This document shows, piece by piece, positions 1 through 48,740 of a stretch of DNA of 48,740 bases. The position numbers were made by a program, and so were the translations under genes. Within the stretch, counting starts at the first letter, position 1. Each line of letters opens with the position of its first letter. The stretch spans positions 1 to 48,740 of the forward strand of contig JACNLC010000046.1 of the NCBI GenBank assembly GCA_014381725.1, written 5' to 3'. The notes beneath the pieces are model-generated. The model was given only the letters and a program-made list of their open reading frames with translations, was not told the origin of the DNA and ran no database searches. This DNA comes from Fidelibacterota bacterium. Lineage in GTDB: Bacteria; Fidelibacterota; Marinisomatia; SCGC-AAA003-L08; JACNLC01.

Positions 1-3000
1 CACCATCATAGTCATCTTCTTCTGTTGTTGCTACTAAGTTGAATGGTGCCGGTGGTTGTTCTGGAGGAGTACCTTCAGTTATAAACCAAGTAAATGGTTC
101 TGAGCTCCAACGATCATCCCAGAATATAGTGTAAACACTACCTGCAGTAGCTAAAAATTCAACTGTAGATGGTCCCCAATAATCACAACAATCATCATTT
201 TCAACAAAGACATCTATAAAATTACCTTCTTCGTCAACTTCACAAGAGTTGAGTAGCATCAAATATGTATCCCATTGAGCATCGCCTGTTTCGTTCTGAG
301 AAGTAATTGTTAACCAACTGTCTGTGGTTACTGTGTATTCATACCATTCATCTGCACCACTTGCTGAATTTTCACCAAGTACAGCTTCAAATGGGTCATC
401 ACAAGTACTCACAACTTCAAATTCATGAGGATGACTTCCAAGATAATCCCAAGTATCAATATCAAAGACAATCCAATCGGAATCTTCTTCATTTGTTCCA
501 GCTGATAATGCCCAATCAGTACTACCAGTTAACACTTCAGCTTTTCTAACTAATGTATGATCTTTTGTGGCATTGGCAACACCCGCAACATCCCAGCCAG
601 AACCAGGATCACCATCAAAGTTTCCTAACCAATCGAGAACAACATAACCAGTTTCAACACCAAAAACCAAAGCATAACCATCATCACCGTTGCTTAAGTA
701 AGTATGAGTTTGGTTAGCAAGAGCTACAATAGAAGAGTCTGCACTACCATGGGCAATAATATAAACTCCACCCGCTTCAATTACAGCACCTTCAGAAAAT
801 GCATTCCAATATTCATATTCACCAGGAACATCAGGTGCATTAGAAACACTAGGGAATGCATAGTTAGTTAGATCAACTGTAACATCGCTTGCATTATAAA
901 TCTCAAGATATTTATTATTACTACTGCCTTCAGCATATTCAGAGAAGAACAAGTTTCCTGCATCTTCTATATATATGCAAGAATCATCATTATAAGTCGC
1001 AGCAGGATCATAGTTTAATGCTAATTCATCCATACAACCTGGTATGTCTTCGAGACAAACATCACAAGATTCCCAACAAACAGGAGCAAGAACAATATCT
1101 GCATCACTAACTGTAATATATCTGTCATTACCATAGTTACCGCCTGCACAATCTACTAAACCATCACCTGATTCATATCCACCATTATAGAAATTGTAAG
1201 AATAATCACCTGCTGCTAATTCCATCGTGTAGCTGTAAATTAAATCGGCATCGTCGTCTGTCATAACAAACCAAGGATTACCATAACCTAATCTAACCTC
1301 AATATCATCAGCACCAACGCCTTCTACGCCCATATCAAGATTGAAAGTTACATTGAATAGCATATTTCCATCACAGTCATAACCTGGTTCAGGATATACA
1401 CAATCACCTTCTTCTCCAAAGTTACAAGCAGTTTCGTCATCACAAATTGATGCAAAATCATGTGGATGGCTTCCAAGATAATCCCAAGTATTCTGTGAAA
1501 ATACTAACCATTCAGAATCATCTTCATTTGTTCCAGCTGACATTGCCCAATCAGTATTACCAGTTAGCACTTCAGCTTTTCTGACTAATGTATGATCTTT
1601 AGTTGCGTCAGTAACACCAGCAACATCCCAGCCATTACCAGGATCATCGCCTGTGGTGCCAATAACATCTAGCACTGTTCCACTTCCTACTTGAGTTAGT
1701 GCCATAACATCATCTCCATTACTCAAATAAGTAAATGTTTGGTCGCATTCAATTGTGATTAATGAATCTGCAGAGCCATGACAAACAACAAAAACATCAC
1801 CTGCTGTAATGATAGTGCCTACGTCAAAGGTTACATTGTCAGGATAATCCCATACATCTGTTGAATCACATCCATTTGAACAACTTGAGAGTGAATATCC
1901 ACTCAAATCTACATCACCCTCAGTAGCATTATAAATTTCTAAATATTTGTTGTTGCTTGTACCTTCTGCATATTCTGAGAAGAACAGATTATCAACTTCA
2001 GGCCATTCATAAAAACAAGAACCATCATCTTCAGTTGCTGCAGGATCATAATTCAAAGCTAAAGGATCGGTACAACCCAGAATGACCTCTGGACAAGCTT
2101 CGCAGGATTCCCAACAAACTGCATCTAATACTAAATCAACATCTCCTGGTGTAACATATCTATCATTCCCATAGTTACCACCTGCGCAATCTACTAAACC
2201 ATCACCAGATTCATATCCAGAACCATCACTATTATTAAAGTTGTAACCATATTCATTTCCTGTTACTAATGTCATTGTGTAAGTGTAAACAAGATCAAGA
2301 TCTTCATCGTTCATTACAAACCAATCACTTGGATTGTAGTCCCCATTTATCGTAGATGTTCTTACCTTGATGTCGCCTGCAATTCCTTGAACATTCATAT
2401 CAACTGAAAATGTTACGCTAACTGTACAAGTAGAGCCATCACCTTCACAAACACCACATTCATCTTCAACTGCAGTTCCTTCGCAAACTCCTGCACAATC
2501 AACTACAGCATCCCCACCGCAAACTCCTGCACAATCAACTACATATTCGCAAGCTCCTTCTTCACCAAAGTTACAAGCTTCAATGTCATCGCAAGTTGGT
2601 ATTTCACCTGCACCAATCCAAGATGCTGGATCAAAACCCTCAGGTGCATATTGATTTCCATCTCCACCACCTGAACCGTTGTCAACATACCATTCTGCTA
2701 CATCCCATATAGGATTTGCAGCCGAAACGGTTTCAACTCGTTCTGCACGACCATCTTCAAACTCGTGACCTGTGCCTGTTCCATCTTCACCGGGAACACC
2801 AAAAATATCGGTAAGTGTACCGGTTTCATCAAGTATAGCAACATTGTCATCACCATTACTATCAGCTGGTCCACCAGTTCCAATATCCTGGTCACAAGTA
2901 AGTCCATAGGTCGCACTGAATTTATCTGCATCATTACAAACAATGTAAAAACCACCAGCTGGAATAACTCCAGTTAGATCCTTTGGTGTACTTGGATCTG

Positions 3001-3196
3001 CATTGCCATTTGTCCAGCGTTGGATAACCCAACCCGTACTAAAATCTACATCTGCATCACCATTATTATACAGCTCGACAAAACGACCTGCATCTGATGA
3101 ATTTTGTGGGTCTGCAAGCTCTGTTATAAGCACATCTGCAAATACAAATTGCATAATCCCAACTACCATCATTACTCTAATGATATTATTTATCAT
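1..3196 (-). CDS. Lamin-tail-domain surface protein, C-terminus beyond window
   Basis: The minus frame is open from an ATG at 3196 to the left edge, so about 1065 residues are present and the C-terminus is missing. An ideal ribosome site (AAGGAGGA) lies just before the ATG. A short hydrophobic signal peptide (MMVVGIMQFVFA) is followed directly by a lamin-tail-like domain (DVLITELADP, GRFVELYNNG). Two further lamin-tail domains begin NLFFSEYAEG and end near WDYLGSHPH. They alternate with Cys-rich linkers (ACNFGEEG, DCAGVCGG, LALNYDPAA) and beta-sandwich modules containing YESGDGLVDCAGGNYG. The visible end (PFNLVATTEEDDYDG) looks like the start of a fibronectin-III domain. The protein is probably exported to the cell surface, perhaps by T9SS, but the sorting domain would lie outside the window. 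Function is unknown; adhesion or a nuclease/phosphatase-associated role are both possible. Confidence 0.8.
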   Translation of the reverse strand, partial: MINNIIRVMMVVGIMQFVFADVLITELADPQNSSDAGRFVELYNNGDADVDFSTGWVIQRWTNGNADPSTPKDLTGVIPAGGFYIVCNDADKFSATYGLTCDQDIGTGGPADSNGDDNVAILDETGTLTDIFGVPGEDGTGTGHEFEDGRAERVETVSAANPIWDVAEWYVDNGSGGGDGNQYAPEGFDPASWIGAGEIPTCDDIEACNFGEEGACEYVVDCAGVCGGDAVVDCAGVCEGTAVEDECGVCEGDGSTCTVSVTFSVDMNVQGIAGDIKVRTSTINGDYNPSDWFVMNDEDLDLVYTYTMTLVTGNEYGYNFNNSDGSGYESGDGLVDCAGGNYGNDRYVTPGDVDLVLDAVCWESCEACPEVILGCTDPLALNYDPAATEDDGSCFYEWPEVDNLFFSEYAEGTSNNKYLEIYNATEGDVDLSGYSLSSCSNGCDSTDVWDYPDNVTFDVGTIITAGDVFVVCHGSADSLITIECDQTFTYLSNGDDVMALTQVGSGTVLDVIGTTGDDPGNGWDVAGVTDATKDHTLVRKAEVLTGNTDWAMSAGTNEDDSEWLVFSQNTWDYLGSHPHDFASICDDETACNFGEEGDCVYPEPGYDCDGNMLFNVTFNLDMGVEGVGADDIEVRLGYGNPWFVMTDDDADLIYSYTMELAAGDYSYNFYNGGYESGDGLVDCAGGNYGNDRYITVSDADIVLAPVCWESCDVCLEDIPGCMDELALNYDPAATYNDDSCIYIEDAGNLFFSEYAEGSSNNKYLEIYNASDVTVDLTNYAFPSVSNAPDVPGEYEYWNAFSEGAVIEAGGVYIIAHGSADSSIVALANQTHTYLSNGDDGYALVFGVETGYVVLDWLGNFDGDPGSGWDVAGVANATKDHTLVRKAEVLTGSTDWALSAGTNEEDSDWIVFDIDTWDYLGSHPHEFEVVSTCDDPFEAVLGENSASGADEWYEYTVTTDSWLTITSQNETGDAQWDTYLMLLNSCEVDEEGNFIDVFVENDDCCDYWGPSTVEFLATAGSVYTIFWDDRWSSEPFTWFITEGTPPEQPPAPFNLVATTEEDDYDG
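421..2500. repeat. Two tandem ~1.04-kb repeat units within the lamin-tail gene
   Basis: Matching segments recur at an offset of 1035-1038 bp. For example, CTTCCAAGATAATCCCAAGT occurs at 435 and again at 1470, GCATATTC at 933 and 1968, and CCATAGTTAC at 1131 and 2169. Each unit encodes one lamin-tail domain, a Cys-rich linker and one beta-sandwich module. The copies are diverged but clearly homologous. The third, N-terminal lamin-tail domain is much less similar. Unit borders are approximate. Confidence 0.75.
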
Positions 3197-3557
3197 TTTT
3201 CCTCCTTGGTTGTTTTTGATTTATCGATTCCCCTTTTTATACAAAAAAGCAAGGAATTATTGATTATACTCTGCTAATTAATTTATGAGTATAATTTTCT
3301 TGTGAGTAAATAAAACTCACTATTAGCGACTAAATTTAATCATTTATTTTACTGAAAAACCACAGGATTCTACAATATGGGTGTGATATAAATCACAAAA
3401 ATGGAAATAATCTGCAAACAACAGGATTTTTTGCTCTAGCATTTTTTCAAAATTCATCAATAACAATTAAATTTCAAAAATTTAGAGTGAAATATTTAAT
3501 GAAATTTATTTGGATTTGATGTTGATTTTAACTGTAAGGAAAAGAAATATTTATGAC
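3197..3557. promoter_or_regulatory. Intergenic regulatory region upstream of the lamin-tail gene
   Basis: This 361-bp gene-free stretch lies between the 3' end of the yibQ-like gene and the start of the lamin-tail gene, both minus strand. It holds a CRP-type palindrome at 3382-3397. It also holds an inverted repeat GTGAGT-N7-ACTCAC at 3302-3320 and a minus-strand TATAAT at 3268-3263 that could be the -10 box. I see no convincing -35 box. Weak inverted arms AAATTTCA/TGAAATTT at 3469-3507 are A/T only and not a clear terminator. Confidence 0.45.
3382..3397. promoter_or_regulatory. CRP/FNR-family binding site (perfect palindrome arms)
   Basis: The sequence TGTGATATAAATCACA matches the CRP half-sites TGTGA-N6-TCACA exactly. 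It lies about 185 bp upstream of the lamin-tail gene's ATG and about 115 bp upstream of its possible -10 box. A CRP/FNR-type activator would be the reader. The regulator itself is not in the window, so function is inferred from the motif alone. Confidence 0.5.
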
Positions 3558-4313
3558 TTATCTTACAACTTCAGATGAATTAAGGAATTGATAACCCAAC
3601 TGTTTTAACTTAGGTATTTCATTTTGTAGGACTTCAAGGGTTATCGGTTTTGTGGCATGCCCAATCCCAATTGCAACATGCATATTGTGGGATAGTTGCG
3701 CCAACTCATAAAGTTTGTTTTTAACTGATTCGTAATCTTCAATATGGTCTAAAAATATCTGACGAACCTCAGTTTTCACTCCAAATTGACGCATAGTAAT
3801 AAATGCTCTACTTTCTGGATTCGTATAGCTATCTATAAAATATTTGTCCATTTCTTTTAAATTTCTTGCTAAATCTTTCATTAGTTGCAGGCTTTCAGTT
3901 GCTTTTGAACCTTGATGATTATTCATCCCTATAGCTTGTGGAATTTCATCAAAAGCGGATGTTAACAACTCTTTAAGAACATTTATATTCATCTTGTCTG
4001 TTAACAGATATTTTTTTTCGTGGCTTTGATCATAATCAAATGATTCCATTGGCATATGAATCATTACTTCAAATCCGAGACTGTCAGCTACCAACCCTAT
4101 TTGTGAAGAAAAATTATGACCAGGAATTACAGAACAAGTAAAATTTGGCTCTAATGATAAATATGATTGGATAGTTTCGTTATATGAATATCCGAAATCA
4201 TCAATTATTAAACAAATATTTCCCTTTGGAGTTATTGGTTTTTCAATTTCTTTTTTGCAAGAACTTACAAACAAACTAATTACTAATATTAGATACAATC
4301 GAAACATACTCAA
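3558..4313 (-). CDS. YibQ-like divergent polysaccharide deacetylase, lipoprotein
   Basis: This 251-aa protein starts with a lipoprotein signal ending in a lipobox (FVSSC, Cys at about residue 19), so it is probably membrane-anchored on the periplasmic side. The rest matches the divergent polysaccharide deacetylase family (DUF610/YibQ): an early LIIDDFGYS with the paired Asp, then HMPMES, GMNNHQGSKATES, and FIDSYTNPES. The family has a NodB-like fold and is thought to act on cell-wall or other polysaccharide, but the substrate is not established. It is the last gene of the sprA operon, 34 bp after the PorQ-like gene. The family assignment is fairly firm; the reaction is not. Confidence 0.8.
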   Translation of the reverse strand: MSMFRLYLILVISLFVSSCKKEIEKPITPKGNICLIIDDFGYSYNETIQSYLSLEPNFTCSVIPGHNFSSQIGLVADSLGFEVMIHMPMESFDYDQSHEKKYLLTDKMNINVLKELLTSAFDEIPQAIGMNNHQGSKATESLQLMKDLARNLKEMDKYFIDSYTNPESRAFITMRQFGVKTEVRQIFLDHIEDYESVKNKLYELAQLSHNMHVAIGIGHATKPITLEVLQNEIPKLKQLGYQFLNSSEVVR

Positions 4314-4347
4314 ATTTATTTACTTTTGAACTTTCATTCCGCTATTA

Positions 4348-5202
4348 TCAATAATACCAAATGATATCAACAGAATGTGGAATTCCAAGAACTTCACTAC
4401 TGTGCAACTTAATACTATATTGAAGTCCCCACTTTCTATGCGAAAAAGAAAAACCCGACGAAATCGCCAAATGCTCTAATTTTGACGAATATTCAACAGC
4501 AGAAATCAATTTCAATTTGCTTATTGGAATTATAATCCCTGAATACCCAACTATACCATGTGTATCGCTAAACATTACATCAGCAAATACAGTTGACGAA
4601 ACAAACGGTTCATCTATTGAGATGCCAAAACCAACGGTTGTTGGCAAATGGTTTCTTAAACTCTCTGAATAGCAATATCCCAAATTTTTAATAATAAGTC
4701 CTGTATTGACTAAATTGCTCAATTTTTTTGTAATTCCAAAATCAGCTGAGAATGCAATTGCAGAATAGTGATAAAGACGGGTATAACTTCCTCTTAGCGA
4801 AACTCCAAAATCAAATCCGGAAAATCGATAACCAGTTGTAATGCGGGTAGAAACCCAGTAAGTTCCGAATTGCCCAAGAGGTTCATCTTGAGGAATTTCA
4901 TCTCTGAGTTCGATATCATCCAATCCTAATTTTTCTATATAAAATAGTTTTGGTGATTTTCTATTCCAAACTAATTGCATTTTTTGACCGGAAACTCCAC
5001 CAAACCAAGATGTCTGTGAAAAACTAATGTAAGGATTTTCAAACCACAAAATTGAAGATGGATTTACATTTGGATTGATGTTTAATGCTATTCCAGCTCC
5101 AGATAGTGACATTTCTTCTGCATCATTAGTGATGTCAAGTGCCTGAAATCCTATTGTCCATACTGCTGAAAACATTATTAATAATGAAACTATTTTTCTC
5201 AT
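4348..5202 (-). CDS. PorQ/PorV-type outer-membrane beta-barrel protein
   Basis: The 284-aa product has a signal peptide (MRKIVSLLIMFSAVWTIGFQ) followed by LDITNDAEEMSLSGAGIA. That resembles the N-terminus of T9SS PorQ/PorV barrels (Ala/Gly-rich AxxxSLGGA-type opening). The remainder alternates short amphipathic strands with many aromatic and Gly residues and ends in an aromatic pair (IWYY), as outer-membrane barrels do. PorV-type proteins shuttle T9SS substrates to the cell surface. PorQ was first described with the A-LPS attachment machinery. It follows a PorV-like gene with a 62-bp gap. Whether it is PorQ proper or a diverged PorV cannot be decided by eye. Confidence 0.65.
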   Translation of the reverse strand: MRKIVSLLIMFSAVWTIGFQALDITNDAEEMSLSGAGIALNINPNVNPSSILWFENPYISFSQTSWFGGVSGQKMQLVWNRKSPKLFYIEKLGLDDIELRDEIPQDEPLGQFGTYWVSTRITTGYRFSGFDFGVSLRGSYTRLYHYSAIAFSADFGITKKLSNLVNTGLIIKNLGYCYSESLRNHLPTTVGFGISIDEPFVSSTVFADVMFSDTHGIVGYSGIIIPISKLKLISAVEYSSKLEHLAISSGFSFSHRKWGLQYSIKLHSSEVLGIPHSVDIIWYY

Positions 5203-5264
5203 TTGATTATTTTATTTCCCTATTCCTTTACCGTTTGCGGATTATCACTTGTAACTTACCGCTT

Positions 5265-6203
5265 TTACATTTCCATCCACCAACTAAAATTATGACTTAA
5301 TCCTTCACCTCTCCTACCGTAATCAAGAGAATAATCCATCTGAATATTCTTCTGATTCCAAGCTGAAATTATAAGTCCGAAACCAAAAGTTGGTGAAAAA
5401 TTATTTAATCCAGAACGAAGCATAAATATGCCATCATAAATGTACTCTAAACCAACACGGTATTTACTTTCAAATTCGTGATCAGCAGATCTTATGCCAT
5501 CCCATTGTACAAGTAATTTTGCTTCTGGAATTATTTGATATTTTATTCCTGCTGACAAAATTTGTGGTAACTGTTCTTCATAACTTTTTTGTTGATCATC
5601 CAAATCCACTTTCCATGTCGTCCCTGCTAGGATATTGGAATATTTTCCTCCAAAAGACAATTTATTAGAAAAATTATATAGAAATCCAAAATCAAGTCCA
5701 ATTCCCTGAGAATTGAATTTTGGTGATAGTTCATCATATTTTGCTAATAATTCATTAAACATTATCTTTAGGTTAAGTCCGGCAGAAACTTTTGAAGTAA
5801 ATGATACTCCAAAGCTTAACATCCCATAAATATCGTTTGATGATAACATTTCAGTTTTATTGCCATAGTAATCTCTTCCCTGAATATTATCAACTCCGGC
5901 TCTGAAAATTGATAGTCCAGCACCTGCCTTAGGTGGTAATTTTCTGTTAACAGTCAATAGCTGGATAGAGCGGTCCAAAGACATCTGAAAATAGGAAACC
6001 CCAAATTCTATATTATCAACATTTGGCAATAGTGCTGGATTTGAGAATTGATGAAATCCTGTATTACTTTCAGCAATCAAAGCTCCTGCAAGAGCAATTT
6101 CTCTAGCATTACTTCCGTAACGCATTGGTGCACCTGCATAACCACCACCAAACTCAGATTTACCGATTGAAAGAACTAAAATTAGTAATATAATTTTTCT
6201 CAT
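5265..6203 (-). CDS. PorV/PorQ family outer-membrane protein
   Basis: I place the start at the ATG at 6203, which shares one base with the upstream stop (TAATG). This gives 312 aa and a clean signal peptide (MRKIILLILVLSIGKSEF). The mature part begins GGGYAGAPMRYGSNAREIAL, the typical PorV-family opening with a GxxARExALAGA-like motif, followed by FHQFSNPALLP. The body is beta-rich and the C-terminus reads NFSWWMEM. A longer frame exists upstream but lacks a better start. PorV proteins are outer-membrane barrels that collect T9SS clients after they pass SprA. Translational coupling to the upstream propeller protein, itself a probable T9SS client, fits this role. Confidence 0.75.
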   Translation of the reverse strand: MRKIILLILVLSIGKSEFGGGYAGAPMRYGSNAREIALAGALIAESNTGFHQFSNPALLPNVDNIEFGVSYFQMSLDRSIQLLTVNRKLPPKAGAGLSIFRAGVDNIQGRDYYGNKTEMLSSNDIYGMLSFGVSFTSKVSAGLNLKIMFNELLAKYDELSPKFNSQGIGLDFGFLYNFSNKLSFGGKYSNILAGTTWKVDLDDQQKSYEEQLPQILSAGIKYQIIPEAKLLVQWDGIRSADHEFESKYRVGLEYIYDGIFMLRSGLNNFSPTFGFGLIISAWNQKNIQMDYSLDYGRRGEGLSHNFSWWMEM

Positions 6204-7786
6204 TAGTTTACCACCATCAATTTTGTCCAATAAATTTCATCCCCTAATGATAGTCTGCAGAAGTAAACTCCATTTGCAACTGTATCTCCCCAATCATTTT
6301 TACCATTCCAGATAATCTCACCCTCTCCGTAATTCCCTGCAGAGTGAGAATCAGATAAATGAATAACCAACTCCATTGAAAAATCATAAATATCAATTAC
6401 AGGATTATAATTCCCATCCAAGAAATATACGAAACGCACATGTCCATCTCCTTCAACCATTAATGCATCATTTACATAAAAAGGATTTGGATAAGCATAA
6501 AATTTATCTTCTGCATTATTAGAGATTTTTGTAGTTTCCCAAAACCGATAAATATTCCAGGTCATACCGTTATCTTCAGTTGTGGCTAAACCATCTGGAG
6601 TTCCAACCCAGATTCTATTTTCTGTTGTCGTAGCAGAATAAGTCATTTCTGATAAAATTTGTTCTCCATCAATACTCTTCGGTCTTGTAAATTTTCCCCA
6701 ATACTCACTATCAATAGACATATACAAACCATCATCAGTGGATGCTAGAACCGTATCTCCTAGTGCTGAAATTCCATACACTTTCAGGTTTAATTCTTCA
6801 ATCCTTTGTACAATATTCCAACTCTCACCGTCATCATCTGTATAACTTAATGCGTTGGTTTCTGAACCTCCAGTTGACCAAGTAATTGCCCAAACTCTAA
6901 CAAATTCTCCAAAGTCTTGATGAGCAAAGCCAATTACCCAATTCCCAGAAAACCCACTTGAAACTGATGAATAGTGTGTCCAATCGATGCAATCACCGTT
7001 TACAAAACCTTTATTAATCCCACCTGCTGTTCCAACCCATAATACAGAATCACCAATTGCATACACAGAAAAACCTTTATGATTATGGCTTCCACCATTT
7101 CCAGGGTCATTTGGATTAAGCTCATAATCCTCAGAAAAAGAATATCCACAAATCAGTTCTGTCTGATTATCCATCGGTAATGGAATCGGCTCCCATTCAC
7201 TATCTAAATTTGTGTAGTCAAATCGTTGAATACCACCAGCCCAACTTGCTGAATAGATATAATTTCCTAAAATTGCTAAATCATAGGATATGTTATTGAT
7301 TGCTGTAGTAACAGCTAACCGGTTAAACTCTTGACCTCCCCAAGATTCAGATAAGTATTGTGGACTTTCTTTGGGATCAACAGGTTGAGGTTTATACGAC
7401 CACGATTCTCCTCCATCAGTTGAATATCCAATTCCAGTGCCTTTTGGTTCAAATTGCCCTAATGCCAAAGTATCAACCACACCGGAAACAGCAATGATAT
7501 TATCTTTTACCGCTAAAGCAGGACACCCACCATTTGGAATTTGTTCACTAATAAATGTCTGCAAATTGTTAACTGCAATATCACTTTTATTTATGAAACC
7601 CAATCCATTACCTGTCGCAAATAACACTGCAGAATCACTGTGTTTGATACTGACAATGGCATTGCTTAGCAAACCCTCAACTGAGTTTTCATTTCTCAAT
7701 AATCCTGAGCTTGGATTTAATGTGAATTTTTGAGGAATACCAGCTATTATAAATCCAAACAAAAGAATATAAACTAAATTTCTCAT
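6203..7786 (-). CDS. Secreted beta-propeller (BNR-like) protein with T9SS/FlgD-like C-terminal domain
   Basis: The start at 7786 is chosen because its ATG overlaps the upstream TGA (ATGA) and is preceded by GGAGG. This gives 527 aa beginning MRNLVYILLFGFIIAG, a signal peptide. The body has repeated propeller-type blades: DGGESWSY, DDGESWNIV, DNGMTWNIY and VGTPDGLATT, as in sialidase/BNR and two-component-sensor propellers. The last ~90 residues form a FlgD-like/T9SS type A sorting domain starting YAYPNPFYV and ending NGVYFCRLSLGDE...KLMVVN. No catalytic residues of a sialidase are evident. It is probably exported through the SprA translocon encoded upstream and handled by the PorV-like protein encoded downstream. 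Confidence 0.75.
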   Translation of the reverse strand: MRNLVYILLFGFIIAGIPQKFTLNPSSGLLRNENSVEGLLSNAIVSIKHSDSAVLFATGNGLGFINKSDIAVNNLQTFISEQIPNGGCPALAVKDNIIAVSGVVDTLALGQFEPKGTGIGYSTDGGESWSYKPQPVDPKESPQYLSESWGGQEFNRLAVTTAINNISYDLAILGNYIYSASWAGGIQRFDYTNLDSEWEPIPLPMDNQTELICGYSFSEDYELNPNDPGNGGSHNHKGFSVYAIGDSVLWVGTAGGINKGFVNGDCIDWTHYSSVSSGFSGNWVIGFAHQDFGEFVRVWAITWSTGGSETNALSYTDDDGESWNIVQRIEELNLKVYGISALGDTVLASTDDGLYMSIDSEYWGKFTRPKSIDGEQILSEMTYSATTTENRIWVGTPDGLATTEDNGMTWNIYRFWETTKISNNAEDKFYAYPNPFYVNDALMVEGDGHVRFVYFLDGNYNPVIDIYDFSMELVIHLSDSHSAGNYGEGEIIWNGKNDWGDTVANGVYFCRLSLGDEIYWTKLMVVN

Positions 7787-8673
7787 TGGCAATCCTCCGG
7801 ACAAGTGTCAGAATCTTCATATTCATTTTGACAAATATCATCCCCACATTTGATAATTTCTAAATCAAATACATCCTCATCTGAATTATTGTCGCTATCT
7901 CTAACAGTAAATTTGAATAGAGCAATACCGTAGCCACCGCACTCAGAAATCGGTCTCATTGGAATACTAGTAGAATAAACAAATAAACTATCACCTATGG
8001 ATTCAGAATATTCTAGAACCCACGAAATATCGTGATAATAATTTTCTTCAGAAGGATTGTCGTATAGTTCAAATTCACATTCAGAATTACTAGAAACATT
8101 TGAATACATAAAATCAGTATTTATTGAATACAAAACATTTTTGATATCGTCTGCTCCATTTGATTCAAGAATTGTTACCGAAATATCCAAATTCGTCCAT
8201 TCTGTTGGATCTAAAATGAATACTTCCGGCATTTCTATTGAGATAATTTCTGGTGGAATTTTCTCCTCAATTTCAATATATTTTGTTACCGTTGTAGAAT
8301 TTCCATCAGAATCCATAGCAAAGCTTATCATTCTATATTTTCCATAAATCATCTCAGTATCAGATAACAAAGAAAATACTCCATTATTCGGTAAAATATC
8401 TCCAAAATTGCTATCATCATTAAGAGTAAAAGTTGAGTCAAACAAAATGTAGTCATTACCAATGAATTTAAGTCCAACCTCAACAGTTTCAACATTGTCT
8501 AACCCTTGCGCGTCATTAACTTCTACTTGGATAAATAATTGTGATGAATTTTGAGTTACATTATAATCCAAATAAGTATCTACAATTTCAGGATTCTGCA
8601 ATGCATCAGGAGTGGTTGGAGTATCGCAGGTCCACCATAAAAATAACATACCAAACAAAATTAGCTTTTTCAT
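7783..8673 (-). CDS. Lipoprotein of unknown function with Ig-like domains and Cys-rich tail
   Basis: The ATG at 8673 overlaps the prmA stop (ATGA) and has AAGGAG six bases upstream, so I use it rather than an in-frame upstream codon. The 296-aa product starts MKKLILFGMLFLWWTC, a lipoprotein signal with Cys at residue 16, followed by DTPTTPDA. The body has two or three beta-sandwich segments (for example VEVNDAQGLDNVETVEVGL and ISVTILESNGADDIKNV) resembling bacterial Ig-like folds. The C-terminus ends in a short Cys-rich motif (CGDDICQNEYEDSDTCPEDC) seen in surface proteins of related lineages. Function is unknown. Its place between prmA and the propeller gene suggests a role with the exported proteins of this operon. 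Confidence 0.7.
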   Translation of the reverse strand: MKKLILFGMLFLWWTCDTPTTPDALQNPEIVDTYLDYNVTQNSSQLFIQVEVNDAQGLDNVETVEVGLKFIGNDYILFDSTFTLNDDSNFGDILPNNGVFSLLSDTEMIYGKYRMISFAMDSDGNSTTVTKYIEIEEKIPPEIISIEMPEVFILDPTEWTNLDISVTILESNGADDIKNVLYSINTDFMYSNVSSNSECEFELYDNPSEENYYHDISWVLEYSESIGDSLFVYSTSIPMRPISECGGYGIALFKFTVRDSDNNSDEDVFDLEIIKCGDDICQNEYEDSDTCPEDCQ

Positions 8674-9509
8674 ATTTGCTCCTTTTGGATAATTACAAGA
8701 CAAATCCATTCATCATCTCGCAGGATTTCTATAATATCAAAATTATATTTTTTACACTGATCTATAACCATTTTCTCATCAGATTCTAGCAATCCCGATA
8801 ACACAATCATACCTTTGGAATTTATCATTTTGGGAATTAGTTTCATAATTACATTCCTGTTGATATTCGCCAAAATTAAATTTTGAGAATAATCTTTCCA
8901 TTCAAGTGCATCTGAAACAAATAATTCCACTGAATTGTGGATATTGTTGAGTAGGAGATTTTCTGTGAAGTTCTCTTTACACACATGGTCATTTTCTACT
9001 GCATCCACTTTTCTTGCACCAAGTTTTGATGATGCAATCGCCAAAATTCCGCTACCGGTACCAATATCTAAAACGGAGTCACCAATGTCTAACATATTTG
9101 ATAATGCTTTGAGCATCAGTTTTGTGGTAAAATGATGCCCCGTTCCAAACGCCATTCCGGGACGAATTTTAATCACAACTTTTTCGGAGTATTCCTTTTT
9201 ATCCCAATCTGGAATAACAATCATCTCATCAGATACCCTAATCAGTTGAAAATTATCTTGCCAAGCAAGGTGCCTAGGTTCTGATTTAATAGTTACCTGT
9301 GTTGAAGTAAACTTAAACTGTTGTGAAAATTCAGTTATCAAATTTTCAACTTTATCTTTTATTGAAACCTCAAAATAAAACGACCAATTATCTTCATTTT
9401 TCATCATTCCGAGATAGTATTTTTGCAGGTGAGCATCAAGAATTTCTAAAATACTTTCTTCTGAAGTAATTGTTAACATTAACCACTTTTTGTTTTCTGT
9501 ACCAATCAT
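8670..9509 (-). CDS. prmA: Ribosomal protein L11 methyltransferase
   Basis: The 279-aa protein has the PrmA signature: RPGMAFGTGHHFTT, the SAM-binding loop DIGTGSGILAIASSKLGA, the acidic AVEND that binds the ribose, LILANIN, and SGLL near the C-terminus. PrmA trimethylates lysines and the N-terminus of ribosomal protein L11 in the cytoplasm. Length is close to that of other family members. Its ATG overlaps the stop of the glutaminyl cyclase gene by four bases (ATGA). Its presence in a T9SS operon is probably a matter of shared transcription and not of function. Confidence 0.93.
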   Translation of the reverse strand: MIGTENKKWLMLTITSEESILEILDAHLQKYYLGMMKNEDNWSFYFEVSIKDKVENLITEFSQQFKFTSTQVTIKSEPRHLAWQDNFQLIRVSDEMIVIPDWDKKEYSEKVVIKIRPGMAFGTGHHFTTKLMLKALSNMLDIGDSVLDIGTGSGILAIASSKLGARKVDAVENDHVCKENFTENLLLNNIHNSVELFVSDALEWKDYSQNLILANINRNVIMKLIPKMINSKGMIVLSGLLESDEKMVIDQCKKYNFDIIEILRDDEWICLVIIQKEQI

Positions 9510-10453
9510 TTTTGCAATTCCTCTTGATAAATCAATTCGATAATTACAGAACCTACAATCCCCAAGCTACGAGCAGAACAATTTTCAGGAATATCTTGTA
9601 GTGTATGCCAATAATTTATATCAGCATTCGGATATTGAAAATCAATAATATCAACTGCTGGAATTCCAGTATTATCAAACAAAACTTTGTGGTCATCAGT
9701 CACTGCGGACCCAAATAAATACTTAAATTCAATAAAACCTAAACTTGTAGCTATTGCCCAAATTTTAGTCACAACATCCGGTGCTTGTTGATATGAATTC
9801 CATTCAATCGGAATTTCCAACTCAGTATCACCAACCATATCCAAACAGACCGCATATTGCGGGTATGGTCTTGGAATTTTTTTCGAGAATAATTTCGTAC
9901 CTATACCAAAACCTGATGGATCACCAGCTTCACCCATATCTTCGCCATCAACAAATAATAAATCAACTCCGATATTTTCCAATGGATTTTCATCTAAAAT
10001 TTCTGCAATTGTCATTAAAACTGCAATTCCGCTAGCTCCATCATTAGCGCCAATTATTGGCTTGATCCTATTTTCAATTATTAAATCCTTATCAGCAATT
10101 TCTCGAGTATCCCAGTGAGCCATTAATAAAATTCTGTTTTCCATTGATGGATTGAATCTAGCAAAGATATTTGTTAATCTAACTGTATCATTTTTGATTG
10201 GATGTAAAGTTGTTTCGTTCATTACAATCAATTCATCTACTAGAGGATTAAGAAATTTCTGAAAATATTCTGCAGTTTTAGAATGTCCTTCCGAACCAGG
10301 GAATCGTGGGCCAAACTCACATTGTTTTTCTAAATATTCTATTGCTTTAGCTCCACTGAAATATGGGATATCCTGCGAAAAAACAGTACTCATTGCTAAC
10401 AAAAGTACAAAGAACTTTATAAAATTATAAACTATTTGATTTTTAACTATCAT
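9506..10453 (-). CDS. Glutaminyl-peptide cyclotransferase, M28 family
   Basis: The 315-aa product has a signal peptide (LLLAMSTVFS) with predicted cleavage before QDIPYFSG. It then shows the zinc-peptidase-fold motifs of bacterial and animal-type glutaminyl cyclases: FGPRFPGSEGH, LLMAHWDTRE, GANDGASG (metal Asp), LFVDGEDMGE (metal Glu), WNSYQQ, and INYWHTLQD (metal His). The enzyme converts N-terminal Gln of exported proteins to pyroglutamate. In Bacteroidetes the mature N-terminus after signal peptidase is often Gln, which this enzyme caps. Its ATG shares a base with the sprA stop (TAATG), so the two are translationally coupled. An aminopeptidase of the M28 family is the alternative, but the DGEDMGE and WHTLQD segments favour the cyclase. 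Confidence 0.83.
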   Translation of the reverse strand: MIVKNQIVYNFIKFFVLLLAMSTVFSQDIPYFSGAKAIEYLEKQCEFGPRFPGSEGHSKTAEYFQKFLNPLVDELIVMNETTLHPIKNDTVRLTNIFARFNPSMENRILLMAHWDTREIADKDLIIENRIKPIIGANDGASGIAVLMTIAEILDENPLENIGVDLLFVDGEDMGEAGDPSGFGIGTKLFSKKIPRPYPQYAVCLDMVGDTELEIPIEWNSYQQAPDVVTKIWAIATSLGFIEFKYLFGSAVTDDHKVLFDNTGIPAVDIIDFQYPNADINYWHTLQDIPENCSARSLGIVGSVIIELIYQEELQK

Positions 10454-13400
10454 TATCCTTGAATCTTGATATGCACATTAAATCCAAAATCTTTTTCATA
10501 CCGTGCTCCATTTATTAAATCATTGGAGTATTTATACATAAAATGAACACCTCCATTTACATATCTAGTAAAACTGTAAATTATTTTTGGTACAATCTCC
10601 CAAGATGTTTTGTGTAACTGTTCTACAAATATGCCGTTCACATCAGGTCTCAGTGTAATATCATCGTTATAAGATGAATTTATTTCAAACGAAATATCAT
10701 TTGAAATATCAAAATCACGAAAGAAAAATAATGGGATTGTAAATCCTCCTCTATGACTATATTTAATTTTCCCAGTTAAAGAATTCTTTATAATTCGGTC
10801 AGTTGTCGTTCCGCTATTTTTAATGTTAAGTGTGTGTTTAATATTAAAATTAATATCAACAGGTCTTCTACCTTTAGTTGTTGCAGTTAAGCCAAAAAGC
10901 GGAGAAAACACTCGAGAATAATCTGATGATTTTTGTTCCCCTTCTTGAAATGTTGTTGCCTTATCTCCGGTAAAATTATGACTTATTGACATTGATTTTA
11001 GAATTTTGTTTAAGAAAGGTAATTTTTCCATACCCGACCAATTAACTCCCCAGTTAATAAAAGGTAATCCATCTTCACCGTTATTACCAATTGGGAAATA
11101 TGATGTCTTTTTTGTTTCAGTTTCTTGCCCACCAGACTGAATAGTCAAAGTAGAATTATCCTTATATTGAAATGTTGTATTGATTTTAGATGTAATTCTC
11201 GCTCCTGAGCTTAATGACAAGTCATTAGTGTATTTATGCGAAAATCCAGGAATCCCAGATAAATGGTAAGGTAAATCCGTAGAATCTACTAACCCAAATC
11301 TGAAATCATAACTTGGATGGCCATCAAGATTACTAAAACTATGATTTAAGTTCTTTTTGTAATTAACGGATAATGGAGACAGCTTAGATGCCAAAAAGTG
11401 AATTGGCTTGAAAATTAATGCTAAAACTTTATTCTGAGTTTCTTCACCACTTGATTGTGAACTTTGTGATGACCCACGACCTCTACCCGATCTTCCTGAA
11501 GAGCTGCTAGAACCTCCCGGTTTGTAGATTAACTCGACTAGGTCTTTTGGAGTGATGTTCACACTTGCACTAAAAGCATTTGTTGAACTGACATTTGATG
11601 AACGCAATGTATCTACTATAGAATTTAGCTTCCAAGTGTATGATGAGTTATAAGTTAGTTTTGGTTTTAACCACTTTAGGTAATCTGGAGAAAATGTATT
11701 GTTCAAACTCTCTGAAATATTGGTTACAATTCCTGGAGACATTTTTTGAGCAAAAAATATTTTATTGTTCATATACTCAACGAGATCACTTTCAATATTC
11801 TTAGTGTACGATGATGTGAAACTCTTAGTAAACTGTTGTGTTAATGAAAAATTCCTTGTCATTTTGAAACTTGGTCGCTCTGTAATTGTACCAGCTCTTT
11901 GTTCTTCAATTTCATTAAAATCTTTTAGAGCTATTTTTGCTGACCATTTTTTTGGTGACCAATAAATTCTTGAATCTGAAATTACATCACCAATTAGTGG
12001 TACTTTTTTCATAAACGAAAATGGTCTCCAATAATTTTCATTACTGAATGAATACGAATATGAAATATCTCCTTTATAATCTTGCTTGAATTTATTCCTT
12101 ATTTGAGTATTGGAACTAAAAGAATGAATAGCTGACAAATGTATAGAAAGTTTATCAATCGTATATTTTGGGAGCCAGTGGTCACTTCTAGAAGTTTTAC
12201 TAAATGATGTAGATACGGATACAGTACTTGATTTAGTTTTAACTGAATCTGGTGCATCTGAAATAGAACCAAGCAAAATGTCCGAACCTGGTTTATATTT
12301 TGGTGAAGTTACATTGCTTGAGTAATTTATTGTAATTGGAGTTTTTATGCCCCAAGAAGATGGTAAAAACAAATTTGGATTAAACTTTGTATTGATAGAG
12401 TATTTTTCGTTTGTGCTGCCATTTCCTAAATGTTCTTGCAGTCTGTGAAATTCAGCATCGGTTTTTTCATATGATGATGTAACACTCATTAGATCGGCCA
12501 TTTCTAGCATACCATAAAATCGCATTGCCCGACCTTTTTCCCTTTTAACTTCTGTCATTCGCAATTCATCAATTAGGACTTCTCCATATATTCTATCATC
12601 TCCTGTATTCTGGACTCCAACTATAACATATTCAATTCTGTCAATTGATGGTTTCCCTTTAATTCGCACTTTTCTCCAAGAATTACCAATTACCTCATAC
12701 CATTCGCAAATGCCTGATATTTCATCACAAAAATTTGGTGGCACATCTCTGTATCCATTTCCATTTTCATCTTCAAATTCTTCGCAACCTAGATCATTAC
12801 AATCAAAAACCAAATTAAATTCATCACCTTCGGGATTTACTATTGAATCAAAATTATCATTATTTGGGTCTTCAGGATTTGCTGATTTATCAATCAAAAC
12901 AGTTTCCCCTAATTCTAAATAATATTCGAAAGTTAGAGAATCCAAACATTCACCCCAACCATTTTCAAATTCGCTAAAGCAACCATCCAAACCGGTGTCA
13001 TAAAATGGTTCTGCATCGGTTATACTGAGTTTATAAGAGGATAATCCTGCAATATCAATATTGATATGATTGCGAGGATCCCAACCATCGTTTGTTAAGA
13101 GTACATCTTCATATATTGGTTGAATAATTTCATAGTATTTATCTTCATCTTGACCAAACTTGAACATCATTTGCACATAAACTGAATCGTCATCAATCCA
13201 ATCTCCGCCTGTTTCTTCAGGTTTACCTGATACAAACATTTCCATATTTTTATACGCAAAGAAATTCTGTCTTTTACTCGTAGGAATTTCAATAACTTTT
13301 TTAATTGCTACTAATGAGTCTGCACCTATACCCCCCTCGTTAAAATCTAGTACAAGCGATTGTTCTTTTTCATAAACACCATAGTATTCGTCGTATTCTA

Positions 13401-16400
13401 CAACTACTCCAGGTGGTGATTTATATTCTGTATTTTCTTCAGTATTTGTTACAGCAACAGAAAATGTCGTGTCTGGAACAAAAATCATACTATCGAGTGA
13501 TGCTACACCAAGTTCTTCCCATTCGTTACCTATAATTTCGAATTTTGCAATTTTTATTGCTTCTTCTGTTGTTGTTTCAAAATTATTTGCCCAAAGACGA
13601 ATAAATTTAACTTCTGTCCATTCTACATCAGCTCCATCTGATTTTTCAAAATCAGAAAGCAATATTCTATATAGTTTCCATCCAGGACCGCCTTCAGTAA
13701 CTGGTAAATCAATTTTCGGTTTTAATTCATAAGTGAAATAACCATTCCTGAAATTGGGACTGTAATCCTTATTTAAATCTTCTGTATCAGGAAGAGTGTA
13801 TCCTGCTGATTGACCATTTCCCTCAGTACCATTGATTTGGCTATAATCAGAACTGCCTTCGGTATAGTGCCAATTATCACCATTTGGATCACCTGTTAAA
13901 TTGGGTGGATTATCAAAATCACATCCACCGTCTCCAACTTCATATTCGTCAGTACAGCCATCGAGCCCAGTATCTTCCCCTTCGTCAAGAGCATCATTCC
14001 CTCTGTTCCCAAAAATCAATTCATCTTCAGTATCCAAACTCCCATTATTGTTTATATCTTCACTAATGTATCCAATATCAATATGAAGAGTCAAATCATC
14101 ATTTTGCACATCTTCAGAATTAAGCCAAATATCCAAATATTTACTGTTACTTTGATCATAATCGCTGGAATACAATGAAGTAGTTATACCATTCCAGCTG
14201 TCAGAATTCCCAGATTCAGATTCTATATAAGTATTCAAAACTAGAATTCTTGTAGTGTTATTTTGTGCAACTGTTGATGTTTGTTGATTAGGCCAAATTT
14301 CTTTAGTTTCAATTTCATAATATGGATTATACCACGACATTTTTATTCTATCATCAATGAATTCACCTTCAGGTGGAGATGCCATTTTCCAAAGTTTTTG
14401 TTGAAGATTTATAGAAGTTGTGCGTTTTGACGATTCAAAGTCGTCAATAAATGCTTGCCCTAAAGGATTTGGATTTGGAATAACTTCAGCATATTCTCCT
14501 TCGAACATAAATCTTGATGTTTTAGTAGTTTCAATAAATGGTAACCAATCTACAGCTCTAGTTAAAAAATCAAAATTCTTTTGATATTTTCCATTTATGT
14601 CCCAAATAAAATTTTGAATTGGTTCGTAGCCAATATCCACTTTTTCATCTGTAATTGACTGATTGTAGTACAGGGCAGTAAAACCTATAAACGCATCGTC
14701 AGAAAAATCGTATTGCAATCGAGTTCCAGCCATTATTTTTTTGTCAAATGATACAATTTCATTTTCTTCAAAAGTAACAGCTATGTCATTAGTTGGGTCT
14801 AAAGCATCAGGATTTAAAAAATTGAGAGTTCCAGAAAAACCATCGATCGTATAATCAACACCTTCAACTAAAGTTTGTCCATTTAGCTTAACTTCTGCAC
14901 TTCCCTCTTTGTATAGAAAACCAAGTTCTAAAGAAGCCGGTCGTTGCGAAGAAGATTTTACTTTTAGAATAAACTCATGTTCAGCTGAAATATCTTGTGT
15001 GTTTGTAGAGTAATACATTGATGGCCCAGAATCCTCGTCATCGGAAAAATCACCATCGGGATCGTTAAGAGGAGTATCAAAAATTTCGTTCAACTCAGAA
15101 TTATTATTCCCCCAATATAAGTCGCCATTATCGTAGGGAGTTCCATCTGGATAAGTTCTTGGATTGTTATCATAAGAGAATGGTAAATAATTTGGGAAGA
15201 ATAAAAATCCTCTACTAAAATCAATGATATTTACAAACTGTTTATCTATTATCCCATCTGGAACAGCTACGCCAGATTCGTCTTGCGTATCCAACCCAAA
15301 TAATTCCAAAAATGATGTACCGTTTGGGCTGTAAGTTTCAATACCTTCTTCACCTTTTTCATGAACAATTTCAAGTTCAAATCCATCGGGATTAATATTC
15401 ATCGAACCAAGAGAATATACATTCTTCATCATCAACGGCCAAGTCGCTTTTGATGCTGTGGCTGTACCATCAGATTTAAGAAGTTTTAATGTGATTTCAG
15501 TATCCCATATCCCATTATTATTTAAATCTTCAAATGGTTCCCCAGCTTCCCATTCCTCACTTCCATCAAGATCTGTGTATGGTTCACCTGAGTATTGGAG
15601 ATAATCTATATTACCAATAGGAGGTAACCCACTCGGAGTAATATCCTGAGATTCGGAATCTCTCGTTCCGATAGTGTAAGCTATTCCAACAGCATCAGTA
15701 CTACCAACCGTAATAAGGCGGATATATCCCAAAAGCTGATTTATCTCATAATCAACATCTCGAACAAGACGCACCCAATCACCAGATTCTGTAATACTAT
15801 TATTCTCATATGGTCCGGTAGTTGGATCTAAATAAGCTGTTCCGTAAATTTTTCCAGAAACATTTGCAGATGTTCTTTTGTAAACTTCAAATCTTTCAAT
15901 TACTCTATTTGGATTATATGAATGTGAAAAATCAGAATTCAAAGGATAATACAAATTTTTGAAATCCTCATCAATAAAGTAAAAGTTTTTAGAAAAATTA
16001 TTGTCATCAATAGTAAATTCTTGTGCTGTCCCTCCAACAGGAAGATCCACTCTTGATTTTTTCACTTTTTCTTGAGATGCAATTGTAGTTATAGACAAAG
16101 GTCCCAACTGATTCTTTAATTTGATCCCAAAAAGTCCTTCACTTTTACTACCACTTTGATTTACAAATTTCGTTCCTGTTAATGACAAATTTATATTTCC
16201 GGCTTCGATGGATTGAAGAATTCTATCTTCATCTGCTTCGTATTTAATTAGCATATCATTTTCCCAAGAAAATGTAGATTCAGAATTTTGTTTGACTAAA
16301 ATTGATATATTTCCAATATTACCTTCAATATCAAAATTTTGTTGCTGTTCAAAATCTAAATCCCAAGTTTTTCCTTCTTGAAAACTGGTTTGTGTTTTTT

Positions 16401-16932
16401 CTTGGTCTTGAAAAATAACCTTCCCCGACATATCAATTCCACCTTTGATGCTAAGCGATACTTCATGTCCAGCGACTGCTGTATCAACAATTTTCCAGGA
16501 TTTGCCAGCTCCTCTCGGTCCTATATCCTTTTTTATATCAGTTAATTTTTTGACAATTTTTTCACGAAATGCAGTTTGGAAATTTCTTTTGAATGATGTT
16601 TTTGCATACCACTTATAATTTACAACAATAGGAATTCTGAATATACTACCATCAAAAGTTTCTTCGATGATGAATGCATCGGTGTTTATTGCTGTTAAAT
16701 ATTCCGTTTTGAGTTTATTAATTTTATAATCCAATAAAAATGTGTTCCACAAGGAATCTGAAGTAACAAAACTCAAAGTTTGAGGATGATATTCAAATGG
16801 TTTTATAACACGATTTAGAAAATCTGGTTGATTTAAAGGAAAGGATCTTCCTTCGTTCGTAGTTTCAGCAAATAAAATTTCCCCAAACAACAAAATTGCT
16901 AGGTACACCATACCTGCAAGATATTTTATCAT
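10453..16932 (-). CDS. sprA: SprA, outer-membrane translocon of the type IX secretion system
   Basis: From the ATG at 16932 the product is 2159 aa. A GTG 33 bases upstream would add 11 residues, but the ATG gives a better signal peptide (MIKYLAGMVYLAILLFGEIL). SprA is a very large barrel that passes folded T9SS substrates through the outer membrane. Family features seen are GPRGAGKSWKIVD and VSLSIKGGIDMSGKV near residues 150-180, FVEQLHKTSWEIVPKI near the end, an EFEVYKRT-type segment in the first third, and an aromatic-rich C-terminal half. It is slightly shorter than typical Bacteroidetes SprA. The middle carries acidic, Cys-containing insertions (DLNNNGIWDTE, DINNNGSLDTED, DTGLDGCTDEYE, DTGLDGCFSEFE) that look like calcium-binding loops, and a Ser/Arg/Gly low-complexity stretch (SSSSGRSGRGRGSSQSSQSS) near residue 1800. 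Confidence 0.9.
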   Translation of the reverse strand: MIKYLAGMVYLAILLFGEILFAETTNEGRSFPLNQPDFLNRVIKPFEYHPQTLSFVTSDSLWNTFLLDYKINKLKTEYLTAINTDAFIIEETFDGSIFRIPIVVNYKWYAKTSFKRNFQTAFREKIVKKLTDIKKDIGPRGAGKSWKIVDTAVAGHEVSLSIKGGIDMSGKVIFQDQEKTQTSFQEGKTWDLDFEQQQNFDIEGNIGNISILVKQNSESTFSWENDMLIKYEADEDRILQSIEAGNINLSLTGTKFVNQSGSKSEGLFGIKLKNQLGPLSITTIASQEKVKKSRVDLPVGGTAQEFTIDDNNFSKNFYFIDEDFKNLYYPLNSDFSHSYNPNRVIERFEVYKRTSANVSGKIYGTAYLDPTTGPYENNSITESGDWVRLVRDVDYEINQLLGYIRLITVGSTDAVGIAYTIGTRDSESQDITPSGLPPIGNIDYLQYSGEPYTDLDGSEEWEAGEPFEDLNNNGIWDTEITLKLLKSDGTATASKATWPLMMKNVYSLGSMNINPDGFELEIVHEKGEEGIETYSPNGTSFLELFGLDTQDESGVAVPDGIIDKQFVNIIDFSRGFLFFPNYLPFSYDNNPRTYPDGTPYDNGDLYWGNNNSELNEIFDTPLNDPDGDFSDDEDSGPSMYYSTNTQDISAEHEFILKVKSSSQRPASLELGFLYKEGSAEVKLNGQTLVEGVDYTIDGFSGTLNFLNPDALDPTNDIAVTFEENEIVSFDKKIMAGTRLQYDFSDDAFIGFTALYYNQSITDEKVDIGYEPIQNFIWDINGKYQKNFDFLTRAVDWLPFIETTKTSRFMFEGEYAEVIPNPNPLGQAFIDDFESSKRTTSINLQQKLWKMASPPEGEFIDDRIKMSWYNPYYEIETKEIWPNQQTSTVAQNNTTRILVLNTYIESESGNSDSWNGITTSLYSSDYDQSNSKYLDIWLNSEDVQNDDLTLHIDIGYISEDINNNGSLDTEDELIFGNRGNDALDEGEDTGLDGCTDEYEVGDGGCDFDNPPNLTGDPNGDNWHYTEGSSDYSQINGTEGNGQSAGYTLPDTEDLNKDYSPNFRNGYFTYELKPKIDLPVTEGGPGWKLYRILLSDFEKSDGADVEWTEVKFIRLWANNFETTTEEAIKIAKFEIIGNEWEELGVASLDSMIFVPDTTFSVAVTNTEENTEYKSPPGVVVEYDEYYGVYEKEQSLVLDFNEGGIGADSLVAIKKVIEIPTSKRQNFFAYKNMEMFVSGKPEETGGDWIDDDSVYVQMMFKFGQDEDKYYEIIQPIYEDVLLTNDGWDPRNHINIDIAGLSSYKLSITDAEPFYDTGLDGCFSEFENGWGECLDSLTFEYYLELGETVLIDKSANPEDPNNDNFDSIVNPEGDEFNLVFDCNDLGCEEFEDENGNGYRDVPPNFCDEISGICEWYEVIGNSWRKVRIKGKPSIDRIEYVIVGVQNTGDDRIYGEVLIDELRMTEVKREKGRAMRFYGMLEMADLMSVTSSYEKTDAEFHRLQEHLGNGSTNEKYSINTKFNPNLFLPSSWGIKTPITINYSSNVTSPKYKPGSDILLGSISDAPDSVKTKSSTVSVSTSFSKTSRSDHWLPKYTIDKLSIHLSAIHSFSSNTQIRNKFKQDYKGDISYSYSFSNENYWRPFSFMKKVPLIGDVISDSRIYWSPKKWSAKIALKDFNEIEEQRAGTITERPSFKMTRNFSLTQQFTKSFTSSYTKNIESDLVEYMNNKIFFAQKMSPGIVTNISESLNNTFSPDYLKWLKPKLTYNSSYTWKLNSIVDTLRSSNVSSTNAFSASVNITPKDLVELIYKPGGSSSSSGRSGRGRGSSQSSQSSGEETQNKVLALIFKPIHFLASKLSPLSVNYKKNLNHSFSNLDGHPSYDFRFGLVDSTDLPYHLSGIPGFSHKYTNDLSLSSGARITSKINTTFQYKDNSTLTIQSGGQETETKKTSYFPIGNNGEDGLPFINWGVNWSGMEKLPFLNKILKSMSISHNFTGDKATTFQEGEQKSSDYSRVFSPLFGLTATTKGRRPVDINFNIKHTLNIKNSGTTTDRIIKNSLTGKIKYSHRGGFTIPLFFFRDFDISNDISFEINSSYNDDITLRPDVNGIFVEQLHKTSWEIVPKIIYSFTRYVNGGVHFMYKYSNDLINGARYEKDFGFNVHIKIQG

Positions 16933-16980
16933 GTAGAAATTTTTTAGCTTAGCATAGATAAACACTGTAGCAGTAAATCG

Positions 16981-17616
16981 CTAGGCATTCTCCTTATTGG
17001 GTGTGGATATTTTTGAGTCTGTGAAAATAGAAAATTCCCGTTGCAATAATTGCTTCATTTTTCTAATAGCATTTCCTCTATGGGAAATTTTTCCTTTTTC
17101 ATTTTCAGTCATTTCAGCAAAAGTTTGATCATATACAGATATATAAAATACAGGATCATACCCGAAACCACCAAATCCTTTAAGATTTTCGGTTATGTGT
17201 CCTTCTACGCATCCTTCTGTAATGAGTTCCGTAGAACCATCTGTAAAAGCAACTATTGTGCGAAATCTAGCTGTTCTTTTATCGTAAGGAACACCTTGCA
17301 TTTCCAAAAGTAATTTTGATACATTATCCTTATAAGAACAACTAACACCAGCATAGCGAGCTGAATAAACTCCAGGCCTTCCGTTTAGTGCATCAACTTC
17401 CAATCCGGTATCGTCAGCAATTGCGGGAAGTCCAGTTAGTCTGTTAACTGTCATCGCTTTGAATTTTGCGTTTTCTTCCAAAGTTTTTCCATCCTCTGGG
17501 ATTTCACCTATTTCCGGAAAATCATCCAAAGTTAAAATCTGCAATCCTAATGAATTAAGAAGGAGCTGTAATTCTTTCCGTTTGTTTTTATTGTGTGTTG
17601 CTAATACAATTTTCAT
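16981..17616 (-). CDS. rdgB: XTP/dITP pyrophosphatase (RdgB/HAM1 family)
   Basis: The 211-aa protein shows the full HAM1 pattern: ATHNKNKRKEL at the N-terminus, EENAKFKA, ADDTGLEVDALNGRPGVYSARYAG in the centre, GFGYDPVF, TFAEMTENEKGKISHRGNA near the C-terminus. The enzyme hydrolyses non-canonical purine triphosphates (ITP, dITP, XTP) to monophosphates and keeps them out of DNA and RNA. A short non-conserved tail of about 15 residues follows the family core. It is the first gene of the sprA operon, 48 bp upstream of the chosen sprA start, and its promoter must lie in the AT-rich 185 bp before the tRNA. Confidence 0.95.
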   Translation of the reverse strand: MKIVLATHNKNKRKELQLLLNSLGLQILTLDDFPEIGEIPEDGKTLEENAKFKAMTVNRLTGLPAIADDTGLEVDALNGRPGVYSARYAGVSCSYKDNVSKLLLEMQGVPYDKRTARFRTIVAFTDGSTELITEGCVEGHITENLKGFGGFGYDPVFYISVYDQTFAEMTENEKGKISHRGNAIRKMKQLLQREFSIFTDSKISTPNKENA

Positions 17617-17801
17617 TTATTAAATCCAAAATACTCTACAAAATTACACATTATTAAGTATGGAGTAAAATGAATAATATTGAAAAGTAATTTAGATAAA
17701 ATCAACTAAATTTTGTAAAAATAAAATTTTTGTATGTTCAATACCATAAACTGTTTATAAATTTGCAGGCTCTGAAATTAACAATTTAGTTGATTTTGAG
17801 T
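17617..17801. promoter_or_regulatory. Divergent promoter region between rdgB and tRNA-Phe
   Basis: This 185-bp, very AT-rich segment must drive both the minus-strand rdgB-sprA operon and the plus-strand tRNA. Several TATAAA- and TAAAAT-like hexamers are present, but base composition makes them common, so I do not assign specific boxes. Confidence 0.4.
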
Positions 17802-17874
<73 letters not shown>

Positions 17875-17880
17875 CAAACC

Positions 17881-17912
17881 AAAACCCCTTGGAGTAATCT
17901 GAGGGGTTTTTT
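17881..17912 (+). terminator. Rho-independent terminator after tRNA-Phe
   Basis: The stem AAAACCCCT/AGGGGTTTT (17881-17889 with 17902-17910) encloses a 12-nt loop and runs into a T tract, seven bases after the tRNA. Confidence 0.85.
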
Positions 17913-18109
17913 ATTCGAATAAAATTATATACACTATGACTTACAGAATTGAATAATAATCGTTTAATGTAATAGACAGTTAAAGGATACTCTACTTAAA
18001 ACAAAGTTTACATCGCATTAAATCACTTGTTAAAAATATTCTTTCTTAATGTTATTTTGCCTTAATCTAATATTCCTTGTAAATTTTGGTAGTTATTAGA
18101 GAGATATTT

Positions 18110-19633
18110 ATGAAATACACCACAATCGTTTTTTCTGTAATTTTACTATCTGGAAATATACTATTGGCTAATTGCGATGCAGATTTCGTTGAAATTGATG
18201 ATATTTGCTATTGGGAATCTGATATCTTTGTTCTTCAAGATATTATCAACACCAATAGTTTAGATATTGAAAATCCAGTTGAACTTGGTGACCAAATATG
18301 GTCAGAGGGACGATTAGTATATCTCGAATTAAATTTTGCACTACTTTCGTATATCCCAAATAATTTTGGAAATCTAAATGAGTTAACAGAATTACATTTG
18401 TCTTCCAACCAATTTTCAATCCTCCCAGATAGTTTTGGGTATCTAGATAATCTTGTTATACTAGATTTATCCTACAATCAACTTTTTGAATTACCTTCCA
18501 GTTTTGGGAATATTGGAAATCTTACCGAATTGGATTTGTCTCATAATCAATTGACCTATTTACCAGAAAGTTTTGGATTTATTAGTCTGCTAAATACATT
18601 AAATTTATCGGAAAACCGACTTGCAGTTCTGCCATCAAACTTCGGAAGTTTGGTAAACTTATTGGATTTGGATTTATCATCTAACCAACTTTATTATCTG
18701 GACGATAGTTTTGGGGATTTAGTTAATTTGATATATCTAGATTTATCATCTAATCACTTATCATTATTACCAGAAAACTTTGGTCAGATAGTTAATCTAG
18801 AAGAGTTAATTTTGTATTACAACCAGCTAACTGATTTACCTGAATCATTTTGTAATTTAATAAATTTGGAAACTTGTTATCTCCATATGAATGAGTTGAC
18901 ATCACTCCCTGAAAATATTGGAAATCTTACTAATCTTAAAAAAATATATTTACAAATTAATCAGTTGACATATTTACCAGAAAGTATAGAATATTTGGAC
19001 AGTTTGGAGATTGCAAGTCTCTATTTAAATGAGTTGACTTCCCTTCCAGAGAGTATTGGAAATTTGAGTAATCTAAAAAAACTATTAGTTTACGAAAACT
19101 CAATAAATACACTTCCAGCAAGTTTATGGAATTTAGATGAATTAAATGTTTTGAAACTGCATTCAAACGAACTATCAGACGAAATTCCCGAAGACATTTG
19201 TAATTTAACAAATTTGGTTTGGTCAGTTGATAACAATTCTCCTGAAGAATCTACAATTTTTAATAATAACTATTGTCCTGAATATCCAGACTGCCTTGTA
19301 AATTTTATTGGCGTGCAAGATATATCAGATTGTGAAATTATAAATATCGAAAATAACTTCGTAGAACTTTCACAATTTACATTGTTTACTGCTTACCCAA
19401 ATCCATTTAATCCAACAACTACAATTAGTTATCAACTCCAAGCTCCAAGTTCCGTGCTACTTGATATTTACAATATGAATGGCCAGTTGATTGAGCAATT
19501 GGTAGATAACAGAGTAGAAACCGGTTATCATTCAGTTGTTTGGGATGCTAATAATTATACAAGTGGGATATATTTTACTAAATTAACTGTTAATAACTTA
19601 ACATCTACACAGAAATTAATATTGCTGAAATAA
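18110..19633 (+). CDS. Leucine-rich-repeat surface protein with T9SS sorting domain
   Basis: The ATG at 18110 is used; the open frame extends to a TTG at 18086, but the signal peptide starts here (MKYTTIVFSVILLSGNILLA). The 507-aa product has about 14 leucine-rich repeats of 23 residues between roughly residues 75 and 385, with the pattern LTELDLSxNQLxxLPxSFGxL. The regular LPxSFG ending is typical of the bacterial 23-residue class. The C-terminal ~85 residues form a T9SS type A domain (AYPNPFNPTTTISYQL, GIYFTKLTV, TQKLILLK). It should therefore be secreted and anchored or released at the surface, with a binding role inferred for the repeats. It is flanked upstream by a tRNA terminator and about 200 bp with no clear promoter boxes, and downstream by a convergent gene. 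Confidence 0.87.
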   Translation: MKYTTIVFSVILLSGNILLANCDADFVEIDDICYWESDIFVLQDIINTNSLDIENPVELGDQIWSEGRLVYLELNFALLSYIPNNFGNLNELTELHLSSNQFSILPDSFGYLDNLVILDLSYNQLFELPSSFGNIGNLTELDLSHNQLTYLPESFGFISLLNTLNLSENRLAVLPSNFGSLVNLLDLDLSSNQLYYLDDSFGDLVNLIYLDLSSNHLSLLPENFGQIVNLEELILYYNQLTDLPESFCNLINLETCYLHMNELTSLPENIGNLTNLKKIYLQINQLTYLPESIEYLDSLEIASLYLNELTSLPESIGNLSNLKKLLVYENSINTLPASLWNLDELNVLKLHSNELSDEIPEDICNLTNLVWSVDNNSPEESTIFNNNYCPEYPDCLVNFIGVQDISDCEIINIENNFVELSQFTLFTAYPNPFNPTTTISYQLQAPSSVLLDIYNMNGQLIEQLVDNRVETGYHSVVWDANNYTSGIYFTKLTVNNLTSTQKLILLK

Positions 19634-19649
19634 GCATTCTAAAATGCTA
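19632..19649. terminator. Small hairpin between convergent genes
   Basis: The arms AGCATT and AATGCT (19633-19638, 19643-19648) flank a 4-nt loop exactly where the LRR gene and the facing unknown gene end. It could end transcription in either direction, but the stem is only six pairs. Confidence 0.3.
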
Positions 19650-20610
19650 ACATAGCTAAAATAATACTACTGATTGAAGGTATAATCCACTTTTTCAATT
19701 CTTTAACACCAGATTCACCACTTATTTCCAATTCTCCTTCAAATCCAGATTCTGTATATATCGGATATTCTATGTTATCAAAATAAACTGTTTGGACATA
19801 TTCGATTTTTTTATCGGAAGTATATAGATATTTCTTGTGTTTTTCCATAAAGTTTTCTGACAAATATCGTAGCCAATAATTATCTCCAGTTTTCAAATCT
19901 GATATTTTATTTTTATGTGTAAAAAGTGGAGATATTTCTTTAGCAGTAATCAGATTATTTAATAATTTATTTTTTTGCAATTTAGTTATATCTTTTGAGT
20001 AATCTTCACTATACAAATAATAAGCTTTTTGTAGGATCATAAGTTCTTTTTCAATTAGTCCAGGATTTATTTCCTCATCGGATTTAATAAAATTTACTTT
20101 GATATATTTGCTCCCTAACACTAGCTTTTGGGCAACATGAGTTTCAATAAAATTATCTGGTTGTAATTGAAACAACTGCTTATTCTCTGGATTATATTTT
20201 AGTTGAATTTCTTCTGATTGTATTATATCTTTAGTTTCAATAAGATAATATTGTTTTATATTTTCGACAACGAAAGTATTGAATTCGTGATTATTAAACA
20301 GCGATTTACATTTAGCACTATTACCCTTTATATTTCGACTGATATCAGAATCCTTAACAAGAATTATTTCTGGTAATTTAGCATTCGACCCATAAATTGT
20401 AATTTCATCACCTGCAATGATTTCACTTGAAGATTTTAATGTAAATTTTATGCTGTCGATTTCTGTCAGAGTTACACCTGTCTCACTCAATTGCAACATA
20501 TTGTAAGCAATTTTTATAGGAACAGTACTCTTAATGATTGTTTCATTATATATCTTTTCGCTGAAAAGTAAATTTACTAAAAAGACAATAAATACAATAT
20601 AAAACTTCAC
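19639..20610 (-). CDS. Unrecognised exported protein with C-terminal membrane anchor (motor operon)
   Basis: I choose the GTG at 20610, which has AAGGA seven bases upstream and gives an immediate signal peptide (KFYIVFIVFLVNLLFS). The alternative TTG at 20637 overlaps the previous gene. The 323-aa product matches no family I recognise. After the signal lie about 290 polar residues, rich in Lys, Ile and Glu and probably mixed alpha/beta, with a helical stretch (LIEKELMILQKAYYLYSED). The protein ends in a hydrophobic segment (WIIPSISSIILAMLAF). Topology is thus probably periplasmic with a C-terminal anchor. It is the last gene after the ExbB-like and ExbD-like genes, 16 bp from the latter, so it is a candidate partner of that motor. 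Function is unknown. Confidence 0.65.
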   Translation of the reverse strand: MKFYIVFIVFLVNLLFSEKIYNETIIKSTVPIKIAYNMLQLSETGVTLTEIDSIKFTLKSSSEIIAGDEITIYGSNAKLPEIILVKDSDISRNIKGNSAKCKSLFNNHEFNTFVVENIKQYYLIETKDIIQSEEIQLKYNPENKQLFQLQPDNFIETHVAQKLVLGSKYIKVNFIKSDEEINPGLIEKELMILQKAYYLYSEDYSKDITKLQKNKLLNNLITAKEISPLFTHKNKISDLKTGDNYWLRYLSENFMEKHKKYLYTSDKKIEYVQTVYFDNIEYPIYTESGFEGELEISGESGVKELKKWIIPSISSIILAMLAF

Positions 20611-20626
20611 TTTATATTCCTTCGTA

Positions 20627-21151
20627 TTATTCTTCAAGTATTATAATATCAGCGACTGTATCCCAGTTCCTGATTTGCCTTAGAATAAATTCATTATTAG
20701 TAGTTTTTACAGAATCCCACTCAAAATAATCAAAATTCTCATTCAAGTATGATATGCTAAAATCTACCTTCTCTTTTGTAACAAAACAATTGATAACCAA
20801 TTCAGTTAAAATTCCATTTATTTTTCTAACTTGTTTTAATTGATATGAATTTATAGGTGTTGTAGAATTATAAATGTAACGATAATATTCTCCTTCGGAT
20901 AAATCATTAACTTTCTGATTGATCTGTTTAATATCACTATATACATCCAATTTATCTCGTAACTTAGTGAAATCTGAAATTGAAATAGAATCAATTATAT
21001 CTGCGTCTTTTGTAAAAAGTCTTGTACTAAGTCCAGCGGTTGGATTGAGAACGATGAATAAAATCCCGAGAGTAATTCCCAAAACGGCCATCAACATAAA
21101 TGTGTCTAAGGAAATTAGATAAATTTCACCTGTGTCTTGCGATCTTTTCAT
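20627..21151 (-). CDS. ExbD/TolR/MotB-like single-pass membrane protein
   Basis: The 174-aa protein has a short cytoplasmic N-terminus and one membrane helix (about residues 16-36, LDTFMLMAVLGITLGILFIV). A soluble domain of about 135 residues follows. Asp16 sits at the start of the helix, the position of the proton-carrying Asp in ExbD, TolR and MotB. The periplasmic part is not recognisably OmpA-like, nor a standard ExbD domain. It is the second half of a probable proton-driven stator pair with the MotA/TolQ/ExbB-like protein encoded 12 bp upstream. The call rests on gene order, topology and the Asp; direct sequence similarity is weak. Confidence 0.55.
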   Translation of the reverse strand: MKRSQDTGEIYLISLDTFMLMAVLGITLGILFIVLNPTAGLSTRLFTKDADIIDSISISDFTKLRDKLDVYSDIKQINQKVNDLSEGEYYRYIYNSTTPINSYQLKQVRKINGILTELVINCFVTKEKVDFSISYLNENFDYFEWDSVKTTNNEFILRQIRNWDTVADIIILEE

Positions 21152-21163
21152 AAAATCAGCATT

Positions 21164-22726
21164 CTATGATTTAAATGAATCCTTAATTTTTGAGAATCCT
21201 TTTTGCAAAGAATTAATCGATTCTTGAGAAAAGATCCTAAGAGTATCAAAAGTGCTAATTACAAACATTTTTAGATTTCTCGTTGAATATTTCAAATCCT
21301 TTACTTCTGTTTTATACTGTTTGATTTCATCAGATAATTCCCTAAATGAATTAACTAATCCGTTAAGTTCTTCTTTAAGTGATTTCATATCTTGATTGAC
21401 TTCAGTCAAGTTTTGTTCTGAATCACTTAATTTAGTTGATACATTTCCTAATGTAGAATCTAACGGATTTAGTTTGTTATCTAAAGAGATAAAATCTTTG
21501 TTGATTTTGTTTATTTCTTTTTCACTTTGCTGAATTCTATCCGAAAATAATTCAATTACAGAACTTACAGGGTTTAGTTTATCGTTCAATTTTTCAATAT
21601 CAATATTAAATTCTGTAATTTGAACATTGGATGATTTGAAGTTTCCTGCAATCTCTCTAACAGAATCATTGAGTTGAGATATATCCGAAATCAACTTACT
21701 TTTTTCAACTCCAAATTGTTTTAGTTTTTCTGATGCAGTTTGAATATTCTCAGAAAATGTTGCAATCTCTAAATTAACTTTGCCAATAGAATGTTCAACA
21801 GAAGCAGGATTAGATGCAAATCCTTCAAATTTAAGAAATTCAGAATAAGTTTCATGTAACCATTTTTCATTATTCTCACTACGAAGAAGAATAGTAACAC
21901 CAAATTCTATTATCAGAGTAATACCATGTGCTGTAATACTAGTTGCTACAGCAATAGAGTTCCCCAATAATGATTGTTTTACTTGATCTATAAATGTCTT
22001 ATTTAAAGAAACACTACTTGCATCAAAATTAATTCCTTGATGCATTGCAATCCACATTTCAAAAAACGCAAGTAGTAATCCGATTAGCGTACCAAAAATT
22101 CCAAGGCGGATAATCCAAATCATTGATTTATTTGTATTTTCAGTAAATGCATAAGTGTTATCGCTTTCCATATTGAAGTAATCTTCATAAAACTGAGAGA
22201 AATATGTTTTAGAACTTTCAATTTTGAACGAATTATACAAGCTTGAAATGAATTTTTTTGGAAACCCTTGATTATGTTGTGTTGATATTAAATTTAAATT
22301 TGTAAATCTGTTATTTAGATCTTGAATAACTGATTTGTCAATTTCGTTTTGTTCTTTATAGCACTTCCATAGATACCAAATCCTTTTAAGAACTACGAAG
22401 TTAAACAAAACTAACAAAACAATCATCGCATAGTAAACATAAATAGAATTCCGACGATCAAGTAATTTTGAAACTGTTGTAGAAAATTCTCCTTCACCAT
22501 CCTCTATTAAACTACTTAAAGCATTTTGATCAGTAGCTCCAAATTGAGATGTAGTTTTACCAATTTCTAAAGTTGCTTTAGACATTATGATCGTTAACAA
22601 AATCATGACGATCGTAATCGTTATTAACTTGATTTGTTTTATTTGATAAAAATACTTAGAATAGAAACCTTTCAATGACTGAAATATAGACTTATTTGTT
22701 TCTAAATTTTCCAAATTTTGATTCAT
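21164..22726 (-). CDS. MotA/TolQ/ExbB-like proton-channel protein with long coiled-coil tail
   Basis: The start is the ATG at 22726 with GGAG upstream; an in-frame TTG lies 18 bases earlier. The 520-aa protein has four membrane segments, at about residues 33-52, 97-118, 203-225 and 252-279. The last two carry family hallmarks: RLGIFGTLIGLLLAF, and LLGNSIAVATSITAHGITLI, comparable with the GLLGTxxG and ATAxGLxxAIPA helices of TolQ/ExbB/MotA. From about residue 310 to the end it is a hydrophilic heptad-rich coiled coil (IEKLNDKLNPVSSVIE, LREL-type repeats). ZorA of Zorya defence systems also has a MotA-like channel with a long tail. It probably forms the ion-conducting stator ring in the inner membrane, with a cytoplasmic tail. 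Confidence 0.72.
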   Translation of the reverse strand: MNQNLENLETNKSIFQSLKGFYSKYFYQIKQIKLITITIVMILLTIIMSKATLEIGKTTSQFGATDQNALSSLIEDGEGEFSTTVSKLLDRRNSIYVYYAMIVLLVLFNFVVLKRIWYLWKCYKEQNEIDKSVIQDLNNRFTNLNLISTQHNQGFPKKFISSLYNSFKIESSKTYFSQFYEDYFNMESDNTYAFTENTNKSMIWIIRLGIFGTLIGLLLAFFEMWIAMHQGINFDASSVSLNKTFIDQVKQSLLGNSIAVATSITAHGITLIIEFGVTILLRSENNEKWLHETYSEFLKFEGFASNPASVEHSIGKVNLEIATFSENIQTASEKLKQFGVEKSKLISDISQLNDSVREIAGNFKSSNVQITEFNIDIEKLNDKLNPVSSVIELFSDRIQQSEKEINKINKDFISLDNKLNPLDSTLGNVSTKLSDSEQNLTEVNQDMKSLKEELNGLVNSFRELSDEIKQYKTEVKDLKYSTRNLKMFVISTFDTLRIFSQESINSLQKGFSKIKDSFKS

Positions 22727-22756
22727 TAACTTGTAACACTCCAAATCTATCTACTG

Positions 22757-23770
22757 TTAATAATTGAACGACATTCCTATTTTTATGGGAGAATCAATAA
22801 GGGACTTATATTCATTACTATGAAGGCTGTAAGCAATGTCTATAATTAATGGGACACCTCTATAATTTACTAATACTCCAAATCCTATACCAAAACTATT
22901 AGATGAAATATTTGATACTTGATTATAAGGTAATTCGATTCCAGAACGGAAAAATAATTTAAAATCTACTTTAGATAAATTGTGTGTTACTTCACAACCC
23001 AATGCAAAACTTGATAAAATATAATCTCCAGATTTTGTATCTAAATTTATTGTTATACTAGTATATTCCGACTTAGATATTTCCCCACTAATTCCCATCG
23101 ATACAATTTTTTGTACATTATAAATATCTCGTTCTAGTTTAATCACTGAACCAAAATCTAATGACAAAAACTTTTTCTTTATAAAATCACCAAAATAGTC
23201 TTTAATCGAATAAATTATTCCAAAGTCTGAACCTGCTAAATAAAATTTGCTATATAATGTTGAATATGATCTGTACGCTGTTTTTACATTCAAACCTATA
23301 TTCATCCCCTTAACAGATTTAGCTGAAGAGAAAATCATCATAGTTTCAGTACTATTGAAAGAACCAATTTCCTCAATATCTCCATTAACTATTGATGTTT
23401 GAGTAATTTCACTAATACCTAAGTTTAGAAAATTGAATGCAAAATTTATATTTTCAGGAGTCCAATTCCAACGAACTCCTCCACACCAATAATTCCACTT
23501 ATCATTTATATCTGGAATATTAATGGCTGAAGGATATCTAAATATCAAACCAGCTTCCCACTTTGATTGACTTATATTCAAACCAGCTGGATTCCAATAT
23601 GTAGAAAAAACTCCTTGAGAAGATGCAACTCCTGTATTTCCCATAGCAATTTCTCGTGGAGTTATTGGAGTCTGATAAAAAGTATTTGGAGCACCTCCAT
23701 ATTCTCCAGCAGAAAAAACAATACTAAGAAAAGTAATTGTTAATATTATTTTATATGATTTTCTTAACAT
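22757..23770 (-). CDS. PorV/PorQ family outer-membrane protein (motor operon)
   Basis: The 337-aa product begins with a signal peptide (YKIILTITFLSIVFSAGEY). The PorV-type start follows: GGAPNTFYQTPI, then REIAMGNTGVASSQ and STYWNPAGLN. The NPAGL turn and the REIAMGxTGVA motif are characteristic of the family. The C-terminus is beta-rich and ends in an aromatic residue (MSFNY). It is the second PorV-like locus in the window and lies 3 bp after the Ig-repeat surface protein and 30 bp before the proton-channel gene. A T9SS shuttle dedicated to the Ig-repeat protein is the simplest reading. Confidence 0.78.
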   Translation of the reverse strand: MLRKSYKIILTITFLSIVFSAGEYGGAPNTFYQTPITPREIAMGNTGVASSQGVFSTYWNPAGLNISQSKWEAGLIFRYPSAINIPDINDKWNYWCGGVRWNWTPENINFAFNFLNLGISEITQTSIVNGDIEEIGSFNSTETMMIFSSAKSVKGMNIGLNVKTAYRSYSTLYSKFYLAGSDFGIIYSIKDYFGDFIKKKFLSLDFGSVIKLERDIYNVQKIVSMGISGEISKSEYTSITINLDTKSGDYILSSFALGCEVTHNLSKVDFKLFFRSGIELPYNQVSNISSNSFGIGFGVLVNYRGVPLIIDIAYSLHSNEYKSLIDSPIKIGMSFNY

Positions 23771-23773
23771 AAA

Positions 23774-26599
23774 TTATTTCGATGCCATTATCCAGCTTGC
23801 TTTAATCTGATCACCGGATTTCAATAAGATGATATACAAACCTTGAGAAATATTGAAACCATCATCGTTTTTCCCATCCCACCATTTTTCGTGTTCTCCA
23901 ACAGAGTTTTCTATATCCCAGGTTTTTACCGTTTTACCCGCAGAATCTACTATTACAATCTTAGTTTTATTATCACTATTATCTGCAGGAACACTATATT
24001 CGATCAAAATTTCATTACCTATTGTAGCAGGATTTGGAGCTGTTTTAATAATATAATTTACTGCATTAACTGTAATAGTTACAGTAGCGATATCGCTGTT
24101 ACTTGTCCCATCATTTGCAACATAAGTAAATGTATCGATTCCAAACCAATTTTCATTTGGAGTATATATCGCTGACTCTACCTCTACCGTACCATTTTGG
24201 GGCTGTTCAACAATTTCAAAAGTAAGTACATCTCCATCTATGTCAGTTCCTGAAAATTCAATTTCTACAGAAATTCCTTCGGAAGTCTCAGTTGTTAAGT
24301 CTTCTGCAATTGGAATAACATTTATCGAATTAACCGTAAATATTACCGACTCAGAATCAAAATAACTGTTCTCTGTAATATCTGTGGCTGTAAATGTTAA
24401 CTGCTCAGACCCATTCCATATCAATGTTGGTGGGATGATTGTTACCAAATTATAATCATCTATCTCTACTAACAATTCACTATATCCTGTTACTGTCCAT
24501 ATCATTTCATCTCCATCATATTCAATTAGGTAATCGTCCAAATCAAACATCTCAAACTCTAAACCCTCATCTATCGTCTGATCCGGAATACCAACTACTT
24601 CTAAAGAATCATCTACCGCATTTACTGTAAGCGACACAATGGCAGTTGCTGATGTATCACTATTATCAATCGCAATATACGAAAAACTATCTTCACCATT
24701 AAAATGTTCATCTGATAAATACTCAAATGTTCCATCTACATTTAGCGTAAGTGTGCCGTGTAATACATCTTCAACAAGCTCGGCGGTCAATGGATCGTTG
24801 TCAATGTCAGTGTCATTAGCTAATACATTTTCAGTTGTAAACAAAATATCCTCATCAACTTCATAATTGTCGTTGACCGCTATCGGCACATTATTTACAG
24901 GATTTACTGTAAATACAGCAACATCAGAATCAAAATAACTGTTCTCTGTAATATCTGTGGCTGTAAATGTTAACTGCTCAGACCCATTCCATATCAATGT
25001 TGGTGGGATGATTGTTACCAAATTATAATCATCTATCTCTACTAACAATTCACTATATCCTGTTACTGTCCATATCATTTCATCTCCATCATATTCAATT
25101 AGGTAATCGTCCAAATCAAACATCTCAAACTCTAAACCCTCATCTATCGTCTGATCCGGAATACCAACTACAATTGGCGAATCATCATCTGGATCAACAA
25201 CTGTGAATATTGCTTCATCAGAATCAGAATATTCATTGTCAGTATTATCTGTTGCAGTAAAAACTATTGTTTCAGTGCCTTTCCAATTATCTGTTGGAAT
25301 TATTATTGTCGCCAAGCTGTATTCATTAATATTAATACTAAGATCGTCGTTGCCGCTATATCCCCAAATTATTTCATTGCCATCATATTCTGTTAGGAAA
25401 TCATCTAAATCAATAACTTGAAATAGTTCACCAACTTCAATTGTTTGATCATCAATTCCTGAAAGAACAGGCGGATTATCATTAGGGTCAATTACAGAAA
25501 ATAGTACTTCTTCGGAGTCTGATAGACTATTATCAGTAAGGTCTGTCACAGTAAAAGTTATCAATTCACTACCAAACCAAACTTCTGTCGGAGGTAGTAT
25601 AATTACATTATAGTACTCATCCATTTCTACTATTAATTCTAAATTCCCACTATGAGACCAAGTTATAGAATCTCCATCATATTCAGTCAAATAATCAACT
25701 AATATAAATTGAAGAAATTCACCTCCTATACCAATCGTTTGGTGAGGAATTCCAAATACAACAGGTGGGTCATCGTCAACATTTATAATTTCAAATTCTG
25801 CTACTGTAGTATCTACTCCGTCGTGAGGGTCTGAAAATATAAAGGATATTTCTTCAAATCCAAACCAGTTTATATTCGGAGGTTCAATAATGATTTCATT
25901 GGTTTCAGAATCTATGACACTCACTATTAAATCAAGACTGTTAAAACTCAAGTTTAGATCTTCAAAAGAATGATCCGGATCATAAATATAATCGTTGAGC
26001 ACTATCGTTTGAAACGAATCTCCTTCATTAATTGTTTGATTGGATAAACCCTCCAAAAAAATGGGATCTGTACTCAAATCAACTGCACAAATTCCTCCAA
26101 TATCAAACAATCCACTCAAGTCCCATCCGACATATTCAGTTGTCAAATCGAATATTTCTAGTTCTTCACCTGAATCATAATAACGAAAATACATATTTCT
26201 GTCAGATAAAAATCCATCAATGATATAAGGAGTTTCAGAATCGTCAGCATAAGCTAGCATCTGAATTGTCCTGTCATTTACAAATACTACTGCTCCAACA
26301 CACAACATTGAATCAGGATCTGCAATTTGATACATTGTTGTATCGCAAAATATCCCTACTTCATCTCCTTCTTCAAGAGATTCATTATATAATGTTGATA
26401 CACCTATGAAAATAGTTTCATAATTATCTGTTATATTAAATTGAAAATACTCAGTTCGAGCTGACTGATTTGATAAAAGTATTGAGGTAGAACATGATAT
26501 AATTAAAATAAGAAAATTGAATGATGCTATTTTCCCGCAACCAAAACCGGTATTTATCCCAAAATAAGTTAATATTTTATTAAATTTATAACGAATCAA
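23774..26599 (-). CDS. Large Ig/cadherin-like repeat surface protein with FlgD/T9SS C-terminal domain
   Basis: The only usable start is a TTG at 26599 (no ATG or GTG nearby), giving 941 aa. A hydrophobic signal segment (about residues 28-43, FNFLILIISCSTSILL) follows an unusually long polar N-terminus. A region of about 140 residues of unknown type follows (GDEVGIFCDT). Then come at least seven cadherin/Ig-like repeats, with openings such as IPDQTIDEGLEF and closings such as SEQLTFTATD. Two are VCBS/cadherin-like modules (NDNYEVDEDI, LANDTDIDNDPL). The C-terminal ~85 residues are a FlgD-like/T9SS sorting domain (KTAPNPATIGNEIL, DGFNISQGLYIILLKSG). It is probably an extracellular adhesin or filament. 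It heads an operon that continues into PorV-like and stator-like genes. Confidence 0.82.
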   Translation of the reverse strand: MIRYKFNKILTYFGINTGFGCGKIASFNFLILIISCSTSILLSNQSARTEYFQFNITDNYETIFIGVSTLYNESLEEGDEVGIFCDTTMYQIADPDSMLCVGAVVFVNDRTIQMLAYADDSETPYIIDGFLSDRNMYFRYYDSGEELEIFDLTTEYVGWDLSGLFDIGGICAVDLSTDPIFLEGLSNQTINEGDSFQTIVLNDYIYDPDHSFEDLNLSFNSLDLIVSVIDSETNEIIIEPPNINWFGFEEISFIFSDPHDGVDTTVAEFEIINVDDDPPVVFGIPHQTIGIGGEFLQFILVDYLTEYDGDSITWSHSGNLELIVEMDEYYNVIILPPTEVWFGSELITFTVTDLTDNSLSDSEEVLFSVIDPNDNPPVLSGIDDQTIEVGELFQVIDLDDFLTEYDGNEIIWGYSGNDDLSININEYSLATIIIPTDNWKGTETIVFTATDNTDNEYSDSDEAIFTVVDPDDDSPIVVGIPDQTIDEGLEFEMFDLDDYLIEYDGDEMIWTVTGYSELLVEIDDYNLVTIIPPTLIWNGSEQLTFTATDITENSYFDSDVAVFTVNPVNNVPIAVNDNYEVDEDILFTTENVLANDTDIDNDPLTAELVEDVLHGTLTLNVDGTFEYLSDEHFNGEDSFSYIAIDNSDTSATAIVSLTVNAVDDSLEVVGIPDQTIDEGLEFEMFDLDDYLIEYDGDEMIWTVTGYSELLVEIDDYNLVTIIPPTLIWNGSEQLTFTATDITENSYFDSESVIFTVNSINVIPIAEDLTTETSEGISVEIEFSGTDIDGDVLTFEIVEQPQNGTVEVESAIYTPNENWFGIDTFTYVANDGTSNSDIATVTITVNAVNYIIKTAPNPATIGNEILIEYSVPADNSDNKTKIVIVDSAGKTVKTWDIENSVGEHEKWWDGKNDDGFNISQGLYIILLKSGDQIKASWIMASK
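24351..24598. repeat. 248-bp perfect direct repeat, copy 1
   Basis: This segment within the Ig-repeat gene is identical base for base, by visual alignment, to 24924-25171. It encodes the repeat running from IPDQTIDEGLEF-like residues to ENSYFDSE. The distance of 573 bp is exactly 191 codons, so the frame is kept. Confidence 0.9.
24924..25171. repeat. 248-bp perfect direct repeat, copy 2
   Basis: Second copy of the identical 248-bp segment. Between the copies lies a different, VCBS-like module. Flanking bases differ at once on both sides, as expected from a recent duplication or gene conversion confined to this module. Confidence 0.9.
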
Positions 26600-26770
26600 A
26601 ATCCTAGAACCTATCTAAATACTATTTTACAGCATTCTCTCCGATATTAAATTGACTTACTGACTAATAAATACAAAGTTAAAATTAAACACATCTGTTG
26701 AACTTTTCAAACACTTAGTATATAACTTAGTGATTTTTTTTGAAAGCAATTTATTCAAAATTTATATTTA
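26600..26770. promoter_or_regulatory. Upstream region of the Ig-repeat/motor operon
   Basis: This AT-rich stretch lies between the TTG start of the Ig-repeat gene and the pntB terminator. It contains a direct repeat ACTTAGT at 26713-26719 and 26725-26731 (12-bp period), which could bind an activator on one DNA face. Minus-strand TAAAAT hexamers may serve as -10 boxes, but none is decisive. Confidence 0.3.
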
Positions 26771-26800
26771 CAAAAAAGGGCTGTTAGGAACAGCCCTTTG
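26771..26800 (-). terminator. Rho-independent terminator of the pnt operon
   Basis: An 11-bp stem, AAAGGGCTGTT with AACAGCCCTTT (26775-26785, 26789-26799), closes a 3-nt loop. On the minus strand the hairpin is followed by a T tract, 19 bp after the pntB stop. Confidence 0.88.
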
Positions 26801-26818
26801 TGTAATACTTAGTTAGAA

Positions 26819-28240
26819 TTAACCTTCTTTTAATGTTTCTACGAATTTTGAAACTGTTGCTTTTGCATCACCAAATACCATATAGTTATTGTCATATCCA
26901 AATAATTCATTATCAATACCAGCAAATCCCGGATTCATAGAACGCTTAAGCACAAATGTAGTTTTTGCATAATCAACATTCAAAATTGGCATTCCGTAAA
27001 TCGGACTATTAGTATCGTGTCTAGATGCAGGATTAACAACATCATTTGCACCAATAATTAGTGCAACATCAGTACTTTGAAATTCTCCGTTGATTTCGTC
27101 CATATCGAATAATTTTTCGTATGGAACATTCGCTTCAGCCAAAAGAACATTCATATGTCCCGGCATTCGACCTGCAACTGGATGAACTGCAAATTTCACT
27201 TCTACACCCTCTTTCTCGAGTTCATCAGCCAGTTTACGAACTTCGTGCTGAGCTTGCGCAACTGCCATTCCATATCCGGGAACGACAATTACCGAACCAG
27301 CGGCTTGCATTGTGTATGCTGCATTTTCAGCACTCATTTCCTTAACAGTAACACCTGTTGCAGTTTGAGCAGGACCAGCTGATTCATCCACTTTACCAAA
27401 TGCACTAAATAGCACATTACCCAGTGAACGATTCATTCCTTTACACATAATGTTTGTGAGGAATAATCCTGAAGCACCAACCAAAGCACCACTAACAATT
27501 AATGCGTGATTCTGTAAAACAAAACCTGTCATTGCAGCTGCGATACCTGAATATGAGTTCAAGAGTGAAATCACAACTGGCATATCAGCACCTCCTATTG
27601 GAATCACAGACAAAATACCAAGCAACAGACCTATACTAATTACAATATAAAACCACCTCATATTGATTTCGGCTGTATCTGCTAAAAATCCACCCATATT
27701 GGTTACAGCAAAATATCCAACAACAAACATCACAATTAGAATCAAGCCATTTATTATATTCTGTCCGGGATAAGTAATCGGTTGACCACTAATTTTTCCC
27801 TGCAATTTACCCCAAGCAATAAAGCTTCCAGTGAAAGTTAGTGACCCAATAATTACAGAAAGCATAATGATAATCAATGTAGTTGTATCAGCATTATCAG
27901 CATTTTTCCCATAAATTTTGAAAAATTCAGCAGAAGCAACCAACGCTGAAGCACCACCGCCAAATCCGTTAAATATTGCTACCATTTCCGGCATTGCAGT
28001 CATAGCAACTTTAATTGCAGTGACAGCTCCAATAATTGCACCAAGAACAATTCCACCAACAACCCATTCAAATGGAATTGCATCCATCATAAATAAAGTC
28101 GCAACAATTGCAATCAACATACCCACTGCTGACAGAAAATTACCTTGTCTTGCAGTATCTACTTTTCCGAGTTTCTTAATACCTACGATAAAGAGAATCG
28201 CAGAAACGATATAAGAAATAAGAATTAAACTTTCTTTCAT
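26819..28240 (-). CDS. pntB: NAD(P) transhydrogenase subunit beta
   Basis: The 473-aa protein has a membrane part of about 280 residues with eight or nine helices (for example GGGASALVASAEF and IGGADMPVVISLLNSYSG). The NADP(H)-binding domain III follows: IVVPGYGMAVAQAQHEV, VHPVAGRMPGHMNVLLAEA, IGANDVVNPAS and a KRSMNPGFAGIDN near the end. With PntA it transfers hydride from NADH to NADP+ coupled to inward proton flow. Length and motif order are normal for the family. It is the last gene of the pnt operon, 12 bp after pntA2. Confidence 0.97.
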   Translation of the reverse strand: MKESLILISYIVSAILFIVGIKKLGKVDTARQGNFLSAVGMLIAIVATLFMMDAIPFEWVVGGIVLGAIIGAVTAIKVAMTAMPEMVAIFNGFGGGASALVASAEFFKIYGKNADNADTTTLIIIMLSVIIGSLTFTGSFIAWGKLQGKISGQPITYPGQNIINGLILIVMFVVGYFAVTNMGGFLADTAEINMRWFYIVISIGLLLGILSVIPIGGADMPVVISLLNSYSGIAAAMTGFVLQNHALIVSGALVGASGLFLTNIMCKGMNRSLGNVLFSAFGKVDESAGPAQTATGVTVKEMSAENAAYTMQAAGSVIVVPGYGMAVAQAQHEVRKLADELEKEGVEVKFAVHPVAGRMPGHMNVLLAEANVPYEKLFDMDEINGEFQSTDVALIIGANDVVNPASRHDTNSPIYGMPILNVDYAKTTFVLKRSMNPGFAGIDNELFGYDNNYMVFGDAKATVSKFVETLKEG

Positions 28241-28252
28241 TTGATTTTCCTC

Positions 28253-28531
28253 CTATTTCTTCTTGAACATTTTAAGCATACGGTCAGTTACCAAATATCC
28301 TCCAACGACATTAATCGTTCCGAAGACAATCGCACAAAAACCAAGTATTGCCAATAAAGTGCTATTTCCACTTGCACCAACTGCCAACAACGCACCTACA
28401 ATCGTAATTCCAGAAATCGCATTGGATCCTGACATTAGTGGTGTGTGAAGTTGAGGAGGTACTTTACCAATTAACTCTGCACCGGCAAATGTTGCTAATA
28501 CAGCTATAAATACTAAAACAATCATTTCCAT
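28253..28531 (-). CDS. pntA2: NAD(P) transhydrogenase subunit alpha, membrane part (PntA2)
   Basis: This 92-aa protein has three hydrophobic segments and the conserved LHTPLMSGSNAISGI loop found at the C-terminus of PntA proteins. In many bacteria the alpha subunit is split into a soluble NAD-binding chain and this short membrane chain, and that is the arrangement here. Its ATG shares a base with the pntA1 stop (TAATG), so it is translationally coupled. Confidence 0.96.
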   Translation of the reverse strand: MEMIVLVFIAVLATFAGAELIGKVPPQLHTPLMSGSNAISGITIVGALLAVGASGNSTLLAILGFCAIVFGTINVVGGYLVTDRMLKMFKKK

Positions 28532-29658
28532 TATTTTGCTCCTTCAATGATTTTTTTTGTCATTTCATGAACTATTTCACCATTGTGCGTAACAACACAA
28601 CCTTTAGTAACTTCATTTTCAAAGTCAACTTCTAACTTATCTTCTTTAATAATATCAGATAACAATTTTGCAATATTCTTTGAAAACATCTGACTAGCAT
28701 GAACAGGTACTTCAGATGGAAGATTTAGTGAACCATCAATAACCACACCATGTTTGGTTACAACCTTGCCAGGTTCAGTTAGTTCACAATTTCCGCCATT
28801 TTCCGCAGCCATATCAATAATACACGAACCATCGTGCATATCTTCAACCATGTAATCTTTGATTAATATCGGTGCTTTTTTTCCGAATATCAATGCGGTA
28901 GTAATAATAGCATCAACTCTTTTAGCGGCATCGTGAAGTAATTCCATTTCTTTACGGATAAACTCATCATCCATTTCAATAGCATAACCGCTATCAGTTT
29001 CAGATGATTCATCCAAATCCATATACAAGAATTTTGCACCAAGCGATTCAACTTGTTCTCTTGCTGCAGGTCGTACATCAAACGCTTCAACTTTTGCACC
29101 CAATCGACTAGCAGTAGCAATCGCTTGAAGTCCAGCAACACCAGCACCTATAACCAAAACTGTAGATGGTTTTATAGTTCCTGCTGGAGTCATCAACATA
29201 GGGAAGAATTTCCCTAAGTGATTCGCAGCATTCAAAACAGCTCTATAACCACCAACTGTCGCCTGTGAACTTAGCACATCCATCGATTGCGCATAAGTTG
29301 TTCGTGGAATCAGTTCTAAACAAAATGATGTAACTTTTTTGCTAGATAATGATTTAACTCCATCGTGATTTGTAAATGGAGCTAGCAATGAAATCAATGT
29401 AGTTCCATCTGTAATTTTTCCGAGCTCATCATCGGTCGGAGGATTGACTTTTACAACCACATCCGCTTCCGGATAAATATCGCTGACAATCTGCGCTCCA
29501 ACAGCTTCATAATCCGCATCGGATACAAATGAACCTGCCCCAGCACCAGCTTCCACGAGAACGGCAATATCATCTGATTTTAACCGTTTTACCTCCGATG
29601 GAAGCATTGCCACACGAGTTTCCCCGGGCATTGTTTCTTTTGGAATTGCAATTTTCAT
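28531..29658 (-). CDS. pntA1: NAD(P) transhydrogenase subunit alpha, NAD-binding part (PntA1)
   Basis: The 375-aa soluble chain starts MKIAIPKETMPGETRVAM, the alanine-dehydrogenase/PntA N-terminal signature. The Rossmann loop VIGAGVAGLQAIATASRLGA follows, then EAFDVRPAAREQVESLGA and AAENGGNCELTEPG. It binds NAD(H) on the cytoplasmic side and passes hydride to the NADP site in PntB. AAGGAG lies about ten bases before the ATG. The operon promoter should be in the 108 bp before the menH stop. Confidence 0.97.
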   Translation of the reverse strand: MKIAIPKETMPGETRVAMLPSEVKRLKSDDIAVLVEAGAGAGSFVSDADYEAVGAQIVSDIYPEADVVVKVNPPTDDELGKITDGTTLISLLAPFTNHDGVKSLSSKKVTSFCLELIPRTTYAQSMDVLSSQATVGGYRAVLNAANHLGKFFPMLMTPAGTIKPSTVLVIGAGVAGLQAIATASRLGAKVEAFDVRPAAREQVESLGAKFLYMDLDESSETDSGYAIEMDDEFIRKEMELLHDAAKRVDAIITTALIFGKKAPILIKDYMVEDMHDGSCIIDMAAENGGNCELTEPGKVVTKHGVVIDGSLNLPSEVPVHASQMFSKNIAKLLSDIIKEDKLEVDFENEVTKGCVVTHNGEIVHEMTKKIIEGAK

Positions 29659-29744
29659 TTTTCTATTTTTCTCCTTTGAATAAAATTATTAACCCAATAG
29701 ATAAAATTATATATTAAAACTCAGCACTAAATTTATGAATTGTT

Positions 29745-29764
29745 AATTATAGTGTCCTATAATT
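29745..29764. promoter_or_regulatory. A/T-rich inverted repeat between menH and pntA1
   Basis: Perfect arms AATTATA and TATAATT flank six bases, two bases beyond the menH stop. It could be an operator for the pnt operon or a weak menH-end hairpin. There is no T tract, so I do not call it a terminator. Confidence 0.3.
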
Positions 29765-29766
29765 GT

Positions 29767-30579
29767 TTAATGAAACTTTATGAAATTTTGCACGCAAACC
29801 AAATATTTGTTTATACTCTCTAAATTTGCTGTATGCCCTGAGTCTTGAATGATTTTATGAGATGAGTTTTTTATTTGATGATTCATTTTTTTAGCAATTT
29901 TGCAGAATTTCTCATCTTCGCCACCCGTAATCAATAAAACTGGAAATTCGATAATGTCGAGCATTTCCCAATATGATGGCTGTATTCCCACACTCAAATG
30001 TTTCAAGGCATACGCCAATTCTGTTGGATTTGATGATTCTCTGATTTCTTTCAATTTTTGCCACTCTTCTTGGTTTCTAATTTGTTGATGTTTAAAAAAT
30101 GGCAACTTACACCAGTCTTCAAGAAAAGGAGTAAAATTGGTTTCTATGTTATCAATCAATTCTAAATCACTTTTATATCTTTTTTCTCTTTCTGCGTCAA
30201 AATCAATTCCTGGTGATGCGCTTTCCAAAATCAAACTGTGGATTCGCTCAGGATGATTAATTGCAAATGATAACGCTAATCTTCCACCCATTGAATAACC
30301 ACAAAGAATAACTTTGGGAATTTTTAGTTCATCCAATACAAATTGTAAATCTCGGTTCCAACTTTCAAACGAATATGGTTTTGAATAATTTACGATGAAC
30401 GAGTTACCGTGTCCTGGCAAATCTAGTGCAATACTCGGATATCGAAGTTTATCACGGATATTATCCCAAATATGCAAACTTCCGGTAAATCCGTGTAAAA
30501 ACAGAATTGGTGGAGAATGCGTTAATTCTTCGAAATTTTTGTTGATGTTAAACTGAATATTTTCAGTAAGTATAATCAA
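29767..30579 (-). CDS. menH: MenH-like alpha/beta hydrolase (SHCHC synthase)
   Basis: The 270-aa product is an alpha/beta hydrolase: FLHGFTGSLHIWDN (oxyanion loop), IALDLPGHGNS, nucleophile elbow GYSMGGRLAL, late Asp in ITGGEDEKF, and catalytic His in DSGHTANLE. These segments and the position directly after menD identify it as 2-succinyl-6-hydroxy-2,4-cyclohexadiene-1-carboxylate synthase of menaquinone synthesis. Its TTG start overlaps the menD stop (TTGA). There is no ATG nearby that would keep the N-terminal strand, so the TTG is accepted. Confidence 0.88.
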   Translation of the reverse strand: MIILTENIQFNINKNFEELTHSPPILFLHGFTGSLHIWDNIRDKLRYPSIALDLPGHGNSFIVNYSKPYSFESWNRDLQFVLDELKIPKVILCGYSMGGRLALSFAINHPERIHSLILESASPGIDFDAEREKRYKSDLELIDNIETNFTPFLEDWCKLPFFKHQQIRNQEEWQKLKEIRESSNPTELAYALKHLSVGIQPSYWEMLDIIEFPVLLITGGEDEKFCKIAKKMNHQIKNSSHKIIQDSGHTANLESINKYLVCVQNFIKFH

Positions 30580-32303
30580 TTGATTTGACTTAATTTTCGA
30601 GATAGTTTCTCTAATATTTCACGGTGACATTTCACATTTTCTTCAGTATCAATCGGGACTTCAATAATTTTTAATCCTTGCATTTCAAATGAATTTGTGA
30701 TTGCATCATAAAGTTCTGTTATACTTTTAATTTTTGAATACTGACACCCATAAACTTCTGCAATTTTCTCGAAATCTAAATTATGAGGAGTTGTCCAGAA
30801 CGACTTAAAATGTTTTTCTTTGTTCTCTGAAATCGGTAGAAATGAGAAAATACCACCACCATTGTTATTTACAACAACAATCGTCAAATCAATTTCATAT
30901 CGTTTGGCAGTAAGCAGTCCATTCATATCGTGGTAAAAACTCAAATCCCCAATCAATAATAAATTGTTGTTTGTATTAGATTCGGATGCAACCCCTAAAG
31001 CTGACGAAACAATTCCATCAATTCCACTTGCTCCACGGTTAACAAAAACACGAATAATCTTCCCTGAGTTTGGTGTAAACGAATCAACATTACGAATTGG
31101 CATAGAATTCCCAATAAAGAAATTTGAATTTGAAGGAAGCGATGAAATACAAGTTCTAGCAATACTTCCCTCAAATAATTTATTGAAAGACTGCTCACTG
31201 AACAATGCCATTTGAGTTGAAATTTCAATGGTTTGAATTTTTTTCAACCATTCAGTATTTATTGGCTTATCATCGAAATGTTTTATTTGGAATTCACAAA
31301 AATCAATGATGTTGCTTTGAATAATCGTCTGACAATCATCATTAAATCTCCCAGTTTGGTCAACTAACATCGTTTTGAAATTATAATTATCCAAAAGATT
31401 ACACAGAGTTTTGGAAGTAGGTTTAGCACCAAATCTAATAATCAAATCCGGTTCAACATCTACACATTTTAGAAATGTATCATATCCCGTAACTATATTT
31501 GGACTTTCCATCCCATACCGAATTTGTGATGAAGGGTCAGCAAAAATAGGAGCTCCAATTGCGGATGCAAATTTCAATATAGGAATTCTAACTGAAGTAT
31601 CATCCATTCGACCACAAACAATCAATGGTTTAGTATGTTGAGGAATTGGTTTGATATTTGCTTTATTTGACTTGGTTCTATCACTATTTGTAATGCGTAA
31701 TTTGTAATTCGTAATTAAATTGCTACTCTCTACTCCCTTCTCTCCGCTCGTTGCTATTTGAAACGGAAAATTCAGATGAACTGGTCCAGATGGATTGATA
31801 ATTTTACCATCTATGTTTTGCCCTAATGATAAGCATACTGCTTTAGTTAGTGATTGAGCTAAGTTTCCAAAATCTATTTCCGGAAGTCCAACATCTTTAA
31901 ACATTCGAACCTGATATCCAAACAAATCTTTTTGATTGATAGTTTGGTTAGCTCCTGTGCCACGCAGTTTTGATGGTCTGTCAGCGCTTAAAATGATAAG
32001 CGGAATTTTGCTCAAATTCGCTTCAATAACCGCTGGATAATAATTTGCAGGAGCGGTCCCAGATGTGCAAATTAATACTACAGGAGATTTTGAGTATTTT
32101 GCTAATCCCAGTGCAAAATAACCTGCAGAGCGTTCATCAATATGGCTTGTGCATTTTATTTTTGGATGAAGTGTAAAAGCCGAAATCAACGGAGAATTTC
32201 GATTCCCTGGAGAAATACACGCATATTTCACACAAAGTTTTTGTAAAACATCTACAGTATAATTTGCCCAAATGTTATTTATATTGACTATCTTCTTCTC
32301 CAA
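30576..32303 (-). CDS. menD: MenD, SEPHCHC synthase (ThDP-dependent)
   Basis: The 575-aa protein starts at TTG 32303, which has a strong ribosome site (GGGGAG). Family motifs are CISPGNRNSPL, DERSAGYFALGLAK with the catalytic Glu, TSGTAPANYYPAVIEA, LSADRPSKLRGTGANQTI, and the ThDP/Mg site GDLSFYHDMNGL to NNNGGGIFSFLP. The enzyme joins isochorismate and 2-oxoglutarate in menaquinone synthesis. Residues of about 185-207 (EKGVESSNLITNYKLRITNS) fall in the linker between the first two domains. They are encoded by a heptanucleotide repeat and look like an insertion. It lies between menF and menH. Confidence 0.94.
   Translation of the reverse strand: MEKKIVNINNIWANYTVDVLQKLCVKYACISPGNRNSPLISAFTLHPKIKCTSHIDERSAGYFALGLAKYSKSPVVLICTSGTAPANYYPAVIEANLSKIPLIILSADRPSKLRGTGANQTINQKDLFGYQVRMFKDVGLPEIDFGNLAQSLTKAVCLSLGQNIDGKIINPSGPVHLNFPFQIATSGEKGVESSNLITNYKLRITNSDRTKSNKANIKPIPQHTKPLIVCGRMDDTSVRIPILKFASAIGAPIFADPSSQIRYGMESPNIVTGYDTFLKCVDVEPDLIIRFGAKPTSKTLCNLLDNYNFKTMLVDQTGRFNDDCQTIIQSNIIDFCEFQIKHFDDKPINTEWLKKIQTIEISTQMALFSEQSFNKLFEGSIARTCISSLPSNSNFFIGNSMPIRNVDSFTPNSGKIIRVFVNRGASGIDGIVSSALGVASESNTNNNLLLIGDLSFYHDMNGLLTAKRYEIDLTIVVVNNNGGGIFSFLPISENKEKHFKSFWTTPHNLDFEKIAEVYGCQYSKIKSITELYDAITNSFEMQGLKIIEVPIDTEENVKCHREILEKLSRKLSQIN
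31685..31717. repeat. In-frame heptanucleotide (AATTACG) repeat inside menD
   Basis: On the minus strand four to five degenerate copies of AATTACG/AATTACA stand head to tail, next to a purine-rich GGGAGTAGAGAGTAG. Because 7x3=21, the repeat reads as the seven-residue unit NYxLRIT in the coding frame. A related repeat occurs in the protease gene at 39417-39449. Confidence 0.75.
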
Positions 32304-32350
32304 TCTTTCTCCCCTTTAGATTTTACGGTCAGCATCACTCCCATTCTACA

Positions 32351-33754
32351 TCACACTTGCCCACCAGATAATGCAGAAATTATCGGAAGTAGTTTAAGCT
32401 CGGTTTCTTCCCATTCTTTGTCAGGAACCGATTCCGATACAATCCCTCCACCGGCAAATACTTGTGCTTCTTTGTGATTGACCATCGCAGACCGCAATGC
32501 CACACAAAATTCACCATCACCATTTTTGTCTATCCAGCCAACCGGACCTGAATACCAACCCCTGTCATATTGCTCTGATTTCTTGATAATCTCCAACGCT
32601 TTTTCAGTTGGAGTTCCAGCAACTGCTGGAGTTGGATGCAAATATTCGACTAAATCTAAAACATTTTTCCCATTATCAAGTTGCCCTGTAATCGGAGTTA
32701 GCAAATGCTGAACATTTTTCAGTTTTTGAATTTGAGGAACATCCGGAATAGATAAATCCGAACTGATGGTTTCCAATTTTTCTCGAATCAGTTCAATAAC
32801 AAATTGATGTTCTTCACTTTCTTTATGACTATCTAAAAGTGTCTTAGTAAGCAATCTATCTTCTTCCATATTAGCACCCCTAGCAACTGTCCCAGCAAGT
32901 GCATCTGTTTGAATATTGCTTCCATTTTTCATTATCAATCGTTCTGGTGTGGAACCAAAAAAAACTCCTTCATTCGGAAAGCTGAAAAGGAATGTCGTGC
33001 AATTCGGATAGGCATTTCTCAAAACTTGAATAGGAGAAATACAACTAAATTCCTTTTCAATTAGAACTTGATGTGAACGGGATATTACTACTTTCTCAAC
33101 TTTCCCAGGTTGAATATTATCCAAAATTTCTAGAATAGTATTTCTGTAAGAAACCCTATCAGGGATATCCTTAAATTTGTCAACTGATATTCTTTGAATT
33201 GGTGGCAAAGTTACAGGTAAACGATTTTGGTAATGAATACAAGTTTTGGTAAATTCATTTTTAATTTTATTAGGGTCATCGGTTTCTTTAATCAACTGTG
33301 AAACAATCAAAAATGTAGAGGAGTTATTTTGAACAGCAATACACTCTGGCAATATAAACCTACCTCTTGGAAAATTCTTCCAAATTCCGGAAGATTTACA
33401 ATTCACATCAAATGACTGACCGCCTATAAACATCGGCTCAGCGTAACCTTCTTCACCTATAATTACAGAATTATCAAATATTTCAGTTATTGTTTTGTTC
33501 GCATCCAATAATGATATTTCTGAGTTAATATCAATTTCTACTGCAGAACCTAATCCAGCAATTGCGAATTTCTTTGATGGTTGTTCCCAATACAATCGTA
33601 TTTTCTTTTTGTCAGATGGATGTGTAAGCAAAGGTAAAATATCGTGTGATTCAATCTTGAATGAACGAGATAGAATAATTTTTTGAGATAGTACTTTGGC
33701 TTTTGTAATCGCTTGTTGAATAGAATCAAATAATATGGTATCAGAAACCTTCAA
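32351..33754 (-). CDS. menF: MenF, isochorismate synthase
   Basis: The 467-aa protein has the chorismate-binding fold. Motifs in order are PGKVEKVVISRSH, FLFSFPNEGVFFGSTPERL, TDALAGTVARG, ESEEHQFVIELIRE, LHPTPAVAGTPTEKAL, and YDRGWYSGPVGWIDKNGDGEF. It converts chorismate to isochorismate as the first committed step of menaquinone synthesis. Anthranilate synthase is unlikely given the PVGW/GDGEF ending and the neighbours. The only plausible start is a TTG at 33754, three bases after the vkor stop; its ribosome site is weak. A 47-bp gap separates it from menD. Confidence 0.92.
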   Translation of the reverse strand: MKVSDTILFDSIQQAITKAKVLSQKIILSRSFKIESHDILPLLTHPSDKKKIRLYWEQPSKKFAIAGLGSAVEIDINSEISLLDANKTITEIFDNSVIIGEEGYAEPMFIGGQSFDVNCKSSGIWKNFPRGRFILPECIAVQNNSSTFLIVSQLIKETDDPNKIKNEFTKTCIHYQNRLPVTLPPIQRISVDKFKDIPDRVSYRNTILEILDNIQPGKVEKVVISRSHQVLIEKEFSCISPIQVLRNAYPNCTTFLFSFPNEGVFFGSTPERLIMKNGSNIQTDALAGTVARGANMEEDRLLTKTLLDSHKESEEHQFVIELIREKLETISSDLSIPDVPQIQKLKNVQHLLTPITGQLDNGKNVLDLVEYLHPTPAVAGTPTEKALEIIKKSEQYDRGWYSGPVGWIDKNGDGEFCVALRSAMVNHKEAQVFAGGGIVSESVPDKEWEETELKLLPIISALSGGQV

Positions 33755-33757
33755 TCA

Positions 33758-34981
33758 TTAGTTTTCATTTATTTTCTGAATCAACTTGTCAAAACATTCA
33801 ATTGTTCTAGATTTTTTTGAGACTACTTTTCCATTTAGTAAAATCGTTGGCATACTCGTAATTCCATTTTCTCTGCGAATTTTGCGTTGCCCCATAATAA
33901 ATTCTTTGTAATCACCTTTTTGAATGCGTTCAGCTAAATGAGATTCGTTCATCCCTAAATCAATCGCAATCGCTTTGATTTGATTTAAGCTAACACCTTT
34001 TCTTGGTTGCTGAAGTGCAAATTGCCTGTCTAACATTTCAAAAAATAAGTCATCTTCAGCGGCAATAAATAATGCCTGTATTTGTTTAACAGAATAGCTG
34101 TATAAAGGATTTGGTTTCAGCACAAAATACACATCCTTTTTGAATTTCTTAATGGCATTTTTTATAACTGAATTTAATCGCTTGCAATGAAAACAATTTG
34201 GGTCAAAATACTCAATTAGAACCACATCTGATTTTGGGTTACCAATTTTGATATCGTAATCTGTAATTAGTTCTAAATAATTTTCTACGGATGGTTTATC
34301 TTCACTATATCCACAATTTACTTCAATTTCATCTGGATGAGTAATTTCTTCTTCAATAATCTCTGAAATGTCATCTGTTGATTCAATGTCTATATCTTCG
34401 GTGGTAGTGAGCGTATTTTTCTGTTCTATCGAACTGAAGTACAAAATGTCTCCCATTGAAACAAATGCAAAAATAATTAATGCTGATGAGAAAAATTTAA
34501 GCTGTGGATTTTCTAGAGGAATTTTTAGAGAGAAGAACTTCCAATAGACTATTGAACTTAAAAACAATAATGTCGAAATTGTAGCCGATATCAAACATAA
34601 CGCACAGAATTCCTGCAACCAAGTGTATTGATAGATTGATAGAAATATCGAGTATAAAATCCCTACAGTAATATAAAATAAACGAATAAATCTAAGAAGT
34701 TTCTGTCTATTTCCTTTGACTGACAAAATTAGAAAATTAAATACTGTTAACATTGCATAAAACATCATTCCCCAATAGACATTTGAAATTCCCATAAAAT
34801 GTCCCAAAGAGCTGTCCATAACTGATTCGCAGTCAAAAACTTCTTCAAAAGCTGGGCTAGTTGTAAATCCGAAGCATCCTCTATCAAAACCACGATTTGT
34901 CATTATCCACAAGTGAACCGTTGTCAGCAAACCTAATAATGCAAGAATTGTAATTATTCGTTCAAAATGTTTATGTTTCAT
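33758..34981 (-). CDS. VKOR-DsbA-like fusion protein (disulfide formation)
   Basis: The 407-aa protein has an N-terminal vitamin K epoxide reductase domain of about 185 residues with five membrane segments. The loop cysteines Cys36 (RGCFG) and Cys51 (DCESVM), Ser66/Trp70 and the CxxC CALC (126-129) of the quinone site are all present. An acidic linker (residues 192-222) follows. A DsbA-like thioredoxin domain then carries CFHC (263-266), a cis-Pro segment SMPTILLNG, and ends KINEN. VKOR reoxidises the DsbA part and passes electrons to quinone. The gene heads the menaquinone operon, so supplier and user of the quinone are co-transcribed. This fits oxidative folding of the many Cys-rich exported proteins in the window. 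Confidence 0.92.
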   Translation of the reverse strand: MKHKHFERIITILALLGLLTTVHLWIMTNRGFDRGCFGFTTSPAFEEVFDCESVMDSSLGHFMGISNVYWGMMFYAMLTVFNFLILSVKGNRQKLLRFIRLFYITVGILYSIFLSIYQYTWLQEFCALCLISATISTLLFLSSIVYWKFFSLKIPLENPQLKFFSSALIIFAFVSMGDILYFSSIEQKNTLTTTEDIDIESTDDISEIIEEEITHPDEIEVNCGYSEDKPSVENYLELITDYDIKIGNPKSDVVLIEYFDPNCFHCKRLNSVIKNAIKKFKKDVYFVLKPNPLYSYSVKQIQALFIAAEDDLFFEMLDRQFALQQPRKGVSLNQIKAIAIDLGMNESHLAERIQKGDYKEFIMGQRKIRRENGITSMPTILLNGKVVSKKSRTIECFDKLIQKINEN

Positions 34982-35007
34982 ATCAATTATCTTCTCTGTA
35001 ACAGGTG

Positions 35008-35058
35008 CTAAAGTTAGGTTATTTTATCATATTCTTGAAACAGATAAATGATAAGTTG
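35008..35058. repeat. 51-bp shared upstream element, copy A (before vkor)
   Basis: This segment matches 47569-47619 at 46 of 51 positions by eye. It includes the invariant blocks CTAAAGTTAGGTT and ATATTCTTGAAACAGATAAA. Both copies lie just upstream of minus-strand genes, this one 26 bp before the vkor ATG. It may be a shared promoter/operator or a dispersed repeat. Confidence 0.75.
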
Positions 35059-35207
35059 CGATTGATTTGGATGTTGGATGTCAAGCTTCCATACTCTATT
35101 TCTTGGATTTCATTGTATTAACAGTTTACATTTACACCCCCGATTTTGCAGGGATTATGAAAAAGATATGTATATTTTAGGACACACAATTAAGGGCAGG
35201 AATTTTA

Positions 35208-35234
35208 GCCCGATTTCTATGGATGAAATTGGGC
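35208..35234 (+). promoter_or_regulatory. Leader hairpin 1
   Basis: The stem GCCCGATTT/AAATTGGGC (nine pairs, one G-U) closes a 9-nt loop. The 3' arm and loop (TGGATGAAATTGGGC) are repeated exactly in hairpin 2. Confidence 0.55.
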
Positions 35235-35260
35235 AGGATAAAGTATGTTAAAATTTTGAA

Positions 35261-35283
35261 AGTCCAATGGATGAAATTGGGCT
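35261..35283 (+). promoter_or_regulatory. Leader hairpin 2, terminator-like
   Basis: The stem AGTCCAAT/ATTGGGCT (eight pairs including a G-U) closes a 7-nt loop. It is followed by TTTATTATTTT, 30 bp before the EF-G-like start codon. It resembles a weak intrinsic terminator in a leader. Confidence 0.45.
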
Positions 35284-35313
35284 TTTATTATTTTCGAAAG
35301 AAAGGAATAAAAA

Positions 35314-37416
35314 ATGAAAAGTTATCAAACTGAAAATATTATTAATTTTTCACTATGTGGGCATTCAGCTACTGGGAAAACCACATTAGCTGAAGCAATG
35401 GCTTTTAATACCAAATTGATTAACAGAATCGGAACAATTGATGATGGCAATACTTTGTCCGATTATCATGATGACGAAATTGCAAGACAGCATTCTATTT
35501 TCTCAACACTCATTAGTTTAGAATGGGATGAGAAAAAATTCAATATGATTGATGTTCCTGGATATCTCGATTTTCAGGGTGAAGTGAAATCATCGCTGAG
35601 AGTTGCTGATTTTGCAGCTGTCGTTGTTAGTGCAACAGGTGGAATTGAAGTAGGAACAGAGCTTGCTTGGGATTTTACTGAAAAAGATTACAGCATTCCG
35701 AAAATGTTGATTGTCAATTTGTTAGATAGAGATAATGCGAATTTTGATAATGTGCTTGCTCAAGCTCAAAGTAGATTCGGGAATAAAGTTTTCCCAATTC
35801 AAATACCAATAAATCCTGGTGAAGGATTTAACAAAATTGCTGATATCTTGCGAAAAGAACAATATACTTTCAAAACTGATGGTTCAGGTGACTATACCGA
35901 AGGTGCTTTGGAAGGAGATTGGGCTGATAAATGCGAATCGCTCCATGGCGAATTGATCGAATTAATTGCTGAATCTGATGATAAACTACTCGAAATTTAC
36001 TTTGATCAAGGTGAACTTTCCGAAGAGCAACTGCGAAATGGAATACATAACGCAATTACTACCGGTGGATTGATTCCAGTATTTTGCGTATCAGGGAAAA
36101 ACAACATCGGTGTAAAAAGAATGATGGATTTGATTGCTAAGTATGCTCCAAATGCATCTGATGTTAAAGAAATTGTAGCAACAAAATCCGGTACTGACGA
36201 TGAAATTAAACTTAAAACATCAATCAGCGAGCCAACTACTGCATTTGTATTCAAAACTGCTGTTGAACCACATGTTGGTGAGTTATCATATTTCCGAGTA
36301 TATTCAGGTTCTATTAAATCAGGTAGCGATATATTTAATGTGGATAAAAATTCCAGCGAAAAAATGCGTCAGATTTATTTTATGAGTGGAAATAAACGAA
36401 CTGATGCAAATGAAATTGTAGCAGGTGATATCGGTGCTGCACTAAAGCTAAAAAATACTCATACTGGTGATTCTTTTGCTACATCAAAAAATCAAGTAAC
36501 ATTAGCTGGAATTAAATTCCCAAATCCAAATATTCGTTTTGCGATTTTACCTAAATCTAAAGGCGATGAGGATAAAATCTCCGAAGGTTTATCGATGTTA
36601 CACGAAGAAGATCCAACATTCAATTATATTGTTGATCCTGAGTTAAAACAAACTATCATTTCAGGGCAAGGTGAACTTCATCTTGATGTTTTAATGAAAC
36701 GACTTAAAGCAAAATTCAATGTGGAACTCGAAATGATTGCACCAAAAATTCCGTATAGGGAAACTATTACAGCACCAAGTTCTGCTAAATATAGACACAA
36801 GAAACAATCTGGTGGTGCAGGACAATTTGCTGAAGTTTGGATGAAGATTGAGCCCAGACAACGAGGTGAAGGTATTGAGTTTACTGAATCTTTAGTTGGG
36901 CAAAATGTTGATCGTGTATTTGTTCCTTCTGTAGAAAAAGGTGTAACTACAGCTTGCACAGATGGTATCATTGCAGGATGTAGAGTTGTGGATATAAAAA
37001 TTGATTTTTACGATGGTAAAATGCATCCCGTAGATTCTAAAGATATCGCATTTCAAATGGCAGGGAAACAAGCGTTCATGGATGCTTTTAAAAATGCAAG
37101 ACCTAAACTGTTAGAACCTATTTATAAGATCCAAGTAAAAGTACCAGATGAAATAATGGGTGATGTAATGGGTGATATTTCTCAACGAAGAGGAAAAGTT
37201 GGCGGAATGGATGCCGATGGTCATTTCCAAATTATCAATGCCGAAGTACCATTAGCAAATCTTAATGATTATTCGACTGCTATTCGTTCTATGAGCCAAG
37301 GTCGTGGAATGTTCACAATGGAATTTTCTCATTATGAAGATATGCCACATGTAGAAGCTGGAAAAGTAATTTCTGCTTATCAGAAAGAACGACAAGGCGG
37401 ACAAGGCGAAGAATAA
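35314..37416 (+). CDS. Elongation factor G-like GTPase (EF-G2 type)
   Basis: The 700-aa protein has the five-domain EF-G layout. The P-loop is GHSATGKTT (16-24), switch II DVPGYLDF, and the switch I area RQHSIFSTLISLEW. Domain III has DPTFNYIVDPELKQTIISGQGELHLDV, and domain IV starts IPYRETI, with GGAGQFAEVWMKIEP and SVEKGVTTACTDG. The normal NKxD guanine-binding motif is replaced by NLLDRD, and DTPGHVDF by DVPGYLDF. These are marks of the EF-G-like (FusA2/EF-G2) subfamily and not of the main translocase. Its role is probably ribosomal or stress-related, but unproven. Its stop overlaps the HIT gene start (TAATG). Confidence 0.85.
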   Translation: MKSYQTENIINFSLCGHSATGKTTLAEAMAFNTKLINRIGTIDDGNTLSDYHDDEIARQHSIFSTLISLEWDEKKFNMIDVPGYLDFQGEVKSSLRVADFAAVVVSATGGIEVGTELAWDFTEKDYSIPKMLIVNLLDRDNANFDNVLAQAQSRFGNKVFPIQIPINPGEGFNKIADILRKEQYTFKTDGSGDYTEGALEGDWADKCESLHGELIELIAESDDKLLEIYFDQGELSEEQLRNGIHNAITTGGLIPVFCVSGKNNIGVKRMMDLIAKYAPNASDVKEIVATKSGTDDEIKLKTSISEPTTAFVFKTAVEPHVGELSYFRVYSGSIKSGSDIFNVDKNSSEKMRQIYFMSGNKRTDANEIVAGDIGAALKLKNTHTGDSFATSKNQVTLAGIKFPNPNIRFAILPKSKGDEDKISEGLSMLHEEDPTFNYIVDPELKQTIISGQGELHLDVLMKRLKAKFNVELEMIAPKIPYRETITAPSSAKYRHKKQSGGAGQFAEVWMKIEPRQRGEGIEFTESLVGQNVDRVFVPSVEKGVTTACTDGIIAGCRVVDIKIDFYDGKMHPVDSKDIAFQMAGKQAFMDAFKNARPKLLEPIYKIQVKVPDEIMGDVMGDISQRRGKVGGMDADGHFQIINAEVPLANLNDYSTAIRSMSQGRGMFTMEFSHYEDMPHVEAGKVISAYQKERQGGQGEE

Positions 37417-37904
37417 TGGATAAAATGTGGGCTCCCTGGCGTATTGAGTATATCCGTACGCCGGGGAAATCCGACGGAGAATGTATTCTCTGTCAAAAAG
37501 CACATTCAAAAAACGACCGTGATGAACTAATCGTTTATCGTGGGAAATATAGTTTTGTACTTCTAAATTTGTACCCTTACAATAACGGACATCTGTTAAT
37601 TACACCTTATAAGCATACATCAAATTTTGATTCTCTAAATCGAGAGACTCAAATTGAAATGATGGATTTTGTATCAAAAAGTATGAAGATTATCAAAAAA
37701 ATAATGAACGCTGAGGGTTTCAATTTTGGTGCAAATTTTGGAGATATTGCTGGTGCTGGAATAGATGAACATGTGCATTTACATTTAGTCCCTCGGTGGA
37801 AAGGTGATACTAATTTTATGCCGGTTCTCGGCCATACAAAAGTGATGGTTGAGGATCTAAAATCTACAAGAGACTTACTTAAAAAAGAGTTCAATAAGAT
37901 ATAA
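37416..37904 (+). CDS. HIT-domain nucleotide hydrolase/transferase (Ap4A phosphorylase type)
   Basis: The 162-aa protein starts MDKMWAPWRIEYI, then CILCQKA (first half of a Cys/His zinc site) and LYPYNNGHLLITPYKH. It ends with the catalytic histidine triad in DEHVHLHLVPRW. The MWAPWRIEYI start and IDEHVHLHLVPRW are those of the family of small AP4A-phosphorylase-like HIT proteins common in bacteria. The substrate is probably a dinucleoside polyphosphate or an adenylylated compound. Start codon and upstream stop share one base, so it is co-translated with the EF-G-like gene. Confidence 0.9.
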   Translation: MDKMWAPWRIEYIRTPGKSDGECILCQKAHSKNDRDELIVYRGKYSFVLLNLYPYNNGHLLITPYKHTSNFDSLNRETQIEMMDFVSKSMKIIKKIMNAEGFNFGANFGDIAGAGIDEHVHLHLVPRWKGDTNFMPVLGHTKVMVEDLKSTRDLLKKEFNKI

Positions 37905-37949
37905 AATTCTTTGTAACTTTCTTCGTATTCATTAAGAGAAAGTTCAACT

Positions 37950-39698
37950 ATGTTAAAATCCAATTTGTTGTTTATACTGCTAATTTCAGTACTTTTTTCA
38001 ACTAACGCACATTATCAAACCAAATTTCTATTTTGTCTCAATTCTAATATAGATCCGATTACTATTGAAAATATTGATGGGCGAATCCAAACTGGTATTT
38101 ATGAATTGGACAAAGTTATATCACTAAATTCAATCACTAAAATTGAACAATGGATTCACGGAACAAATACTAATGATCGTGACGGCGAAATTTACCTAAA
38201 TCGAATTTACCGAGTATATTTATCTGACAATAATACTAAACAACTATCCGTAATTATGAAAGAATTTTCAGAATTATCGTGTGTTTTAAGTGTTGAAAGG
38301 GAAAATATTCACTACTTGGCTTATACTCCAAATGATGAGTATTTTGAACAACAATGGAGCTTAGAAACTGTAAAAACAATTTCAGCTTGGGATTATTGGG
38401 ATATCAATAATGGAAATACTCCGCAAAATCCAAATGTATTATTAGCTTCTGTTGATACGGGTGTGGACTGGAATCACAGTGATTTAGTCAACAGTTTATG
38501 GCAAAATCCCGGAGAAGATTTAGACGGTGACGGAACGATTGTATTTTCTGGAAGTGAATGGATTTTTGACCCAGACGATGTGAATGACATTGATGACGAT
38601 GGAAATGGATTCGTTGATGATTTCATTGGTTGGGACTGTTCCGGATATGATGGAGCTGATGATAATAATCCGGAGCTTCCAATCTCAGATTTTAATACCA
38701 GCTGGACTCACGGTACTATGGTTGCGGGATTGCTTTCAGCCGAAACGAATAATAGTAATGGAATTGCATCTATTTCATTTGGCAACAATGTGATTTCTGT
38801 TAAATGTACTCGTGATAACGAAGGGAATGAAGCTGTTATAAATGATGGATATGCGGGGATTACATATGCATCAAAGGTTGGTTATTTTGCTGACACAACA
38901 AATACATTTACAATTATAAACTGTAGTTGGGGAAGTAATACTTATAGTTCTTATGAGCAATCAGTTATAAATGTTGCACATAATTTATATGGTGCAGTAA
39001 TTGTTGGCGCAGCTGGAAATGGTGATGGACTGGGTAATGAACTTTATGAACCGTTTTATCCTGCGAGTTATGAAAATGTGATTTCTACTACTGCTGTAGA
39101 TGAAAATATAAATTGGTGTGGTTGGGGAAATTATCACGAAACAATTGATATAGCCGCACCAGGAGTGAATATCATCAGCACTGCTATGGGAGATAGTTAT
39201 TTGACTGCAAGTGGAACATCGTTTGCATCCCCTATTGTAGCGAGTTGCTTTGGCCTGCTTAAATCTTATTATCCGGATTCATCAAATATTTGGTTGGAAA
39301 ATCGAATTATTGAAACTGCAGATACTTCCATGTATTATTTCGATTCTGATTTTGAAGGTCTCGTTGGTGTTGGGATAGTAGATATAGAAAAGGCAATTGG
39401 AAACAATCTTGATATTAATTATGAATTTCAAATTACGAATTACGAATTAATGAGTGCATTCCCAAATCCATTTAATCCGAGTACAACAATTAGCTATGCG
39501 GTAGAGACAAACGGCCGTTTGTCTCTACAAATTTACAACATTACTGGTCAGTTGGTAGAAACATTGGTAAACGAGCAAGTAGAAGCTGGTTATCATCAAG
39601 TAACTTGGAATGCAGAAAATCAACCAAGTGGATTGTATTTCGTTAGAATGGCAGCTGGTGATTATATAAGTACTCAGAAGATGTTGTTGTTGAAATAG
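37950..39698 (+). CDS. Subtilisin-like S8 serine protease with T9SS sorting domain
   Basis: The 582-aa protein has a signal peptide (LLFILLISVLFSTNA) and an N-terminal propeptide-like region of about 120 residues. The S8 catalytic domain has Asp169 (SVDTGVDW), His254 (WTHGTMVAGLL) and Ser424 (SGTSFASPI). Between Asp and His lies an acidic insert (DDVNDIDDDGNGFVDDFIG) that could bind calcium. The C-terminal ~80 residues form a T9SS type A domain (AFPNPFNPSTTISYAV, GLYFVRMAAG, TQKMLLLK). The linker just before it reads NYEFQITNYEL and comes from a heptanucleotide repeat. A perfect 28-bp palindrome lies inside the sorting domain. It should be exported by T9SS and act outside the cell. Confidence 0.93.
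   Translation: MLKSNLLFILLISVLFSTNAHYQTKFLFCLNSNIDPITIENIDGRIQTGIYELDKVISLNSITKIEQWIHGTNTNDRDGEIYLNRIYRVYLSDNNTKQLSVIMKEFSELSCVLSVERENIHYLAYTPNDEYFEQQWSLETVKTISAWDYWDINNGNTPQNPNVLLASVDTGVDWNHSDLVNSLWQNPGEDLDGDGTIVFSGSEWIFDPDDVNDIDDDGNGFVDDFIGWDCSGYDGADDNNPELPISDFNTSWTHGTMVAGLLSAETNNSNGIASISFGNNVISVKCTRDNEGNEAVINDGYAGITYASKVGYFADTTNTFTIINCSWGSNTYSSYEQSVINVAHNLYGAVIVGAAGNGDGLGNELYEPFYPASYENVISTTAVDENINWCGWGNYHETIDIAAPGVNIISTAMGDSYLTASGTSFASPIVASCFGLLKSYYPDSSNIWLENRIIETADTSMYYFDSDFEGLVGVGIVDIEKAIGNNLDINYEFQITNYELMSAFPNPFNPSTTISYAVETNGRLSLQIYNITGQLVETLVNEQVEAGYHQVTWNAENQPSGLYFVRMAAGDYISTQKMLLLK
39417..39449. repeat. In-frame heptanucleotide repeat inside the S8 protease gene
   Basis: Degenerate copies of AATTACG run head to tail and encode NYEFQITNYEL between catalytic and sorting domains. 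The unit is the same as in menD (31685-31717), here on the opposite genome strand. Confidence 0.75.
39501..39528. repeat. Perfect 28-bp palindrome inside the protease sorting domain
   Basis: The 14-base arm GTAGAGACAAACGG is followed immediately by its exact reverse complement, with no spacer. It lies in frame and encodes VETNGRLSL. GTAGAGAC...GTCTCTAC palindromes are a known class of small dispersed repeats in other bacteria, notably cyanobacteria, so this may be an inserted element. Confidence 0.85.
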
Positions 39699-39950
39699 TA
39701 ATAAGTAAAAAATAAACAACGAACAGACGAAATAAAGCAAGTTTGTAACTTCGGCTTGTCCGCCAATGTTTTTCAGGTGGGCATTTTCGTTGTGAATAAA
39801 AACATTGTCAGAATCCTTTGATAAAACTATTCAAATTGTAATAACTTTCGACCATTAAACAGCATACTATTTAGGAGTGAACTAAATATGTAGAAATTAC
39901 AAAACTGTTTTATTGACTTAAATTCAGAAATTTTTAGGACTTTACAACAA
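39699..39950. other. Intergenic region upstream of the DNA methyltransferase
   Basis: This 252-bp stretch has no gene. It contains an inverted repeat CAATGTTTTT/AAAAACATTG at 39764-39807 with a 24-nt loop, which could be a terminator-like hairpin for the protease gene or an element end. The sequence around it (GGCTTGTCCGCC) is more GC-rich than its surroundings. No transposase remnant is visible. Confidence 0.4.
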
Positions 39951-40955
39951 TTGAATTATATTGGTTCAAAACACAAGTTAATACCGTTTATTAAAAAAAC
40001 GATTTATTCAGTAGTTGGACAAGATTTATCCAACAAAATTTTCTGCGATATATTTGCAGGGACTGGAATTGTAGGTCGTAATTTTAAAACAGAAGTCAAA
40101 ACAATAATTAGTAATGATTTAGAATATTACAGTTATATTCTCAATCAAAATTATATTGGTAATCATCAACCTATAATCAATCAAAATGAGTTAATATCTG
40201 AATTGAATTCCGTTAAGTCTTTAGAAGGTTTTATTTTTAAACATTATTGTCGCGGTGGAATTGAAAACCGTAAATATTTTTCTGATGAAAATGGGAAGAA
40301 AATTGATACTATTCGCCAGAATATTGAAAATTGGAAAACTAACAATAAAATTGACAATTGTACTTATTACTTTCTACTAGCAAGTTTACTTGAAAGTGCA
40401 GATAAAGTAGCTAATACTGCATCTGTATATGGCGCATATCTGAAACATTTGAAAAAATCCGCTTCAAAAATATTAATTTTATCTTCCGCAGAATTTGAAT
40501 TATGTGAAAACATACATCTTGTATTTCAAAAGGATAGTAATCAGCTAATAAAGGAAATTGAAGGAGACATTCTATATTTAGATCCACCTTATAATACTAG
40601 ACAATACGGAGCAAATTATCATATATTAAACACAATAGCAGAATATAAAGATTTTGTTCCGAAGGGTAAAACTGGATTGAACGAATATAAAAAATCAAAA
40701 TATTGCAGTAAACAAACAGTTACAGAAGAATTGGAATATTTAATTAGATATTCTCAATTTGAGTATATATTTTTGAGTTATAATAATGAAGGATTAATGT
40801 CAGTTGATAAAATCAAAAATATAATGGAAAAATATGGGAAATATGACTTATCATCAATAAATTATCAACGATTTAAAGCAGATAAAGATGAAAACAGAAA
40901 CCACAAAGCAAGTGAAACAAAAGAATATTTACATATCCTCCAAAAAAATGGATAA
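39951..40955 (+). CDS. D12-class DNA adenine-N6 methyltransferase (orphan)
   Basis: The 334-aa protein starts at TTG with NYIGSKHKL, the usual N-terminus of this group; the frame upstream has no ATG or GTG. Motif I is [10 protein letters not shown] (about residue 33) and motif IV is [10 protein letters not shown] (Asp211). This order, with a recognition region between, is the Dam-like D12/alpha layout. It transfers a methyl group from SAM to adenine in a specific DNA sequence, which cannot be read from the protein. No restriction partner is adjacent, so it looks solitary. The gene is strikingly A/T-rich and rich in Lys, Asn and Ile codons, hinting at recent transfer. Its last eight bases overlap rnhA. 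Confidence 0.85.
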
Positions 40956-41391
40956 TAATAAAACAGTAGAAATATTTACAGATGGTGCATGTAAAGGTAA
41001 TCCTGGACCAGGTGGATGGGGAGCAATTTTAAGGTATGGAAATACTACTAAGGAATTATTAGGATATTCTGAAAATACTACAAATAACATAATGGAGTTA
41101 ACAGCAGTAATAGAAGCACTCCGATCACTTACACGAACTTGTAAAGTTGTAATTACAACAGATTCCAATTATGTAAAAAATGGGATTACTAAGTGGATAG
41201 AAAAATGGAAATCCAACGGTTGGAAAACAGCAAATAGAAAGTCTGTGAAAAATCAAACATTATGGGTTTCTCTATTAGAAGAATCAAAAAAACATGAGAT
41301 AAGTTGGCACTGGGTAAAGGGTCACTCAGGTCACCCCGAAAACGAACGAGCAGATGAACTTGCTAATATAGCAATAGAACAAAATCTCTAG
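40948..41391 (+). CDS. rnhA: Ribonuclease HI
   Basis: I start at the ATG at 40948 (147 aa, [10 protein letters not shown]). This gives the normal family length; a longer in-frame start would add 20 non-conserved residues inside the methyltransferase gene. The catalytic residues are in place: Asp in [16 protein letters not shown], Glu in [13 protein letters not shown], Asp in ITTDSNYV, His in [14 protein letters not shown] and the last Asp in NERADELAN. It cuts the RNA strand of RNA-DNA hybrids. It overlaps the methyltransferase stop by eight bases. Confidence 0.95.
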
Positions 41392-41416
41392 AGAGTAAAC
41401 TGAAAATCATATTAAA

Positions 41417-42358
41417 ATGGAAACAATGGGATATCTTTTTAAAAAATTTAATTTAGTTGATTATATTTTTATTACCATCGGGTCATTTATAATGGCAGTT
41501 GGAATTGGTGTGTTTTTGGTGGATGCCAAAGTGGTTCCAGGCGGAGTATCTGGGTTGTCGATGGCAATTCATTATCTATCGGGAAACCGTTTCCCAATCG
41601 GATTAATGATGTTGATGTTAAATATTCCATTGTTTGTTTGGGGTGTAAAAGAACTAGGTCCTCGTTTTGGGTGGCGAACATTTTACGGACTTGTTTCCAG
41701 CTCATTTTTTATCGATTTGGTCAGGGGAGATATTCCTGGATTATCATTTATCGCGTTACAAAAAACAGAAACGATTAGAGACTTACACCAAAACGATTTT
41801 TTCTTTATGATTCTGCTTGGTGCAGTTTTATTAGGATTAGGACTTGGAATCATTTTTAAATTTAAAGGAACTACTGCTGGGTCGGATATTGTCGCAGCTG
41901 TTCTACATAAACGCTTTGACATTACTCCAGGTCAAGCTATTATGGCGATTGATTTTGTAGTAATAGTATTTGCTGGTTTTGTGATTTATTTCAAAGATTT
42001 ATCACCAGATAAACCGGCTGCTTCCCTTACGCTTTACGCATTTTTCTTAGTTTTTGTATCTGCACGAATTATTGATATGATTTTAGATGGATTCGATTAT
42101 GCCCGTTCAGCAATTATTATTTCGGAAAAACACAGAGAAATTTCAAAGAGCATTGTCAAACGATTGAGTCGTGGTGCAACAGCAGTAAAGAGTCGAGGAT
42201 TATATACTGATACTGAACGAGAAATGATAATGACGGTAATTTCACGAAAAGAAGTTGGAATGTTAAAGGAAATCATTGAAGATATTGATCCAAATGCTTT
42301 TGTGATTATCAATAATGTTCACGAAGTTTTAGGTCGTGGCTTTAGACGGAGAATTTAG
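41417..42358 (+). CDS. YitT-family membrane protein (DUF161 + DUF2179)
   Basis: The 313-aa protein has an N-terminal half with about five to six membrane helices and the YitT signature GVFLVDAKVVPGGVSGLSMAI, plus GTTAGSDIVAAVLHK. The C-terminal ~80 residues form a soluble DUF2179 domain (IIISEKHREISKSIVKRLSRGATAVKSRG, cut here only in description; ends VHEVLGRGF). The family is widespread but its transport or sensing role is unknown. A second ATG nine bases in (MGYLFKK) is also possible. It lies 25 bp after rnhA and 3 bp before the TauE-like gene. Confidence 0.87.
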   Translation: METMGYLFKKFNLVDYIFITIGSFIMAVGIGVFLVDAKVVPGGVSGLSMAIHYLSGNRFPIGLMMLMLNIPLFVWGVKELGPRFGWRTFYGLVSSSFFIDLVRGDIPGLSFIALQKTETIRDLHQNDFFFMILLGAVLLGLGLGIIFKFKGTTAGSDIVAAVLHKRFDITPGQAIMAIDFVVIVFAGFVIYFKDLSPDKPAASLTLYAFFLVFVSARIIDMILDGFDYARSAIIISEKHREISKSIVKRLSRGATAVKSRGLYTDTEREMIMTVISRKEVGMLKEIIEDIDPNAFVIINNVHEVLGRGFRRRI

Positions 42359-42361
42359 ATT

Positions 42362-43147
42362 ATGGAATATTTTCTGATTTGTACGGTAGCATTAGTAGTA
42401 TCTGGCTTGACACTCTTTTCCGGGTTTGGGTTGGGGACTTTATTAATGCCGGTTTTTGCGTTATTCTTTCCATTACCTGTGGCGATTGCTGCTACAGCTG
42501 TTGTGCATTTAGTAAATAATTTTTTCAAAGTATATCTTGTGGGAAGAAATGCAAAAATGCCTGTAGTAATTCGATTTGCGATACCTGGTGCAATATCTGC
42601 AATGTTCGGTGCAATGATTTTAAAATATTTTAGCACAACATCCCCGATTTTTGAATATCAACTATTCACAGGAAGTCACCAGATAACAGCTATGAAACTA
42701 ATAATTGCTGTTTTAATTATTATATTTGCTCTGTTCGATCTAATTCCAAAATTCAGAGAGCTGTCTTTCGATTCAAAATATATCCCGATTGGCGGTGCAA
42801 TTTCTGGGTTTTTTGGTGGACTTTCCGGTCATCAAGGAGCAATGCGTTCTGCATTTCTCATAAAATCAGGATTGACAAAAGAAGAATTTATTGGAACAGG
42901 TGTAGTGTCTGCAGTAGTTGTAGATATAGCTCGTCTGATAATTTATGGGATTGCATTTTATTCTATGAGTTTTGGTCAAATTCAATCTGGAGTTATAAAT
43001 TTAGTTATCGTAGCAAGTTTGTCGGCATTCATAGGTGCATTCATAGGAAAAAGAGTAATGCAAAAAATTACGCTTAAAACTGTTCAGGTGATTGTTGGTA
43101 TAATGTTGATTTTGCTTGGTTTAGGGTTAGGAAGCGGGATAATCTAA
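42362..43147 (+). CDS. TauE/SafE-family membrane permease
   Basis: The 261-aa protein has about seven or eight membrane helices and the family's two-half pattern. The first half has SGLTLFSGFGLGTLLMPVFAL with AIAATAVVHLVNNFFK. The second half has GGAISGFFGGLSGHQGAMRSAFL with EEFIGTGVVSAVVVDIAR. TauE/SafE proteins are thought to export sulfite or sulfoacetate and related anions; the substrate here is unknown. It starts 3 bp after the YitT gene and ends convergent with the 88-aa gene. Confidence 0.87.
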   Translation: MEYFLICTVALVVSGLTLFSGFGLGTLLMPVFALFFPLPVAIAATAVVHLVNNFFKVYLVGRNAKMPVVIRFAIPGAISAMFGAMILKYFSTTSPIFEYQLFTGSHQITAMKLIIAVLIIIFALFDLIPKFRELSFDSKYIPIGGAISGFFGGLSGHQGAMRSAFLIKSGLTKEEFIGTGVVSAVVVDIARLIIYGIAFYSMSFGQIQSGVINLVIVASLSAFIGAFIGKRVMQKITLKTVQVIVGIMLILLGLGLGSGII

Positions 43148-43159
43148 CTGGTGATTTTA

Positions 43160-43426
43160 TCATTCAAACAGAGTCTGTTTTTTTTCAGCATCAATTAATT
43201 CTCTAATTGCTGGTTTAACATAAATATCAGATAAATCCAGTTTTGAAAAAGCCAAGGCAAGTCGCTTAATTTTCTGTTCTATTGGTTTATTTTTATTGAC
43301 CACTATATATTTATCTTCTTCAACCAAACAATAATCCCCTGAAAAACTACCTTTGCCAACAACCAAACGAATTTCTAATTGTTCAGCAAGGTTTTCAAAT
43401 TCCTGATAAATCAATGTTTTCTTCAT
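43160..43426 (-). CDS. Small hypothetical protein (88 aa)
   Basis: The product has no signal peptide or membrane segment and is rich in Lys and Glu. A central LVVGKGSFSGDYCLVEEDKY is followed by IVVNKNKPIEQKIKRLA and a helical C-terminus (IRELIDAEKKQTLFE). The layout suggests a small alpha/beta cytoplasmic protein. I do not recognise the family with certainty. It begins 6 bp after manC on the same strand, so it is very likely a real co-transcribed gene. Confidence 0.7.
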   Translation of the reverse strand: MKKTLIYQEFENLAEQLEIRLVVGKGSFSGDYCLVEEDKYIVVNKNKPIEQKIKRLALAFSKLDLSDIYVKPAIRELIDAEKKQTLFE

Positions 43427-43432
43427 TAACTT

Positions 43433-44503
43433 TTATAGATATTCTTCTTTATTCATCGATTCTAACATTTTCACAATATCTCGAACTTTTTCAGCTTCTG
43501 AAATTGGCATTATCAGTGTTGTGTCTTCGAGATTCACCACAGCTATATTGTCCATACCGATAATTGCGGTCAATCGATCTGGACTATAAATCATTGAGTT
43601 TTTTGTATCTAAAGTAAGAACTTCACCTTTAGCTACATTATTGTTTTGATTTTTATCCATTACTTCAAACAGCGATTTCCACGAACCCATATCATTCCAC
43701 TGAAAATCAGTTTTGACAGTATAAACATTTTTTGCGTTTTCAAGAATACCATAATCAATACTTTGAGGTTGTATCAGTTCCCATTCTCTATCTAAAACAG
43801 TATTATATTGCGGAGTTCCAATAGAATCGTAGATTGCATCTAATGAATCGTGAAGTTCACACATAAAAGTTTTCATTAGAAGTAAGATTACTTCCGCTTT
43901 CCAAACAAATATTCCGCCATTCCATAAAAATTCGTTACTTTCAACAAATTGTTCTGCAGTAGAAAGATTTGGTTTTTCTGCAAATGTTTTTACTTTATAG
44001 ATTTGAGTTTTATCACCATCTTTTTCCTGATTATATTGAATGTATCCATATCCAGTTGCAGGGTAAGTCGGAGTAATTCCCATTGTAACTAAAACAGATT
44101 GTTCAGAGGCCATTTTTTCAGCAATTTTGATGGCTTCTACAAATTTATCTTCCTGCTGTATTAAATGATCGGAAGGATAAATCCCCATAACTGCCGAGGG
44201 ATCTTTGTGATAAATATGGAGTGCTGCTAGTCCGATTGCAGGTGCTGTATTTTTCCCTGACGGTTCAATAATAAAATTTTCTTTTGGAATTTCTGTGACA
44301 TCTTTTTCAATTAGTTTACACAATTTTTCAGATGCAACAATGAAGATTTTAGAGGGATCATCATCAATTTTTTTGATACGGTTTATAGTCATCCGAATCA
44401 TTGAATCATCATCTAAAATGCTCAATAGTTGTTTTGGACGATCTTTGCGACTTTGCGGCCAAAATCGAAGTCCAGAACCACCCGCTAAAATTATGTGATA
44501 CAT
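43433..44503 (-). CDS. manC: Mannose-1-phosphate guanylyltransferase
   Basis: The 356-aa protein has the nucleotidyltransferase loop HIILAGGSGLRFWPQSR with DRPKQLLSIL, then IIEPSGKNTAPAIGLAAL, GIYPSDHLIQ, KTFAEKPN and NGGIFVWKAEV. A short beta-helix end follows. It makes GDP-mannose from mannose-1-phosphate and GTP for surface polysaccharide and glycoprotein synthesis. There is no fused isomerase domain, so it is the monofunctional short form. It lies between the Big_5-type lipoprotein gene (5 bp upstream) and the small hypothetical gene. Confidence 0.94.
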   Translation of the reverse strand: MYHIILAGGSGLRFWPQSRKDRPKQLLSILDDDSMIRMTINRIKKIDDDPSKIFIVASEKLCKLIEKDVTEIPKENFIIEPSGKNTAPAIGLAALHIYHKDPSAVMGIYPSDHLIQQEDKFVEAIKIAEKMASEQSVLVTMGITPTYPATGYGYIQYNQEKDGDKTQIYKVKTFAEKPNLSTAEQFVESNEFLWNGGIFVWKAEVILLLMKTFMCELHDSLDAIYDSIGTPQYNTVLDREWELIQPQSIDYGILENAKNVYTVKTDFQWNDMGSWKSLFEVMDKNQNNNVAKGEVLTLDTKNSMIYSPDRLTAIIGMDNIAVVNLEDTTLIMPISEAEKVRDIVKMLESMNKEEYL

Positions 44504-44508
44504 TATCT

Positions 44509-46143
44509 TTACTCCGTTAAATTAGGTTTAAAATCAATTTGAATTCCCTCAACAACCCAACGAGCTCTAACCTCAATGAGTTCCGGATAAATTGCAAAAT
44601 CTGCTGATGGTTGATAGGGTGTCCATTTCCCAGAAAAATAAATTTCATTTTTTAATGTGTTTTTTTGAACAAACGCCCAAATAGTATAATCTCCGGTTGG
44701 AAGATTTTTAAACTCGAAATAATTTTCTTCAGTAATAGTGTTAAAAGTTTTGTGTGTTTTTATATTTTCAGCCTCAATAACAATGGTTTGAGAATTTCCA
44801 TTTAGAATTTCACCATCAATATCTCCACCAATTATAGATTTAGGAAATTGATTCCAATTTACATCTACAGTAACTAAAGAATCTGCCATTGGATTGTTGC
44901 AATTGTCTTTAATAGAATCCCCAAAAAACTGAATTTCTTTAGTGCCTCTTGGTAGTTTGGGTATTTGGAGAGTTAAAGGATCTTTATATGATGTTAAAAT
45001 ATCAATATATTCCGTATCAATTAGTGCGTGTGCAAGAAAACCAAAGTTATTTGATTTAAACTCATCTTCATTTTTCCAACGCACTATTGGTTCTGAAAAT
45101 TTTATCTGAAAAATAGAATCTACGAATGAGCTGGAAATAATTTCAGGTGGAATCGTATCAAGTAACTCTGGCATTATGAATGTATAAGAATTTGTTGAAT
45201 ATCTTTCGAGCCGATTTTGTTTAGACAATTTAATAGTTACCGAATCTCTCGGTTGGTATTTATTGTTTTCTGTATTCTTTGATTGTGATGATATGTCTTC
45301 GTTTGTTGCTTTTGGTTGAATTTTCCACGGAATAACAAATTCTTCTTCACTTCCATCGCTAAAAATTAGAGTTCCATAATCTTGATTGATTAAATCAATT
45401 GACTTAATCTCAACTCTTTCAATTGGATCTTGCATTATTATTGACACATTTTGCACTTCTTCGTTATCGTTCATATTGATAAACTCGTATGTCATCATTC
45501 CATATCGTTTTTTGTGTATATTTTGTTCAATATCTGTTAACTCATTTTCAACTGCGACAATTGTATAATTCCCATTTGGTAAATATGAAAATGAAAAACT
45601 TCCATCTTCTGAGATTTCTACTTTTCTAAATAATGTATCCGGATTATTATTTTTGATGTTATATAAACCTACTTCAGTAATTGTTTCTTTGTTGATATTT
45701 TCCAGTTTCCCGGATATAATTCCATTAGGAATGTAATCTCCAGATGAATAAAATAGCTGAATGGGTTGCGTCATCTCATTTTTTTGATAATCTCGTATTC
45801 TCCGAGAAATTTGGATAATTATTGGAATGTTCTCCGGCCAAATTGTTTCTGGATAAATAGAAATGGATTTCCCTCTTGGTTTAACAACATAATCACAATT
45901 TGGTGTAATTCTGATTGACGCAGGAACAGATAACGGATCAATCATTTCTGTAAATTTTAGAGTGATTTTTTGATTTGGCTCAATGTTTGTCGTACCATTA
46001 TTTGGTATAATATACTTAATATTTGGTGCCGTTTTATCTTTTGGTCCACCACTCGGAGAGCCAAGTGCCGCACAACGCAAAATTAGCATTACGCTAAAAG
46101 TAAGAATTAAAAAACTGCCTGTTTTATGGTTAATGAGTTTCAT
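44509..46143 (-). CDS. Big_5/Ig-like domain lipoprotein
   Basis: I use the ATG at 46143, preceded by GAGG, which gives 544 aa. The signal ends in a lipobox-like LILRCAALGSPSGGPKDKTAP. The Cys followed by a GGPKD box is common in surface lipoproteins of Bacteroidetes-type bacteria. Next is a Big_5-type domain (IIPNNGTTNIEPNQKITLKFTE, cut by domain at about residue 130). Carboxypeptidase-regulatory-like beta modules follow, at about 145-230 (GSFSFSYLPNGNYTIVAVE) and 430-500 (FKNLPTGDYTIWAF). It is probably an outer-membrane lipoprotein. The function is unknown. Confidence 0.75.
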   Translation of the reverse strand: MKLINHKTGSFLILTFSVMLILRCAALGSPSGGPKDKTAPNIKYIIPNNGTTNIEPNQKITLKFTEMIDPLSVPASIRITPNCDYVVKPRGKSISIYPETIWPENIPIIIQISRRIRDYQKNEMTQPIQLFYSSGDYIPNGIISGKLENINKETITEVGLYNIKNNNPDTLFRKVEISEDGSFSFSYLPNGNYTIVAVENELTDIEQNIHKKRYGMMTYEFINMNDNEEVQNVSIIMQDPIERVEIKSIDLINQDYGTLIFSDGSEEEFVIPWKIQPKATNEDISSQSKNTENNKYQPRDSVTIKLSKQNRLERYSTNSYTFIMPELLDTIPPEIISSSFVDSIFQIKFSEPIVRWKNEDEFKSNNFGFLAHALIDTEYIDILTSYKDPLTLQIPKLPRGTKEIQFFGDSIKDNCNNPMADSLVTVDVNWNQFPKSIIGGDIDGEILNGNSQTIVIEAENIKTHKTFNTITEENYFEFKNLPTGDYTIWAFVQKNTLKNEIYFSGKWTPYQPSADFAIYPELIEVRARWVVEGIQIDFKPNLTE

Positions 46144-46275
46144 AGTATCCTCAAAATTTCGGGAGTTAGTTGTGCTAGAAACAAGCATTAATTATTTTCT
46201 AAATTTATTTTAAAAGGATCAGTTTCTAATTTTCATCACGGAATATATACAATATTTCCTGTAAATTACGCTAGT

Positions 46276-46818
46276 ATGTACACAAATCATTTATTAATTG
46301 CGATGCCACATATGACCGATCAGATTTTCAGCAAGAGTGTAATTTATGTCTGTGAACACGACAACCAAGGTTCAATGGGGATTATTATTAACAAACCATT
46401 ACCTACTGAAAGTGTTCAGGGGATTTTGAACGAAACTGGATTAGATGAATCTGATTCTTTCCCTCAGATTTACTTTGGTGGTCCAGTTGGGATGAACCAC
46501 GGATTTATTCTACACGACACAAAATATCATATTGATGGAACGCATAACATTTCAAAAAAAATTGCTTTAACTTCAAACCTTGATATAATTCACGATCTTG
46601 TTGATGGGAAAGGTCCTGAAAAATATCGCTTTGCTTTAGGATACGCCGGTTGGTCTGCTAAACAAATTGAGGATGAGATTAAACACGGAGACTGGTTAGT
46701 GATTCCAGCAACTCCAGATTTCATTTTTAATACTCCTGATGATATTAAATGGGAATCTGCGGCCAAAGAATTCGGGATTGATATGTCCACAATAACAGGA
46801 TCTTCCGGTATAGCATAA
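46276..46818 (+). CDS. YqgE/AlgH family protein (UPF0301)
   Basis: The 180-aa protein matches the family throughout: LLIAMPHMTDQIFSKSVIYVCEHD, GSMGIIINKPL, IYFGGPVGMNHGFILH, and YRFALGYAGWSAKQIEDEI near the C-terminus. The family is conserved, cytoplasmic and poorly understood; AlgH was named from an alginate regulation screen. It is transcribed away from the lipoprotein gene, with 132 bp between the two chosen starts. Confidence 0.92.
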   Translation: MYTNHLLIAMPHMTDQIFSKSVIYVCEHDNQGSMGIIINKPLPTESVQGILNETGLDESDSFPQIYFGGPVGMNHGFILHDTKYHIDGTHNISKKIALTSNLDIIHDLVDGKGPEKYRFALGYAGWSAKQIEDEIKHGDWLVIPATPDFIFNTPDDIKWESAAKEFGIDMSTITGSSGIA

Positions 46819-46847
46819 GTAAAATTTTCACTTCTCATTTTCTTTTA

Positions 46848-47525
46848 TCACAAAATTCCTTTATCTGCAAAACTTGTTACATTATCTCCAGCAATAATAA
46901 TATGATCGTGTAAAGATACTTCAATCGTTGTGCAGGCATCTTTCAATTTTTTTGTAATTGCTATATCATCATTTGATGGGTTTGGATTTCCTGACGGATG
47001 GTTATGAACAAAAACTACAGCAGCGGCATCTTGCTCTAAAATAATTTTAATCACTTCTCTCGGATAAACGGCACTTGTTGTTAATGTTCCTTCAAACAAC
47101 TCCACGGAGTCAATTATCTTATTTTGACCGTTTAGTAAAATTACTAAAAATACTTCTCGACTTCTATCACGAAGTTGATGCTGAAGATAAGTAAACACAT
47201 CTTTGGCTGATTTAATATAATCTTCTCCGATTATTCTGTCTTTTAAATATCTTCTTGAAATTGCTTGAACCAATTTTAGTCCAAAAATATTTGAAGATCC
47301 TATTCCTGATATTGATTTAAGTCTTTCAGGTGAAGCTTCTAGCACACCTTTTAGAGATTTGAATTCCTTAATGAGAATTTTAGCTGTTGGCTTTTGGTCG
47401 CGCCTATTATCTGCAAGTTTGAGTAATAACTCTACTACTTCATAATCAAGAAAACCCTCGATCCCATCTTTCAGAAATCGTTGCCGTAATCGTGCATAAT
47501 GACCCAATGATTGTTGCTTATCCAT
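46848..47525 (-). CDS. radC: RadC-family JAB/MPN-domain protein
   Basis: The 225-aa protein has an N-terminal helix-hairpin-helix-like region (SISGIGSSNIFGLK) and a C-terminal JAB metalloprotease-like domain. The latter carries the zinc motif VFVHNHPSGNPNPSNDD, with the upstream Glu in SVELFEGTLTTSAVYPREV. RadC proteins were named for a DNA repair link that is now doubted. Their true role is unclear. A ribosome site (GGAGAT) precedes the ATG. An upstream element shared with the vkor gene lies 43 bp before the start. Confidence 0.93.
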   Translation of the reverse strand: MDKQQSLGHYARLRQRFLKDGIEGFLDYEVVELLLKLADNRRDQKPTAKILIKEFKSLKGVLEASPERLKSISGIGSSNIFGLKLVQAISRRYLKDRIIGEDYIKSAKDVFTYLQHQLRDRSREVFLVILLNGQNKIIDSVELFEGTLTTSAVYPREVIKIILEQDAAAVVFVHNHPSGNPNPSNDDIAITKKLKDACTTIEVSLHDHIIIAGDNVTSFADKGIL

Positions 47526-47797
47526 CTTGAATCTCCGTTATTTAACTAAGCGATTATAAAAATAATACCTAAAGTTAGGTTGATTTAGGATATTCTTGAA
47601 ACAGATAAATGAAAAGTTGAAAAACCGGAATTTTGTAGTGATACAATTTCCGACTAAGGTGTCCGTCAAATTTACAAATGGTAACAACTTTGGTTGTTTT
47701 TTGTTCCCAGTGGAAGACAGCTAACGAATGAGTTCACATCCGAACGCTTTTTGTGTCCGGTGGAGTTGGAGTTGTGCGATTGTACGAAATCTTCTGT
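47526..47797. other. Intergenic region between radC and the restriction-like gene
   Basis: This 272-bp stretch contains the 51-bp shared element (47569-47619) near the radC start. The remainder is less A/T-rich than its surroundings (for example GGTGTCCGTC, CATCCGAACGC, GTGTCCGGTGG) and may be a remnant of a mobile or cassette-like element. No open frame or intact repeat end is evident. Confidence 0.4.
47569..47619. repeat. 51-bp shared upstream element, copy B (before radC)
   Basis: Partner of 35008-35058; differs at five positions clustered in the centre and near one end. It lies in the same orientation relative to the minus-strand gene that follows. Confidence 0.75.
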
Positions 47798-48740
47798 TTA
47801 GGTAAATACTTTCCACCCTGAACCCAGTAAATCGTTTTCATCATAAGTGTATTCTTCACTTGAATTAATCCAAAAAGAACCTTCTTTTTCAATGACTATT
47901 CCCCCGAATAATTTTCCCCCGTTTTCATTTTGTTCTTTAATATATTTTGCTAAACCTTTTGCTCGTGAACCTGCTGTTTCTGCTGTTAATCCACCTTTTG
48001 TATCGAATACACCAACTCGACCATCGTTGTATTTCACAATCCAATCCACATAAAACGGAACATCGTCTTCTCCACTTTTTCTCGGAACTGCAAAAAATGT
48101 CCCGTCCCTTTCACCATTTTTATACCACCAGTAAATTTCATTATATTTTTTATCCAAAAATTTGGCAAAGTTTTTCTCAACACCGGAAGCCTTATTATAT
48201 TCGAAAAACGGTTGCATCACGGAAAGACTGAATTCTTTCTCAACATAATTGTCAGAGTATCCCATAAATTTTGGAATTTCCCAATTTTCATCAATGGCTA
48301 ACTCTTTGTCTCTTTCTTTTACATCAGCCAAATATTTTTCTTTTGTCAAATTAATAACATTTAAAAATTGTTGTGAGTTGTTTTTAGCCAAAACTACCAT
48401 TTGTTCATCCATACCCGCCGTTTGATATTTCATTAAAAATTCATATTGGAAAAATCTAACAATTGATAAGTTTATATAATCGACAGACCGCTTTTCGGGA
48501 TGTAATTCAGGTTGAAGAGATTCTGCGCAAAAGGTATTAAACTTTTCTTGAATATCTTCTTCGTTAAGCCTTCTTTCTACGGTTTCACCGCCGTGTGAAT
48601 CAAAAGCGTCAGTTTGTTTTTCTTGCAAATGTTCAAATTCTTTGTCGGGATCCGTAACAACGCCATCAGTTATCAGTTGATTCGTAATTTGCTCAATATC
48701 GGTTGAAATTTGGTTTTTCAAATCCAATTCGTTTGCTGAT
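47798..48740 (-). CDS. C-terminal part of a probable restriction endonuclease/helicase (Res-like)
   Basis: The frame is open to the right edge: the codons before the first in-frame TTG (48727) continue SANELDLKNQ, so the true start is outside the window. About 313 residues are seen. The last ~110 have a PD-(D/E)XK pattern: EKNFAKFLDKKYNEIYWWYKNG, then FYVDWIVKYNDGRVGVFDTKGG (Asp, then Asp-Thr-Lys) and the C-terminal strands. This is typical of the nuclease end of type III Res-like and related DEAD-box restriction proteins. The preceding part is helical and acidic. The helicase part and any modification partner would lie to the right. The D12 methyltransferase 7 kb away is not an obvious partner. 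Confidence 0.6.
   Translation of the reverse strand, partial: SANELDLKNQISTDIEQITNQLITDGVVTDPDKEFEHLQEKQTDAFDSHGGETVERRLNEEDIQEKFNTFCAESLQPELHPEKRSVDYINLSIVRFFQYEFLMKYQTAGMDEQMVVLAKNNSQQFLNVINLTKEKYLADVKERDKELAIDENWEIPKFMGYSDNYVEKEFSLSVMQPFFEYNKASGVEKNFAKFLDKKYNEIYWWYKNGERDGTFFAVPRKSGEDDVPFYVDWIVKYNDGRVGVFDTKGGLTAETAGSRAKGLAKYIKEQNENGGKLFGGIVIEKEGSFWINSSEEYTYDENDLLGSGWKVFT

Follow-up and report, generated by a model that had tools for sequence, protein, structure and literature searches.

Results

The window analysed here is a 48,740-nucleotide stretch of a Fidelibacterota genome (the source genome), in which five open reading frames, all on the minus strand, were verified within positions 19639-26599, in agreement with the five neighbouring same-strand genes reported in the initial annotation. 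In the direction of transcription, these encode a predicted surface fibre protein, a predicted outer-membrane barrel, a putative channel subunit (A), its putative smaller partner (B) and a predicted exported protein of 332 aa. Successive genes are spaced by 3 bp, 12 bp (30 bp if the ATG start of A is used) and 12 bp, and the last two overlap by 11 bp.

A phylum-wide search recovered a second cassette, in Candidatus Neomarinimicrobiota Dive96_bin1.149, a member of another class, where the five genes are all present, with gene order and strand unchanged. Pairwise homology between the two cassettes is significant for four of the five genes, i.e., the fibre protein through its tail (34% identity, E 1e-20), the barrel (26%, E 2e-17), A (31%, E 2e-16) and B (38% over 86 aa, E 5e-6). 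The 332-aa protein has a counterpart of 491 aa in the same position and with the same topology, and the sequence similarity of the two is weak to marginal (reached by 7 of 500 shuffles). The two classes share gene order, strand and close spacing, while the flanks of the two loci are wholly different. Such recurrence of a whole gene order in another class is beyond chance and bears out the proposal that the genes form one conserved unit. Only two examples of the cassette are known, and the comparisons between cassettes reported here rest on this pair.

Searching the phylum with A and B profiles found the cassette in 2 of 245 genomes, namely the source genome and Dive96_bin1.149; four of the other, weak matches were examined and proved to be Mrp antiporter genes or otherwise unrelated. 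When 84,980 species were screened with a nucleotide pattern for the B helix, 26 loci matched, with the Dive96_bin1.149 contig as the sole true relative. Class-wide pairwise searches with A (526 aa), B and the 332-aa protein gave chance matches only, including three loci that were inspected individually. Scans of genome contigs and viral contigs revealed no relative of A, alignments of B or of A plus B revealed none in viral contigs, plasmid and phage collections contained no relative of the cassette, and neither the motif nor phmmer detected motor genes in 16 loci around PorV matches. Motor genes were also absent from all four family members examined, in which the conserved gene blocks on either side of the present operon are located on other contigs. 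That is, the co-occurrence in related genomes that the initial annotation had proposed as a check was found in another class but not in these four closer relatives. The cassette is rare and probably mobile.

The fibre protein (941 aa; 23774..26599, minus strand) has a signal-like N-terminus, an N-terminal domain, Pfam Big_9/cadherin-like repeats (1.9e-42) and a conserved C-terminal tail (residues ~787-941; 23774..24241, minus strand). The T9SS-type end previously assigned to it stands as regards the FlgD_ig match (4.2e-8) and a near-cut-off score to the type A sorting model TIGR04183 (22.1 vs 23 bits), but not as regards the Pfam model PF18962, where it falls well below the cut-off (15.3 vs 27 bits). 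Other T9SS cargo in the window scores 43-44 bits on PF18962; a subtilase at 37950-39698 is one example of such cargo. Among the 245 genomes, the best match to the tail is that of the Dive96_bin1.149 cassette (75.3 bits), with other tail-only matches reaching up to ~41 bits, and the bodies of the two fibres share no detectable similarity. On these scores, the tail is an atypical, cassette-specific, T9SS/FlgD_ig-type domain and not an ordinary type A sorting tail. Because it matches the other cassette best while the bodies are unrelated, the tail may be read by parts of the cassette itself. Alternatively, tail and barrel could be conserved because they descend from one transferred block, as opposed to being in direct contact.

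The second gene (22757..23770, minus strand) encodes a 337-aa protein matching the PorV/PorQ family NF033709 at 2.5e-15 over residues 34-336, though with 56.9 of 90 bits, consistent with the PorV-like barrel proposed before. Its closest relative is the barrel of the Dive96_bin1.149 cassette (49 bits; the next match scores 36), as would be expected of a dedicated partner of the fibre.

Subunit A (21164..22744, minus strand) is 526 aa long from a TTG start, or ~520 aa from an ATG near 22726, and has four hydrophobic helices (~32-50, 101-119, 209-227 and 269-287) followed by a C-terminal coiled coil (310-520). A GxxGTxxG motif is present in A of both cassettes and, among the loci scanned, otherwise matched only the two true MotA/ExbB genes of the source genome. 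No family profile matches A above its curated cut-off and no single match is significant: PF01618 gave 3.9 for the source genome and 0.019 (15.2 of 22.9 bits) for Dive96_bin1.149, the ExbB model 0.049, and ZorA_2 0.025 (Dive96_bin1.149). These three model families nonetheless point weakly to the same helices, and the hhalign score of A against MotA (30.6) is above those of all shuffles (at most 24.2; 20 per target). AlphaFold models were poor (mean pLDDT of 40.6 for A from single sequence, and 38.7). Taken together, A is a marginal but consistent match to the MotA/ExbB/ZorA superfamily and most likely a MotA/TolQ/ExbB-type channel, as the initial annotation had it. Between the cassettes, identity is 43-45% in TM3/TM4 vs. 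10-23% in other helices and loops (TM1/TM2, 10-16%).

Subunit B (174 aa; 20627..21151, minus strand) has a single N-terminal helix, whose cytoplasmic end bears Asp16, followed by a periplasmic domain. The helix is 67% identical between cassettes and includes the invariant pattern SLDTFM.MA.LG.TLG that carries Asp16, whereas residues 61-174 are 17% identical. Profile comparison revealed no similarity to ExbD or MotB (hhalign scores of 12-14, no better than shuffles), and no family matched. From its topology and conserved aspartate, B behaves like the Asp-bearing partner of a motor, in line with the ExbD-like helix suggested earlier. In known motors, the TM3/TM4-type helices of A and the B helix line the channel. 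Across the pair of cassettes, conservation is thus seen to be concentrated where a motor-and-cargo system would need it, i.e., in the pore-type helices of A, the Asp helix of B, the barrel and the tail. The last gene (19639..20637, minus strand) encodes the 332-aa protein, for which the expected signal-like start and C-terminal hydrophobic helix are both present, consistent with an exported, C-terminally anchored protein that may serve as a periplasmic link.

Outside the cassette but within the same window, 2.7 kb away, lies a gene for the SprA/Sov T9SS translocon (10453..16965, minus strand; TIGR04189, 6.8e-195), the likely exporter of the fibre protein. This proximity was missing from the initial annotation.

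Discussion

On balance, we favor the hypothesis that the locus is a self-contained accessory cassette whose A and B subunits make up an ion-driven motor for a single dedicated fibre, which is exported by the T9SS and held by the PorV-like barrel. The 941-aa Ig-repeat fibre would be exported by the T9SS of the host (SprA, encoded nearby) and kept on the cell surface through its atypical tail, bound to the cassette's own PorV/PorQ-type barrel. Retention of this kind is modelled on PorU and PorZ, whose uncleaved tails remain bound to the barrels PorV and PorQ (PMC10202324), although the latter proteins, which act as sortase and in A-LPS delivery, have no motor of their own. A and B would form an inner-membrane, ion-driven motor of the MotAB/ExbBD/GldLM kind, with an A pentamer around a B dimer and Asp16 as the ion-carrying residue. 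The periplasmic domain of B, with the 332-aa protein as a link, may then act on the barrel, and through it on the fibre, by force or conformational signalling, so that retention, extension or movement of the fibre would depend on ion-motive force. The resemblance to ExbBD, TolQR and MotAB lies in the topology of both subunits, the GxxGTxxG helix and the Asp with which the B helix begins, while the models of these families remain below cut-off for A and silent for B.

The combination of genes, described at first as unfamiliar, has a close functional analogue in SiiAB-SiiE of Salmonella SPI-4, where the genes for a giant Ig-repeat adhesin and for two proton-channel proteins of the Mot/Exb/Tol family occur together, and the channel governs the adhesin's retention and function, not its secretion (PMC6272769, PMC12607715). 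The cassette may best be read as a T9SS counterpart of this system, with a putative channel pair encoded alongside an Ig-repeat surface protein. There are differences too: SiiE is secreted by a type I system, as opposed to the T9SS-like export and PorV/PorQ-type holder proposed here, and SiiA has a peptidoglycan-binding domain; no SiiA was found among the PDB matches for B.

Alternatively, the motor might move the PorV-held fibre along the cell surface, as in gliding. GldLM, a 5:2 ion-driven motor, powers both secretion and the motion of SprB in Flavobacterium (PMC8986121), and GldLM/PorLM with SprB or RemA resemble the cassette in that such a motor acts through the periplasm on T9SS-exported surface proteins (PMC8986121, PMC10202324); the cassette likewise holds a motor, a periplasmic part, a barrel and a fibre. 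However, GldL crosses the membrane twice and GldM has an extensive periplasmic region, compared to four TM helices and a coiled-coil tail in A and 174 aa in B, and the cassette is without track or ring proteins (GldJ/K/N-like) and carries one set of genes per fibre. The source genome also has MotA/MotB genes of its own outside the cassette, which allow for other means of motility, and we consider a gliding module doubtful.

It is also conceivable that A/B mainly energises secretion, as an alternative T9SS motor that replaces GldLM and drives export through SprA. The nearby sprA gene and the role of GldLM in Flavobacterium secretion are in favor of this view, as is the GldL model (TIGR03513), which had no match in the source genome at E up to 1 and was passed at its cut-off by none of the 30 genomes of the order, though no control genome scored above the cut-off either. 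The same result undercuts the earlier description of the cassette as separate from the usual GldL/GldM motor; because no such motor was detected in the genome or the order, there is no known second motor for contrast. Yet SprA is present in 20 of 20 relatives compared to the cassette in only 2 of 245 genomes, and therefore the cassette cannot be the general T9SS motor; further, sprA does not adjoin the cassette in the examined stretch of Dive96_bin1.149. We thus regard a secretion motor as unlikely.

Import of the ExbBD/TolQR kind, in which the surface protein would capture a substrate for uptake through the barrel, energised by A/B, appears decidedly unlikely. ExbBD energise uptake and A weakly matches the ExbB model, but the cassette is without a TonB-like protein, plug domain or TonB-dependent receptor, its barrel is of the PorV/PorQ type, and its surface protein is a fibre of Ig repeats that ends in a sorting-type tail. 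That the fibre-barrel and motor pairs move as one block yet work independently is very improbable: the physical link between motor and barrel is putative, the instances number only two, and an IS1380 transposase adjoins the block in Dive96_bin1.149, but such a block would hardly keep its order, strand and tight spacing between completely different flanks in two classes. Finally, a Zorya-like phage defence can be set aside as highly implausible, since the likeness to ZorAB (PMC11890865) in the extended cytoplasmic helical tail after the last TM of the MotA-like subunit and in the Asp-bearing partner, along with the weak ZorA_2 match, is offset by PADLOC matches confined to the coiled coil (ZorA1 0.04, over the tail only), by neither locus having ZorC/D/E or other defence genes, by B matching no PG-binding domain, and by the outer-membrane barrel and surface fibre encoded in the operon instead. 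Hence, the best reading is that the cassette is neither a general T9SS motor nor a Zorya system.

If an accessory motor acting on a single fibre is indeed what the locus encodes, the settings in which a MotA/ExbB-type motor has been coupled to a surface adhesin would number at least three, with the cassette next to SiiAB (type I secretion) and GldLM (gliding), and the cassette would be a compact five-gene unit in which the body of the fibre varies while tail, barrel and motor persist. More tentatively, it might represent a novel type of envelope machine, namely a transferable cassette for one fibre in which a 5:2 motor, periplasmic link, barrel and address-tagged T9SS fibre form one through-envelope device; the fibre body would be swapped with tail and machine kept, and a single, interchangeable fibre worked mechanically. 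The model, if true, would also offer a small, testable system for inner-membrane motors acting on fibres anchored in the outer membrane, and would bear on how T9SS-linked functions are energised in a lineage without detected GldL. Through such a rare accessory kit, the cell could exert a pull on a single adhesive fibre or control it.

Recurrence of the five-gene cassette

The cassette consists of five tightly spaced genes on the minus strand (window 19639-26599), which encode, in order, a 941-aa fibre protein, a 337-aa PorV-like barrel, a protein with four helices and a coiled-coil tail (A; 526 aa from TTG, about 520 from ATG), a small single-helix protein of 174 aa (B), and a 332-aa exported protein with a C-terminal anchor. 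Based on a Pfam/NCBIfam search, the fibre repeats are cadherin-like Big_9 domains (1.9e-42) and the fibre end is FlgD_ig (4.2e-8), while the barrel matches the PorV/PorQ family at 2.5e-15, yet under that model's cut-off; A, B, and the 332-aa protein received no significant name in this search, generic coiled-coil matches aside. One repeat unit of the fibre gene was duplicated recently, leaving a 300-bp direct repeat of 92% identity (window 24306-24605 and 24879-25178).

No relatives of A or B turned up within the class; a phylum-wide search (245 genomes) yielded one, on contig JAJRSW010000012.1 of Candidatus Neomarinimicrobiota Dive96_bin1.149 (G237), a member of another class. All five genes occur there in the same order and on the same strand, consistent with their reading as one system in the initial annotation. 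In G237 the fibre protein measures no less than 1216 aa, the contig ending before its start is reached; the barrel has 332 aa, the four-helix A 388 aa, B, which starts MRHEETDIYLLSLDTFMIMALLGLTLG (window B: MKRSQDTGEIYLISLDTFMLMAVLGITLG), 193 aa, and the exported protein, with a helix at its C-terminal end, 491 aa. Pairwise identities, in a comparison of two examples that are both draft assemblies and with the G237 fibre gene cut at its start, were 34% for the fibre tail (1e-20), 26% for the barrel (2e-17), 31% for A (2e-16), and 38% over 86 aa for B (5e-6); the exported-protein pair was marginal, its score being equalled in 7 of 500 shuffles. An A+B profile search of the phylum returned only the window genome and G237, and the G237 contig was the sole true relative when 84,980 species were searched with the DNA pattern of the B helix. 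Further, an IS1380-family transposase lies directly beyond the last G237 cassette gene (positions 5703-7004 of that locus), in keeping with an accessory and probably mobile unit.

Conservation concentrates in particular parts of the cassette. Between the two genomes, helices 3 and 4 of A are 43% and 45% identical, as opposed to 10-23% for helices 1 and 2 plus loops and 25% for the short alignable stretch of the coiled coil; the Asp-bearing helix of B is 67% identical vs. 17% for residues 61-174. The last 155 fibre residues are homologous, and the fibre bodies show no likeness beyond shuffled sequence (score 66 vs. 61, sd 11). The tail's top match over the 245 genomes is the G237 cassette (75 bits, 40%); the other matches that are restricted to the tail score up to about 41 bits, and any stronger ones lie at least in part within the repeat that precedes it. 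Similarly, the barrel's top match among the loci fetched is the G237 cassette barrel (49 bits; runner-up 36). Thus the motor helices, barrel, and cargo tail travel as a set and evolve jointly, whereas the exposed fibre varies. This is the strongest evidence that motor and fibre form one device.

Evidence for a motor

In its layout, A agrees with the description as a MotA/TolQ/ExbB-like channel: the four helices are arranged as in MotA, and helix 3 starts with a GxxGTxxG motif that, among the loci scanned, is otherwise confined to the MotA and ExbB of the window genome itself. HHalign scores against MotA and ExbB alignments (28-31; probability about 10-15%, not decisive in absolute terms) exceed 20 column-shuffled controls per full-length comparison (maximum 24.2). 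Models of three families gave weak matches to one and the same set of A helices (PF01618, 0.019, and ZorA_2, 0.025, in G237; ExbB, 0.049, in the window). B had no profile match at all and was assigned as the partner because its single helix, at the N-terminus, carries a conserved Asp at the cytoplasmic end. MotB, ExbD, and ZorB use this same position. The corresponding residue of ZorB is D24 (PMC11890865). The AlphaFold models, with mean pLDDT of 40.6 and 38.7, were of too low a quality for use. Taken together, we consider it likely that A and B form an ion-driven Mot/Exb-type complex.

That this complex is the general T9SS motor is unlikely because SprA, the translocon, was found in 20 of 20 relatives searched whereas only 2 of 245 genomes have the cassette, even though sprA lies 2.7 kb away (TIGR04189, 6.8e-195). 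Nor is the cassette likely to be Zorya, the phage defence with a MotA-like motor, since effector genes are absent. The proposed separateness from the usual GldL/GldM motor did not find a footing: GldL was undetected in the window genome, and 0 of 30 genomes of its order (the window genome and 29 relatives) scored above the model cut-off, which no control genome exceeded either. The window genome has two ordinary MotA/ExbB genes, one adjoining exbD genes and the other motB.

Genomic setting

The T9SS core cluster (window 3558-17616) comprises ham1, sprA (2170 aa), an M28 peptidase, prmA, a 308-aa protein, a 533-aa protein with a PorZ-like tail, and two PorV/PorQ-family barrels, in a gene order conserved in relatives at the family and order level. 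The opposite flank of the cassette is pntAB, followed by men genes. In four family members the two blocks are on separate contigs with other genes in the adjoining stretches, and therefore the cassette lies in a variable stretch between conserved blocks, together with a gene for an LRR protein (window 18086-19633) on the opposite strand, gene ends adjacent, whose type A T9SS tail scores well (43.8 bits). Elsewhere, a D12-class DNA adenine methyltransferase gene (window 39951-40955; G+C 26.5% vs. 33% for the window) is possibly a mobile modification gene.

A probable mode of action

The T9SS-type end ascribed to the fibre survives as a near-cut-off sorting-tail match (type A; 22.1 vs. 23 bits) but not as an ordinary type A tail, since the other model gave 15.3 vs. 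27 bits while two ordinary secreted proteins of the window reach 43-44 bits on that same Pfam model. In T9SS, PorU and PorZ retain their C-terminal tails, bound to PorV and PorQ, and cognate PorV-like barrels have been suggested to protect such tails (PMC10202324). The atypical fibre tail next to a dedicated barrel suggests, by likeness, that the fibre is held by its own barrel. That is, SprA would export the fibre, the cassette's barrel would hold its tail on the surface, A/B would switch state with ion flow, and periplasmic parts (the B domain and the 332-aa protein) may relay this state to the barrel, so that the fibre would be held, released, extended, or moved.

In Flavobacterium, GldLM drives SprB secretion and motion (PMC8986121). 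In Salmonella, SiiAB, a proton channel of the Mot/Exb/Tol family whose genes accompany that of the giant Ig adhesin SiiE, controls SiiE surface retention in a proton-motive-force-dependent manner, with SiiE secretion being independent of SiiAB (PMC6272769, PMC12607715). By analogy, the cassette appears to be a counterpart of SiiAB-SiiE on the T9SS side.
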